This document shows positions 1 to 64,000 of a stretch of DNA of 64,000 nt, piece after piece. Each line of letters begins with the position of its first letter. The first letter of the stretch is position 1. The notes beneath the pieces were generated by a model, which was given only the letters and a program-made list of their open reading frames with translations, searched no databases and was not told the origin of the DNA. The DNA is from Buxus sempervirens (taxonomy: Eukaryota > Streptophyta > Magnoliopsida > Buxales > Buxaceae). Made by a program: the position numbers and the translations under genes. The stretch lies in assembly GCA_947561395.2 (NCBI GenBank), contig OX387190.1, positions 34,404,858-34,468,857 on the forward strand, in the 5' to 3' direction.

Positions 1-221
1 ATGCAGAAGGTGAGATCAATGTAGCCGGTAAAAGGTATCTTGCTCTCAAGCAAGAATGGTTGTCCCATGCTCATGGGCACGTTGATGATGAAGGAAAATT
101 CAGATTTAGAGGCTTCCATGGGACATATACTGTCGAAATTGTTACCCTTACAAAGAAAGTCTGCAAAACATTTGTTGTTGACAAGGGTGAATCACCATTG
201 GAGGTAACCATAAATTTATAG
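1..221 (+). CDS. GH10 endo-1,4-beta-xylanase-like protein, 3' end only
   Basis: Reading from base 3, an open frame of 72 codons runs to TAG at 219-221. It reads AEGEINVAGKRYLALKQEWL, then SHAHGHVDDEGKFRFRGFHG, then TYTVEIVTLTKKVCKTFVVD, and ends VTINL. The W-SHAHG-D-EGKFRFRGFHGTY pattern is the typical C-terminal tail after the GH10 barrel of plant secreted xylanases, which act on cell-wall xylan. The catalytic barrel and any N-terminal carbohydrate-binding modules lie left of the window, so activity cannot be judged. An exon start inside this piece cannot be excluded, but the frame is open to the edge. Family assignment is from remembered motif similarity. Confidence 0.8.
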   Translation, partial: AEGEINVAGKRYLALKQEWLSHAHGHVDDEGKFRFRGFHGTYTVEIVTLTKKVCKTFVVDKGESPLEVTINL

Positions 222-1588
222 TGTTTTATAAGTAATAATGTCCCTTTCCCGGTATGGATGATTGGCAAAAGTTCCATTTCTGTTAAGATTGTGTGTGAAT
301 AATGAAGATTTTAAGTATTGTTGTGCTGCAAGGCTACCTACCCCTTTTCATAGCTAGGAAAGCTCTTGATGTACATGAACATTTGGTGAAGATTGACCAT
401 CAATTGAATAAATTGTGCCTTAATTTGCTATACCTGTACCTGTACCTGTACCTTTTCCTTGAAGGCATCACTGATATGGTAGGAATTTTTCACTCAAAAT
501 TTTATAAGCTTCAGGGCTTTTCTCATTATAAAGTTGGCCGATGCACAGGGCTGACTTGGTCATCTCAATGACTGTTGGATAGCCCAACCCAACCCAATCC
601 ATTTGACCTATACTTTGATCTGGGTCCTAAAACAACTACACTACACCTAATAATAATTCTCATAAACAAGAATCAGGTGTGTATCTCCCATAACAGCGAC
701 TGGTGGACCTTTGTATATAAAGAGAAGAGTTACAGTAACACTTTGGTGGAAGCTTTTACCCTAATCTGCTCCATTATTGCAAGGTAAAACGCCATGAGTT
801 TCTCATGGGCCATGATTCCCTCCTACCAAAATTGTTTTATTCGCTGTGGACCACCCTACGTTCGTTAGGTACGTGGACATGGTTGAAGCAGGGAAATGAC
901 CCTCATCCATACCATTAATTAGCACCAATCAAAAACCATTCAAACACGTCATTAACTACAGTATACCTGGCCGACATCGACGTCGTACTCGTTTTGGGAA
1001 CTCTATTACAGCTAGCTAGCCGAGCATCCAATGAGTCGAGTGGTTTATCGATCAGATCGAGGAATGGAGTTTGTTGAGTTTATATAAGGAAGGTCGTTTT
1101 CTTACATCCGACATAGAAACCCATAGACCTAAAACACGACTTGGTTAAGTGTACCAGATGTAGAACCAAAAAGGCAATAATAGCAAGGCTTCTCTAAAAG
1201 GATCAACCATTTCCTCTTTAAACAGATTAAATAGTTTAAATTAAAGGGCTTTTTGCATGTAATTTAGGCTCCCATTTTTTTTTATATTATTACTTATACT
1301 CGTGTATCTAATATAACCATTGTAGTCATACTCTATCATCAATTAATAATACCCATACTCCTGTTCTTTTTTTTTTTATTTTAAAATTGACTCGTTGTGT
1401 TTTAAAAATAATATTTAAAAATTAAATTAATAAAGGGACTATAGCGCCAAGATTGTTTATCCGTGCTTGAGGGGCGCCCTATCTATCAAAATTAGGGGGA
1501 TCCAAATCTGCTCCATTAATCTCTTGGTCTAACTTAGCCTTGAACTTTTGAACTCTTGGTTAATGAACCCTTTTTGGGTCCAACCCAC
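222..1588. other. 3' UTR and intergenic DNA
   Basis: Holds the xylanase 3' flank and AT-rich spacer, especially 1250-1440. Short open frames here have no codon pattern or motif I recognise. No RNA gene or clear repeat was seen. Confidence 0.5.
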
Positions 1589-1722
1589 GAGCATACATCC
1601 TCTACAGCGGGGGCTGTAAACAGCCCCTCACATTCGGTGTGGGCCCCACCATTCATTTGGGGGGCCCCACACCATACATGTGAGGGGCTGTCTACAGCCC
1701 CCGCTGTAGACGATGCCCACTC
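1589..1722. mobile_element. 134-bp Mutator-type MITE, copy 1
   Basis: A short palindromic element with long terminal inverted repeats of the form GAGyrkGCATCGTCTACAGC followed by GGGGGCTGT and CAGCCCCTCACA. The centre contains GGGCCCCAC motifs. The identical-length copy 2 at 42180-42313 has a perfect 9-bp target duplication, which defines these borders. Here the flanks CCAACCCAC and CCAACGTCAC look like a decayed duplication. No coding capacity. The 9-bp duplication and long inverted repeats fit Mutator-derived MITEs. Confidence 0.85.
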
Positions 1723-2500
1723 CCAACGTCACTCCACACAGATAATGCTAGGCCGCATAATTTATTTAAAATTATTGAAAAATTCGGATCTTCAATGATT
1801 CCGGATTAATGCATGTAAGCAGTGAAAGTGAAAGAATATCAGGTGGGTATACAGGTTATCCTCATAAAGGGTGCTTCATATGGAAGGATAATCGTAAAAA
1901 GAAAAAAAAACTACTATAAAATGGACAATTTTGATCAAATCGGTTATGTCATTTTCCTTTCTATTGGTGCAGGGTTGCCATCCTTACATTATAAACCTAC
2001 TAAAGCCATCGTAGCCACTCAGTTTCATTGTTTCCAAAATTTTGCCTAAAGAATTTAAAGTTTTCAACCGCTGCGACCGACAAATTCAATAGTTCCCATT
2101 TTTCTCGCGTATGATCCAGCCACTTTCGAGTTTACTGTTACCAAAGATCGCAATAACTGTTACCAAAGGCTAGCTTCGGCCTTCACTAGCGCTCCCTCTC
2201 TTTCCCTCTCGATTTCATAAGTAATAACGCTAACCAGTTTATCCTGGATGTTGATTCTTAGTTCCGTATAATCATGCAACGATAAGTCCAAGGAAATGGG
2301 GAGTACGATAGAGAGGGACGTTAAAACTGTTAAAGAACTGGCGGGAAAGAGTATTTGGATAGAAAACAGAAATGGCGGGACCAATGACGGCTTTCGATGA
2401 GCTGGTTGAAAAGCAAAGCTGTCATGCCCTTCCTTTCAATTTGAATGCAGCAGCACCCATCGCTTCGCTTCCCTCTCCTTCCTATCCCAATATGTGTATA
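1723..2500. other. Upstream region of the XTH gene
   Basis: Non-coding. Contains AT-rich DNA and a pyrimidine-rich stretch just before the XTH promoter. No gene recognised. Confidence 0.4.
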
Positions 2501-2508
2501 TATAAATA
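2501..2508 (+). promoter_or_regulatory. TATA box of the XTH gene
   Basis: TATAAATA lies about 50 bp before the XTH start codon, in a pyrimidine-rich leader. Spacing fits a short 5' UTR. Confidence 0.6.
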
Positions 2509-2558
2509 AACTCCTCTCCTTATGTGCTATCTCAGCTTGCTTAATTGTATAACATACT

Positions 2559-3951
2559 ATGGCAATATACACCATGAGAGAAACTGTTCTTTCTCTTTTC
2601 TTGTATCTCCTTGCCTTCTCCTTTGATGCGGTTTTAGCACGTCCAGCTACTTTCCTCGAAGACTTCCGTATCACCTGGTCTGACTACCATATCAGGCAAA
2701 TGGAGGGAGGAAGGGCTATTCAGCTAGTTCTTGATCCAAATTCGGGTAAGGTGTATGTTGTAGGATCTTTAATTAATCTTCCCTAGCTAGCTACTGTTAA
2801 CACTTTTTAGCTGTTGAAATTTGGTCAAAATCAACTTCAAATACTTTCCTGTAATAATGTTTTGTATCTGTCAATTTTCAGGTTGTGGATTTGCTTCCAA
2901 GAGCCGGTACTTGTTTGGGCGCGTCAGTATGAAGATCAAGCTCGTTGCCGGTGACTCGGCAGGAACCGTCACTGCCTTTTATGTTAGTCATTCATCTGTA
3001 CCACAACTTATTTCCCAGTTTTCACATACTTTTCAGTTGTTCTTGCTTCATAACTGTCACATTCTTTTCCCACTCCGTGTGTTATAGATGAATTCGGACA
3101 CCGACACGGTTCGCGACGAGTTGGACTTCGAGTTCCTAGGAAACAGGAGTGGGCAGCCTTACACGGTTCAAACGAATGTTTATGCCCATGGAAAGGGTGA
3201 TCGAGAACAAAGAGTCAATCTTTGGTTCGACCCAGCAGCTGAATTCCACACTTACACAATCCTGTGGAACCGTCACCATGCCGTGTATGTCAAAAATTAA
3301 GCTCCAAGAAGCTCAACCGTCATCCACTTCTTAATTGAGAATATTAGATGCTTTAAGATCTATATAACACAGTTATAAACACACACAATTCGATTACGTT
3401 CTCTAACCGCTCATGAAGTCATTTGATCTACGGTGTAGGCTTCATTTTTATATTAATTAGTGCAAGAAATGTAGCTGTCAAATGTTGTAGCTAGCTTCTA
3501 CTAATGGTAAAATATTACTATATGCCTCCATTGGTAATGGTGGTGGTGGTGGTGGTGCAGTTTCTATGTGGACGAGGTACCTATCAGGGTCTACAAGAAT
3601 AACGAGGCGAGGGGAGTACCCTTCCCCAAGTTCCAACCAATGGGAGTCTACTCTACTTTGTGGGAAGCAGATGATTGGGCGACAAGAGGTGGGCTGGAGA
3701 AGATCAACTGGAGCAACGCCCCCTTCTATGCTTACTACAAGGATTTCGACATAGAGGGATGCCCTGTTCCAGGTCCTGCAAGTTGCGCCTCAAACCCTAG
3801 AAACTGGTGGGAAGGATCCGCTTATCAGCAGTTGAACCCCATCGAAGCTAGAAGATACAGATGGGTTCGCATGAACCACATGATCTACGATTACTGCACC
3901 GATAAATCCCGCTTCCCAGTTACCCCACCAGAATGCATGGCAGGCGTCTAG
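2559..3951 (+). CDS. XTH: Xyloglucan endotransglucosylase/hydrolase (XTH6/XTH7 type)
   Basis: Four exons, 2559-2745, 2882-2982, 3088-3284 and 3561-3951, join in frame with GT-AG borders to give 291 residues. The enzyme is secreted to the wall, where it cuts xyloglucan and rejoins it to another chain or to water. Residues 1 to about 27 are a hydrophobic signal peptide. The GH16 catalytic motif DELDFEFLG is at 106-114, with E107 as likely nucleophile and E111 as acid/base, followed by the usual N-glycosylation site NRS at 115-117. The C-terminal XET extension contains NWWEG, RRYRWVR and paired cysteines ([20 protein letters not shown]). The start at 2559 keeps a normal signal peptide; an in-frame ATG at 2574 is an alternative. 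The sequence recalls Arabidopsis XTH6/XTH7 closely, but the exact orthologue cannot be fixed by eye. All key residues are intact. Confidence 0.93.
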
Positions 3952-4296
3952 AATTATAAATAAATCCTAAGTGTATAGCTATATATGTATCGCTTTCTCG
4001 TATATAATATATATACCGAAGATATATAATAAAATCGTGTGTATTCATATGTATGTGGCTGAAGCCCGGTTTGAGTGATGTGTCTGGCGATGGGCGAAGC
4101 AAAGGTCAATATCCTTCGTTGTTATATGTTTGTTCTGTGGGAATAAAGTGGCATCTTCTTCTGCTTCATTGTGAAAACGATAGCTTGTACGTTAATAAAA
4201 CTGGTTTTTAATGAATTACAGTTGGTTTTAGACTTGACGTTGAAATCCCATTTTCTGCCATTAACAGATTGAACGAACACGACAGCTAGCTTCTTC
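3952..4296. other. XTH 3' UTR and flank
   Basis: AT-rich 3' region with possible polyadenylation signals AATAAA near 4142 and AATAAAA near 4194. No other gene seen. Confidence 0.45.
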
Positions 4297-4341
4297 TTGT
4301 AGTGTGAAATTTTTTTTTGGTAACGTTGTAGTGTGAAATTT
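4297..4341. repeat. Tiny poly(T) insertion with 16-bp direct repeats
   Basis: TTGTAGTGTGAAATTT occurs at 4297-4312 and again at 4326-4341, around a 13-bp payload TTTTTTGGTAACG. On the minus strand the payload reads CGTTACCAAAAAA, a short tail ending in poly(A). This fits target-primed reverse transcription of an extremely truncated retroelement. Confidence 0.65.
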
Positions 4342-4640
4342 GAAACTGAGATATTACAAGTCAAGTCATTAATTAGTAAATCATACTTACATACGTGCAT
4401 CCATTCATAATTTCATGCAGACATGCGAATATCTATGGGGCTCACTCCATCCCCAATCCATGGCCCACATGAAAACATCATGCGTGTAAAGGATCATAGC
4501 CAAGGATTCTCGCTAGTTGTCTTTGAATTTATCTACTCGCAAATATTCCTATTCGAACTGAGGTGACAGGCTTGCTGATCATGGACGTACACGCCTGGAA
4601 TAAATTCAGAACCCATTGAAGGTTCACGGGCAACGTAAAT

Positions 4641-4988
4641 GGGAAAATTGGTTTTTAGTGATGTTTTTCAAAATAATTCAGATTTAGTTGGCCAATTCTT
4701 GATAATTGGTCTTTAGTAATACGTTTTAGACATAATTGAGAATCAGTGTCATTTTATTATTTATTAAGAATTTCTTCCAAAAGTATCCTCAAAAAAACTT
4801 ACAAACTTCACTTGTAACAAAATTAGTGAAAAGGTTTTCAAAATCTTTTGAGGGCATTTTTGGAAATAACTCTTAATGAACACTGATTCTCAATTATGTT
4901 AAAAAAGTATCACTAAAAACTAATTAATAAGAATTGGCCGACTGAATCTAAATTATTTTGAAAAAGTGTCACTAAAAACCAATTTCCC
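4641..4988. mobile_element. Hairpin MITE, family A, copy 1 (348 bp)
   Basis: Starts GGGAAAATTGGTTTTTAGTG and ends with the complement CACTAAAAACCAATTTCCC. Most of the element is self-complementary around a centre near 4800, with blocks such as AGAATCAGTGTCATTT and its inverse. Related copies lie at 24906-25262 and 30030-30324. Flanks CAACGTAAA and CAGCGTAGT are only partly alike, so the target duplication is uncertain. Confidence 0.75.
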
Positions 4989-5025
4989 CAGCGTAGTAAA
5001 TAGAGTAGCACAGAGAAAGAAATTT

Positions 5026-6608
5026 GGGAAAATTACCATATGGTCTGATTTTTCATTAGAAAAGACTTTTTGATCTATGTATTCTACTTTATGACAACTA
5101 CAGAACTTTTTAAAAAGTTTTTGACCATTTAGGCTTCCACGTCAGCATCTCCTCCTCTCTAAGTGAAAGAATACAAATTTGCCCTCTTCAACCGATGAAC
5201 CATTCTTTAATCATTAAACCAGTCAACCCTTGAATAAATTAAACTGGCCTCGCTTATTTCGTTTCCCTTACATCCCAAATCAAACCAATCGTCAAACCCC
5301 TCCTCCCTTCTCCACTTGGCCAACCTTCTCCTTCATTATTTCGGTGAGAGCAAACTTTTTCCTTTACCCCCTTTTTTTTGGGTGTGGTTTTTTGGGCAGC
5401 AAAAATCAACTTATAAGAGATGAAATCAAAGCCCCACGTCTATCTATAAGAGATCTTCGTTTGGATCCAAAGTTCTCTAGTCATGAGTTTCTTGTATGAT
5501 CTAAGTGTAGGGTTTGTCAAAATTTGTATACCATACTTTACTGGAGCCATGAACCATCCAAAGATCTCTAGTCATGAGTTTTTCTATTTTGTCAAAAACT
5601 CAACAGCCAAGTCATAGTTGATTGAGAATAATTTAAAAGCAAGTTGTCTTTGGGTTCCTCACTACCGAACACCCAAGTCATAGTTGCTAAAATTGCTAAA
5701 ATCATAGTTTTCTATTTTAACTTGGCTGGCGAGTTTTTGACACAGAAAATAAAGCGAGCTGTGAACGGGTGGTCCTGCATTAGTTCCTCACTACCGAACA
5801 CCCAAAGACAAGACATAGTTGATTGAGAATATAAGAGAAGCAGTGACAGGCCTGACTCTTCTTGTAGTTGTAATTGACCCTTCTTTGGTTCGTCACTTCC
5901 AAAATGTAAAATTAATGTTACAGAAATTCAGGCACACTAGAGTAATTTTCCCATCATCACATCATAATTATTGTGAAATCATCGAAACTGCGATGTGCAC
6001 AGCTGTCATGCCCAAGCTACTATTGTAGATGTATCGTGGAGGATAATATATATAGTTTGTGTAAATTTCAATCAAACCAAACCCAAAAAAAATTTCAATC
6101 AAACCCAACTCAAAAAAAAAAAAAAAAAAAATTCTCGGATGAACTTGAATGGAATCAATCAATGGAAGCGATAGAAGAACTTGAAAGATAAAGGGTTTTG
6201 AATGAAGACAATGTGAAGTAGAGAATGAGGAGAAAAAGGGAGAAGGACCTCACCGCTGCCGCTAGATCCCGCCGCCGGTTGCTCTCGCCAGAATAATGAA
6301 GAAGAAGGTCGGCCACGTGGAGAAGGGAGGAGGGTTTGGATGATTGGCTTGGTTTTGGGATGTAAGTTAAATGAAATAAGAGGAACCAGTTTAGTTTATG
6401 TAAGGGTTGACCAGTTTAATGATTAAAGATTGGTTCATTGGTTGAAAATGGCAAATTTGTCTTCTTTCACTTAGAGAGGAAGAGATGTTGACGTGGAGGC
6501 CTAAATGGTCAAAAACTTTTTAAAAAACTTCCGCAGTTGTCATACAGTGAAAGGTATGTATCAAAAAGTCTTTTTTAATGAAAAATTAGACCATATAGTA
6601 ATTTTCCC
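5026..6608. mobile_element. Mutator-like element, 1,583 bp, long terminal inverted repeats
   Basis: The ends are inverted repeats of about 250 bp, left 5026 to about 5290 and right about 6345 to 6608. They begin GGGAAAATTACCATATGGTC and end GACCATATAGTAATTTTCCC. Exact 9-bp duplications AAGAAATTT at 5017-5025 and 6609-6617 flank it. These are Mutator superfamily marks. The interior contains a repeated phrase TTCCTCACTACCGAACACCC, a CAAACCCAA repeat with an A-tract, and a GC-richer stretch near 6250-6320 that could be captured host DNA. No transposase frame is visible, so it is non-autonomous. Confidence 0.88.
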
Positions 6609-6774
6609 AAGAAATTTTAGAGCCCAGGCCTAGTCCATGATCATGTACAAATATGAAAGCCCAAGCCAGATCTACACGAGTGTTAGACAAACAAAACCAA
6701 TGTTGGGCTGTGATCCAGTTTGGGTCCAATTTGTCATTCTAAACGTAAGCAAGCCCTACCAAATGGGTAAAATA

Positions 6775-6957
6775 TCTATAAAGAGGGGGATATTCTCCTT
6801 AGATTCTAGCCTCTTTTTTTTTTTTTTTTTTTCAACTATTGCTCTCTCCAACTAAAACAATTCAAAACTATAACCACCCCACTACTCTTTCCTCATTTGA
6901 ATTCAAATCACTACTGCTACAGTTAAGGTGAGGACGTGCAGTATGCACGTGCCATCT
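6775..6957. mobile_element. Helitron-like element 1 (degenerate)
   Basis: Begins TCTATAAAGAGG after an A and resembles the neighbouring element 2 at its 5' end, sharing the words TCTATAAAGAG, TATTCT and TAGATTCT. Near its right end is a perfect hairpin ACGTGCA-GTA-TGCACGT at 6934-6950. The expected CTAG terminus is not intact, so the right border is approximate. Confidence 0.5.
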
Positions 6958-6958
6958 A

Positions 6959-7146
6959 TCTATACTATCTATAAAGAGAAGATGAGGGAATATTCTTTCT
7001 AGATTCTGGTCCCCCTTTTCTTTTTCCAAACATTACTCTTCCCAAACAAAACAATCCTCCATTATTTTAAACATGTTGTAACTACCTTGAACTGTTTATC
7101 TTAGTGGGCCCACATTTTCTACACGCGTAGCGCGTGCAGCACCTAG
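6959..7146. mobile_element. Helitron-like element 2 (188 bp)
   Basis: Starts TCTATACTATCTATAAAG after A6958 and ends CTAG before T7147, the usual A/T insertion signature. Six bases before the end is the hairpin CACGCG-TAG-CGCGTG at 7122-7136. These are the hallmarks of Helitron termini. It has no coding capacity and lies directly against element 1. Confidence 0.75.
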
Positions 7147-7924
7147 TAATAGTATAAAGAAAAGAAAGGAAGAAGTGAAGCATAAAATCCATCATTCTTA
7201 CATGGTTGTGCACTTTCATTATCAAAATCAAATTTGTCCTCTTTACGAGGTTTAAGTTCTTTGCCGTCTGTGAGCTATCTGCCACTTTGAGTCTCTTACG
7301 TCATCTTGACATACCGTCCACTTGAAGGTTTTCGTTCGATAATCCACATAAACCTTCGTTTCGAGCTTAGAAGAAAACGTCAAATTTTCTAACCAAATTT
7401 GCAGCCGTTGTGAACGGACCAGACACTTGCGATGTCCATCACGTTTCAAATGAGAGTCGAAATCGGGTCGAAAGAATCCAAAGAAACTCACTCAGAGAGA
7501 TCTATAATCTACTATTATTGGTAAGCACGTGGTCAATCCCCACAGAAGAAAATTAGTATCGTATGGAGTTGTAACTGTCAATTGGCGTTGAACAAATAGC
7601 TTTGCAGATTGAGACGTAACATTGATTTCTTCCAAATTAGGTTTTCTCCTTTGACAACTGGTAGTCAAAATTGGTTACCCAAAAAATAAATAGACATGTG
7701 CGGCAAAGAAAAATAATTTCAGTACTGATCAAACCAAAAAGAATATGTAGAGTTGTGATCCATTTTGGGCATAATAATATCACCAGTGAATTTTAATATG
7801 CAAATTTATTGTTGAAGAGATAAAATGGTTTGAATAATTAATGGTTCCTCAGTTATGGTAATCTTTCCTTTTTTCTTAAGCAATTGGTGGCACATGTAAT
7901 TAGAGGCCCATGTAATCTTTTGTT

Positions 7925-7963
7925 AGCTTTATAAAGCATTTTTTTTAAGCTTTATAAAGCATT
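7925..7963. repeat. Tiny poly(T) insertion with 16-bp direct repeats
   Basis: AGCTTTATAAAGCATT at 7925-7940 is repeated at 7948-7963 around a 7-bp payload TTTTTTA. Fits the same kind of micro-retroposition as at 4297, but slippage or local duplication is also possible. Confidence 0.55.
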
Positions 7964-7987
7964 AGCAGCATGATTCTGTTCTGAGGC

Positions 7988-7990
<3 letters not shown>

Positions 7991-8022
<32 letters not shown>
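7991..8022. repeat. (TA)n microsatellite
   Basis: An uninterrupted run of TA dinucleotides of about 30 bp. Confidence 0.9.
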
Positions 8023-8158
8023 TATAAAATGTGAGCCCGGTTAAGCTGTTCCCTTAGGCCCAAGATCAAAGATCAAACCCACCCAACAAGTAGTCACGAA
8101 GGGGTGGGCTCTGATGTATGCTGGCATGAGCCAGTCAGTTCATGTGTTATGTATTCCC

Positions 8159-8473
8159 CTAACTGTGATGCCATTGTGGGGTTGACTCGGACCTTGTGTA
8201 ACTGTTGAGGTTTGCAAAGGTCATTTTCAAGAAGACCCATTTTACACGCAGCTGGTAGTCATCAGGCTTTACGACACTATGAGTTTCAGTGCTGCATTCC
8301 TGCAATATTATCCAAGAGTCAAATTTGTCTCCTACGTACCAGAGAAAAACTTCAGCTTGGCCACTTGAATCTGTAACATTTTTATAGGGAACTGGAGGGG
8401 AGCTACTAAACGCCAAGCCCAGATATATGAAATGCCCTGTAGTGTGCCTTGAAATTTTCCTGTTCATAGTCAT
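8159..8473 (-). other. Unrecognised open frame next to the hAT element
   Basis: A 104-residue frame with an ATG start and no low-complexity bias. It contains the words SGQAEVFLWYVGDKFDSW and LQECSTETHSVVKPDD. I do not recognise a family. It begins at the target site of the hAT-like element (8472-8479), so the insertion may have cut a larger exon. It may be an exon fragment of a decayed gene or a chance frame. Confidence 0.25.
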
Positions 8474-8479
8474 TGTATC

Positions 8480-9802
8480 CAGTGGCGTAGCCAGGATTTT
8501 AAGTCAGGGTGGGCAGAGTAAATGTTTGAGCCAAAATGACCATGACCAAAATAAGTATAATTTTCTATTGGATAATCAAAATTAAAATTTAATATAACTA
8601 AAAGCTTAAAAAATTATAGGTTTTCACTCGACGGCTCTTCATATTCTACCTCTCTGAATGATCTTATTATCAATAGTCCTAAATATATCCGTAGCCTCTC
8701 AATACAAGGGATTAAGTTATGGTTCATCCATTCATCATCCATTTGATTTCATAGTTTGTTTTTAATAAGGTGCATAGGAAAAAAAGCCCTTAATTTCAAC
8801 CCTAGCTGTGGACTAAAGATTAAACTAATATGTAAGCCACCATTCACCTGATTAAGTTCAATTATATATATTACTAATGCCAAAACGGAAACCGACAATG
8901 TAAGTATATAACAATCTCATATCTGTCTTTTCTTACTGCATCTAGCTATCATTACTTGTATGGTCAAAAAGCAAAGATAAGGAAACATCCTAGGGCTTCA
9001 TAGTTTTCACCTAATTCATATTATACCTCAATAATTAAGGACTTATATTTAAAAATTATTTCAATAAACCTCAAATATATAATCACGATCACAATGAGAT
9101 GGGATAAAAAATTATATTAAAACCTTTAAAATCTAAAAGATAAGTATAGAAATTTTTTAAAAGGAAACAACAAATCCCGCAACTATTGAAACTAAAATTT
9201 TATTTTATATTTTTTTAATGTTTATGAAGTCTGAAGTGAAGAAGCCATTGAAGGTTATTGTCAGGGGAGAGACAAAAGGAAAAGAAATAAAATAATAGAA
9301 AGAGGGAAAGAGAAATAACCTAGTTGTTATGTGTGCAAAGAGTGTTAAGAGCAAAGCATAACAATGAGATGCACTTTTCTTTGTAGGCAAACAAGAGCTT
9401 CTCATCTCTATTTTTTATTTTCCAATTTCTTGTTTATGACACTGTTGAATAGATTTTGATAAAATCGAAAAATCGAACTCACGAAGGAGAAATATTATAG
9501 AATGTTTGAGTTTGGGATTGGACAATATACAACACGTATACCATCAATTCCTTTTGACTCTCTCTCTCTCTCTCTCTCAAGTGATTTTAAAATATTCTTT
9601 TTGTTAAGCACTTGCCATGCAATGTTAATGTTTGGAGTCGATGGAAAATCAGAACCATTGGATGAGTAGACCACTTTTTTGAACGTCCACAAGATGGTAG
9701 ACCATACTTGGTGGGCAAACAAAATAATTGAATGGGGCAGAAGTGCTGATTGAGTATGGGACATAAAGATTCAGTATGGACCTCTATGTAGCTCCGCCCC
9801 TA
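8480..9802. mobile_element. hAT-like non-autonomous element (about 1.3 kb)
   Basis: The left end is CAGTGGCGTAGCCAG and the right end is the inverse of TAGGGGCGGAGCTAC; these terminal repeats match at most positions. Flanking 8-mers ATTGTATC (8472-8479) and ATTGTACC (9803-9810) differ by one base and fit an 8-bp hAT duplication. The interior is AT-rich with no transposase domain I can read. Confidence 0.7.
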
Positions 9803-10024
9803 ATTGTACCCCAAGGGCAGTACCTTGTTCTTTTCCTCCAAAGACAATATATATACCTTTGATATGTTGACGCCTTTTTTTTTTTTTTTTTTTGCCTCTT
9901 TTATTCATGTTCCTTGTTCTTCTTCCTCCTCCCTTTTAAATAAAATTTTAGAGGTTTCTTGCTTCCACCTCCCTTTTGTTCTGCCAAGTGTATATATGTA
10001 ATAAGTTTCGTCTCATCATCTAAA

Positions 10025-10115
10025 GGTTGTTTGGTATAAGTTTTCATAGTTACTTTTTAACTTTTCTATTTTTAAAAGTTAAAAAATAGCTTTGAAAAGT
10101 TATACCAAACAGCCT
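10025..10115. mobile_element. Short palindromic MITE (about 90 bp)
   Basis: Starts GGTTGTTTGGTATAAGTTTT and ends with the inverse AAAAGTTATACCAAACAGCC, with inner inverted A/T-rich blocks. A partial second copy of the right half follows to about 10165. Superfamily not assigned. Confidence 0.6.
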
Positions 10116-10345
10116 CCTAACTTTTCTACTTCTAAAAGTAGGTTTGAAAAGTTATACCAATCAGTCTCTTAAGCAAACTTTTATACCTCTAGGATGCCTA
10201 CAAATGGGTTGTGACATCAAATTCAGTTAAAATCAGCATGAAAAATGTGTAAAATAATGGTTAAGAACATGGACAAAGCTGACAACTCGAGGGTCTACCT
10301 ATTCAATGGATACTTCTATTCAAAACCAAAATAATCGGCTAAGTT

Positions 10346-11256
10346 TTTTTTTTATTTTTTTAAGCCAAGCCTACATATCTCCATTAACACAAACCAAAAA
10401 TACAGAACCACAAACAACCTGCTGGAATATACATTCAAACCATTGAAACATGAAAAAACTTAAGAACAGAGCCACTATTACATCAACTAGATTGACTACG
10501 TCTCGAGTAAAAAATGTTAGAACTGCGGCAAAAGCCACAATAACCGGCTGAGAACCAGCGGTAGATTCTGACGGAGGGTCCGCACCTAAGCAGATTAAAT
10601 AAACATTTCCTGTCAGACGGGAGGAGGACATCGTCGACGACGATAGGATAAAAGGTGGATGAGGTACCGGTGAACCGGACCTCTTCCACGCTAGGAGACG
10701 TAGAAGATGGTGGTTGAGCATGGCAACTCTGCACCAAGATTCTCCAATCACAAAAAGAAACAAAAACCCGCCATAACACCCATGAACAACAACCAGAAAA
10801 CACTGTAAAATACCATCGGCAGGCCCAAACACAAGAGAAACAAAAGGTAATATATACATTAACAACCAAAAATAAAACCAGAACGAAGAAGGGGCGTGAA
10901 TGAATCCGGCTATCCAACCAAAGAAAGCCGGTGGTAACCCCCCACTGTCATCCTCGTCAGAATCTTCAGAGTCTTCTTCGATGGTGTCCATTTCCTTCCA
11001 AAGAAAACTTGAAAGGCCAATGTAGGTGCCACAAAGAGACAGGAGCAAAGAAGAGAGCAACAAGGAGAAAACGAGAGGAAGACTTGGACAGAAATCAGCA
11101 GAGATGATCGGACTCCTTGTTAATGAATAAGAATAAAAAATCCGATCAAAATCTGGAGAAGACGACCTCCTCAAACCCCAAACGCCGGCTTCGAGCTCCT
11201 CACTGCCTCAATCGCCTCGAACTCCTCACCGCCTCTTTCTTCATAGTTCATGCTAA
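10346..11256 (-). mobile_element. Poly(A)-tailed retroelement with a small ORF
   Basis: On the minus strand this unit ends in AAAAAAATAAAAAAAAAA at about 10346-10363. It is flanked by near-identical 16-bp repeats, AATAATCGGCTAAGTT at 10330-10345 and AGTAATCGGTTAAGTT at 11257-11272 (two differences). Poly(A) plus a long target duplication indicates LINE-type retroposition, either of a non-autonomous element or of a processed mRNA. The unit carries an ORF that ends only about ten bases before the tail. A related but broken unit lies at about 13527-14240. Confidence 0.75.
10371..10991 (-). CDS. Acidic-plus-hydrophobic protein of the poly(A) element
   Basis: A 206-residue frame starts at ATG 10991 with MDTIEEDSEDSDEDDSGG. 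It continues with several hydrophobic stretches, for example FWFYFWLLMYILPFVSLVFG near residues 37-56, and ends VFLVCVNGDM. The frame stays open upstream to about 11174, also hydrophobic, without an ATG. The charged N-terminus and multiple likely membrane segments resemble the broken frame at 13666-14229, which begins MSTEEDTADDADDNDNGG. I do not recognise the family. It may be a retroelement-borne membrane protein or the copied exon of a host gene. Whether it is expressed is unknown. Confidence 0.4.
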   Translation of the reverse strand: MDTIEEDSEDSDEDDSGGLPPAFFGWIAGFIHAPSSFWFYFWLLMYILPFVSLVFGPADGILQCFLVVVHGCYGGFLFLFVIGESWCRVAMLNHHLLRLLAWKRSGSPVPHPPFILSSSTMSSSRLTGNVYLICLGADPPSESTAGSQPVIVAFAAVLTFFTRDVVNLVDVIVALFLSFFMFQWFECIFQQVVCGSVFLVCVNGDM

Positions 11257-11509
11257 AGTAATCGGTTAAGTTGTCGGATAATTAACTCTGCCCAATTATT
11301 TAATGACCTCAAGTTAAACATTTTTTTTCCTTTTTAGGTTATCTAAGCAACTCAAACTATTCAAAAAGCAATTCGACCAAGTTTTTCAAGTTATTTCAGT
11401 TAAACATTGGATATACTCGTACCTAGTTGTATGATTGTTTTACATATTTGTAAATCGCCATTGCAATTAATTTGGATGATTATCACCTACTATGTTTAAT
11501 TGAATTGGC

Positions 11510-11652
11510 TCATGCTTTAGATGTGAGATGTTGCCATGTGAAACATCTCACGATTAGTGTATTTTTATGTGAGCCCTACTTACAACAGTAAAAGAACACT
11601 GACTGTGAGATGATCCACATGATAACATCTTATGGCAAGAGCAAGAGGCAAC
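11510..11652. mobile_element. Palindromic MITE with nested hairpins
   Basis: The left part GCTCATGCTTTAGATGTGAG and the inverse of the right part (GCTCTTGCCATAAGATGTTA) align over about 45 bp. Each side contains GATGTT and CATGTG words, and GTGAGATGTT...AACATCTCAC forms a hairpin near 11522-11551. No target duplication confirmed. Confidence 0.5.
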
Positions 11653-13526
11653 TCAGGTAAATATGACAGAAGATTTCAACCCTAATTAATTATTGCAAAT
11701 CCTTTGCGCATTTTCTCTCATCATAGGTGTAACCAAGCAAAACATATCAAGCACATGCTTCAGTAGGTCCTATTGAAACGTGCCTATCAAAGCATGCCAC
11801 CTGATATGTTTTGATTGGTGGCACACTGTAACGGGAAAGAAAATAGGACAAAGGATCGATTCTTATGTGTGGCAATTAATAGTGTCTCATTGTATAGCGG
11901 TAAAAGACACAAAAATGTACATTTCCCTTCATTTAAATGCACCATTTGCTTTAGATGACAGTTACATATATGTGTTTTACTATTATAAATAAATATAAGG
12001 AGGCTTTTCTTCTTGAAAGATCTTTAACCGTCTGTTGCTCATGCGTAGCAACATCTAAAACAAAGTGCAAGTAATGTTAAGGGAAACCGTCTGTTGCTCA
12101 TCCCTTTTTTTCTACCCTTCTCAATGCAGTTTGAAAGAGATGCTGCCACGTGGTGCACATATGGTTGCAATTTTCTAAACAAGGAAATCTCCTTAATGTT
12201 TTAACAAGAAATATCAAGAAAAAAATTCTTATATGGTATGATCTTCCTCAAAATGCATAAATAAGTGCGGGAGAAAATAGCTCACAATTAAATGGAGGAT
12301 CGTCATGTCACACTTCTTAATTTATTTATCTTTAAAATTTTAGAGGGTAATTGGCACGACCGTGGCAATTTATACATCATTAGAGAGTTATTGGGCTACA
12401 TTTTGATACGCATGCTTTCAAGACGAAAGAAAGAGAGAAGAGTCAAGAGTAAGTGGATTTACCCGAAATTTACCAACTGGTTGGGTCTCTCGACTCTCTT
12501 CCTCCCTCTGAAGACATGCCGTGAATCCGTGATATCTCATTAATTCTTTAGCCGTCCCTGTGGGAAGGGAAGGACGGAAGGTAACATGTATTTGTCATCA
12601 CCAATCATTTGAAGGTCTTGTTGAGTTGGGTCCCATGTCCTTCCCGGAATTGAGTCCAGAGTAGCGTGGCATTCTGAGGACGTACAGGGCTTGCGCAAAA
12701 CCCTCAGTTTTTGTAAATAGCTACAGCTAATGAGTGAATGAAAGACTCTCGCCATCTTCAATTACTACGATAGGAGTGCTGGCGGGACGTACTACTCCAA
12801 CTGTCTTATCCCTGCCACAGCCCTGCTTTCACCCACATGCGCTCATGGCCTCATGGTCTGCACCTTCGGCGCACAATAACACGTTTCGGTCTCAACGACT
12901 AACAACTCGCTTCTGGTGGATCCAGATACCAGAGAAGAGACTCAGATGGGAGAGAGAGTAAATGGAGGTCATTCAAGAAAAAGATTATTATTGTGGAGGG
13001 TAGGGCCGTGGGTCAGCCTTGAGATATCAAAAGGTTGAATCGCATCTTTGGTCTTGTGAAAGGAGTGGGGTCGGAGTACCTGGTAGTGATGATGTTTCTG
13101 TCTCTCGGGAAACAGCTCCCGCGCTGTTCCCGCGCGCTTAACAGTAGTAGATGAGACAACAGATGGAGAGAGGGAGCCTCACGTCCATGCTTTCCTTTGC
13201 TTTACACCAGTCAGTGTCTTGTCGCTGCAATGGCTCCAGTTGACGTGAGTCCCCCCAACTACTCAATTCAAAGCTAAAACCACTGTCGTCTTTTTACGAT
13301 AATTTATCATTTTTCTGTCTCGCTCCGCGTATATATTTACATTATGTTATGTAAAATATTCATTAATTTATGCCAGACACATGCTAGGTGGGGAATATTT
13401 ATAGAATTGTAATCATGTACGATGGACTGAAAAAAAAAGTTAAGGCTTTATTTTGAGTCCTTAGTCCTTACATCATTCAAGTCCCAAAAAATCTTAAAAA
13501 AAATACTTGCCTGTATATACTAAACC
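11653..13526. other. Intergenic DNA
   Basis: Contains a direct repeat AACCGTCTGTTGCTCAT near 12028 and 12087, and moderately GC-richer DNA at 12560-13260. No frame with a recognisable family. No RNA gene seen. Confidence 0.4.
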
Positions 13527-14240
13527 TTTTTTTTTCTTTGATAGAAGGTCCGGCCTATGCAATTTCATTGATCCAAAACAAACTTACAACATCGTCGGCC
13601 AAATACCGGAATAGAACATAGCTACATTTGTGGAAACTTGAAATAACACGACAGAGATAAGGAAACTAAGCTTCTTGATACCCCACAGGACCGAATACAA
13701 CATTGAAGAAACCTAGACATGTGACCACAGCCACAACATCCAACAGAGAGCCATTGATAAAGTCTGGAAAAGGAACTGCTTGAAGGTGAATTAAAAGTCC
13801 GAATAAAAGGAGAACCAATATCGACGACGTCAGAGACACGATAGGAGAGAGGATAATTACTAGCAAATCGAAACTAACCCAATCAAAACCTTGTATCAAT
13901 AGCAGGGTAGGGGAGACACCACAAAATCCCTTCTCACATATCACTCAAAACAGCATACAACATCGACCAAAAGATGGATAGACTATTAGCACCTATTGGA
14001 GTGCACCTGAGATGGAACCTGAACCAAGACCATCACTACGCCAAATCCAGCATAAACCACAAAAAAGCCACATATATATAGGGAACTGACCGGCAAAATG
14101 AACAAAAAACCAAAAACGAGAACAAGCTAGTAGTTTGTGATAATTGGCAATCCACTTGGAACCAACCAGACACGAACCACCGTTGTCGTTGTCATCAGCG
14201 TCGTCGGCGGTATCCTCCTCGGTGGACATCTTCAAGTGGA
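13527..14240 (-). pseudogene. Broken relative of the poly(A)-tailed element
   Basis: A T-run at 13527-13535 is a poly(A) tail on the minus strand. Upstream, one frame runs from ATG 14229 (MSTEEDTADDADDNDNGG) to 13666, interrupted by two stops between 13993 and 13944. Residues after the acidic start are hydrophobic (WFFVHFAGQFPIYMWLFCGL; ILVLLLFGLLIHL). This matches the layout of the element at 10346-11256. No convincing flanking duplication was found, so the 5' border is approximate. Confidence 0.5.
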
Positions 14241-14299
14241 GCTAAACGATGATAGGGACAATGGTAGGGGCAGAGCTTCCAACTCTTTTGGCACACTAG

Positions 14300-15996
14300 T
14301 TATAAAACCCCGATCCTGATTATATCTTAATTATTAACTTTAATTATTTAAAGTGGGATTATTAGACTAATTAAGTTCTTGTGTTATTAAGATAAGGTGG
14401 ATGTGGATCATGCTTGAGAATTTGGAGAAGTAAATTGAATTTTATTGAAGATTATTAAGGTAAGCTTCATTAAGGTTATGTTTAAATTTTAATTGGCCAA
14501 AGTATCCTCCAAGTAGTTCTAGTGAAATAGGAATCAAATTCTAAAAAATTGAAGTAAATATAAAAATTAGCCTTGACGCGTGGACCTCTAATCGTGCATT
14601 GAACAAACGCTCGAACAGTGTCTCTGTCGCGCGTAGATTGCTTGCACGTGTTGGCCTAGCTTGTGGATTTATAATCGTAAAGCTCAGTATATCTTGGTTC
14701 GAAGTCAAATTACTAGTCAATTGAAAGCGGAACAGGCGCATATAAAAGCTACTATATCATTTTAATTCTGCAAGATTGGCGGGTAGAGCCACCCAAAGCC
14801 CGGCCTTTGGCAACCCCTATTGCCACTTCTACTTGGCAGATGAGATAGCCGATTGATTCTTTAACTTGTTTTTAGGAGCGAACTTTCTGGCAACCCCTAT
14901 TGCTACGTGCCTCTATTCAACTTATTAATAGCCATTAAACTAACTAGATTTCAAGATGCTCTGCAAGTACTTGACCATTTCTATATCTTCACCAAATCGA
15001 TCCATGATTGGATTTATGTCCGCTTTAATTGAGTAGCTTTTACTTGGTAACCCGAGATGTTGGCGGCGAATGACGATAAATTCATCTTGCCTACCTTAAT
15101 TTGACTAATGCTGTCATCCAATACCACATTTGGGCGGGTTTGGGCATACAGTTTTTATGGAACTTTTATATATTTATTAAAAGAAAATAATCTGTAAATG
15201 GATTGACTAAAAACCTACTGCAGAAATTGTCCGATAATTAGACTACTTATTCAAGAAACACCTAGTTATGGGCAAGCGAGATCTCATTATAAGTACAATG
15301 ATAACGCCTTCATTTTTTTTAATCTTTGTGAGGCTATTAAGAGTGTGATAAAACTTTTTAATTATTTAATTCTCTTCCCGTTTTATGAGTTTAATAAAAC
15401 CTTTTAATTATTTCTCTTCTTGATTGGCAGAGGCCAGCTACAAATTTTCTTCTTGCATTTGACTAGGTGATCAAAGAAAATTAACTAGATGTCTACATTC
15501 CTAACCTAGCCCTTGTTAATGCTAAGTTGGAGAATTATTTTGCCTTGGTAGTCAGAATATTAATAGCAATTTTTTCATAAAAAATAAAAGAATTTCAGAG
15601 CAATTCCCTAACCTTGCCTTCTTCTTGAATCCATCGTGTCATTGGTGAACGCAATTTCTTCGTCTTTGAGTTTTAGAAGAAAAGGCCAAAAGGGAACACT
15701 AGATCACAGAAGGAAAAAAGGAACGTCGTTAAAACATTTTTACTGGCCTTGCCTTATCACAAACATCATCCATGCTTGTGGGTTCTTACTTCTTAGCTTT
15801 GCTTTCCCCTTCATTTCCTTTTTCTACGGACGTCTTATCAGCTACATAGGTCTTAGGAGGCCATCCTGCAGTCTCCCGCCGGCGAGCTACCTTTTCATCT
15901 TCTTAATAACCAAGTTCGGTGGACCTTTGATGACTTGATATGGTCAGCTGATACGTTCTACGATCTACGATGCTGACGCTCGGGTGCAGCACAATC
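14300..15996. other. Upstream region of the KNOX gene
   Basis: AT-rich, non-coding as far as I can see. Two copies of TGGCAACCCCTATTGC lie near 14808 and 14888. Short frames show no known domain. Confidence 0.4.
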
Positions 15997-16004
15997 TATA
16001 AAAT
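15997..16004 (+). promoter_or_regulatory. Candidate TATA box of the KNOX gene
   Basis: TATAAAAT lies about 270 bp before the KNOX start codon, leaving room for a leader of roughly 240 bp. It is the best-looking TATA motif in the region; no transcript evidence. Confidence 0.4.
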
Positions 16005-16272
16005 ATCATGAGATAAATACGAGGAATTTTCCAGGGTTGATTTTCCTCACACGAAGGTAAAATCCATCTGCAGAGCGTAGATTGCCAAATCAAAATATCA
16101 AATTCGAAACCCAGATGTCATTCTTATTCTCTCGTGGTTTTGGGTAGCGTTCTTTGCCTGTAGATGGCCTAGGGTTCTCTTTTTTCCCTCACCGTTCTTT
16201 TGCTTTCTTCAAGTGTTTGGTTTAGCGGGTCTTGGGTTTGAAACTTTTTTGGTTGCTTTGAGTTCCTTGAAA

Positions 16273-19200
16273 ATGGAGGATTATAGTCAACTAAGCCAGG
16301 AAACAAGTACAAGAGGGAGTTTCTTGTACGCTGCTCCCGTTCTTGCACCGAATTCTTCTTTGTATGCGAGGAGCAGTACTGGGTCTAACTTAAGTGAACA
16401 TCAGCGGACAACACTCCCGATCAGCACCTTTCGTCTTGAATCAGGCCAGTGCTTTCAAACTGAACCTGATCCAGCTGTGAAGACTGAAGTAAGCACCTCG
16501 CAGCATGTTCGAGAATTTCAGCATCCTTTAATTAGAGAACAACATCAAGCAGTGCATCATCATCATCATCAACGTCAAGAGCAAGGAAGAAATGGGAGCT
16601 CGAGCGATGGTGAAGCCATCAAGGCCAAGATTATTGCCCATCCTCAGTACCCAAAACTTGTGGAAGCATACATGGATTGCCAAGGGGTAACCACCAACCA
16701 CCCTCTTATTCAGGAAAAAAGGATTTACAAGAAAATAGAAGTTGTATATTAAAAAAAGCCACTTGATTTTGAAGATATGGGATTCCCATTTTGATTGTCA
16801 ACCAGGTAGGGGCTCCATCAGAAGTAGCCACACAGCTCACAGCCGTTCGCCGGGAATTCGAAATACGGCAGCGATCTTCTGCGACTTGCGGGGAGATTTC
16901 AAAAGACCCAGAACTGGATCAATTCATGGTGATTCGATACTCTTCGCCACTCCTAAAAATGCATTATTCTAAAAAGCCTCTTTGTTTCTTCTGGGCGTAT
17001 TTTTTCTCCTTTTTCTTATCTGTTCCTTGTTTGGGTAAAATCCTTCTTATTCATCCGGTAATCCAGGAAGCTTATTGCGACATGCTGGTTAAATATCGGG
17101 ACGAGCTAACAAGGCCATTACAAGAGGCAATGGAGTTTATCCGGAGGATCGAGTCGCAGCTTAACATGCTCAGCCATGGACCCATTCAAATCTTTTCTTC
17201 AGGTAACCCCCTCCTTTCTTCTTTTCTACTCCCTCTCTCTCTCTATCTCTTTCTCTCTAATAGCTTTTTCTTTTAAGTACACTTGGAAGATGTTATTTCG
17301 AATGGAGGAATTCGTAAACTAAAACTAAACACAATATGCCGCGAGAGAGAGAGAGAGAGGGAGAGAAAGGGAGGTCAGAAGATTTTCAGGTTTTTTTACT
17401 CCGCATGGTAAGAAACAGAAATAGAACATAAATCGGTTAGTGTTGCAGAGAGATGGGTTTGATTTGCATTTTGTTTTCGGGTTCTACATTTTCAGCAGAA
17501 GACTAATAGTGAACTGTACGAGTACAGAGACTTTGTTATACCGAGGGCCCTGGAGGGATCCAGAGAGGGAGACCATTCGCAGTTATTTCTTTTCCTGAAT
17601 CCTGATTGCATTCTTCCTCCCCCGTTTCAAGCGAGAGGAAAGCTTTGACTCAAACTGACCTCTCGTGTCATCACTAAAAAAGGAGTCCACTGTGTTTGGG
17701 GTGGGAATTACACACCTTCCTCCCGTCACGATTCACGAGTATCTAGTAGAAATTTTGTCTCATATTTTTCAATCTTCAAATATCTTAAAAAATTATGCAA
17801 GACAAGACGCGCTTTCCATGAAAAAAAAAAAAAAAAATTTTGATACACACGTTCGCTTCTGTAATCAGTCAGCTTTATCGGTTCTGACACCAGCCCCCTT
17901 TCTCTCTCTCGTATTAGAGTTCCAAGATCCAAATCTCTCTTTTTATCTCACATTTGTTATGTTTGAATTCTGATTCTGGCAACCAAAGGATCTCGAAGAC
18001 TGAAACAAATAAATAAATTTCTCGTATATATATAGTTTTGGAATGCTTTGTTAAAGGGCCATTCGTTTCATATATATATATATATATTTATCTCTTTTGT
18101 ACTTTCCTTTTTTTTTTTCTCTCATTTATTCTGTTTGAACTCTCGTTCTGGGCACCAAAAGACCAAAAAACCCAAAGAGGAAAAAAAAAATTATAAAAAG
18201 GAGGTACTTAGTCTGATTCTATATCATATATCCACTAGAAGGTGGACGGCATCATCATCACTGTCGTCATTTACCGAGTTGTTCTTCTTGTCATCAGAGA
18301 CTTTTAATATGTTTTTTTTAGAAGTGTTAGTAAGTGAAGAACATTGGATGCTGTTCACATCAGTGCTGCTACCTAAAAACAACCCATTTAGGAGCTCGCT
18401 ATGGTTGTACCTTTGTGTCAGGATTCTTTTCAATTTCTTTCCCCAGTATATCTCTCACCCCAAACCCTAATCCAGTCTTTTAGTGTAATCCATTTATTTG
18501 CTTAATTGATTTCATGTTGGTGTTACTGCCGTCACCGTTGTTAGAACAAGCTGTTTCCCGTAGAGACGTGAAAATGCTTTATTTGTCTCATTTTCCCGGC
18601 CGGAAAAAAGGAATAAAATAGAGATCTCAAAAGGGCTATTGAGATGGTGATTTGATGAAATCCAGGTGAAGAAAATACTACTTCTTTATCTTACTGTTTA
18701 AAAATAGAAGAGATCTGGCTGAGTTGAGGTAGCTATTTGGGACTAACTGCCTGTTTGATACACTTATCTACCCGCGACATAGACCCATAATCGGTTCATA
18801 GAATCTGCTCCCAATGGGAAATGAATGAAAAAGTATTTCTCTTTACTCTTTCTATTCATAACTAGTTGTTAAACGACTGTATGATATTGGTAGACTTATT
18901 TTCCTTTGGGTAAATTCCATTAGGAGTTATAATTTGCTGTATTTATAGTCTGGAATTGAATTGATATGATTTGTTACAGTTCAGTAGATTATTTCTTTGA
19001 AATCTAAATCAATTATGCAACAAGTTCCTACGTGTGGAAACTGTGCATTGGTGCCTATTTCTTACACTTATCATGAATGCTTTGGTCCTTGTATGATGCC
19101 ATGGCTGTTAATTACCAGTAAGGTGGGGACTTTGAGTTGTCAGCAAAAATTGGTTCATTGAAAAATTCATTAGTTTTAATTAGGTCATATTCTATTTGCA

Positions 19201-22200
19201 TGCATTGGATTAATTGTTGTTATATTTCCTGTATAACTTTATCCATCTTAAAATGGCAAGTCATGTTACTCAAGCTCACTACAGCTATTTAAAAATTATT
19301 GCTACATAATTTGTGAACTACATGATATAGTTATGGTGCAGTTTATCGCCTGCTCATATTTGGCCATTGTTCTGAACATGAGGGATTGGTGTGTGGAAAA
19401 CTCTCTAGACATGACAATGCTTCTAATTAACCATTCCCAACCATTTATGTAACGTTTGAATAGTCTAGTACTTAGTTAGCTTTTTCTTTTCTTTCTCCCC
19501 TTTTCATTATGACCCCATCAGAAGAACAAATGTGCCAGAGTTTCAGGTTTGTATCAATGTGACTAACAATACGCACCTTAACAAGAATATTCAGGTTTGT
19601 ATTTTGTTGTCTGTGCTTCGAAGGAATTTAGTAGTCTGTTATGATTTAGACAATATTAATTCTGATCAAATCACTACATGAATAGGACAACCTCCCATTA
19701 GTATTTTTTTTCCCTTCGTAGTATAACGTGAATTTCTTCTTGATTGAAATTTCAATCTTTGCCACGGAGCCTTTTGGTTATTAACATTTGAGCAGGTCAA
19801 ATTGATATTGTATCTTATCTTTAACAGACATCGAAACACTTCAAAATCAAAAGTTAGAACATATATGGAAGATGTGACAGTAAATCATTTGGCGCCCACA
19901 AATTAGACTCTGAGAATTTCATTTTTTGTTGACCATGTTCCAGACTAATAATCATATATTTAGGCGAATCTGTTGTATTTATGGGCATAACATAACAGTA
20001 AAGTGCATCTGTGAATGTAATCAGCATACTTCTGATTTAAAGCAGAAGCACTCAATTTCAACCACTCATTAATTTCCTCAAGAAAATGTTGCATAGTGAT
20101 GGAAATACCCTCTTGCATCTGCTGGATTGAAGCTTTTGAATATATAATATTGTTTAACAGACATGATTTTAGAGCACGGTGGCTGTACTAAACAGGCTAT
20201 ATTTATATAACTACTATGACAAACTACATGCGTCTAAGGATCTAAATATGATGCTGAAATAGTTGGGATTGTTGTGTTGAATTCTTAAACATAAGGAATA
20301 ACAAAATGCCTTTTATCCCAACTAGTTTGAATTGGGAACACGGATCTTGTTCCTGCATCCCAAGCTGTCAAAAACTATAAACCACTTCTTCTTTTTTTCT
20401 TTTCTTTTGTGGTAGTGTTACAATGAATAATGTCAGTTGACAGCACTTTGAAATCTTGAACGAATATGGCTGCCCGACCAAACTGAAAGTAGAGGTGTCT
20501 AATATGACCCTATCACTTTCATGCCTTATTCCATGCATAGACTTGGTACATGCAAGGTTATTGTCACCTTGCTGAATTGCCTTTTTATCTATGCTGTCGG
20601 TTACTGTTGTTCTTTTGCTAGAAAATTTAGATGGGAGATTCAAAGTGGGATATATTTCTGGAGCCACAAAATATATGAACAGAGGTACTTGCATCCTCTT
20701 AATATTGTTGATATTTCTTTCGGAAGATTAATCCATGGAAAACAAAAAAGGAAAGAAAATTTGATAAATAATTTTGCCTTAACAAGTCATAAATACCTAA
20801 CTGAATATAAATCTATATGCACCACTTCAGAAGTACTTTTTTAGTGATTTTGGTGTCGCGAGAAGCTGAAATTTCTTAGTGCATCACAGGCTATCTTCAG
20901 GAGTGTTCCATACATTTTAGTGTTGTATACCACTTAAGTTACACCTCCAGGGGATTCTGTATCCATCTATTTTACCAAAAAGAAAAAAAAAGGTTTCTTC
21001 AGACTATTATTAGCAACTGAAAATTAACAGCTGCAGCTTCAGATCTACAGAATTTCAATATAGTGTTTAAATTCTTATTAAAATAGACTTTTTGCTTTAT
21101 TTTATTTTTTTGTTAAGTACCCTTGATGAAACTTTATCCACAACCATATTCCTGTTGTGTGAACATAAAATAATTTGATAGTCCATGCAAGAAAATTGGT
21201 GGTGGAGATGGATAGAGGCAATCTTTCATTGGAACCGGTATGGTTTTGTTTGAAGGTAATTCAATATATACTACAGGAAATTTAACCTTTAGTGTCATTT
21301 TATAAATGTCACTAAAACTTTTGTGACGTTTTCGATAAACATCAATGATAAGGGTATTATTGATTGTTTTAGTGACATTTTCGTAAAACGTCATTAAATT
21401 TTTTAGTTATAGTGACATTTATTTTGATATTTAGTGATGTTTATATGTATCACAAATCCATTTAATTCATTATAAAAATAATATATTTAAATATTTATTA
21501 ATGACGTTTACAAAATAGGTTCAGTGACATTTATTTGAACATTTAATGACATTTCTATAGGCCTTTTAATCCATCATATATGTTGCCCTCCATGACTTGA
21601 ACCTGAGACATGGTGCCTAATCTAATAGTGCCTATTACATGCCTAACTGTTGCTCCAGAAGTCCTATCACTTACAGAAATTTCTTTGTTAAGTATTAAAC
21701 ATCTATTAATTTTTTTGGAAATGTCATCATAATACAGTGACGTTTTTTAATAAATGTCACTATATAAGATTTACCTAACATTTTTTGATAAAATATTAAC
21801 ATGTACTAAACATTTCTACATGCCTTAATTATGATGTTTATTAAAATTTTCATTTTAATTTCATAGTACGTGACATTTTTTGATAAACGTCACTATATAA
21901 GATCTATAGTGACGTTTCTTATGTAAATATCACTAAAATTTTAAATTAGTGACTTATACTGTAAATGCCACTAAAATATAACTTTTGTGACACTTTATTC
22001 TAAATGTCACTAATATCAACATTTTTTGTAGTATACCTAGAATTTCTGGTGCCCATATAGTTCTTGCACTTGAATTGACTTTTTATCATAAGATTCATAT
22101 AGTGCGTGTAACATAGTTGATGGAAATGGAAAACATTTTTCAAACAAGTACCAATTGGAAAGTTTAGTTTGACAAGATTCTTTGTTTGAGACTTTTCCGC

Positions 22201-23131
22201 TTGAAGTTCTTCAGAGTGCTTTTCTTGGATTCTTTAATGTTCTATTCCTGGAGTTGGTATATATGTGTATTATATATTGTCTTCAATTTTTATTTTGTGT
22301 TACTGTTGTTCTCATACCTCAGTAGTGTAAAATCATAATACCCAATTATGTGAATTACGCGAAATCTGGACTTCATGTTGATTACTAGATAATCAGAAAG
22401 TGATGAAACTAGACAATTAATTTGCTTCTGTGAGGACCTAACCCATATGGAAGTGCTTGTCATTCCTCGTCACCTATGCAGATGACAAGTTTGAGGGCAT
22501 TGATTCATCTGAAGAGGACCAAGAAAACAGTGCTGGAGAAACAAAACTTCCTGAGATTGGTCCACAAGCTGGAGACAAGGAGCTTAAGAATCACCTTCTA
22601 AAGAAGTACAGTGGTTACTTAAGCAGCCTTAAGCAAGAGCTTTCTAAGAAAAAGAAGAAAGGAAAACTGCCGAAGGAGGCCAGGCAGAAGCTACTGAGTT
22701 GGTGGGAGATGCACTACAAATGGCCATATCCATCGGTGAAGTTTCATACTTTAAATCTGAATAAAACTGATAGTTGTCTGGTTCAGTCTGGATTTTGTAG
22801 AACAAATTTATATGGTTGTAAAAATATGAATCTAGAGAACTATTCTTGTGTATACTAAATTTAGTACTGCGTTTTTGTTTGTTATTTTCTAGAAATTAAA
22901 GTCATTACACTCTTAACATGCGTGCAGGAGACAGAGAAGGTGGCTTTGGCAGAAGCTACTGGTTTAGATCAGAAACAAATCAATAACTGGTTCATAAACC
23001 AGAGGAAGAGACATTGGAAACCTTCTGAAGACATGCAGTTCATGGTTATGGATGGGATACATCCACAAAGTGCTGCTTTCTATATGGAAGGTAACTTTAT
23101 GGGTGGTGCTTCTTTCCATTTGGGCCAATGA
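16273..23131 (+). CDS. KNAT1: Class I KNOX homeodomain protein (KNAT1/BREVIPEDICELLUS type)
   Basis: Five exons, 16273-16686, 16806-16928, 17067-17202, 22482-22735 and 22928-23131, join in frame to 376 residues. It is a nuclear transcription factor of the TALE class that maintains meristem fate and shapes internodes and pedicels, usually with BELL partners. Domains: N-terminal variable region with a histidine run, KNOX1 about 113-156, KNOX2 about 172-212 ([25 protein letters not shown]), GSE region with an acidic run, ELK 258-279, and TALE homeodomain about 280-343. The homeodomain has the PYP loop and recognition helix [10 protein letters not shown]. The tail [14 protein letters not shown] and final YMEG-NFMG fit the BP clade better than STM or KNAT2/6. 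The start is MEDYSQLS; an in-frame ATG at 16213 gives 20 unlikely extra residues. Intron 3 is 5,279 bp. Confidence 0.95.
17203..22481 (+). other. Long third intron of the KNOX gene
   Basis: GT at 17203 and AG before 22482. It lies between the KNOX2 and ELK exons, where class I KNOX genes often carry a large intron with regulatory function. It holds GA/CT microsatellites near 17230 and 17350, a TA run near 18075 and a CACTA-like element at about 21269-22033. I saw no embedded gene. Confidence 0.85.
21269..22033. mobile_element. CACTA-like element inside KNOX intron 3
   Basis: The ends are TACTACAGGAAAT and the inverse of TACTACAAAAAAT, close to the CACTACAAGAAA end of CACTA elements. The body is packed with direct and inverted copies of GTGACATTT / AAATGTCACTA and GATAAACGTCACTA, as in CACTA subterminal repeats. 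No transposase frame is seen. The first base and target duplication are ambiguous because the flank is TATATA. Confidence 0.6.
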
Positions 23132-23654
23132 TCACCTGAAGAAGTGGGAAACAGGCAAGAATATCCACGGCTCTTCGCATACTTGAAAGGAAGGTGGGAT
23201 TTGCTTTTGTCGTCGAGGATTGCAGAGGAGCTGTTTCTTGGAAAATTTTATATTCTAATATTGGGTAATATCCTTGAAAAACTCGGAAGTGTTTCTTAGA
23301 ACTGTATCATTAGTTCATTACTATTTTGGTAGCAGGAACCGATCTGATGCAGCTAGCTACGAAAGCATGCCATTAACATCCGAAGCTGATGCTAGTGTTT
23401 GGTTGCGTGATCTGCTGCCCTTTATACCCATTACTATTTTTAACTGTGTAAGTGGCTCGATGGAGTCGGTAGAGATGGTAGAGATGCATGAGTCTGCTGT
23501 TAATTACTTGTATGGTCCCTATCTTGTTGTCACAAGGGCTTTGAATGGCTCATTGTACGTACGGGGAATACGGGCCCATTGTCGTGATTATTAGAGCGAA
23601 ATTTCAGGTTGTTTTAATGTTTAATTTTCTGAATTTTCTAATTGCTGATGAAGG

Positions 23655-23694
<40 letters not shown>

Positions 23695-24078
23695 AGATGA
23701 TAATAAATATGTTCGATGATGATGGTAGCAGGTGCAGCTTAATTCTTTGTTGAGATTGACATGAGATATGCTTTTAGACCAACATGAATTCCCATATTAT
23801 AACATAGATAATTGGCCTGTTTAACAAGAACTGGAACTATATTATAGCCGATGTGTGATGATGCAACTGTTTATAAAAGGGCCTAGCTAACATGCGAAAA
23901 TTCAACTTAGCCAACCTAACATATTCTACTTTACGACTACGTACTCAATAGCTTTGATTTTTGTGGTGGGGCCCGCATTTCTGCTGAAATGCGAACCGGA
24001 CCCAGCATGGTTCTGGCTGGTTCAACAATGCTGACACGTGAGTTGAGCCGGTTCTTACAAAAACCGATTTCAAAAGGT
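23132..24078. other. KNOX 3' UTR and flank
   Basis: The likely 3' UTR continues at least a few hundred bases. A 106-codon frame at 23274-23594 starts at a non-ATG codon and has no known domain. A (TA)n run lies at about 23658-23690. Confidence 0.5.
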
Positions 24079-24123
24079 GACGACAAGCTTCCTTTTTTTT
24101 GGGTGAAGGACGACAAGCTTCCT
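24079..24123. repeat. Tiny poly(T) insertion with 15-bp direct repeats
   Basis: GACGACAAGCTTCCT at 24079-24093 and 24109-24123 flank TTTTTTTGGGTGAAG, which reads CTTCACCCAAAAAAA on the minus strand. The same pattern as at 4297-4341. Confidence 0.65.
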
Positions 24124-24237
24124 GTCATCTTCCCGTCCTGCTCGATCAGTAATTGCTGCAAACTTTTAAGTACCTCGCCGGGCTTGTGTCTTTTCTGATG
24201 GAGGATCAAAAGTTGTTGTTGACAGTTGGGGCCCATG

Positions 24238-24290
24238 GTCGGAGGCGGAGTCAGAAAATGAGGTTAGGAGGGGCAAACAATAAGTTATAA
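24238..24290. mobile_element. hAT-type terminal remnant
   Basis: GGAGGCGGAGTCAGAAAATG followed by TTAGGAGGGGCA resembles the subterminal words of the hAT-like element at 8480. I could not find the other end. Confidence 0.35.
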
Positions 24291-24905
24291 TAAATTCAAC
24301 TAAATTAATATTTCAAATGTTTTAGAAAAATTATTTTTATAGAAGAAAAAAAAATGGGAAGATTGTGAAAAAAAGCCACTTTTGACTTGTATATAAGAAT
24401 AGTCCATCAAAGAATTTCTTTTCAGAAAAGGGTCAGTTTTCCAAAAAAAATAAAAAAATGAATTATAAGATAACTTTACTATAACTACGTAACATACAAT
24501 TGCAGCCTATTTAAGACGTAAGTGCGTTATATGTGGGATATGAGTGTATGATGCACCCGTGTTGCATGTAGTATGCACTCGTGTAGTCCCACATACAATG
24601 TGGTTCTGTCACAACTAAATTGCAGCTCGTACCCACGATAAAAGTGACACTACTTTTTATTTTCATTTTGAAAAGTGACCTTGCTGGTTAGTTATTTTAG
24701 AAATATAATCATTTTCCGTAAATTAGATTTATTTGATGTAATCTGTTTCCGTAAATTAGATTTTTATAATACATGATAAAAAGTAAACCTTTTAATAACT
24801 TCTTTTGTGGGGTGGGTGGGTTGGGGAGTGGCAATTGCTTTAAGTTATTGGGGTTTTAAATAATATTTAAAAAGAATAATAAAATTACTCTTTAGAAAAA
24901 ATAAT

Positions 24906-25262
24906 GGGAAAATTAACTTTTAGTGATATTTTTCAAAACAATTAAGATTCAGTTAACAAAGTTTGAATTTTAATTTTTAATAAATCTTTATCAAAATAAT
25001 TAATTTTTAGTAATTGTTACCCTGAATTCTTTCAAAAATACCCTCATACAACTCACTTTTAGGACTTGTACAAGCAATAAATTGACTTGTACAAGCCATT
25101 TGGATGAGTGATATGAGGGTATTTTTGGAATAGTTGATTTGTAATAATAAAATGTTACTAAAAAGTAATTTTTTTGATAAAGATTCATTAAAAGTTAAAA
25201 TTCAAAACTTTGATGACTGAATCTTAATTATGTAAAAAAATATCACTAAAAATTAGTTTTAA
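24906..25262. mobile_element. Hairpin MITE, family A, copy 2
   Basis: Starts GGGAAAATTAACTTTTAGTG and ends with inverse words TATCACTAAAAATTAGTTTT. Shares with copy 1 the internal phrases AAAATACCCTCA and GGGTATTTTTGGAA placed as inverted arms. More diverged than copy 1. Confidence 0.65.
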
Positions 25263-28200
25263 AAAAAATTGAGGAGGGACACCAAGCTGCGTTTTGTCCA
25301 GTTACATGTATTAGTTTCATAAGGGGCAGCTTGACAACGCCCATGAAAGTCTATTGTTGATTACTTTTATGTATTTGTTCAGTGAATTTTAAGAATGTAT
25401 TTGACCGTATATATGTTTCACAAATTTAGGTTTAGTGTTTAAGTATTTGTATTAGATGATTCATTGTTAAGCTAGGCTTTCCTCAATCGACGCTATGTGA
25501 GAAGCCATTGGAGAAATGTAATTAAATTAAGGATTGAAATGTTTCTGCCTCCTAGTCGTAGAAATGTAATTAAAGGCTTGATTTCTTGAATCGTGCAAGC
25601 CTGTGAACTGAGAAGGGTGGAGAAGAGACTCTTAAATCTCCGTAGTCTGGTTGTTTGGGGGTCTCCATCGGACGTGTCCACCAAAGATCTGTATTCTGAT
25701 TTTGATGAGGACGCGATTCGGAAATCTATTGAAGGGCAAAAATAATGGAGCTCAGGCTCACAATCAATAGTTGGGGCCCTCTTGCTCTGTGTGTAGGTCA
25801 ATTATTCTCACTGAAACGTGTGGTTCACGACAACTCGTCCATCAGATCTGTCATGCGTCCCTGGACTGGAATTTCGGATGATTAAAATGATGAAATGTTC
25901 CAACGTCTGGGCAAGTGCTCGCCAACTATATTTATCAATTTAATTGATCCCTTCGAATGGTAGAAATAAATACTTGTGCCATCAAAGGAAAACCTACGGG
26001 CGGAGTCGAAAACTTATCGAATATATATTCATTGTAGCTGATGTTGCATTCCTATTTAAAACAAAGTTATTGAGCATTCTGGGGTCAGAAACACATATGA
26101 ATCTGATGAGCGGTGCAAATCCTCCAAACCTAATCCTTGTGTTGGCCCATGTGTCTGCGTTTGAATGGTAGCTTGGGCTTGGACTTCATGATTAGGCCAC
26201 AGCTTGAGTCTGGTAGGCCTTAGGCAAGCCTGTTTTGCTTAAACAGTGTGCGCTTGGTGTTTTAATCTATATCTATCGATCCTAACTTTAACGCGACAAG
26301 GCCCCTTAGTAAGCGTGGTTAAAACTATGCACGATTTTCCCAAAAAGCTCATATCCTACGTCACGTCAGGGTTTCGCCAGTCAAAATTCTGCATCATCGT
26401 TTAAAACTCAGGTAGTTATAAAACAATTCCCTCCCTTTCATTTCTGTATACGTGCAGTACTGCATGTGTATCCTGTTAGTTATTAGTAAATCGAAGTCTG
26501 ATAAATATTCCTCAAATTATGGTCTACCTTTTTCCTTCCCTTAAATACATTTCTCAAATTAATAAATCAACTAGTTGTTTTACCTCACAGGAACATATAT
26601 ATTTAAATATGTTAAGTTTAAATAATTTAAAATAAAATGATGAGGAGCTTGGGCGGTTGATCCTCTTGGGTAATATTAAAACAATTCAATGTGAAGGAAA
26701 AAGAGTGGAACCAATAATATTTAATCAACTATTTTATATATTACATAATTGTGAATTTAAATATCTAAGTTTAATAATTAATAACTATTCTTTAATAATT
26801 AAATAATTATTATTTATCTAGAGGATTACTATTAAAGAAACGTTGGGAAAAAGCATTTAAATTATTTAAACAAATAATAATTGTTTAATTTATTAAAATA
26901 TAAATATAATTATATTATATTAATAAAATAAATAGCTTTTCGTAAAAATAATAGTTAAATAAATATTTAAAGTGGCACCCAAAAGGGCCACTTTATTTAA
27001 ATAATATATATATGAATACTATTGTTAAATACTAGTAAAATAAATATTTAAATTAAGATATAGCTAAATATTAATTTTTCTTTTTCGGTTTCATCTTTAA
27101 TAATAATTATTATAATTTAGGATATATTATCTACTATGTTGATAATATCAATATTTAAAATTCTGATTAATTTTTTTGGTAAATTAATTTATTGATCTTG
27201 AATTAATTACGTTAAAGATATATATTAATCAATATATTAACTATTATTAATTATGGTTAAGATTATTAAACGTTAAAAATAACATGATTTGTTAATGATA
27301 TATATATATATATAAATTAATTACTATAAAATATAAACCTGTAAACCAAAATGGTAAGGTCAACATAATGTTAAAGATATATATTAATTAGTACTATAAC
27401 ATTAAATTAAAGATAAAGATAAAGGTATTAATTGTTTGATTTTTTAAAAATATATATTAAACATAAAGATGATTTTAATTTGGTTGAAGATACTGTGGAG
27501 AAAAGGAGCATGGCCTATAAGATATATTTTAATTTAGTTAAAGATAACAAAAAAAATCAAATATTATCAATTTTAAGAAATTATTGATTTCAAATAAATT
27601 ATTTTGATGTGGGGCCCGAAAAGAACACAATGTCCAAGTGAAGGAGAGAGAAGGTGGTGTTTCTCTACCCTGCTTTACTATATATATATGATTAGCATTC
27701 ATCCTCAAAACATCCTCACAAACATTCTTAACTTATCAAGTAATGAGATATGTCTATCCTTGAAAAAACTTATTCCATATTGACCACCTATATTAACATA
27801 ATCAAAAGGGTATACTTATATAAAAATGGCCGCATCCAACCCGAATAGATCGGGCTCCAACTGACCAACACACCCCTGCTACCTCCACTCCGTCCCGAAC
27901 GAACACCCTGAAAACCTTACTCATCCGTCACGAACCTTCTTGGAAAGTCCCTCATAGAATTCCACCATTACAGGCGTTGGAAAAGCTTAGCAGACTCTTA
28001 GGTCCCCTCGCCAAAGCCGTATATTGCGATATGCTTCACACACGCACATACACACGCACTTTCTTCCTTACTCATAATCTAGACCGTCCAGTCAACCTAA
28101 TAATCCAGTAGATCTTCCATCTTAAAGAATCTCTTCCGATTCGTTGGATTGTATCAGTGGGGCCCCTTCAGTGATGGAACGTGAGCAGGGTATCACGTGG

Positions 28201-28672
28201 GCTATGACCCACAGGTCTTTGAATAAGATGGTGCATCAGCTGCCAACGCTCCGTGTTCCTCCCTCGTTCCTTCTTTACGCCACACACCTCTTACGTAGCG
28301 AGCTTCTCTTAAATACTACCAACACATACACGTGAGCCCCGCATTGCTCTCACGATCATAACCACCAGGCACCAACTGGTCTATCATTATCCCTTCTATG
28401 TTTCTTTGCTTCTGAAATCAATACAGCCGCAAGGCCCACAAGGCCACAACTAACACTCGATTGAAAAGGGAAAATTTTTTTTTTGAAATCGGAATCTCCT
28501 TCATTGGATATAATTAGCGATTTACTGATTTACACGGAGAGAGAGATTGATGGTTAACAGATTTCCATCTCTACAACTTAATTAGTCCCTAATCGCCCAA
28601 ACAAAAAAAAAATGGAAATTAATAAAAAACAAAAATTGATGGGGATGTTGTTGTTGTGTTGGCATCTAAATT
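25263..28672. other. Intergenic DNA, extremely AT-rich core
   Basis: From about 26500 to 27620 the sequence is almost pure A/T with many TTAA and ATAT words and no coding frame. At 27830-28340 it becomes GC-richer, flanking the 3' end of the HD-Zip gene. No gene or RNA recognised. Confidence 0.5.
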
Positions 28673-29699
28673 CTAACAAGCTGCAGATGGATGGGTGAAG
28701 GGATTATAGAAATGAGGCTTTGCTGCCATGGAATAAGGGACCTTCGAGTTTGATGAGCCATCAACGCCGGCGCCGCCGATCCTTTCGCAAGAAGGGCACA
28801 TGGTGAGGGTCGCCGCCGGTAGCTGCATATAAAGTGGTGATGATAATTTTAACGCTTTGAGCTCTTGTAATTCCTTTTGCAGCCTCCTGTTTTCGTCTGT
28901 CAGTGTTTGGCAGCATTTCTTCAAGATCTCACAGTCTACTTCCGTTTGCTTCAGCTTTGTCCTGCAAACAACAGCATCCGATTCAGACTCATGCCAAACG
29001 CTTCTAAAATTAGGGTTTCGGAAAGATTTGTGTTTTGATGCAGTGGAGATTATTAACCTCGCTCTTCTGTTCTGGAACCACACCTCAACTTGTCGAGGCC
29101 GTAGGTTCAACTGCTTTGCCAACGCTTGTTTTTGCTTCTGATTATTCATTCAAAAGAAGATCATCACCATTAAAATTATTAAAAGCTCCAAATTCCACAC
29201 AAACATGGGAGAGTAAAGATGAGTAGAGGGACGGAGATATCGTTCATACCGGATTGAGGGTGCTGTGTTCTCTGAATCTGTCCTCTAAGAGGGCAGATTG
29301 TTCTTTGGTGAGTCTAAGTTTCTTCCTTGCACTACTACCCTCTTCATCTTCGTCACTTGCCCTAGAAGAGAGTTTCTCTACTTCTATCTCTTCGCTTCCG
29401 GCGTCTCTCTCCCTCTTGACGCTAGCATTAGAGAAAGATGAGACCGCGCTATGTACTACATCTGGGGATTCCAGATACCCTTGATTCACATCAATCTTCC
29501 TGGAAGCTTGATATGTTTCGTCAGAAAGACCTAACTTCAGCGCCGTCGTTGCTGCCGATGTTGAAGGCAGAAACAAGTTATCAAAATTCAGGGAAGGCTT
29601 CTTCTGCCGCTGCTGTTCGGATTTCAGTGGCGATTCAAGCTTTGCTTGACAACCTAAGGCAAGACCTAGGCCTGTATTGCAAACATCCTCAAACACCAT
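28673..29699 (-). CDS. HAT22: HD-Zip class II transcription factor (HAT22/HAT9 type)
   Basis: Three exons on the minus strand, 29699-29250, 29137-29058 and 28961-28673, join in frame to 272 residues. It is a nuclear repressor; the class acts in auxin, shade and abscisic acid responses. Residues 11-15 read LGLAL, an LxLxL EAR motif expected to recruit TOPLESS. The homeodomain is about 123-178 ([33 protein letters not shown]) and passes directly into the leucine zipper 178-216 ([35 protein letters not shown]). The class II signature CPSCE is at 232-236. Both introns sit where class II genes carry them, one inside the homeodomain and one right after NRRAR. The match to HAT22/HAT9 is strong, but the exact orthologue is not decided. 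Confidence 0.94.
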
Positions 29700-30029
29700 T
29701 GCAGAAAAATCTATCCGAGATTAAAGGATAGGAGAGGAGAGAAGATGGGGTACTTGTTGAAAAGAAGCTGAGGACCGAGGAAGATAAAGAAGAAGAAATG
29801 GGGAAGACTTGTGTTGAGGGTGGGTGGGGCTATGATTAATAATCAAAGGAATGAATGAGTAGGGGAAAGAATGTGATGTGGAGAATTATGAAAAATCACC
29901 ATACCTTCCCCTACACAGGTTGACCATGAGAGCTCCACTACTACTAATAATATGATCAAAAACCAGGAATCTCTCCCTCTTTCTTCTTTTGTAAAGTGTA
30001 AGTAGCAGTGTGGTATGGAAGAACCAGGC
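29700..30029 (-). promoter_or_regulatory. 5' leader and proximal promoter of the HD-Zip gene
   Basis: Purine/pyrimidine-biased leader upstream of the ATG on the minus strand. No single box stands out. A family A MITE lies 331 bp upstream of the start codon. Confidence 0.4.
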
Positions 30030-30324
30030 AAAATTGGTTTTCAGTGATACTCGATCAAATCTTGGTAATTGATTTTGAATGATACTTTTCTAAAATAATT
30101 GAGAATCTGTGTTCATTAAAAATTTCTTTCAAAAATACCCTCAAAAGATTCACTTATAACAAAATTAGTACGTGAAAATGTTTTCAAAATCTTTTAAGGG
30201 TATTTTTGGAAGAAACTCTTAATGAAATGGCACCGATCCTCAATTCTTTTAGAAAAGTATCACTAAAAACTAATTACCAAGATTTGACCGACTGAACATT
30301 AATTATTTTTTCACCAATTTCCCC
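30030..30324. mobile_element. Hairpin MITE, family A, copy 3
   Basis: AAAATTGGTTTTCAGTGATA at the left and CACCAATTTCCCC at the right, with inner inverted arms such as AAATACCCTCAAAAGATT / AATCTTTTAAGGGTATTTTT. Closest in sequence to copy 1. It lies in the upstream region of the HD-Zip gene. Confidence 0.72.
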
Positions 30325-33300
30325 ATTATCACGTATGTATATGGCTTGATTATGGTTATGTCCGAAACCGAAAGCATAAAAAAAAAATAGAATGATTGGT
30401 CCTCCCTCCCATGCTCACCCACACAACAATCTCCCCCCACATTAACTTTCTTTGTTTTATGTTCTTTTTGGCTCGTGCTTTTGCAAGTAGACAATTATAA
30501 GGCAACTTTTTCTTTGTTGATCGAACTTGCGGTGCACCAACAATGAGGCTGTTTTTCACAGTTCAATGTTTTTAGTGCTAACTTCTGTCATGTAGCACAC
30601 ATCATGTACGTGGTGTTTTCTACTTACAAAAAAGATTTACACCTTTGGGTTCGATGATATACCTTGGAATACAAATAGTCTTCGCTCTGACATGCACAAG
30701 TGGCTATGATTGGTTGGAGCACCACTCTTTATGTGTGTCCACCTTCTTGCAGACCACAACCAATGTCTCCCACTCCATAATGCCTTGTTTAGCAATACCT
30801 AAAAGACGGAGATCTTATTTTTCATCAGCCCCCCATTAATTGTTATTCTATACTCAGTACTCCCCTCCCCCTTTTTCTTTTTTGATTGGATATGAGGTGG
30901 GTTTGTCTTACTTAGTTGTGGGTGGAGATCGATAAGAGAGGGGAAAAGCGATGTGCACCATGGCGACTTCAATGTTCCATGGCCTCATGTCCTCTGTTGT
31001 TGTAACTAAAGAAGAGGAAATATTAAATGGGAAGAAAGGAAAGTAGGTAAAAGACACCACTTGAGTTTCAGAGAGTTATAATGGCAACAGAATACAATTC
31101 ATCATCACCAAGGAGAATCCGGATCTTTGCTTAACTAGAAAGTTGATGTCGAGTGTTTCGGACCTACCGGCCCCTGGATTACTGTTTGAATTTGATACGT
31201 CGTGAACACATCCAATAATGTTTTGTCGGCTATGCTCTAGCTCTTTTCCGCTCACCCACATAACATGATAGACCTAACCTTTTAATTAATAATAATTAGT
31301 GAAATTTAATTAACCTTAGCTTGATGACCATGATCACAATTATTCAAATTGTTGGATATACACGTGTCACGTGCAAAAGGGAATGGCAGGCGGACCCCAC
31401 AAATGATTTGGTATGATGGCATTCGATTCCGTGACGAAAGATTGGAGCATGGAAGTGGGGGAATGATGGATGGGAGAAAGGGGAAGGTTGGTGATAAGGT
31501 TTTGTGTGATGTTGGCTCCTGTCTTTACGGTCGGCCGACCATCTTTCAAGTGGGAGACTAATTGTCCACTTTGCTTCGCTTTTCTTCGTCGTCCCTCTCA
31601 ATACCAACCGTCCAAATCAAGGAAACCGCCACTTTTGTCTACATTTCCCACTGCACATGTACATGTATATTATGTATATATGTATGTGTGCATCAGTCGT
31701 CTTACTTTCTGTTCTTTTTCTATAATCTATACATTATCTCTAAATTAATATGTCAGTTTGAGTTCAGAATTTTGAAGAGAGAAGGCATAGGACGACAAGA
31801 GTCCAAGTCAGAATGATGTATCTTGTTTGATTTTCATTAGCGTGTGAGCATCATTATCAACTCATGTGTCCAAGTCAGAATGATATATCTTGTTTGATTT
31901 CATTGGAGTGTGAGAATCATCATCGACTCATCTGCCCACCGACTTTCCAAAAGCAAAGCTTGGCTTGCCCTTCCCTCTCTCTCTCTCTCTCTAATCAGTA
32001 AGTACTGCAGGATGATGCTTTCAGTAGGGGCATCATACTTGCTTTTAAAATCATAGACACTCTCAGGTTTAGAAAGCCTAAAGGTCCCACTTGCATTACG
32101 AGGGGGATTGTAGAGAACCTGAATTTGACTTGTAGGCTCCGAGACTGCAAAACAGTTGAAGTGTTCCCAGGTAACTTGTGGCGAAAAATAATTGCAAGAG
32201 GGACCCCATGGTCCATGTTGAAGATGCGTGCAACTATGTGGGGAATGGCCAACCCCCGTATGGGTCTCAACAAATTTTTTGTTGCGATCATCAAGGGCCC
32301 TTGCTCATGTGGACGTCGGAAGTAGCACTTAGGGATCTTTGTTGTGATGGAAGACTCTCTGATGCAAATAAACGAGTAATGATCGTTTGTAGTGTAATTT
32401 TACTTTATAGCATGTACAACAAGACACAAAAATGTGGATCCTAGGGTATATTAATTTCTGTGGGCCCCACATCGATATCTCTTGTTGTGAGTGGAATTTG
32501 CGCTAGCTAGCTGCAGACGATGTGCAGTGCAAATAAACTACCGGACATGGGAAATACGACCACTGACTCAAGAAATTTAGTATATTGAAGTTGATCGTGA
32601 GGATTATGGAACAACATGTACAGTTTCACAATTAATTTTTATATATACTGAAGTATAATTTGAACTATGATTCAATAGACCTACAAATGTCATAGCTATA
32701 GGTAGGACCCATGAGTGGTGATCAAGAAGGGGTGGCACACATAGCTTAGCCTATCAGCAATTATTCTCAGATACTCAGCCCTCCCCTTTATCAATTGTCT
32801 AAGGAATTTTATTTAATGGTGGAGAAGTGAGAAGCCTTTTGCCTCAATCATGTGCTCAAGTAAATCCGACCTTTTAGTCTTTTACCTACCTATTTTAAAA
32901 TTTATTCTCTCCTATAACAATTGTTGTGTTTCTGTAATTATTTGCGCATTAATTACCTCTCCTGGCGTAAAGGTTAAGCTCTCGTTAACTTCTCCATTTT
33001 TTGTCCTTCAAATAAAAAGTCAACAAGGTACAAAGTCTAAGGCTAATGTCAAGAAAACAGCATCTTAAAAATTCCATATTATAAAGTTTCATAATTTCAT
33101 TCGTTATAGTCTACATATTTATATTTATGGTCAGCACTCAATATCGAAAACCTAACCTCGGGTTATTGACCCACCCGTAGTACAGGAGAAAAGCAAAGTG
33201 ATGAAGAATAGAAGGTGATTCGGATGTGGGATGCCTCAACAGCCCAGAAGATATCCATCCTTTTTTTCTCTCGGCCACTGGTTTAGATGCCATCCACGTC

Positions 33301-33834
33301 GATCGTGCTTTTGATGTGAATCATTTCCCATCAATTCAATATAAAATAAAAAAGAAAAGAGAAGAAAATCACACCAAAATCCACGAAATCTCCATTTTTG
33401 TCTCCAAAAATGTTTTTTATTAATTTTTTTTTGGGTACACAATAGAATAGGACTCAAAAATTTAGTCAACTGAAATCGTTCCCCAGCTTCCGTGACTGAA
33501 GCAAAAGCAAAAGGAAAGAGATGCTTATAGCCTTATACCAGTACGGGATATATTCGAGCTTATGAATATTTTTTGGACCGATATTCTAATAATGCATTCT
33601 ATCATTGAGCTTATTCTCCCATTCATGATAGAATTTAATGATGAGACTGGGCTTTTGGGTCTTTAATTAGTTGGTACCTTGAATGTTACTGATTACAAGC
33701 GCTCATACATTTATCTTAATTAGTTTTGGTCAGGTTAGGTTAATTTAACCACGAGGTCCAAAATTCGTTTTTCGAGTTAGTTTCTTAACCTTTTAGCAAC
33801 TTGATTGAAGACCCTTCCAAGAAAAGACCAAGAG
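30325..33834. other. Intergenic DNA
   Basis: No gene recognised. Contains a CT microsatellite near 31975 and a 67-bp tandem duplication at 31801-31934. A 99-codon minus frame at 31995-32294 has no known motif. Confidence 0.4.
31801..31934. repeat. Tandem duplication, 67-bp unit, two copies
   Basis: GTCCAAGTCAGAATGAT starts both copies (31801 and 31868). The copies differ by several substitutions and one deletion. Confidence 0.8.
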
Positions 33835-33883
33835 AAAACCTTCACCAGTTCTACCAAAAAAAAAAAAAAAAAACCTTCACCAG
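33835..33883. repeat. Tiny poly(A) insertion with 14-bp direct repeats
   Basis: AAAACCTTCACCAG at both sides of TTCTACC followed by a run of A. Plus-strand orientation. Same class as the other micro-insertions. Confidence 0.65.
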
Positions 33884-34332
33884 AAAAAATAGCTTAAGAT
33901 AAGATCAGGTAGACTAACAAATTAATAACCCAACAGATAAAGCAGGTTGTTAAATTAAATTTAGTTCAAACTTTTGGGATGCTTTTCCAAATCTTGTAAA
34001 ACTTAAACAACACGCCATCTTCGTAGTCATCACCAGCCTCATCTCTATCTTAAAAAGGGGTTCAATTTTCGTTTGCTAAAATCATGATGATATATTTACG
34101 AAGACTTTTTAGGAGCTTTGAATTTGCGGGTCACCCACTCATTAAGCCAGATCTCACGCATTAAACAAGGTCAATAAGTTGAGGAATCACGCAAGGAGAA
34201 AGTGGAGAGAGCTACTACACACAGACGAGACAAAAACAGAAAATCGCTACCTAAGAAAGGAAAAGGATATATGTTGAATCATTGAAATTTTGAAGTATCT
34301 TGCAAACGGATCACTTCTTGTGATAATTCTAA

Positions 34333-34459
34333 CTGCAGTCCTTAAGTGAAGCCTCCATAGGATGCAAATACGTATCCTATGGTTGAAAACTATTAGTTGC
34401 GTTTTTGCACCCATAAAACACGTGTTTACATTCTGTGGAGACTTCACTTAAGGGTGCAG
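34333..34459. mobile_element. Short MITE (127 bp)
   Basis: CTGCAGTCCTTAAGTGAAGC at the left is mirrored by the inverse of CTTCACTTAAGGGTGCAG at the right; inner arms CTCCATAG / CTGTGGAG continue the stem. No target duplication recognised. Confidence 0.6.
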
Positions 34460-35096
34460 ATAGATCCACCGTACCAAAAGTGAATTGGCAAGCAAGTAGG
34501 ATGGGAGCTAGGGCCATCTGTGGCCCGGGCTCTTTTCCATAGAGCAGCTGATGAGGCCCTTAGAAGCCCATGAAGAACCTGCACTGGGCTTAAGGGCTCA
34601 GGAACATGATATCCATTAAAAAAAAAAAAATCCTAGAACTAGAATTTTAATTCACTTCAAACTTGGATGTTTGTTTCCTTCTTATATCCATTTTCTTGGA
34701 CATGGACGCAGGAAATGAAATGATACAAGGTGAATACATTTTGAAGGATCTGAATCTGGAATTGGTGACCTTCGCACACCATGGATTGTGGTAGCTGCTG
34801 AATCTCCGTAAGGGCAGTAATAATGGTAATGATTACGATGATAATAACACAGGCTGGCTCTTCCAATCAACTCCGAAGAAATTTAGAGAGTGCGCCAAAT
34901 TTGTTGACAATCAGTCTCTACTGAAGGAAGAAGTGGCAAGGAGTGGAAGAATTTAGACTTCTTATCCAGATTCATTGATCAGCTACAGATATGTTACCAG
35001 AAAAATACCGTGAAAAAGTTAAGACCCAGTGGATCCATTGGAGGTCCAGACCATTACAATCGATCTTGAACTTCATGTCTGGTTTTGGATCGGCAT

Positions 35097-35200
35097 GATG
35101 GGGTCAGTTCAAATCTTATAAAGTTGCAGTTCAGATGCTAAGGCATCAGGTCGAACCATGCATAGCCCCAGTTAGTTATAAGATTTGAACCGACCCCATC
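35097..35200. mobile_element. Short MITE (104 bp)
   Basis: GATGGGGTCAGTTCAAATCT and TATAA at the left match the inverse of the right end over about 25 bp with one mismatch (TTATAAGATTTGAACCGACC, then CCATC). Confidence 0.65.
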
Positions 35201-35273
35201 TCAGTTTTTGCTAAAAATTGAATCTGGTACCCTGAGAACCAATTAACCATCTCAGTTTTTGCTAAAAATTGAA
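35197..35273. repeat. Local direct duplication, 51-bp offset
   Basis: The phrase CATCTCAGTTTTTGCTAAAA plus ATTGAA occurs at 35197-35222 and 35248-35273, overlapping the right end of the adjacent MITE. Confidence 0.75.
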
Positions 35274-35478
35274 AGGAAGGTCATCGATTTTGTCAGAATT
35301 ATTAAAATGCATGCAAGCGTAACATGGATTATGGATTAGTTAAAGAGTTAAACAAGCAGAAAAAATTACCACCGGAGTACTGTTACTATTGTTATTATTA
35401 AAGGAGGGCGCGAGACAGAAGAAGAAGAGGGGGAACAGAAAGGCTTAAGAAACACGAAACTAAGCTTCTAAACACCGG

Positions 35479-35970
35479 CTAATAAGGAGTCTGTCCGACG
35501 ACATTTCCTGCAGGATAGTAGTCGCAAGAAATGTAGACGGAGCCATTGTTGCACTTCGCACAAGCACAGCCCAGGTTCGTCGACGCTCTCCACACGACTT
35601 GAGTGTAGTGCCGGCATTCCTTACCTTGTTGGCAGCTGTTCGATGCGCGGTCGTAATTTTGCTTCTCGTCAACCCATGCATTCACAGCATCGACGCCGTT
35701 GTAGTTAGCAGTACCCACGAACACGTTCTCACCATAATCTTCAGTGTCGGACAGCATGAGTGAACAGTCTCCGGTGCGATTGCTCACATAGGATTGGGCA
35801 TATGCTGCAAGTGTGTTGTTCCAGACCAAGGGAGGCACACCGACTTGGGACCGTGCATTGTTGTGTGCATTCAGGTATTCATCTGGAGTAGTGTCTTGTG
35901 CTAGGGAAACAGTGAACAGCAATGCAACCATGCATGCAATCACAAGGGTCATGAGCATTGAGGGCCTCAT
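35479..35970 (-). CDS. PR1: Pathogenesis-related protein 1 (CAP superfamily), copy 1
   Basis: Intronless, 163 residues. PR-1 proteins are secreted defence proteins, typically salicylate-induced, that bind sterols and release a C-terminal signalling peptide. Residues 1 to about 24 form a signal peptide (MLMTLVIACMVALLFTVSLA). CAP motifs are present: YLNAHNNARSQVGVPPLVW, YGENVFVG, CRHYTQVVWR and CDYYPAGN, with six cysteines in the mature part. The C-terminal 11 residues PAGNVVGQTPY fit the CAPE1 consensus PxGNxxxxxPY, but the usual CNYx before it is CDYY. A TATA-like TATAAAAG (minus strand, 36023-36030) sits about 55 bp upstream. A second PR-1 gene in the same orientation lies 5.4 kb away. Confidence 0.94.
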   Translation of the reverse strand: MRPSMLMTLVIACMVALLFTVSLAQDTTPDEYLNAHNNARSQVGVPPLVWNNTLAAYAQSYVSNRTGDCSLMLSDTEDYGENVFVGTANYNGVDAVNAWVDEKQNYDRASNSCQQGKECRHYTQVVWRASTNLGCACAKCNNGSVYISCDYYPAGNVVGQTPY

Positions 35971-38900
35971 AGCTGTACTGTATCTGCTTCTTCGTTAACA
36001 AACGGTACGGGTTCCGAGCATTCTTTTATAGTAGGGAATGCTTGACTATATATTTACACATTGGTGAAAACCTGACTGCATTGAATTGAATTCGGTTAAA
36101 TGTGTTATTCATTTTGTTTTATGTTCTGGTTGGTAGGAGTAATGGCAGAAAGTTGCAGGCGGACAGAGTCGTGAAGTAGAACTGATTATGGGCTTAAAGG
36201 TCATGATTTTGCAACCAGGAAGAGAAATCAGGAGAGGCCAGAAGGAGACCAAATGATATAACTTGACAGTAGTAGTCACAGTACATCTTCAAAATCAACT
36301 CATGAAGCCATCCGGACAATTGGTCCTTAGCCTTTTACCTATTGAATACGAAAAAGTTGGGATAGCTCCCATTTTAAATGTGCAATAAAAGCTGGTATGA
36401 TACATTTTTTTTAAAACTACTTTGGTGTGTAGTGTATGAATGCAATCTGGCAACATTTAATTAGATCCTCCTTTCATGGGAAATTACCGCCAATTCAATT
36501 CGTGAGAGGGTGGCAGTAATTGAAGTACTGGAGGATTTGAGCTCGGTAATGGCTAAAACCATAGAGACTTCCCTAGACCTGTAAGTAAGTAGGACCCAAA
36601 CGAGAGTCATCGATCGGGAATAATAAGAACGGATCAATCTGCCAATTCTATCTTCAACATCCCGACTCCATCGATATAGACCGGCTCTATATGAAGAACT
36701 TCCTTTTTTTGTTAGACTAATCAGAAACAAAGAATTCATTAATTAGCTTAAAATAGATATTACACGCTGAGAAGTCATTTATGTCAGAACTGATCGTCTC
36801 GTACGTGGCCGGCTTTTCATCCTGCAATCTGTAATGGCAATGGCTAGAGCTGCTTGACTTCTTCCAAGTACGACCCTTTAGAGTTCATAAATTTGAAGAA
36901 AGAGGGAGGGCAAAGGGGGAAGCCAAACTCTGAAACACCATTTAATTATCTGATGGTTCCCCTAAAGTTTCTTTCACGATTTTAATCAATTAATTTCTTT
37001 TATTATACTGCAGTACGATAATAATATCAGATTCTCCTTGCTTTTATTATTCTCGAGTACAATTATGTCATTAAAAAAAAAGCAGCAATGCAAGGTTGAA
37101 TTTCACTCCATAAAATTCAATATATATATATATATATATATAATCGAAAATTTTATAAGAATATAACAAAGGTTCTAAAATGGCTAGTAAAAATGCAAAC
37201 GTTTTTAAATACCACTGATGCCTCCTCCTCTTCTGAATTTTTAGCCAAGCTACTTCATTTGTCGAATGGTTGCTTGGCTCCATTTGATAACAATGCTTCA
37301 TCTTCTTCCCCTATGTATACTGATAAAATTCAGGCAACATTCCAATGCTGACTTTTCAACTTTATCCACCACCGAATTGTGATGTAAAGATTAATTAGTA
37401 TTTACATCTTTATCATTGATCAAACTTCAATAGTAAGTCTAATTAACCTTCCATTTAGATGGGAGCTTGGCACCAAGAAAATTTTGGTGTGGGGATGGCA
37501 GTTTTAGGTTTGGTCCGACAAGAAAGGCCTTGTTTAAACCATCCTTCGGCCTGATTTTAGGTTCACAGGCTTATTTGGCCCAATTTTTAAAGCCCGAAAT
37601 TACTAGGGTTGGGCTTGGGTTTTTTTTAGGGCAGAGATTATGTTTGAGCGTGAGGCTCGAAAACCGGCCTAGTTGGGCTTAGACAAACCCTAAAGTTCTT
37701 ATGTGCTTTCTTAATCCGGACTCATAAAATGCCTTCAGGCCTCAATTAAAAGTGACCTCCAATCTCTCTCTTTCTCTTCCTCTTCCTCCACATTTATGTT
37801 AATTTTCTATTTGTCTTTGGTTTACACAAGAGGGAACAGTTGCAGGGTCTTAATTTAAAAGAAAAAGGTGATTGTTGTGGTTATATGTTGGGATTGTTTT
37901 GTTTGGGGAAAGCAATGTTTGGAAAAAAGAAAAGGGAGGCCAGAATCTAGAGGGAATATTCTCCCTCTTCTCTTTCGCCATACTTTGGGAATTGTGACAT
38001 GACGGAATGGTGGTTTCAACTTTTTTACCGGGAGTTTTAATCGCCAGTAATACTGGGACCATACTCCATTCCGGATGATTTCTCATCATTGCCAAAAGAT
38101 TCATCGTTCTTATCTACTTTGCCAAATCGCTGTGCATTTTCTTCTTGACTATGCGTTTCTTTGGCGTCTTATTAGATAATAGAGTAGATTTTTTCCCTTT
38201 TCTTGGAGATATACATGCTCTTATTGCTTTTACGTATTCTTTGCTCTATCCTTTTCATTGTTTAAACATCATAACCCCAAATTTGAATCCGTCATTGCTG
38301 AGCGAATATGGTGACTTGCAGTTTTGTACTTCCTTTAAAGAGAGATAAAAGTAAGAGAACCGAGAATAGATCTCGACTACAATTTTTTGAATCTGTCTAC
38401 AATGAATCATCGTAAATTTATATTAAAAGTTTATTTCTAATCAAATTCAAAAGCATACTTGACAAATTGTTAAATGGAAGATAAGGAAATCCGCACATAT
38501 CAGCATCTTGAAGGGGCTGCACATGCCTATATCATCACCAAAGTCAAAAATCTTGAAACGTAATCTTTTAGGTTTTGGATTACATCATAGCTTCTGATTA
38601 GAAACTTATTATCCAAATCTTTTTCTAAAGAATGTCTTGACCATTTCATCTTCCGTAAAGTACGGAAACAGTGTGCTTTCGAATTTCAAGTCAACCGATG
38701 GTCTAACTAAAACCACTGGTTTAGAAAACACCCAGTTTTTGGTTCATTTGATCGAACTGATAAAAGTTCTACATATTGAGATTCCAATGAAAATTTATGA
38801 TTCTCTAATGCTTATATATAGCTCGATCTTTTAATCTTAACCAGCTTAACAAAATATGAAAAAAGGAAAGAGAGAGAGAGAGAGAGAGTAAATTATAGTT

Positions 38901-40273
38901 AATGGGGTCTTTAAAAGAATTCCACCACTGGATTTTACGTTTTGGATTTCAAATTTTCTTTTTTTTGACAACAAATATAATGTTAGAATTTTGGCCTCAA
39001 TTGATGGCCAAATCATAGTCTAAGATTCAAGATATACATTCATAGATCATCCTAATATTAAGCAGAAGTAATAGGAAGGTAACTCTTGCCGTTATGATCA
39101 TGCCATTATGATCAAGTGACGTGGTTGCTGTATATATCTATAGAAATCCTACAAGGCTTCAATTTCCTTTTAGACGGTTTTTGGTTTTACTTTAGAAAGA
39201 ACAATGTCTTAAGGCTTACAGATGAATTTCATTTAGGCCTTTTAAACAGAAAAACAGAACACCTTAAATGTCACATTATGATCTGGTTCGTCTTTACTCT
39301 CATTAACAGGATTAGATCTAAGGCCAAGATCTAATATCACTTAAAGCCACGTACAATTTCTGTACTGCCCTTAAACTTTATCCAAATTAACCATAACTTA
39401 AATCAGATCAAAACCATAGAATCAATGAGTTTTGGCTCACTTGATGTCCCAAAGTAAACAATCTCAACAATTTATCAAATGAAGACTCCTTTGAAAAATT
39501 AAGATGGAAAAAAACTGAAATGTTAACGGAAAATAAATTTATTTCTTAACTATTTAAATTTGAATATTTTGTGGCCATAATTATGATTGATTAATTTTCA
39601 TTATCTCTTTGTTTTTTCTTTTTATATTTTAGTGAAACATTTTTATTTTTCTTGAGATATTAATATTTAAGAATTTTTACTTCTCGATAAAAATTTATAA
39701 ACATAATTATAATATTTGTCCGCTACTATGAAACTAGTAGGACCTTACTTCGATCCTTTCACGGGAATATCGGACAGAGTTCTGGTTTGATTGTTTAAGG
39801 CGAATTTTCTTTTCTTTCTCTTTCATTTCCTCTACCCTTTCGTCCGCTTCCCGCAAGGGGATGTAACCCAGTCCCCAGCTTGACCGTCGTAATCTATCCC
39901 AAGCCAGCAAGAGACTTTATATTAAACCTCATCCACGTCAATTGAGTTGCGTGATAGAATCCATGCAATAATATGGAAGTAATTATTTTCTTCCATTGTA
40001 TGGACTAAAATGCTTTTGCCCACAAAGAACAATCGTCCTCACTTCTTGTCCAATTATATTTCAAAATAACCCTATTTCTTATTTCTTGCATTTCCAGAGT
40101 TTGCACCTAGTCCACAGCAAACACGAGTACAAATCTTACATCTGGCATGAAGGGTGGATTCATCATTTCATTTAAACAAGACGAGGTAATGCATGCGTTA
40201 TACATGTAGCAAACTTGCAAGAGAATTGAGTGTGTTTTAGGTATTAAATTGTTAAGTAGTTAGTTATTGATAC
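35971..40273. other. Intergenic DNA between the PR-1 genes (left part)
   Basis: AT-rich with a (TA)n run at 37122-37142 and a GA run at 38872-38888. At 37465-37740 a GGCCTG/GGGCTTGGG-rich segment looks like a degraded transposon, not classified. No gene seen. Confidence 0.4.
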
Positions 40274-40903
40274 TGTTGGAAATAATGAGTGAATCTGAAA
40301 ATTCAAATTTCACTCAAACCAACCAGCAGTTAACCACCGGTGGAGTGGCAGTTATCCAACTGTTCCCAACTTGTTTATATTTGAATTTTAAACTTTAAAA
40401 TTGGTTGTTTGGAGTTAGTTAACACTCCATAACAGTCAAATTTTTAAACGAATAGGTGTGATTCACACCTATTCATATTGATTTAGCACCTTGAAGACGT
40501 ATGAACAACTCTATATATAGAGTTGTAGTTCTGGGTTTCAAATACAACAAAATCTGAGATTTTCTGAGTTATAGCTTCTGCAAATACAAGAGATTTCATT
40601 CCTTGAGTTTTTCAATTGCTGATTCAATTCATCCTTAGTGAGTGACACTCAATTGGGTTTGCCTTTAGTCCAATAGTCGGTGCTAACTATTGAGGGTTAA
40701 AGACCATTGAATCCTGGACGCCAACTGCTATTTACAACCCAGAGCATTGAGGAGATCATCCAATAGGGGGCAGATTGGTTTCAAGGATAGTGCCTAGCAC
40801 GCCTTGGTCTAATTCTTCTCAAGAGATAAGTTGATTTATTTTTTGAATTTTATTTTGTTTTCCAGATTGACAAGTTCCCTTTTCTGGACTCATATCTACA
40901 ACA
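40274..40903. mobile_element. Solo LTR, Copia-type (630 bp)
   Basis: Begins TGTTGGAAATAATG and ends CTACAACA, so the termini TGTTG/CAACA are inverted. Flanking 5-mers GATAC (40269-40273) and AATAC (40904-40908) differ at one base. Inside is a TATA-like CTATATATAG near 40511. No pol sequence follows, so this is most likely an LTR left by unequal recombination. Confidence 0.75.
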
Positions 40904-40908
40904 AATAC

Positions 40909-41356
40909 ATGTGGCATTAACAAATGGGTGTAGGAGGTAATTTGATAAAAAAGTGCACGGTGTTTTTCAGTATCAAATGTCAGCCTTCAGAAAAAACTAG
41001 ATAATAGTAGATTTCACTGTAGAAAAACAAACACGGTTCAGCATGGTAGTGGAAAGTTCGGAAACTAAACATTTGGAAGGGCTCTTCGTGATCTTCTCTG
41101 ATGTAACCAAAAAGTTACACCATACTTGACAAAAGAGTTTTTATTTTTTTAATTTTTTGGCACCATGAGAAAAAGGAAATAAAGAAGTTAATTAATAATT
41201 GAACTTTTATTTATAAAGATCTGTTGGATCGATAGATATAACCCTAGCCTGCAGTATACAGGAAACCACGGTAGAGATGGATCATCCACAAACTTACTTT
41301 AACATAAAATAGTAGTGATCATAGATCGTTACTAGTAACATCCACGTCTTCGATGA
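40909..41356. other. 3' flank of PR-1 copy 2
   Basis: Non-coding, AT-rich. Includes the likely 3' UTR of the minus-strand PR-1 gene. Nothing else recognised. Confidence 0.4.
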
Positions 41357-41842
41357 TCAGTAAGGGCGTTCGCCAATAATGTTGCCTCTTGGATCATAGT
41401 TGCAGGTAACAAAGAAGAAGTCACTGTTTTGGCATTTAACCCGGGCGCACCCAAGACGGACTGAGTCGCGCCAGACCAACTGAGTATAGTGCAGACACTC
41501 ACCTCCAACACATGAGTTTGAGTTATAATCGTAGTTTTTCTTTTCTGCAACCCACAAGTTCACTGCAGCTGTGCCTGTAAAGTCACCGCTTCCAAGGGCG
41601 ATGTTCTCACCATAAGGTCCACCAGAATGCACCAGATTGCAATCGACAGCTCTTTGGTTAGCATAGTTCTGCGCGAATGCCGCAACAGTGTTGTCCCACG
41701 ACATAGGACCGACGTTCACCTGCGCTCGAGCTGCGTTATGGGCGTTAAGGAAGTCTTGAGGAGAATTTTGGGAGTGGGAGACCTGAACCAGGCCTAACCC
41801 CATGAAAAACAGAAGAGCTAGTTCAAATCTAACCAGGGCCAT
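41357..41842 (-). CDS. PR1: Pathogenesis-related protein 1 (CAP superfamily), copy 2
   Basis: Intronless, 161 residues, same orientation as copy 1. Signal peptide about 1-24 ([17 protein letters not shown]). CAP motifs: [39 protein letters not shown] and CNYDPRGN. Here the CAPE1 context is canonical: CNYD followed by [12 protein letters not shown]-terminal ERPY and a basic RVKC segment differ from copy 1, so the paralogues are well diverged. TATAAATA on the minus strand (41915-41922) lies about 75 bp upstream of the ATG. Secretion and a defence role are inferred from the family. Confidence 0.94.
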
Positions 41843-42179
41843 CTTCCTATCGTTCTATGTAAACAGATTATACGATAGACAGATCCTTGATTGAAATGAG
41901 GCTTCTGGTTGGGGTATTTATAGCTAAAAACTCAAGAAAAATAATCATTCTTCAAGTTGGGAAGAGAGCACTCAAAGATTAATAGTCTCCTTGTAAAGTC
42001 ATGCAGACGTCCCCCTTTAGTCACAAAAGCAAAGGCGTAACAGTTACGAAATACTAACGGTCATCGATCGACTGGGTTGAAGTGCAAGAGATGGAAAAGT
42101 AGAACTTTCAGCAAACCTAAGATAATGACACGTGCCAAATTGGCCTTTAAAAAATGTTTCTTACTGATGCCATTTTGTC

Positions 42180-42313
42180 GAGCATGCATCGTCTACAGCG
42201 GGGGCTGTAAACAGCCCCTCACATTCGGTGTGGGCCCCACCATTCATTTGGAGGGCCCCACATCATACATGTGAGGGGCTGTCTACAGCCCCCGCTGTAG
42301 ACGATGCCCACTC
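42180..42313. mobile_element. 134-bp Mutator-type MITE, copy 2
   Basis: Same element as 1589-1722, same length, a handful of differences. Perfect 9-bp target duplication CATTTTGTC at 42171-42179 and 42314-42322. The long inverted ends (GCATCGTCTACAGCGGGGGC) make almost the whole element a hairpin. It lies about 340 bp upstream of the second PR-1 start. Confidence 0.92.
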
Positions 42314-42322
42314 CATTTTGTC

Positions 42323-43087
42323 TTAATTTCGTTCCACAGAAGTCATTTTATTCTACACATAACAGCATTCGATGTTCCACAGGAATACTCGCACAAGATT
42401 TCTTCAGTCTTCCTGTAATTTTCTCTTCTCTTGTTCATTTTTCTTTTCTGATTTTGGTGGCTGTAACCGGAACCGGAATTAGTGCCTGTCTCTTTTCTAT
42501 GAAGCTAAAAGAATTTCCGTGAAGCACTAAGAATTTCCCTTTTTCCTTTGATTGGGTCAAAGGACAGAGGTGTGTGGATCGTTTTATCAAATTATCCTTA
42601 GACTGTGTTTGGAGCCTTGGATTTGAGTTAAAAAGAAAATAAAGGAGCAAAAAGTCATTTCCTCCGTTTGGTGAGAGTTGGAAATCATAAAAGAGGGGGA
42701 AATGGAAAGAAATTTTGCTACCAAATTTTCTTTCCTTATCTAAAATATTTTCTCCCCAAAAACCTAGAGATTTGGGGAGAAATGAAAACACGGACTCTTC
42801 GACAGAAACGAACAAAGAAAGTCTCTTTGCGCTCGCTCTCCTCGACCTAGATCTCTCTCATCTTGGAATCGACAGCGAATGCATCTGTCACTCTTGTTGA
42901 CCTAAAATTTGGGGAGCAAAATGTTGGAGAGCAAAACCTTCATTGAGAAGCCTTCATTCAAATCTCTTCTCCATCTTCCTCAATGTTGGAGAGCAAAATG
43001 GAGCAAAACGTCTTCTCCACTGCATCTTCACTCTCCACGGTTCTCCATTAAGTTTTCAACTCTCAACAGCGTCTTCTAGCGTGAAGC
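42323..43087. other. Left flank of the Gypsy element
   Basis: Non-coding or unrecognised. The phrase TTGGAGAGCAAAA recurs near 42924 and 42984. The last five bases, GAAGC, are the target duplication of the retrotransposon. Confidence 0.45.
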
Positions 43088-45357
43088 TGTAGACACCCCA
43101 AATTGCACAAACAATCATCAAAAATCATTATCTCCTGGAAGGCCAGCACAAAATTTGAAGAAAATACACTTTTACCTGTATCCGGATTGAGTATTCGGAT
43201 ACAAGTACCCTTTCCCGTATCCGGATAGTCATACCGGATACGTGTGAGCCTTAGCGTATCCGGTACCATGTACCGGATACCTTAAGGCCCTTTGTTATCC
43301 GGTCTGATGTACCGGATACCTTAAGTTTGCTCAAAATTAGGGTTTTCCGAGAGCTTTTCACTTTTACCATCATGTCCCTCATTAAATGAGGGGAAATCGC
43401 GGAAATGACCTTAGGGTTTAGGTTGGAGTGGTTCTAGACATTAAGTTGTGTCTACCAATGACCTTAGCCCTTGCCTATAAATAGGAGCCTCCTCCTTGAG
43501 CAAAGGACACAACTCTTGTTTTGAATTCTCGCAAAGAAGAACTCCAAGAGAAGAAGGAAACTGCTGTGGAATCGCCTCCAGCACTCAGGTAAGCCTCAAC
43601 TTTTCTTTTTATTTTCCGTCTTTACATTCCTAGATCTAGATCTCTTCTTCTACCTTTCTGTAGTGTAAAGCCTTGTTTGTATGTGTGGAAACCCTTCCCC
43701 GGCTCAAAGTATCTCAAGACTCCCCTAGCCGTAAAACGTGAAGGCGGATCTAGGAGAAACGAGACTGGGGATTGACCCTAGTGCTAGAACCCATGTAACG
43801 TAAGGCTTTTGAATGTTTGAAAACCGTTCCATATTCAAAGTACCCTTGATTATCTTAAAGAGAACAGAGGGAAACGATAATGGAACGGAACCCTAGGCTA
43901 TGCTAGAACCTATTTTATTGAATCTATATGCGTGTGTATGGATCTTGCTAGGTTTTTTTCACTTTTGCACACATATCACTATTTTGGCGGGATAGGCTCA
44001 TATTTGGGGTTTATTGCATTTATTGTGATAAATCTCAAATAAATGGCCTCAATCAATTCTGGAATGCATTTCGGACGATTTTGAAGTATTTGTGTTCATC
44101 TTACACGAATTTCATTTTTATCAATTTTCGGATTTGGATTTTACTCAAAAGTGGCTTAGCTTGACAGCACCTGTACCCCTACTTCGGACGTCCGTAACTT
44201 CATCATCCGGATGAATTTTGGGGCGATTCCAGAACCATGGGAAAGGTGAGGCTGTCTAGTTTATGTCCACCAAATTTCATGAATTTCTCTTTAGCCGATT
44301 TTTGACACCTCTCTGTCGAAGTTGAGTGGACAGTTCAGGTCCAAGTACAGAACTTGTCACTTCGACGGACCGCCATGTGTTCGTTTTAAGTCCGATTTGA
44401 GTGATTTTTATTTCTGAGTACTCCTTTTTGAGTCTATTTTCAAATCCAGTTGGTTTCATAATTTTTGGATTCCATTTGAATTATTGGTAGCCGATTTACT
44501 CAGAACTGCTCATTTGCATTTTTCTGGGTAAATCTGTGATCTTTGGGGCCTGTTCGGGAGACCACCCAAGGCACATCCGAAGGGATTTTTGTATGAGGCT
44601 AGTTTCTGTTGAAAGATGGCCATACAGACTTCATTCACACCAAATTTCGTGGATTTCTATATAGTGGATTTTTCTAGACAATTTTCCAAAGTTGCCCACT
44701 TACTACTTTTAAAAATCCCCAACAGCAACTTCAAAGGAGCATAACTCCTAGATTTTTCATTGGAATGAAGTGAAATTTTGCATGAGACTCTTATTTACCC
44801 TAATATTTCAAATGGATTTGGTTTGGATCAATTTAGAATTGGATTTGAATGATTTTAATGCAAATGGCATACTTTTTACCAAAATTCCCGGATTTGCCTC
44901 AACTTGGTTTTGGCTACTTTTACTTTGATTTCCATCTTTTGAAATACTCCAGAAGTGATATTGACATAAGAGAGGATCTAAAATCCATTTAGATCCTCAT
45001 GTGAAAATATCATACATTAATCCTTTTTCAAGGCTTTTTCATGAATTTTAGCAAGCTTTCTTACTTTGTTTTTAGCATGAGCATACACTTGGCAACCACT
45101 TCGTGTGGATGAATGGGGGTGCCTAACACCTTCCCCCGTTCATAATCTAATCCCCTTACCCATCTCTGGATTTTATTTTCAAGTAGGGTTATTTTTACCC
45201 TAGAATTTGTCATTTGGCTATTTTTGCCTACTTTTGAATCTTTGGTGTCCATTCTCACCCCAAAATCATGAATGGTGGCGACTCTCCCAATTTTTGCGTT
45301 GAGCCCGTGTGCTGACGGAGGGACGATCACTCCAGTGATTTTTTCCCATGTCTCACA
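43088..45357 (+). repeat. 5' LTR (2,270 bp)
   Basis: Starts TGTAGACACC and ends CTCACA. U3 holds the 25/14 palindrome array at 43178-43319. A TATA box CTATAAATAG lies at 43475-43484, so transcription probably starts near 43505. Differences from the 3' LTR include T43195 against C59369 and A45334 against G61508. Confidence 0.95.
43178..43319 (+). repeat. Periodic palindrome array in the 5' LTR (4 units, 39-bp period)
   Basis: Units at 43178-43202, 43217-43241, 43256-43280 and 43295-43319, each 25 bp, separated by exactly 14 bp. Each unit is two 10-bp complementary arms with a 5-bp loop, for example GTATCCGGTA, CCATG, TACCGGATAC in unit 3. Loops are TGAGT, AGTCA, CCATG and TGATG. It sits in U3, upstream of the TATA box. 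Function unknown; candidates are protein-binding dyads or hairpins. Confidence 0.92.
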
Positions 45358-45378
45358 ACTGGCGACTCTGCTGGGGAC
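45358..45378 (+). other. Primer binding site
   Basis: TGGCGACTCTGCTGGGGAC follows the LTR within two bases. It looks like the complement of a tRNA 3' end, most likely tRNA-Arg as reported for Tat/Ogre elements; the tRNA identity is from memory. Confidence 0.6.
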
Positions 45379-46872
45379 TTGTGGATTTAAGCCATTTTGT
45401 GTATATTCATGCTTTTTCACCACTTTTGAATGCTTGCTATTTTGTTTGTTTTATTTGTGCATAATGTTGTATTCTAAATCAGATTGGGATGCTTTTGAAT
45501 ATTATATGAATCAAATCATGTATGTTTTGCTTGATGTTGCCTAAAGGTTGATTTAGGAAAAGCCTATCTTGAAGCATGATTTGGTTGTATTTGGTGATAA
45601 CATGCTCTAATTTGAATTTTGAATACCATGGTTTGAATATGAGAATTAGTATCATGAAATCTAGGAGTTCAGAATTTTTGGGTATTCAAACATGATTCCT
45701 ATAAAGCATGCTTTTTTGTGCTTAAAAACATTTTTGTTATGCCATGCCTTTGATTTGGGGTATAGGGGGATTCAATTTGAGCATGAAAACCAAGAGCATG
45801 AAATCTGGAATTTTAGTGCACATTGTGGTTTTAGTATGTTCACCAATATACCATGTCAAGTAGTTGCTAAACTTTTAGGCATTAATTTGGGGTATAAAGG
45901 ATGCACTTTTGAGCATGAGAAATCTGAAAATTTTAGTGCATATTTCTGGAGATTTCAAGCATATTTTACCTCATTGAAACACTTTGGTATCATGTCAAGT
46001 AGTGCTAAAATTTTAGGCTCCAATTTGGGGTAGAAATGGTACACTTTGAGCATGAAAAAGAGCATGAAATCTGGGATTTTAGGGAATGCTTTTGAGTTTC
46101 AAGCATGCTTACATGATTTTATGGTTGTTTGTACAAATGACATGTTTTGTATAACACTTTTTGGGCATGTAATACTTTTTGTGCATATTTAGTTGTTTTG
46201 GTGCTTGCTTGCTTGTATTTAGCTTCATTATCTTTGTCATTTGTACCTTGGCTTGAAATTGAATGCATGGCTACGAAAAAGAGTGGCAAGGGGCTGGGAC
46301 GTTGTGAATGTTACCACAATTTAAAATTGCACTTGAGCACTTGAAACAATTTGCACAGCCTACCCTTTACCTATTAGGAAGTTGAACCATGAATGTGTGT
46401 AGCTTGGCGCACCGAGGTCGTGACTTCGGAAAGCGAAAGTGAAAACATTTACCTTAGAATTTGGGTCAATGATGTGATGACAATGGGATCTGTGATTCGA
46501 TTCCGGGCATCACTAGACTTGAGTTCTAAGTTGCCAATTAAGCCAAAACCCAAAAACCATACGCTTGAAGGTGGAGAAACACGTTTTCGGCTAAAAGCAC
46601 ACAATTGCGTTTGGGGAATTGGATGTAAATGTGGGAAGGCCGTTTGCATGTTTTACAGGCCAAGGTATAATGTGAATACCATATTGAATGAAGGTAATAC
46701 AAGGTAGCAAGGTAAAGCCATGTCCTTTTCCTAAATTTGAGGAATTTTGCAAGTATGATGTCCAAGCCCAATCTGGGGCAAGTTTTGAAGGTCAAATTAA
46801 GGTGAACATCAATTGGGAATAAAAAAAAACTAATCGGGTGAAAAAAATGAGTCAAAAAGGGCCATTTCGGCA

Positions 46873-47014
46873 ATAACCGGCAACTCAGGCCGGTTAATAG
46901 CAACCCTGTTCATATCCGGTATATATTTCCGGATAAAAAGGCATATGCGTGAATCCGGTTATAGTAACCGGATACAATAAGGCATATTATTATCCGGAAT
47001 GTTATACCGGATAC
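46873..47014 (+). repeat. Periodic palindrome array in the internal leader (4 units)
   Basis: Units at 46873-46897, 46912-46936, 46951-46975 and 46990-47014, again 25 bp with 14-bp spacers. Arms are variants: ATAACCGGCA/GGCCGGTTAA, ATATCCGGTA/TTCCGGATAA, GAATCCGGTT/AACCGGATAC, TTATCCGGAA/TACCGGATAC. The first loop ACTCA is the same as the first loop of the array at 63598. Confidence 0.88.
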
Positions 47015-47309
47015 GTTCAAAAATGCACAAATTGGCTTTTCAGCCCAAATTTTCAGAATAAAATGCCTAAAACACTGTGGATAATCCTTAGGCACCCCGA
47101 AAAGAGCATAAGAAATGTTCCAAAATACAGAAAGAAAAACAAAAAAAAAAGAATAAAATAAAATATTCTTTCAGGATTTAACCTAAGTTTGAAAACCAAA
47201 GAGGAAACCAAGGTGTCATTTTTTTTGACACCAACTCAACTCAAACATGTGTCAGTCAAACTCTGGAACTTGAAAACTGAGAAAATTCAGCAAATTTGAA
47301 AAAAAAAAA

Positions 47310-48690
47310 ACCTTTGGTTGGTTATTTTTATCAATCAAATCAAAAAAAAATAAAAACCTTTGGTTGGTTATTTTTATCAATCAAATCAAAAAAAGTGGGA
47401 CACTTGGAAGCCCTAGAATATTCCATGGAAACCTTGGTTGGTTATTTTTATCAATCAAATCAAACAAAAAAAAATGAAAACCTTGGTTGGTTATTTTTAT
47501 CAATCAAATCAAAAAAAAGTGGGACACTTGGAAGCCCTAGAATATTCCATGAAAACCTTGGTTGGTTATTTTTATCAATCACATCAAAAATAAAAAATAA
47601 AAACCTTTGGTTGGTTATTTTTATCAATCAAATCAAAAAAAGTGGGACACTTGGAAGCCCTAGAATATTCCATGAAAACCTTTGGTTGGTTATTTTTATC
47701 AATCAAATCAAACAAAAAAAAATGAAAACCTTGGTTGGTTATTTTTATCAATCAAATCAAACAAAAAAAAAAAATGAAAACCTTGGTTGGTTATTTTTAT
47801 CAATCAAATCAAAAAAAGTGGGACACTTGGAAGCCCTAGAATATTCCATGAAAACCTTGGTTGGTTATTTTTATCAATCAAATCAAACAAAAAAAAAATG
47901 AAAACCTTTGGTTGGTTATTTTTATCAATCAAATCAAAACATTTGTGGGATACTTGGATAGAGTAGTCCAAGACACCTTTGGTTGGTTATTTTTATCAAT
48001 CAAATCAAAACATTAGTCCAAAACACCTTGGTTGGTTATTTTTATCAATCAAATCAAAAAAGATCAAAAAATTGGGACCCTTGGAAGCCCTAGAATATTC
48101 CATGAAAACCTTGGTTGGTTATTTTTATCAATCAAATCAAAAAAAAAATCAAAAAATTGGGACCCTTGGAAGCCCTAGAATATTCCATGAAACCTTGGTT
48201 GGTTATTTTTATCAATCAAATCAAACAAAAAAAAAATGAAAACCTTTGGTTGGTTATTTTTATCAATCAAATCAAAACATTTGTGGGATACTTGGATAGA
48301 GTAGTCCAAGACACCTTTGGTTGGTTATTTTTATCAATCAAATCAAAACATTTGTGGGATACTTGGATAGAGTAGTCCAAGACACCTTTGGTTGGTTATT
48401 TTTATCAATCAAATCAAAACATTTGTGGGATACTTGGATAGAGTAGTCCAAGACACCTTTGGTTGGTTATTTTTATCAATCAAATCAAAACATTTGTGGG
48501 ATACTTGGAAGCCCTAGAATATTCCAAGACACCTTTGGTTGGTTATTTTTATCAATCAAATCAAAACATTTGTGGGATACTTGGATAGAGTAGTCCAAGA
48601 CACCTTTGGTTGGTTATTTTTATCAATCAAATCAAAACATTAGTCCAAAACACCTTGGTTGGTTATTTTTATCAATCAAATCAAAAAAAA
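47310..48690 (+). repeat. Tandem repeat block, about 22 copies
   Basis: The core GGTTGGTTATTTTTATCAAT followed by CAAATCAAA recurs about 22 times at intervals of about 50-85 bp. It alternates with A-runs or with two linker types, one containing GGAAGCCCTAGAATATTCCA and one containing GGATACTTGGATAGAGTAGT. Open frames across it only reflect the repeat. Tandem repeats are known in some Tat elements, for example Retand. Confidence 0.9.
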
Positions 48691-48942
48691 AAAAAAAAAA
48701 AAAGAAATTTGGGACCCTTGGAAGCCCTAGAATATTCCAACTCAAAACAAAAAAAAAACAAAAACAAAAACAAAAAAATTTTTTCTGGCTGGTGTTCACC
48801 TAACCTACTGGTTTACATATATAGGGGTGTGACTCAAGTTAAGTGGAAACTAACATGTTCTATTCATTTTTTTCACTCAGGTACATTCAACCCAGGTACA
48901 CTTGCAATCATTGCTCCAGTAACTAGATCCAAAGCCAGAACA

Positions 48943-50340
48943 ATGAATACTGAAGAGAACCAAGCCCAAGCTACCGTCCCTGCTCAGGACTTTACTCAAC
49001 TGCAGGAGCAAGTGGCCGGTCTGGCCAAAATGCTGGGGGACCTACTGGCGGCTCAAGCCCAACAGGCCCAAGCCCCGAACCAGGCATCTACTTCTCATCC
49101 GGCACCGCCACCTCAGGCCTATATTCCGCCTCCGGCTCAGCCCATGCCTGAGCCCATTTCTGAACCAGTCCCTGAGCCCATTCTGATCAGGGAAAATACA
49201 GTAGAGTCGGAGAAAGAGCTGGAGAAAGAAAAGGCCCGAGATGAGATGGAGAAAAAAATGCTGCTGAGGATAGAGAGGATCCAGGCAGAGCTGAAGGAAG
49301 TGAAGGGGGGAGGCAGCCATGCAGGCACCACCTTCGAGGACCTGTGCATGTACCCGGACGTCTGTCTACCGGCTAAGTTCAGGTGCCCAGACTTCGACAA
49401 ATTTGATGGCACGGGCTGCCCGTTGAGCCATCTCAAATTATACTGCGGGGCCCTGTGCCAGTTTGGCCGGGACGATGGGATACTGATCCAGCTCTTCCAG
49501 AGGAGTCTGACCGGGTCAGCCCTTCGGTGGTTCGCTACAGTGGACCATGGAAGGATTAGAAGGTGGAAGGACTTGGCCGATGCTTTCTTGGACCAGTACA
49601 AGTTCAACTCGGAGATCGTGCCGGACCGGTACGACATGATGAGGATGACCAAGGGGAAGGATGAACCGGTACGGCAGTACGCCAAGAGATGGAGAGAGGC
49701 CGCCTCCCAGGTCAGGCCACCTATGCAAGAGCCGGAGATGATCTCCACATTCATGGGCACACTGGGGCAGCCCTTTTACAACCATCTGGTGGGCCAGATC
49801 ACCACCAACTTTGCAGCCCTGGTGCAGGTGGCTGACCGGATTGAAGAAGGGGTCAGGTCAGGACGGCTGATAGACTACTCTACTCTTACTGGGCAGTCTG
49901 CTTCCTCTGCCTCCATGGCCCAGAAGAAAGGGGCCGGGTTTAAAAAGACGGGGGCCCGAAAAGAAGGGGAGGTGAACCTAGTCCAGGCTCCTCCAGCCAA
50001 GAAGCCACTGCACGTCAACATCTCTGCACCCCAACAGGCCCAGCAGGCCCAGCAGTCATACCAGACCCCGATGAATGTCAACTTCTCTCCTTCTGTGCCA
50101 GCTAACACAAGGAGGACTTTTTCTAAGGAGGAGCGGGATGCCTGGTTCGCAGCAAGAAAGAACCGGGTTTTCACCCCTCTACCAATATCTCTTTCCCAAC
50201 TATTGCCAACTTTGCTGAAGGGTGAATACTTGACTCTGAAGGAGCCCAACCCGAATGCCACCAGGGGGAGAAATTTTGACACGTCGGTCACTTGTGACTT
50301 CCACATGGGTGCACCGGGGCATTCTACAGATACCTGCTAG
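48943..50340 (+). CDS. gag: Gag polyprotein of the Gypsy element
   Basis: 465 residues from ATG 48943 (MNTEENQAQATVPAQDFTQL) to TAG 50340. The frame is open upstream, so initiation could be earlier. A Pro/Gln-rich N-terminus (PEPISEPVPEPI) and a charged coiled-coil-like segment precede the retrotransposon gag domain at about residues 130-310, with DFDKFDGTGCPLSHLKLYC, RSLTGSALRWFATVD and MRMTKGKDEPVRQYAKRWRE. A zinc-knuckle-like C-x2-H-x4-H-x4-C motif, starting CDFHMGAPGHSTDTC, stands directly before the stop. Gag packages the RNA in virus-like particles. The downstream frame continues without shift after the TAG. Confidence 0.9.
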   Translation: MNTEENQAQATVPAQDFTQLQEQVAGLAKMLGDLLAAQAQQAQAPNQASTSHPAPPPQAYIPPPAQPMPEPISEPVPEPILIRENTVESEKELEKEKARDEMEKKMLLRIERIQAELKEVKGGGSHAGTTFEDLCMYPDVCLPAKFRCPDFDKFDGTGCPLSHLKLYCGALCQFGRDDGILIQLFQRSLTGSALRWFATVDHGRIRRWKDLADAFLDQYKFNSEIVPDRYDMMRMTKGKDEPVRQYAKRWREAASQVRPPMQEPEMISTFMGTLGQPFYNHLVGQITTNFAALVQVADRIEEGVRSGRLIDYSTLTGQSASSASMAQKKGAGFKKTGARKEGEVNLVQAPPAKKPLHVNISAPQQAQQAQQSYQTPMNVNFSPSVPANTRRTFSKEERDAWFAARKNRVFTPLPISLSQLLPTLLKGEYLTLKEPNPNATRGRNFDTSVTCDFHMGAPGHSTDTC

Positions 50341-52653
50341 GTATTGAAGCATGCGGTCCAGGACCTGTTGGACCAGAAGGCCTTAGTGTTCAACACTGCT
50401 GCACCGGCCCTATCCGGGAATGATATTGGGCAGAACCCTCTGCCTTACCACAATGGGGCAGGCCCATCCAACTCCGTCTCTGCCATATCCACCACGAGAA
50501 GGGCCTTTGACCCATCTCAGCTTATAGCCCCTGTGGGGACTACAGTCCAGGTCCGATTTTTCTCAGAAGGGGAAGAGGAGGAGATCAACATGGTCTCCCA
50601 AAAAAATAATCTTGCTGCTGAGGACATAAGCTCCTCCTTAAACCGGGTCTCTTCTCTGATGGCTCAGATGAATACTGCAAGGCCCGCATTGGTCTTCAAT
50701 TGCAGTCCACCCACTTTTTCCCCATCCAAGCCGTCTAAGGCTCCACTGGTCATCAATCTTGACCCCACCACTGCTTCCATCACTTCTTCTGTCCCCACCA
50801 AATCCAAACTTCAACCCCTGGTTGTAAATGTGCAGCCAGCCCATACTATCCCTAAACCGGCCCATACATCCCGGTCCAGACTCCAGCCATTAGTGGTTAA
50901 CATCCCTAAACTAGCCTATTCAGAGGCCGCTGTACCATGGAATTACAGCGAGGGAATCACGGCTACGGTTCCAATGGTCAGGAACCAGAACCAGGAGGAG
51001 GTGAACCTCATGACGAGGTCGGGGAGATGTGCAGGGGGTGAAGAGAAAGAAAAGGAGACAGAAACAGAAAAAGAAAAAATAGAAAAAGAAAATGAAGAAA
51101 AAAGAAAACAGAAAGGAAAAAATAAAGTAGGAGAAGACACCCCCCAGGGTGCAGAAAATGAGGCAACAGACCTCATAAAAATAATAAAGAAGAGTGAATT
51201 CAATCTTGTGGATCAACTGAACAAGGTCCCGGCCCAGATTTCAATACTGGGCCTTTTGCTGAATTCTGAAAAGCACAGGGATGCATTGTTAAGGGTGCTA
51301 CAGAGTGCACACGTATCCCAGACTATTGATCCGGACCAGCTTGGTAAAATGGTTGGTCAAATCTTGTCACATAATGTGATAAGTTTCTCAGAAGGTGAGA
51401 TCAGCCCAGGTGGGTGTTATCATGTGGACCCTTTGCACATCACTGTGCTTTGTAAGGGCTGCATGGTGGCACGGGTTTTAATTGACAACGGGTCAGCGTT
51501 AAACGTTTGCCCGTTAATCACTTTTACCAAGCTGGGCCTGGACCAGTCAAGGATCAAAAGAAATGGGTGGATAGTGAGGGCTTTTGATAGCTCCAAGACC
51601 CACTCCCTAGGGGAGATTGAACTGCCGGTCACAATTGGGCCGAATATCTTTAACATCACATTTGAGGTGATGGATATACCCGCAGCCTTCAATCTGCTCC
51701 TAGGAAGGCCGTGGATACATTCGGCTAGGGCAATACCATCCACGCTCCACCAGAGGGTGAAGTACATAAGAGGGCAAAGGGTGATAACAGTCCTAGCCGA
51801 AAACTTGGTGCCGCCCATCGTGTCACCTGATGTACCCTTGATAAATGTGGACTTGACTGTTGACAAGATTGCATTCCACTCATTTCAATTTGAGGCGGTC
51901 AATTACATACCTGGGGGGTGTGAGAAAAAGAAAGAAAAGGGGACCACTGCAGAAAAGATGGTCAAGAAAGTGATGGAGAAATACCACTTTCACCCAGGGA
52001 AAGGCCTGGGGATCAATCTGCAGGGGATGGTGGAGCCAATCACGGCTAAGAAACTAGTCCCAAGGGTAGGGTTGGGCTTCAAGCCCAGAGGCTGGAGAAG
52101 AATGAAGCACGAAGAAGGGGAGAGCAGAAGCAAAGGAAAACTCCCTCATTTAAGGGAAAGCTTCCCAAAACCCTCCTACATAATCCAAATTTCTCCTCCT
52201 ATGGACCAATCCAAACCTCCCTACTACAATGTCAACCCATTTCAAAAGCCTTCTGTTTCGGCTTTGCAACCATATAACCCCTCTCCGATACTGGAAGCAG
52301 TGGATGGGCCTGGACCACAGCCCGAGCAGCAGGTGGACTTTTCTGAAGATGTTGGTGCATTCTTCGCCATGACTGAAGGCGAAAAGACAGGGGCAGACAT
52401 GGAACTGCCATTCATTGATTGGGCCGCAGTAAAGGTTCCAGACAAGGTCATTTCTGGATCAGACCCCGTAGCAGAAAAGGGCAGTACCCACCCGGTGATG
52501 ATGGCATCGGATGCTGGGCTTGAGGAGCAGGCTTTCCCTATTTCCCCTGTTCCCCAAAATTTTGTACTGAACAATTGGGAGGAAACTCCCCTTACCTTTG
52601 AAGCAGCGTTAGTTCGGCAAACTGACGCGGCTTCCAAAAAAAAACTCCAATAG
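50341..52653 (+). CDS. Protease region of the Gypsy polyprotein
   Basis: Open frame in phase with gag after the amber codon, ending TAG at 52651-52653. It has no own ATG at its start, so it probably needs readthrough or is disabled. A low-complexity Glu/Lys segment lies at about 51045-51140. The aspartic protease follows: ARVLIDNGSALNVCP at about residues 375-390, flap-like and distal motifs, and LLLGRPWIHSARAIPSTLHQ. The active triad is DNG rather than DTG/DSG, a form also seen in related plant elements. After it, FHPGKGLGINLQGM is a G-patch-like motif. The C-terminal linker ends at an A9 run at 52636-52644. Confidence 0.85.
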   Translation, partial: VLKHAVQDLLDQKALVFNTAAPALSGNDIGQNPLPYHNGAGPSNSVSAISTTRRAFDPSQLIAPVGTTVQVRFFSEGEEEEINMVSQKNNLAAEDISSSLNRVSSLMAQMNTARPALVFNCSPPTFSPSKPSKAPLVINLDPTTASITSSVPTKSKLQPLVVNVQPAHTIPKPAHTSRSRLQPLVVNIPKLAYSEAAVPWNYSEGITATVPMVRNQNQEEVNLMTRSGRCAGGEEKEKETETEKEKIEKENEEKRKQKGKNKVGEDTPQGAENEATDLIKIIKKSEFNLVDQLNKVPAQISILGLLLNSEKHRDALLRVLQSAHVSQTIDPDQLGKMVGQILSHNVISFSEGEISPGGCYHVDPLHITVLCKGCMVARVLIDNGSALNVCPLITFTKLGLDQSRIKRNGWIVRAFDSSKTHSLGEIELPVTIGPNIFNITFEVMDIPAAFNLLLGRPWIHSARAIPSTLHQRVKYIRGQRVITVLAENLVPPIVSPDVPLINVDLTVDKIAFHSFQFEAVNYIPGGCEKKKEKGTTAEKMVKKVMEKYHFHPGKGLGINLQGMVEPITAKKLVPRVGLGFKPRGWRRMKHEEGESRSKGKLPHLRESFPKPSYIIQISPPMDQSKPPYYNVNPFQKPSVSALQPYNPSPILEAVDGPGPQPEQQVDFSEDVGAFFAMTEGEKTGADMELPFIDWAAVKVPDKVISGSDPVAEKGSTHPVMMASDAGLEEQAFPISPVPQNFVLNNWEETPLTFEAALVRQTDAASKKKLQ

Positions 52654-55600
52654 TGGATTGCCATTTCCCTGAAGGTTCTAATGGGCCTTCGTCTTCAGGG
52701 GAATTATGTTTAGAAGGCCCACAAAAAACCCAAAAAGATTTTTCTATTTTTTCTAGAAAATTTAATTTTTTCAAAAAGGTCCACACCACTTATGAACCAT
52801 ATAATCAGACCGAATTGGACCAGGTTGAATATGACTTCGACCTTGAGCTCGACTTTGATCTCATGGGGGTCGAAGAAGAGACCGAGGTCGAAGAAGAAGA
52901 CGTTCCAAAAGAAATTGAATACCAATTGGAACGTCATGAAAAGGGGGTCCAACCTAATATTGAGGAGACCATATCCATAAATCTTGGGACCGAAGAGGAC
53001 CCAAAAATTGTGAAAATCGGGTCATGCTTGTCTGATGTGCAGAAAATTGAAATGTCACAATTCTTGGCAGATTACAAGGATGTGTTTGCTTGGTCGTATC
53101 GGGACATGCCAGGGTTGGACACTGACATGGTGGTGCACAGGTTGCCAATTTTGCCAGGGGTTAAGCCGATTAAGCAGAAGCTGAGAAGATTGAAGCCGGA
53201 ATGGACCTTGAAGGTCAAGGACGAAGTGGTCAAACAATTCCAAGCTGGATTTTTGGCAGTCTCTACGTACCCGGAGTGGCTCGCAAACATAGTGCCGGTA
53301 CCAAAGAAGGACGGGAAGGTCCGAATGTGCGTGGACTATAGAGACTTGAACAGGGCAAGCCCAAAGGACGATTTTCCGCTTCCACACATCGACATTCTGG
53401 TTGATAATACTGCAGTACATAGCCTGTTTTCCTTCATGGATGGTTTCTCAGGATATAATCAGATCAAGATGGCTAAGGAAGACCAAGAGAAAACAGCATT
53501 TATCACACCTTGGGGCACATTCCACTATACCGTCATGCCGTTTGGGCTTAAGAATGCCGGGGCAACATACCAGCGGGCCATGACTGCACTATTCCATGAC
53601 ATGATCCACAAGGAGATGGAGGTCTACGTGGATGATATGATTGCCAAATCATGCAAAGAGGAGGACCACTTGATCAATCTGAAGAAAGTGTTTGATCGTC
53701 TCAGGAAGTACAGTTTACGGCTTAACCCGGCTAAGTGCGTCTTTGGGGCTACATCAGGAAAGTTGCTTGGGTTTATAGTGAGCCGAAGGGGAATTGAAAT
53801 TGACCCGGCAAAAGCCAAGGCCATAATTGAAATGCCAGCACCCAGAACCGAGAAGGAGGTCAAGGGCTTTCTTGGAAGGATTCAATACATAAGCCGGTTC
53901 ATAGCACAGCTCACTGCTATCTGTGAACCAATTTTCAAGCTTTTAAGGAAGGATAACCCGACGGTCTGGAATGAGGACTGCCAGCAGGCATTTGACACAA
54001 TAAAGAGGTATTTACTGAACCCACCTGTACTAGTGCCACCAACTCCAGGAAGACCGCTGATCCTGTACTTGTCAGTATTGGAAACGTCGATGGGATGCGT
54101 CTTGGGGCAGCATGATGAGACGGGTAGAAAAGAAAGGGCAATTTACTATCTGAGTAAAAAATTCACAGAATATGAAGCCAAATACTCATCATTGGAAAAG
54201 ACTTGCTGTGCTCTAGTGTGGGCCACTCAGAGGCTAAGGCATTATTTCCTTAGTCACTCCACACTATTGATATCCCGGATGGACCCGCTGAAGTATTTAT
54301 TTGAGAAACCGGCACTGACTGGCAGGACGGCAAAGTGGCAACTACTATTGTCCGAGTTTGACCTCACATACATCACCCAGAAGGCGATCAAGGGTCAAGC
54401 CATAGCTGATCACCTGGCTGCACATCCTTTACCAGAATATCAACCCTTGAAGACCAACTTTCCCGATGAGGCAATCCTGTACACTGAAGAGGAGGACAGT
54501 GAGAGTTCTTGGCAGATGTTCTTCGATGGGGCCGCCAACATGAATGGGAACGGCATAGGAGCAGTCTTGGTTAAACCAGATGGTTCGCACATCCCGATTG
54601 CAGTAAAGCTGAGATTCCAGTGCACCAATAACATAGCAGAATATGAGGCATGCATAATTGGATTGCAAGCAGCCATGGATCATGGAGTAGAAGAACTTGA
54701 CGTATATGGGGATTCGAGTCTTATCATCTTCCAAACAACTGGTGAGTGGAAAACCAAGGATCACAAATTGATCCCCTATCACCAGTATTTGGAAGAAATA
54801 AGCACAAATTTCACTCGAGTTTCCTTCAACTATATGCCAAGGGCCAAGAATCAGTTTGCGGATGCTCTAGCAACCTTGGCTTCAATGGTCAGCATACCAG
54901 AAGGAGTAGACATCAGACCACTGGAAATTGAGGTCCGAGATGAACCGGCTTACTGTCTCGTTCTAGAGGGAGCACCAGAAGAAGAAACACCATGGTTTCA
55001 GGATATCAAGAACTTCTTGAATAATAGGAGTTTGCCAGAAAATGCCACTGCTACTGAGAAGAGGACAATACAGAGATTGGCTGGTCAATTTCTGCTAAGT
55101 GGTGGACATGTGTACAAGAGATCACATAACGACATTCTGCTAAGATGTGTTGCCAAGGCTGAATCGGAAAGACTGATTGAGACTGTACATGGAGGAGTCT
55201 GTGGGCCCCATATGAGTGGGCACATGCTGGCTAAGAAGATCCTAAGGCTGGGATACTACTGGACAACCATGGAGCATGATTGCTGTATACATGTCAGGAG
55301 GTGCCACCAATGTCAGATATATGCAGATAATAAGCATGCACCCCCAGGTGAGTTGCACAACATGACATCACCCTTGCCCTTCTCTATGTGGGGCATAGAT
55401 GTCATCGGCATGATCTCCCCTAAGGCATCGAACGGGCACAGATTCATCTTGGTGGCAATTGATTATTTCACTAAGTGGGTGGAAGCAGCTTCATATGCAA
55501 ATATCACAAGCAACCATGTGATCAAATTTTTGAAGCACAATATTATTTGTCGCTATGGACTGCCAAGTGCTATAGTATCAGACAATGCTTCAAATATTAA

Positions 55601-56240
55601 GAACAAGGACATGAAGAAAATGTGTGAGCAGTTTCAGATCACCCACCACAAGTCAGCTCCATATAGGCCAAAGATGAATGGGGCAGTAGAAGCAGCAAAC
55701 AAGAATATAAAGAAAATCATTCAGAAGATGGTAGTAAGTTACAAAGATTGGCATGAAATGCTACCACTTGCTCTACATGCCTACAGAACCTCGATCCGGA
55801 CTTCAACTGGGGCAACCCCATACTCCCTAGTCTATGGGATGGAAGCAGTCTTGCCCGTGGAAGCAGAGATCCCCTCACTCCGAGTGCTCATGGAAGCAGA
55901 GCTAGAAGAAGCCGAATGGGTCCAGTCGAGACATGATCAACTTAACCTGATAGAAGAAAAACGGTTGAAAGCGCTTTGCCATGGACAGTTGTACCAGAAG
56001 AGAATGGCCCGGGCTTACAATAAGAAAGTGAGGCCCAGAACTTTCCAAGAAGGAAACTTAGTGCTAAAGAAAATCTTACCATTTTTGGAAGACCCTCGTG
56101 GTAAGTTCAAGCCCAATTGGGAAGGCCCATATGTCGTCAAGAAAGTCCTGTCAGGGGGTGCACTCATCTTAGCAGAAATGGATGGGTCAGATTTTCCTGA
56201 GCCCATTAACTCTGATGCGGTAAAAAGGTATTTTCCTTGA
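52653..56240 (+). CDS. pol: Reverse transcriptase, dual RNase H and integrase
   Basis: A single open frame of about 1,195 codons, in the -1 frame relative to protease; its first base is the last base of the protease stop, so it is not independently started. Reverse transcriptase about 170-365 has VPVPKKDGKVRMCVDYRDLN and the catalytic YVDD at 325-328. Connection/RNase H about 430-560 has IYYLSKKFTEYEAKYS. A second RNase H about 618-750 begins WQMFFDGAANMNGNGIGAVL. Integrase has an HHCC zinc motif (RRCHQCQIY) and catalytic D916, D977, E1013, a D,D35E spacing. The tail resembles the integrase C-terminal domain without a chromodomain. All catalytic residues I checked are intact. Confidence 0.94.
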   Translation: MDCHFPEGSNGPSSSGELCLEGPQKTQKDFSIFSRKFNFFKKVHTTYEPYNQTELDQVEYDFDLELDFDLMGVEEETEVEEEDVPKEIEYQLERHEKGVQPNIEETISINLGTEEDPKIVKIGSCLSDVQKIEMSQFLADYKDVFAWSYRDMPGLDTDMVVHRLPILPGVKPIKQKLRRLKPEWTLKVKDEVVKQFQAGFLAVSTYPEWLANIVPVPKKDGKVRMCVDYRDLNRASPKDDFPLPHIDILVDNTAVHSLFSFMDGFSGYNQIKMAKEDQEKTAFITPWGTFHYTVMPFGLKNAGATYQRAMTALFHDMIHKEMEVYVDDMIAKSCKEEDHLINLKKVFDRLRKYSLRLNPAKCVFGATSGKLLGFIVSRRGIEIDPAKAKAIIEMPAPRTEKEVKGFLGRIQYISRFIAQLTAICEPIFKLLRKDNPTVWNEDCQQAFDTIKRYLLNPPVLVPPTPGRPLILYLSVLETSMGCVLGQHDETGRKERAIYYLSKKFTEYEAKYSSLEKTCCALVWATQRLRHYFLSHSTLLISRMDPLKYLFEKPALTGRTAKWQLLLSEFDLTYITQKAIKGQAIADHLAAHPLPEYQPLKTNFPDEAILYTEEEDSESSWQMFFDGAANMNGNGIGAVLVKPDGSHIPIAVKLRFQCTNNIAEYEACIIGLQAAMDHGVEELDVYGDSSLIIFQTTGEWKTKDHKLIPYHQYLEEISTNFTRVSFNYMPRAKNQFADALATLASMVSIPEGVDIRPLEIEVRDEPAYCLVLEGAPEEETPWFQDIKNFLNNRSLPENATATEKRTIQRLAGQFLLSGGHVYKRSHNDILLRCVAKAESERLIETVHGGVCGPHMSGHMLAKKILRLGYYWTTMEHDCCIHVRRCHQCQIYADNKHAPPGELHNMTSPLPFSMWGIDVIGMISPKASNGHRFILVAIDYFTKWVEAASYANITSNHVIKFLKHNIICRYGLPSAIVSDNASNIKNKDMKKMCEQFQITHHKSAPYRPKMNGAVEAANKNIKKIIQKMVVSYKDWHEMLPLALHAYRTSIRTSTGATPYSLVYGMEAVLPVEAEIPSLRVLMEAELEEAEWVQSRHDQLNLIEEKRLKALCHGQLYQKRMARAYNKKVRPRTFQEGNLVLKKILPFLEDPRGKFKPNWEGPYVVKKVLSGGALILAEMDGSDFPEPINSDAVKRYFP

Positions 56241-57185
56241 GTGAATATTCCTAGGAAATGATCCGAGGCCATTTTTCTTTATTTCCTTCAAAAATTTTAA
56301 TCCCTAGTCTAGCCAAGTTGAGCCGGTTCGTTTCTTTGATAAACCCAAACCGGATTTACAGTCAAATTGGGGCAAAATCAATTGGGGCAAAAGTGAGGAA
56401 AGAAAAAGAAAAAGAGAGGAAAAGCAATGGAAATGGCAAATAAAAGCCAAGTGTGAAAAAAGAAAAATGCAAAAAATGCAATTTGGGAAAAATGGTTAAA
56501 TTCATCATGACTGTAAGTCCAGTTGACCTATTTCCACACTTGAAAATTTTGGGCCTTTAATACCCTTTCTTTCATAAACTGAGCCTAGCCTTTATTTCGT
56601 CCTATTTTTAAGCCCTCGGTGATCTTAGCTTGTTCATTCAAATATCAGAGTAAGATGGGTGATGACGGAATTCAGAAGCCGGCCCTAGTGAAAACCGTAA
56701 CTGGCGCTAGGGGCAATATTGGCAAAAAGGTAAAAAGAAAAAATAAGAAAAATGAAAGAAAATCAGAGGTTGAGTTGATCATGGGGATCTGAGCTTCAAG
56801 CAAAATCGGCATGAGCAGAATGGGGCATTTTTGGCAGTTGGGGATGACTCTAAAGGTCCTAAGATGGACGGTTCTGATCCCTCAGTGTTTTCTGGACTAC
56901 CCTTTTCATTATTTAACCTGGTTCTAATTCCTTGAATTATAGGTGATTAAGTGCATGGACCAAATTTCAAAAAAAAAAAAAACAAAAAAAAATATAAAAA
57001 GGAAAAAATTATACTTTGGCCAGTGATGAGAAATCAAATACTTTTCATAAAACCTTTGTTTTTACAAGCATCTGAGCATTCTGAGGCCAATAATATAAAA
57101 ACTTTATTTTGAATTAAATCCTTTGTATTTCCACTATTGGAGTTCAATTTTGTACAAAGGTATGAAAAATGTGCAGGAAATAAAG
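56241..57185 (+). other. Region between pol and the antisense gene
   Basis: Non-coding in both directions as far as I can see. Contains A-rich tracts near 56400 and 56970. It would be the 3' UTR of the antisense gene as well as of pol. Confidence 0.5.
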
Positions 57186-58064
57186 CTAATCTCCTAGCCG
57201 CTCCTCAAGCTCCCGAATCCGAGCTGCCTGAGCTGCAATGACTCCTGAAGCCCCCTCTGCAGCGGGATCACTCAGGAAGGAAATGACCTCATCTGAAAGG
57301 GCCTGCTTGATCCTCATACTCCTAAGGCTGGCCAAAGTAGCCTGGTACTTCTGCCGGATCATACGGACCTCGAAGCAACGGGCCTGCCTCTGCTCCTCCA
57401 GCTTCTCTTCCACGGCAATACGGCGTGAGATCTGCTCCTCAAGCTGCCTCTCCAGATAAGCACCCTGTATCCTGAGCTCCTGGGCCTCCCATACCCATAT
57501 CTGCTGAAGCCGCTTATGAGAAGCCCGCTCAGACTCTAGAATGTCCTCATAGGTGGGAGCCAAGACTACAGGAGGCTCTTCGGGTACCGGGGCCTGGGTC
57601 TGTATCTGTTCCTTGATCCAGAAGAGATAATCCTTCACATGGGCTTCTGAGAAGACTGGACCATGCATGAAACGGACATAGGACCACTCCTTCATCAACC
57701 AGGCATTCAGCTTCATAGAAAGGGGCCCAAGACGATCCTCATATCCACATGGGATGATAATCCCCTGGGTCGCACGGAACTGACGAAGGACCTGCAGAGG
57801 AAGATACAGCACTGCATGCCTCAGGCCAGCCAGAATCAGAAAGTTGCGGTCACAGAAGCTAATCACTGTCTCCGCATTAGGCTGATAAGTACCAGGCCAT
57901 CTCACCTGGTCATCCTGAAGCGAGCCCAAGAAAGTGAACCAGTCCTGTTTGCCCCCTGGAATATCGGGGCACCCCCTGTTGCTCATCAAGAGAGGGACCT
58001 TCAGACTCGGGAAGAAGTGTCGATTGATCTCTTCAATCTGGCTCAAATGATCAAGTAGCCAAAG
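57186..58064 (-). CDS. Antisense ORF of the Tat element (last exon), coiled-coil C-terminus
   Basis: A 292-codon open frame on the minus strand, ending at 57186. It begins LWLLDHLSQIEEINRHFFPS right after the sequence CTCCTCCTTTGCAG, a strong splice acceptor at 58065-58067. An in-frame donor CTGCAG|GTAAAA lies at 58310, giving a 245-bp intron with a long pyrimidine tract. The upstream exon reads NDVCAIVAHNLQ before the junction. The N-terminal half resembles the globular domain in plant-mobile-domain/DUF7745-like proteins (low certainty). The C-terminal half is a charged coiled coil (RQLEEQISRRIAVEEKLEEQ). Antisense extra ORFs downstream of pol are known in Tat elements; their role is unclear. 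The 5' start was not found. Confidence 0.7.
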   Translation of the reverse strand, partial: LWLLDHLSQIEEINRHFFPSLKVPLLMSNRGCPDIPGGKQDWFTFLGSLQDDQVRWPGTYQPNAETVISFCDRNFLILAGLRHAVLYLPLQVLRQFRATQGIIIPCGYEDRLGPLSMKLNAWLMKEWSYVRFMHGPVFSEAHVKDYLFWIKEQIQTQAPVPEEPPVVLAPTYEDILESERASHKRLQQIWVWEAQELRIQGAYLERQLEEQISRRIAVEEKLEEQRQARCFEVRMIRQKYQATLASLRSMRIKQALSDEVISFLSDPAAEGASGVIAAQAARIRELEERLGD

Positions 58065-58309
58065 CTGCAAAGGAGGAGAGATATGTCAACACAGCATTGT
58101 ATAAAAAAAAAAAAAAAGCAAAAAAGGCAAAAAGAAAGCCAAGAAGCAAGAGAAAAAGAAGAAAAGAAAAAAGAAGAAAAAAAGAAAAAATAGAAAAAAA
58201 AAAGAGAAAAGAAAAAAAAAAAAGAAAAAAAAGCAAAAAGAAAGCAAAAAAAAAAAAGCAAAAAAAAGAAAAAAAAAAGCAAAAATGAAAAAAAAAATAT
58301 TTTTTTTAC

Positions 58310-58400
58310 CTGCAGGTTATGGGCAACAATGGCACATACATCATTATTGAGAGAGCAAGAAGATAAAGAAGCAAAAGCAAGTTGCAGAATATTCAAGCAC
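58310..58400 (-). CDS. Candidate upstream exon of the antisense gene
   Basis: An open minus-strand frame (LQLAFASLSSCSLNNDVCAI, then VAHNLQ) runs into a GTAAAA donor in the phase needed to join the 57186-58064 exon. The 5' border and start codon are not visible: no in-frame ATG and no AG acceptor inside the open stretch. It may be truncated. Confidence 0.4.
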
Positions 58401-58557
58401 AGGTTTGGGCATCAAATGGCACCCAGGTAAATCAAATAAGAAAATCAATCAGGAAAATTCAATAAAATATTTCCTTCCTTATTGTTGAAAAACATCAAAA
58501 GCAATTGAGTTTGCAGAGGTCAATTTTAAATCCACATTCTTTTCAAAATTTGCTTGT

Positions 58558-58601
58558 CTCAGATTTCTTTTCATATCCACGAGAGCTCAAAGAAATCTGA
58601 G
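58558..58601 (+). repeat. Hairpin A upstream of the 3' LTR
   Basis: Perfect 13-bp arms CTCAGATTTCTTT and AAAGAAATCTGAG around an 18-base loop that contains CCACGAGAGCTC. Related hairpins follow at 58899-58946 and 59043-59087. Confidence 0.8.
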
Positions 58602-58750
58602 ATAAGGAAGAGACGCCACTCCGTCAGACTATACACAGCAGGGGTTTCATTGGCTATCTTCAAATCCATGTTTTTTTTATCACTCATTTGTTTGACCAAA
58701 GCAAGTTCAATTAATGAGGTGTCTTTCAAGCATGCAATTTTGAGTTGTGT

Positions 58751-58786
58751 TGTAGACACCCCAAAATTGCACAATTTTTGATAAAT
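58751..58786 (+). repeat. Partial echo of the LTR 5' end
   Basis: TGTAGACACCCCAAAATTGC followed by ACAA repeats the first bases of the LTR inside the element, then diverges. It could be a remnant of a previous LTR border or recombination. Confidence 0.6.
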
Positions 58787-58898
58787 CTTGAAGGAGAGGA
58801 ATATATTATTGGAATCTTCAAATCTTTGCATTGGGTTTGAGGAGCAAAAAGAAATGCGCTGCAAAGTTCTTACTATTTTCTCACAAAATCCTATTTTT

Positions 58899-59087
58899 GT
58901 CTTGAAATCCACTTCACAGCCACGAGAGCTCTGTGGAATTTAGGACAACTATGGGAAATGTGCTGGTCAAAAAGGATGATATCCACTCAATTTTCAACTT
59001 GGTTTGATAAAAAATCAGTTTTTCAAAAATCCTATTTTTGGGCTTAAAATCCACTTCACAGCCACAAAGGGCTCGGTGGAATTTAAG
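58899..59087 (+). repeat. Hairpins B and C upstream of the 3' LTR
   Basis: Unit B (58899-58946) and unit C (59043-59087) both contain AATCCACTTCACAGCCAC and then a GAGCTC- or GGCTC-like word and GTGGAATTTA. In unit C, CTTAAAATCCAC pairs with GTGGAATTTAAG except at one position. Together with hairpin A they form a spaced trio. Confidence 0.65.
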
Positions 59088-59247
59088 AATTCTTGGAGAG
59101 ATGCCCCCTTAAAGTGAGGGCCTTTTTGGCAAATCTCCACTCAAAAATTGTTTTCTACAAAAATTGAATTGAACCGAGCAAATCATGCTCATGGGAATGC
59201 AATTTGGGCTTGTCTACTCTTTGCAGCTCACTGCTTCGCAGCTCCCA

Positions 59248-59260
59248 CAAAGAGGGGCAG
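59248..59260 (+). other. Polypurine tract
   Basis: ACAAAGAGGGGCAG stands directly before the 3' LTR, the position of the plus-strand primer. Confidence 0.75.
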
Positions 59261-59261
59261 T

Positions 59262-61531
59262 TGTAGACACCCCAAATTGCACAAACAATCATCAAAAATC
59301 ATTATCTCCTGGAAGGCCAGCACAAAATTTGAAGAAAATACACTTTTACCTGTATCCGGATTGAGTATCCGGATACAAGTACCCTTTCCCGTATCCGGAT
59401 AGTCATACCGGATACGTGTGAGCCTTAGCGTATCCGGTACCATGTACCGGATACCTTAAGGCCCTTTGTTATCCGGTCTGATGTACCGGATACCTTAAGT
59501 TTGCTCAAAATTAGGGTTTTCCGAGAGCTTTTCACTTTTACCATCATGTCCCTCATTAAATGAGGGGAAATCGCGGAAATGACCTTAGGGTTTAGGTTGG
59601 AGTGGTTCTAGACATTAAGTTGTGTCTACCAATGACCTTAGCCCTTGCCTATAAATAGGAGCCTCCTCCTTGAGCAAAGGACACAACTCTTGTTTTGAAT
59701 TCTCGCAAAGAAGAACTCCAAGAGAAGAAGGAAACCGCTGTGGAATCGCCTCCAGCACTCAGGTAAGCCTCAACTTTTCTTTTTATTTTCCGTCTTTACA
59801 TTCCTAGATCTAGATCTCTTCTTCTACCTTTCTGTAGTGTAAAGCCTTGTTTGTATGTGTGGAAACCCTTCCCCGGCTCAAAGTATCTCAAGACTCCCCT
59901 AGCCGTAAAACGTGAAGGCGGATCTAGGAGAAACGAGACTGGGGATTGACCCTAGTGCTAGAACCCATGTAACGTAAGGCTTTTGAATGTTTGAAAACCG
60001 TTCCATATTCAAAGTACCCTTGATTATCTTAAAGAGAACAGAGGGAAACGATAATGGAACGGAACCCTAGGCTATGCTAGAACCTATTTTATTGAATCTA
60101 TATGCGTGTGTATGGATCTTGCTAGGTTTTTTTCACTTTTGCACACATATCACTATTTTGGCGGGATAGGCTCATATTTGGGGTTTATTGCATTTATTGT
60201 GATAAATCTCAAATAAATGGCCTCAATCAATTCTGGAATGCATTTCGGACGATTTTGAAGTATTTGTGTTCATCTTACACGAATTTCATTTTTATCAATT
60301 TTCGGATTTGGATTTTACTCAAAAGTGGCTTAGCTTGACAGCACCTGTACCCCTACTTCGGACGTCCGTAACTTCATCATCCGGATGAATTTTGGGGCCA
60401 TTCCAGAACCATGGGAAAGGTGAGGCTGTCTAGTTTATGTCCACCAAATTTCATGAATTTCTCTCTAGCCGATTTTTGACACCTCTCTGTCGAAGTTGAG
60501 TGGACAGTTCAGGTCCAAGTACAGAACTTGTCACTTCGACGGACCGCCATGTGTTCGTTTTAAGTCCGATTTGAGTGATTTTTATTTCTGAGTACTCCTT
60601 TTTGAGTCTATTTTCAAATCCAGTTGGTTTCATAATTTTTGGATTCCATTTGAATTATTGGTAGCCGATTTACTCAGAACTGCACATTTGCATTTTTCTG
60701 GGTAAATCTGTGATCTTCGGGGCCTGTTCGGGAGACCACCCAAGGCACATCCGAAGGGATTTTTGTATGAGGCTAGTTTCTGTTGAAAGATGGCCATACA
60801 GACTTCATTCACACCAAATTTCGTGGATTTCTATATAGTGGATTTTTCTAGACAATTTTCCAAAGTTGCCCACTTACTACTTTTAAAAATCCCCAACAGC
60901 AACTTCAAAGGAGCATAACTCCTAGATTTTTCATTGGAATGAAGTGAAATTTTGCATGAGACTCTTATTTACCCTAATCTTTCAAATGGATTTGGTTTGG
61001 ATCAATTTAGAATTGGATTTGAATGATTTTAATGCAAATGGCATACTTTTTACCAAAATTCCCGGATTTGCCTCAACTTGGTTTTGGCTACTTTTACTTT
61101 GATTTCCATCTTTTGAAATACTCCAGAAGTGATATTGACATAAGAGAGGATCTAAAATCCATTTAGATCCTCATGTGAAAATATCATACATTAATCCTTT
61201 TTCAAGGCTTTTTCATGAATTTTAGCAAGCTTTCTTACTTTGTTTTTAGCATGAGCATACACTTGGCAACCACTTCGTGTGGATGAATGGGGGTGCCTAA
61301 CACCTTCCCCCGTTCATAATCTAATCCCCTTACCCATCTCTGGATTTTATTTTCAAGTAGGGTTATTTTTACCCTAGAATTTGTCATTTGGCTATTTTTG
61401 CCTACTTTTGAATCTTTGGTGTCCATTCTCACCCCAAAATCATGAATGGTGGCGACTCTCCCAATTTTTGCGTTGAGCCCGTGTGCTGACGGAGGGACGA
61501 TCACTCCGGTGATTTTTTCCCATGTCTCACA
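59262..61531 (+). repeat. 3' LTR (2,270 bp)
   Basis: Same borders and length as the 5' LTR, offset by 16,174 bp. Contains the same TATA box and palindrome array. Followed directly by the target duplication GAAGC. Confidence 0.95.
59352..59493 (+). repeat. Periodic palindrome array in the 3' LTR
   Basis: Same four-unit array as in the 5' LTR. Unit 1 here is a perfect 10-bp palindrome (GTATCCGGAT, TGAGT, ATCCGGATAC). The 5' LTR copy has one C-to-T change in the right arm at a CCGG site. Confidence 0.92.
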
Positions 61532-61536
61532 GAAGC

Positions 61537-63024
61537 CTTTGAGAACGAACTATTCGATTTCTCAATGATTCTTTTAAAAAAGTATTAGCAAGGCTTCAGG
61601 TATGTTTTTTCATAGTCATCCCCTTGTTCTTGGGGTTAGGGTTTTTTTTTTTTTTTTTTTGGTAATCGATGTGTTTGTGTTTTGCATGGTTGATGTTTAT
61701 CTGGCGTTTTTTACATGTTCTATTTAGAGTCTCTATTAATTGTTAGGTTTTTAATCGATTTGTTATACAATTTTTGTGTTTTCTTGGAGCTCAAGCATGA
61801 ACCCTCTTTTGTTTTTTGTGCATAACAACTCATTTAGTTTTGTATTTGCGAAACGTACTCAATAAACATCCTAATCATACACTAGTATGCAGATTTTACA
61901 CAGTACAAAAAAGCTCAATTGAGAACAAACAATCTGAACAATGGCAAAAAACTTCCTCAGCCTTGTCATCGCATAAGTCTTCATCTCTCTTAACTTGTCT
62001 CTCTCTAAATTCTAAAATGGTGTTCGATTGGAGTGAACCAGAGTACTGAGGGAGAATAAAGCAAGAAAGAGTGTTGAAGGATACAAATATTAATAATTTT
62101 TTTTGTACAAATATTAATACGAACCCTCTTCTACAATTGGAGATTCACTAATTTTTTCTTTTATAAATGATCTGATAGATTGACAAGCTTGCTGGGATAT
62201 CCATCCTTTTTTTTTTTAAATTTCTGAGCCCATTTGGCAAATAGGTTAGATTTCTATACAACGGTTGCAATTGAATGTGATTGTTTTCAATTTACCCAAA
62301 CATGATGGCCTATCTTTGTGATATTCACACCAATCACAGAAACTGTATCACCATCCTGACAATTCATAAAGCATGTTTCTGTTACAACTGGGTTTAAGGC
62401 AGCTGATGTTAGTCCTATCTTATCCCACCTTGTATGGCTAGAAGCCATCCCCTCTTGTTTGCCCAAGGTGATGATATGTTGTCTCTACAAAAATATTCTT
62501 AAGGGCTGAATCATGGAACTTCATATCATAGAGAATAGGATTATTATCATTTTTTCTTTGGAGTAAAAATTTAATACAAGTCCTACTGAAGTTTTATAAT
62601 GCGTGAGAGGGCAAGGATAGTAACTTATAAAATCATCCATCACTTGCAATATAATTCCTAGAGACATGTTTCATCTGTGAAACACTTTGACAGTAAGTTG
62701 AGTTGTGACTTGGAGTAGGAGCTGTCATCTAGTTTTGAGTGTATCACTTGTAGGAGCCTCGACAAAGGCTTATCTGGGTAATCATTTGCAAGCTTAATTG
62801 CTGTTGGCAAATAGGGGAAAAGAGATTTTCTAGAGCACTTTTATCTTTGTTTTTTATTTGATTTACTACTACTCTAGAATACAATTTTCAATGTAGAGTT
62901 CATATAGGATTCTAATAATAGATGTTACTTACATTAAAAATTCCAACTTTTAAGATAATGATTACTGCATGGTCAAGATGCATCAACCAAGTCCATTAAT
63001 GTATTCTTGAAAAATGCATAAGCT
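61537..63024. other. Right flank of the Gypsy element
   Basis: AT-rich with a T-run at 61646-61661. Short frames without recognised domains. The part from about 62700 may be the 3' end of the decayed Copia element whose pol tail starts at 63025. Confidence 0.4.
62082..62119. repeat. Tiny poly(T) insertion with 14-bp direct repeats
   Basis: TACAAATATTAATA at 62082-62095 and 62106-62119 flank ATTTTTTTTG. Same class as the other micro-insertions. Confidence 0.6.
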
Positions 63025-63177
63025 TCAATACACTTCCTTGATTTGTTTTGCAGAGACTCCAAGCATGCTTCTTAGAAATTGAAACTTAACTATTGTTGGT
63101 GCTTTTGTGAAAATATTTGCAAGTAATTCTTCTTTGTTGCAGAATTTGAGCCCAAATCCTTTTGATGCTACTCCACA
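63025..63177 (-). pseudogene. Copia pol C-terminal remnant (RNase H tail)
   Basis: On the minus strand an open stretch of about 50 codons reads CGVASKGFGLKFCNKEELLA, then NIFTKAPTIVKFQFLRSMLG, and ends in TGA. The words K-E-LA-IFTKA and F-LR-LGV are the usual end of Ty1/copia RNase H. Only this tail is recognisable; upstream frame is lost. Confidence 0.75.
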
Positions 63178-63495
63178 TTTGTAGGTTCTAAAGTAGATAA
63201 ATTGTGGGTTTTATAATCTCACTTAGAGGTCTTACCCTTCTAGGTGAAGATTAACGTGAAGATACCTCGTGACTTGGAGTTGCACCCATAGTTCAGAGTT
63301 ACCTATAATTCTTTTTTATGATGAAAGAATTGAATAGGTTTGTATTTGTATGTGTTAAGAAATATCTTTAAACAACAAGCCATCTTTGCATATAGATTTG
63401 TGTCTGTATACCTAAAGTTTCTTCTATCTTGTAATAAAGGTTTTTTGTTGTATAAGCCTTGAGGAGTGGGAATAAAATGTGATTGTATTTGTTAC

Positions 63496-64000
63496 TGTAG
63501 ACACCCCAAATTGCACAGTAAAAATGAAGAATAGTTGACAAAAATCATTATCTCCTTTGAAACCAGCACAGAATTTGAGAAAACAAGCTTTTTCCTTGTA
63601 TCCGACAACTCAGGTCGGATACAAGCGCATCTCTTCGTATCCAACATAAGTTGTCGGATACAAGCAGACCTTAATGTATCCGGCAACATATGCCGGATAT
63701 GTGTAGGCGCTTGTGTATCCGACTTGACATGTCGGATACATGATTTTTGCTCAAAATTAGGGTTTTCCGAGAGTTTTCACCTTTTACCATCATATTCTTC
63801 ATTAAATGAGTGGAAATCTCGGAAATAGCCTTAGGGTTAAGGTTGGTGGGCTATAGACTTTATGTTGTGTCTACCATCCCACCAACCCTAACCCTAGCCT
63901 TTGCCTATAAATAAGAGGCTCCTCCTTAAGTAAATGACCAACAACTCTTGTCAAGAACTTTTGCCAAGAAGAACTCCGAGTGAAGAGGGGAACCGCTGTG
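63496..64000 (+). repeat. Start of a second, related Gypsy LTR (cut by window end)
   Basis: TGTAGACACCCCAAATTGCA at the start and the same order of blocks as the full-length LTR: array, AATTAGGGTTTTCCGAGAG, TATA box CTATAAATAA at 63905, and GAAGAACTCC. Clearly diverged, so another family member. No polypurine tract precedes it, which suggests a 5' LTR or solo LTR. Confidence 0.85.
63598..63739 (+). repeat. Periodic palindrome array in the second LTR family
   Basis: Units at 63598-63622, 63637-63661, 63676-63700 and 63715-63739: again 25 bp with 14-bp spacers. Arms mostly use GTATCCGAC / GTCGGATAC where the other LTR uses GTATCCGGT / ACCGGATAC. Self-complementarity is 9 of 10 in every unit. 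Confidence 0.92.

Follow-up and report, generated by a model that had tools for sequence, protein, structure and literature searches.

The nearest described structures to the arrays reported here are the RM boxes of Sireviruses, Ty1/copia retrotransposons in which, according to the available part of the account, many copies of palindromic CGG-CCG boxes precede the TATA box of the LTRs, with further boxes in the vicinity of ENV (Bousios et al. 2010, PMC2829016). As far as that part of the account extends, both structures consist of a palindrome with a CGG-CCG core (GTATCCGG-N9-CCGGATAC, the unit described below, contains CGG-N9-CCG), and both form one cluster in the LTR upstream of the TATA box and another at an accessory gene, which is ENV in Sireviruses and the antisense genes in the element studied here. 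The likeness extends to the letters ATCCGG/CCGGAT, which the arrays have in common with the Citrus Sirevirus box, AATCCGGCTWRCCGGATT, as given in the accessible text (PMC2829016). The Sirevirus clusters are further described as bordering predicted CpG islands. An earlier note on this DNA held that no standard LTR part looks like the array; in view of the Sirevirus boxes this is not right. There are, however, clear differences. Sirevirus carriers are Ty1/copia elements, whereas the carrier of the arrays is a Ty3/gypsy element (order RT-RNase H-integrase), and the sections of the description available mention neither a fixed period nor a constant set of four boxes, nor antisense genes, nor a box that differs in parallel at multiple sites (PMC2829016).

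A second precedent is provided by the VANC proteins of VANDAL, which bind short tandem-repeated motifs in non-coding regions (Hosaka et al. 2017, PMC5735166) and for which co-evolution of protein and motif has been proposed (PMC5735166, PMC10398659), both statements being taken from the accessible portions of these reports. Common to the two systems, on that basis, is a target motif that is repeated in several non-coding regions and differs between families. In contrast, VANDAL is a DNA transposon, and the VANC motif, cited as YAGTATTAY in the available text, is not a spaced palindrome (PMC5735166). In addition VANC contains DUF1985 and its binding has, in the account available, been demonstrated, whereas DUF1985 was not found in the antisense ORFs scanned here and binding to the arrays is predicted. 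A regulatory role has been suggested for the antisense genes of Retand and Grande, of which Grande gene23 has its own promoter, as reported in the accessible sections (PMC11963269, PMC7264820). These elements and the one described here, so far as those sections go, are all Ty3/gypsy with antisense genes between pol and the 3' LTR. The antisense products differ, having a TRP28 domain in Retand and Grande and PMD/DUF7745 here, and the parts of the two reports that are available describe no palindrome arrays at promoters (PMC11963269, PMC7264820). The same parts describe the function of the antisense genes of large plant retrotransposons as unknown (PMC7264820, PMC11963269).

In the open-licence literature, consulted mostly as titles and the starts of abstracts, no report was recognised in which one retrotransposon has palindrome arrays of fixed period at several of its promoters, and the matches listed for the half-site letters appeared unrelated by title. 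The Gal4 upstream activating sequences of yeast also comprise several CGG...CCG dimer sites upstream of promoters; Gal4 is a zinc-cluster protein with other spacing, and offers only an analogy for how the arrays may work.

The window, by which we mean the whole 64,000-bp stretch of the Buxus sempervirens genome that was analysed, contains a Ty3/gypsy element flanked by a 5-bp target duplication, GAAGC (43083-43087 and 61532-61536). The LTRs, ∼2.27 kb in length, are 99.6% identical, with 9 differences. In window coordinates the features are:

43088..45357, + strand, 5' LTR of the Ty3/gypsy element of ∼18.4 kb (43088-61531), from LTR pair identity and the target duplication
43178..43319, + strand, U3 array of the 5' LTR, four units with half-sites GTATCCGG/CCGGATAC, 9-bp loops and 14-bp spacers
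43476..43483, + strand, TATA box of the LTR promoter (TATAAATA), 157 bp past the U3 array
45360..45377, + strand, probable primer binding site, two bases past the 5' LTR, read from the sequence
46873..47014, + strand, leader array before gag, four units at 46873, 46912, 46951 and 46990
48610..50340, + strand, ORF with a Retrotrans_gag domain, from a domain match
52653..56240, + strand, pol ORF with RT, RNase H, a second RNase H (RVT_3) and integrase, from domain matches
57186..58070, - strand, C-terminal exon of the antisense DUF7745/PMD gene
59262..61531, + strand, 3' LTR, from LTR pair identity
59352..59493, + strand, U3 array of the 3' LTR, four units at a 39-bp period
63496..64000, + strand, start of a second-family LTR (∼74% identical), cut by the window end, from sequence comparison
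63598..63739, + strand, second-family U3 array, four units at 39 bp, three of which have A as letter 8 of the left half-site and T in the right one

The primer binding site is presumably of the tRNA-Arg type. The pol domains are ordered RVT_1, RT_RNaseH, RVT_3 and rve, which is the Ty3/gypsy order with two RNase H domains; integrase follows RT and the second RNase H, as in Tat-like elements, and it is this second RNase H that we take to be the mark of the Tat lineage. An ORF between gag and pol (50344-52653) has a G-patch domain match, and a long tandem array with a unit around TTGGTTATTTTTATCAATCAAATCAAA and several interleaved periods occupies 47299-48707, between the leader array and gag.

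The four units of the U3 array start at 43178, 43217, 43256 and 43295, and the earlier proposal that each comprises 25 bp, with 14-bp spacers and an exact 39-bp period, was borne out. In each unit a 9-bp loop separates the 8-bp half-site GTATCCGG from its reverse complement, CCGGATAC. The earlier description of two 10-bp complementary arms was slightly generous: 9, 8, 10 and 8 of the ten positions pair in the four units. In 26 aligned units, a hand-chosen set from few families on which the analysis does not lean, positions 4, 8 and 9 gave support for more symmetry than column composition accounts for, and position 10 gave none. The conserved half-site is the 8-bp GTATCCGG. The distance between half-site centres is 17 bp inside a unit and 22 bp from one unit to the next, corresponding to 1.6 and 2.1 turns at 10.5 bp per turn. 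Half-sites that face each other across a spacer would therefore lie approximately on one face of the helix, a relation that is arithmetic and whose meaning is a matter of interpretation. When arrays were scored over ten arm pairs per unit and four units at 39 bp (maximum 40), the U3 array reached 35/40 and the four arrays in the window (U3 43178, leader 46873, 3' LTR 59352 and second LTR family 63598) 33-36/40. The next best place in the window scored 26/40, the best scores in 60 dinucleotide shuffles of the window were 22-26/40, and periods from 26 to 80 other than 39 gave at most 28/40. As all of these are lower, the array geometry is not due to chance, and the arm complementarity on which the earlier note relied stands clear of shuffled controls.

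The search for palindromes at a fixed spacing was extended, as the earlier note had proposed, to the 676.5-Mb genome. Here CCGGATAC followed by GTATCCGG with 1 to 31 bases between them yielded 13,010 matches, compared with 2 for the reversed control. Gaps of 1 to 13 bases account for 91 matches (control 0) and gaps of 15 to 31 bases for 2,510 (control 2), which by subtraction leaves 10,409 with a gap of exactly 14 bp. Among the matches listed in the 15-31-base class, all from contig C1, there are 50 distinct places, of which 49 are second-register reads of arrays (starting at a CCGGATAC that lies within a neighbouring unit or spans it); the remaining place has a true 15-base spacer. Given both the 10,409 matches and the predominance of second-register reads at longer gaps, the 14-base spacer is close to a rule. 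The earlier note would have discounted the periodicity as a relic if related copies had variable spacers and no arm complementarity beyond shared ancestry. Spacers shorter than 14 bases occur in the 91 of 13,010 matches given above, second-family U3 arrays are exactly 4 x 39 in 20 of the 20 fetched, and half-sites are conserved as spacers drift; the periodicity was not refuted. The pattern CCGGATAC-N14-GTATCCGG also occurs in 6 stretches in viral contigs and at least 119 in bacterial and archaeal contigs. Among the matches listed it is present at a single place in 6/6 viral and 79/80 bacterial or archaeal stretches and at two places in the remaining one, and because of this single-place pattern these matches were treated as chance rather than as related arrays. 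No array was found between two type 2 LTRs on contig C10 (L221), and the 2.5 kb that follow the window's own second-family LTR (L219) contained no leader array. C3:10756284-10776872 (L072, L073) is not a simple full-length copy.

Longer relatives of the element, ∼20 kb from LTR to LTR, encode two antisense genes between pol and the 3' LTR. The best matches of the first are to DUF7745 (5.3e-17) and PMD (5.9e-13), both in L028, the shorter L027 piece being below the cut-offs; the second matches PMD at 8.5e-14 in L027 and 2.8e-13 in L024. In the window copy the upstream (first) exon of the DUF7745 gene, its promoter array and the PMD gene are absent, all of which are found in the loci L024, L027 and L028; the array of the PMD promoter is missing as well. 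A four-unit array is located directly upstream of the DUF7745/PMD gene (L027 4139-4280, L024 4890-5031), and in both loci TATAAATG begins 13 bp past the end of this array on the antisense strand. TATAAA is at the same place after the array in 18/18 further copies, which were chosen by similarity to a query containing the TATA box and eight of which, recorded at +12, were fitted one base off. Type A DUF promoters are spaced exactly 39-39-39 in 10/18 cases, the other 8/18 having 38 bp at the TATA-proximal spacing. The PMD gene is preceded by two units 39 bp apart (L027 8615 and 8654), after which comes TTTTATAAG with TATAA at +10. The 39-bp distance is kept in 19/20 PMD-promoter copies, with 41 bp in one, and TTTTATAAG is present in 17 of the 19 promoters at 39 bp and missing in two.

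The U3 block lies upstream of a TATA box (43476), as the earlier note described, and the position of this box relative to the array end is +156 or +157 in 7/7 first-family LTRs examined and +167 in the second-family LTR of the window. TATA boxes are therefore present at three of the four array sites, the U3, the DUF promoter and the PMD promoter. At the leader array a scan of 46573-47315 found no TATA box except TATATA at 46920, inside the array. The presence of the array at four sites of the element, together with the parallel difference between families described below, goes beyond the earlier note. The idea of an antisense TATA in the U3 beside unit 1 was dropped: such a box was seen by eye in L012, and neither L031 nor the window's second-family LTR showed one. 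Pairs of units at 39 bp were also observed ∼700-800 bp from the U3 array in L012 (2208), L005 (794), L019 (779) and L007 (723), where the PMD promoter would be; L007 has a third unit 77 bp off.

Comparison of arrays revealed that lengths are kept as letters change. Half-sites are 83-98% identical between sites within a family, whereas loops and spacers drift at constant length. Between the window U3 (5' copy) and the antisense-promoter arrays, identity amounts to 95-97% over the 64 positions of the half-sites, 39 to 53% over the 36 of the loops and 24 to 26% over the 42 of the spacers, the last being about the level that would be expected of unrelated DNA. The window U3 and that of L031 are 95% identical in the LTR beside the array, 97% in half-sites, 36% in loops and 60% in spacers. 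With other lengths allowed, loops of 9 bp were recovered in 80/80 second-family U3, 40/40 PMD and 72/72 DUF units. When the window is taken together with the larger loci, 25/28 distinct four-unit arrays are exactly 39-39-39 and the other three (L012, L013 and L018) have one spacing of 38; the 39-bp period is thus not absolute, as exceptions of 38 and 41 bp exist. The unit 1 loop (sense strand) contains ACTCAG in most of the arrays compared at the U3, leader and DUF promoter, from which the arrays are probably of common origin. The motif, which may represent a second, asymmetric contact, is absent from the unit 1 loop of the window U3, and other loops differ between arrays.

The two families, type A and type 2, differ in half-site in parallel at all four sites. 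Type 2 is the family of the LTR at 63496 and has half-sites GTATCCGA and TCGGATAC. In two elements with type 2 LTRs the leader letters match the type 2 half-site, and in one of these the DUF7745 and PMD promoters likewise have type 2 letters. The pair at position 8 is G-C in 149/152 type A units and A-T in none; by site, G-C is found in 22/24 units of the U3 (6 arrays, chosen by the authors), 16/16 of the leader (4 arrays), 72/72 of the DUF promoter (18 arrays) and 39/40 of the PMD promoter (20 arrays). In type 2 the pair is A-T in 59/80 U3 units (20 arrays picked by their U3), 67/80 leader units (20 arrays), 51/80 DUF units (20 arrays) and 37/40 PMD units (20 arrays). Type 2 is not uniform, as unit 3 of the U3 is often G-C and 22/80 DUF units are mixed. 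Spacing in type 2 PMD promoters is 39 bp in 20/20, with TATAA at +10 in 11/20, and in type 2 DUF promoters 39-39-39 is the best fit in 20/20; TATAAA lies at +13 in 19 of these and at +14 in the remaining one.

U3 arrays that had not been selected by their U3 were obtained from 20 elements picked by the leader, for which 1.2 kb was fetched at the expected U3 position. These gave 12 complete arrays, one partial array (L245) and seven with none by the threshold used (L255 being in between), and the U3 count leaves out eight elements, the seven without an array and L245. In the 12 arrays 37/48 units are A-T, 5 are G-C and 6 mixed; each array has two to four A-T units of its four, compared with 0/24 in the type A U3. 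Agreement between leader and U3 within one copy is partly expected from linkage. Since each family is a clade, and since most copies were retrieved with a query of the type to which they belong, the independent evidence consists of the four sites, up to 14 units and both arms, and not of copy number.

The dN/dS ratio of the PMD exon is 0.09 (L024 vs L027) and that of the neighbouring exon 0.12, with values of 0.19 to 0.22 for the DUF exon (three pairs, including the window copy) and 0.05 to 0.06 for pol, each figure being derived from two or three copies. These ratios indicate that the antisense exons are under purifying selection. The exons with ratios of 0.12 and 0.09 are on the minus strand at 5245-5760 and 5983-6957 in L027 and at 6040-6555 and 6803-7753 in L024; one has a PMD match and one has no Pfam match. 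Between type A and type 2 the PMD exon displays 81% amino-acid identity over 286 positions (L027 vs L218). Pfam scans of nine antisense ORFs or exons from L024, L027 and L028 identified PMD and DUF7745, with no DUF1985 and no TRP28 (PF04195). A search for solved relatives of the PMD exon at E values up to 1 returned none. The C-terminal parts of the antisense proteins appear coiled-coil-like by eye, and one match to a coiled-coil family was below the cut-off. The host PMD proteins MAIN and MAIL1 affect transposon silencing, and genes that are down in MAIN/MAIL1 mutants have a common promoter motif, according to the accessible part of the study (PMC7156037).

The array is real and highly constrained, and the case for an element-encoded regulon is credible. 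We estimate a probability of roughly 60% that the array would be a promoter operator for a dimeric protein, likely the element's own antisense protein, with an anti-silencing or activating role like that of VANC. A cooperative platform for a dimeric protein was among the four guesses of the earlier note and fits best of these, binding itself being predicted from the arrangement of the sites. The operator would consist of eight 8-bp half-sites (GTATCCGG) that alternate in orientation, the gaps between them being fixed at 9 and 14 bp, and its reader would be a dimeric or oligomeric, sequence-specific DNA-binding protein. As this proposed operator recurs in the leader, at the LTR promoter and directly before the TATA boxes of both antisense genes, a single factor would determine how active the entire element is. 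The best candidate is the antisense protein of the PMD or DUF7745/PMD type, which may act as an activator or anti-silencing factor in the manner of VANC in VANDAL transposons, and which shorter copies, including the one in the window, would use in trans. Activation or anti-silencing is preferred to repression since the element's own promoters, those of the candidate genes among them, would be the targets and the element has amplified. We infer that a protein binds, that the element encodes it, that shorter copies use it in trans and in which direction it acts.

These features suggest that the element may control itself through its own DNA-binding protein, which probably co-evolves with its sites as VANC does. 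The fuller proposal, for which we would give slightly less than even odds, is that this Ty3/gypsy element is a self-contained regulon in which an antisense PMD-type protein binds rigid palindromic operators at the element's promoters, including those of the antisense genes, and in which protein and operators shift specificity together between families, providing a counterpart of VANC. If so, LTR retrotransposons too would carry a sequence-specific circuit for self-regulation or anti-silencing, and the arrays would be a case of a rigid operator grammar (gaps of 9 and 14 bp) kept while the intervening letters changed. If the arrays are targets of the antisense proteins, the function of these proteins becomes testable with a defined protein, a DNA site, two natural specificities and very many copies.

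The strongest competing explanation, which we nevertheless consider unlikely, is that a host transcription factor, for instance one related to stress, reads the arrays as has been proposed for Sirevirus boxes, the antisense proteins being unrelated to them. The resemblance of the half-site to the Citrus Sirevirus box, reported from an unrelated superfamily in the text available (PMC2829016), would fit a shared plant factor, and scans of the antisense ORFs (L024, L027 and L028) gave no recognisable DNA-binding domain. However, a Sirevirus-like copia box, AATCCGGN2-6CCGGATT, had 0 matches in the genome of the window against 15 for the control, and a box common to copia Sireviruses and the arrays in this genome was therefore rejected. 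Furthermore, one genome contains two half-sites, each at all four sites of its family, which a common host factor would not require; this favours a separate factor for each family, presumably encoded by the element.

It is improbable that the arrays are selected as RNA hairpins in the genomic transcript, with roles in packaging, dimerisation or stability, or as sources of small RNAs. The earlier note had raised RNA hairpins for the transcribed 3' U3. RNA of the U3 array folds far better than its shuffles (z -9.8), and in maize the parts of Sirevirus LTRs that are rich in palindromes are hot spots of small RNAs, according to the accessible sections of two reports (PMC5311732, PMC10760457). The predicted best fold, however, is not four separate hairpins, and at position 8 of the sense strand G.U (23) is not above A.C (26) in related copies; fold shape and these combinations disfavour the hairpin as the main selected feature. 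Half-site letters are also conserved beyond the needs of pairing, and two of the array sites are just upstream of TATA boxes of antisense genes. Small RNAs may be produced as a side effect of the arrays.

Slightly less probable still is copying between arrays within one element, by gene conversion or template switching, which would generate both the shared half-sites and the parallel difference without a factor acting in trans. Reverse transcription offers opportunities for template switching, and the probable common origin of the arrays, from the recurrence of ACTCAG, is in accord with this explanation. Copying would, however, homogenise loops and spacers too, whereas between the sites of a presumed single type 2 element half-sites are 83-89% alike, loops 56-64% and spacers 45-52%, and between the U3 and DUF promoter of the type A element L027 the values are 97%, 47% and 29%. 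Lastly, a neutral tandem repeat relic, which four tandem units superficially resemble, can be virtually dismissed together with chance, as shuffles and other periods of the window score poorly, neither spacers nor loops repeat one another, their lengths persist over four sites and two families in the absence of sequence identity, and freely varying spacer lengths were not seen in related arrays.

To the left of the element, the window contains two ORFs on the minus strand, at 35479-35970 and 41357-41842, that by eye are similar to the PR-1/CAP family.
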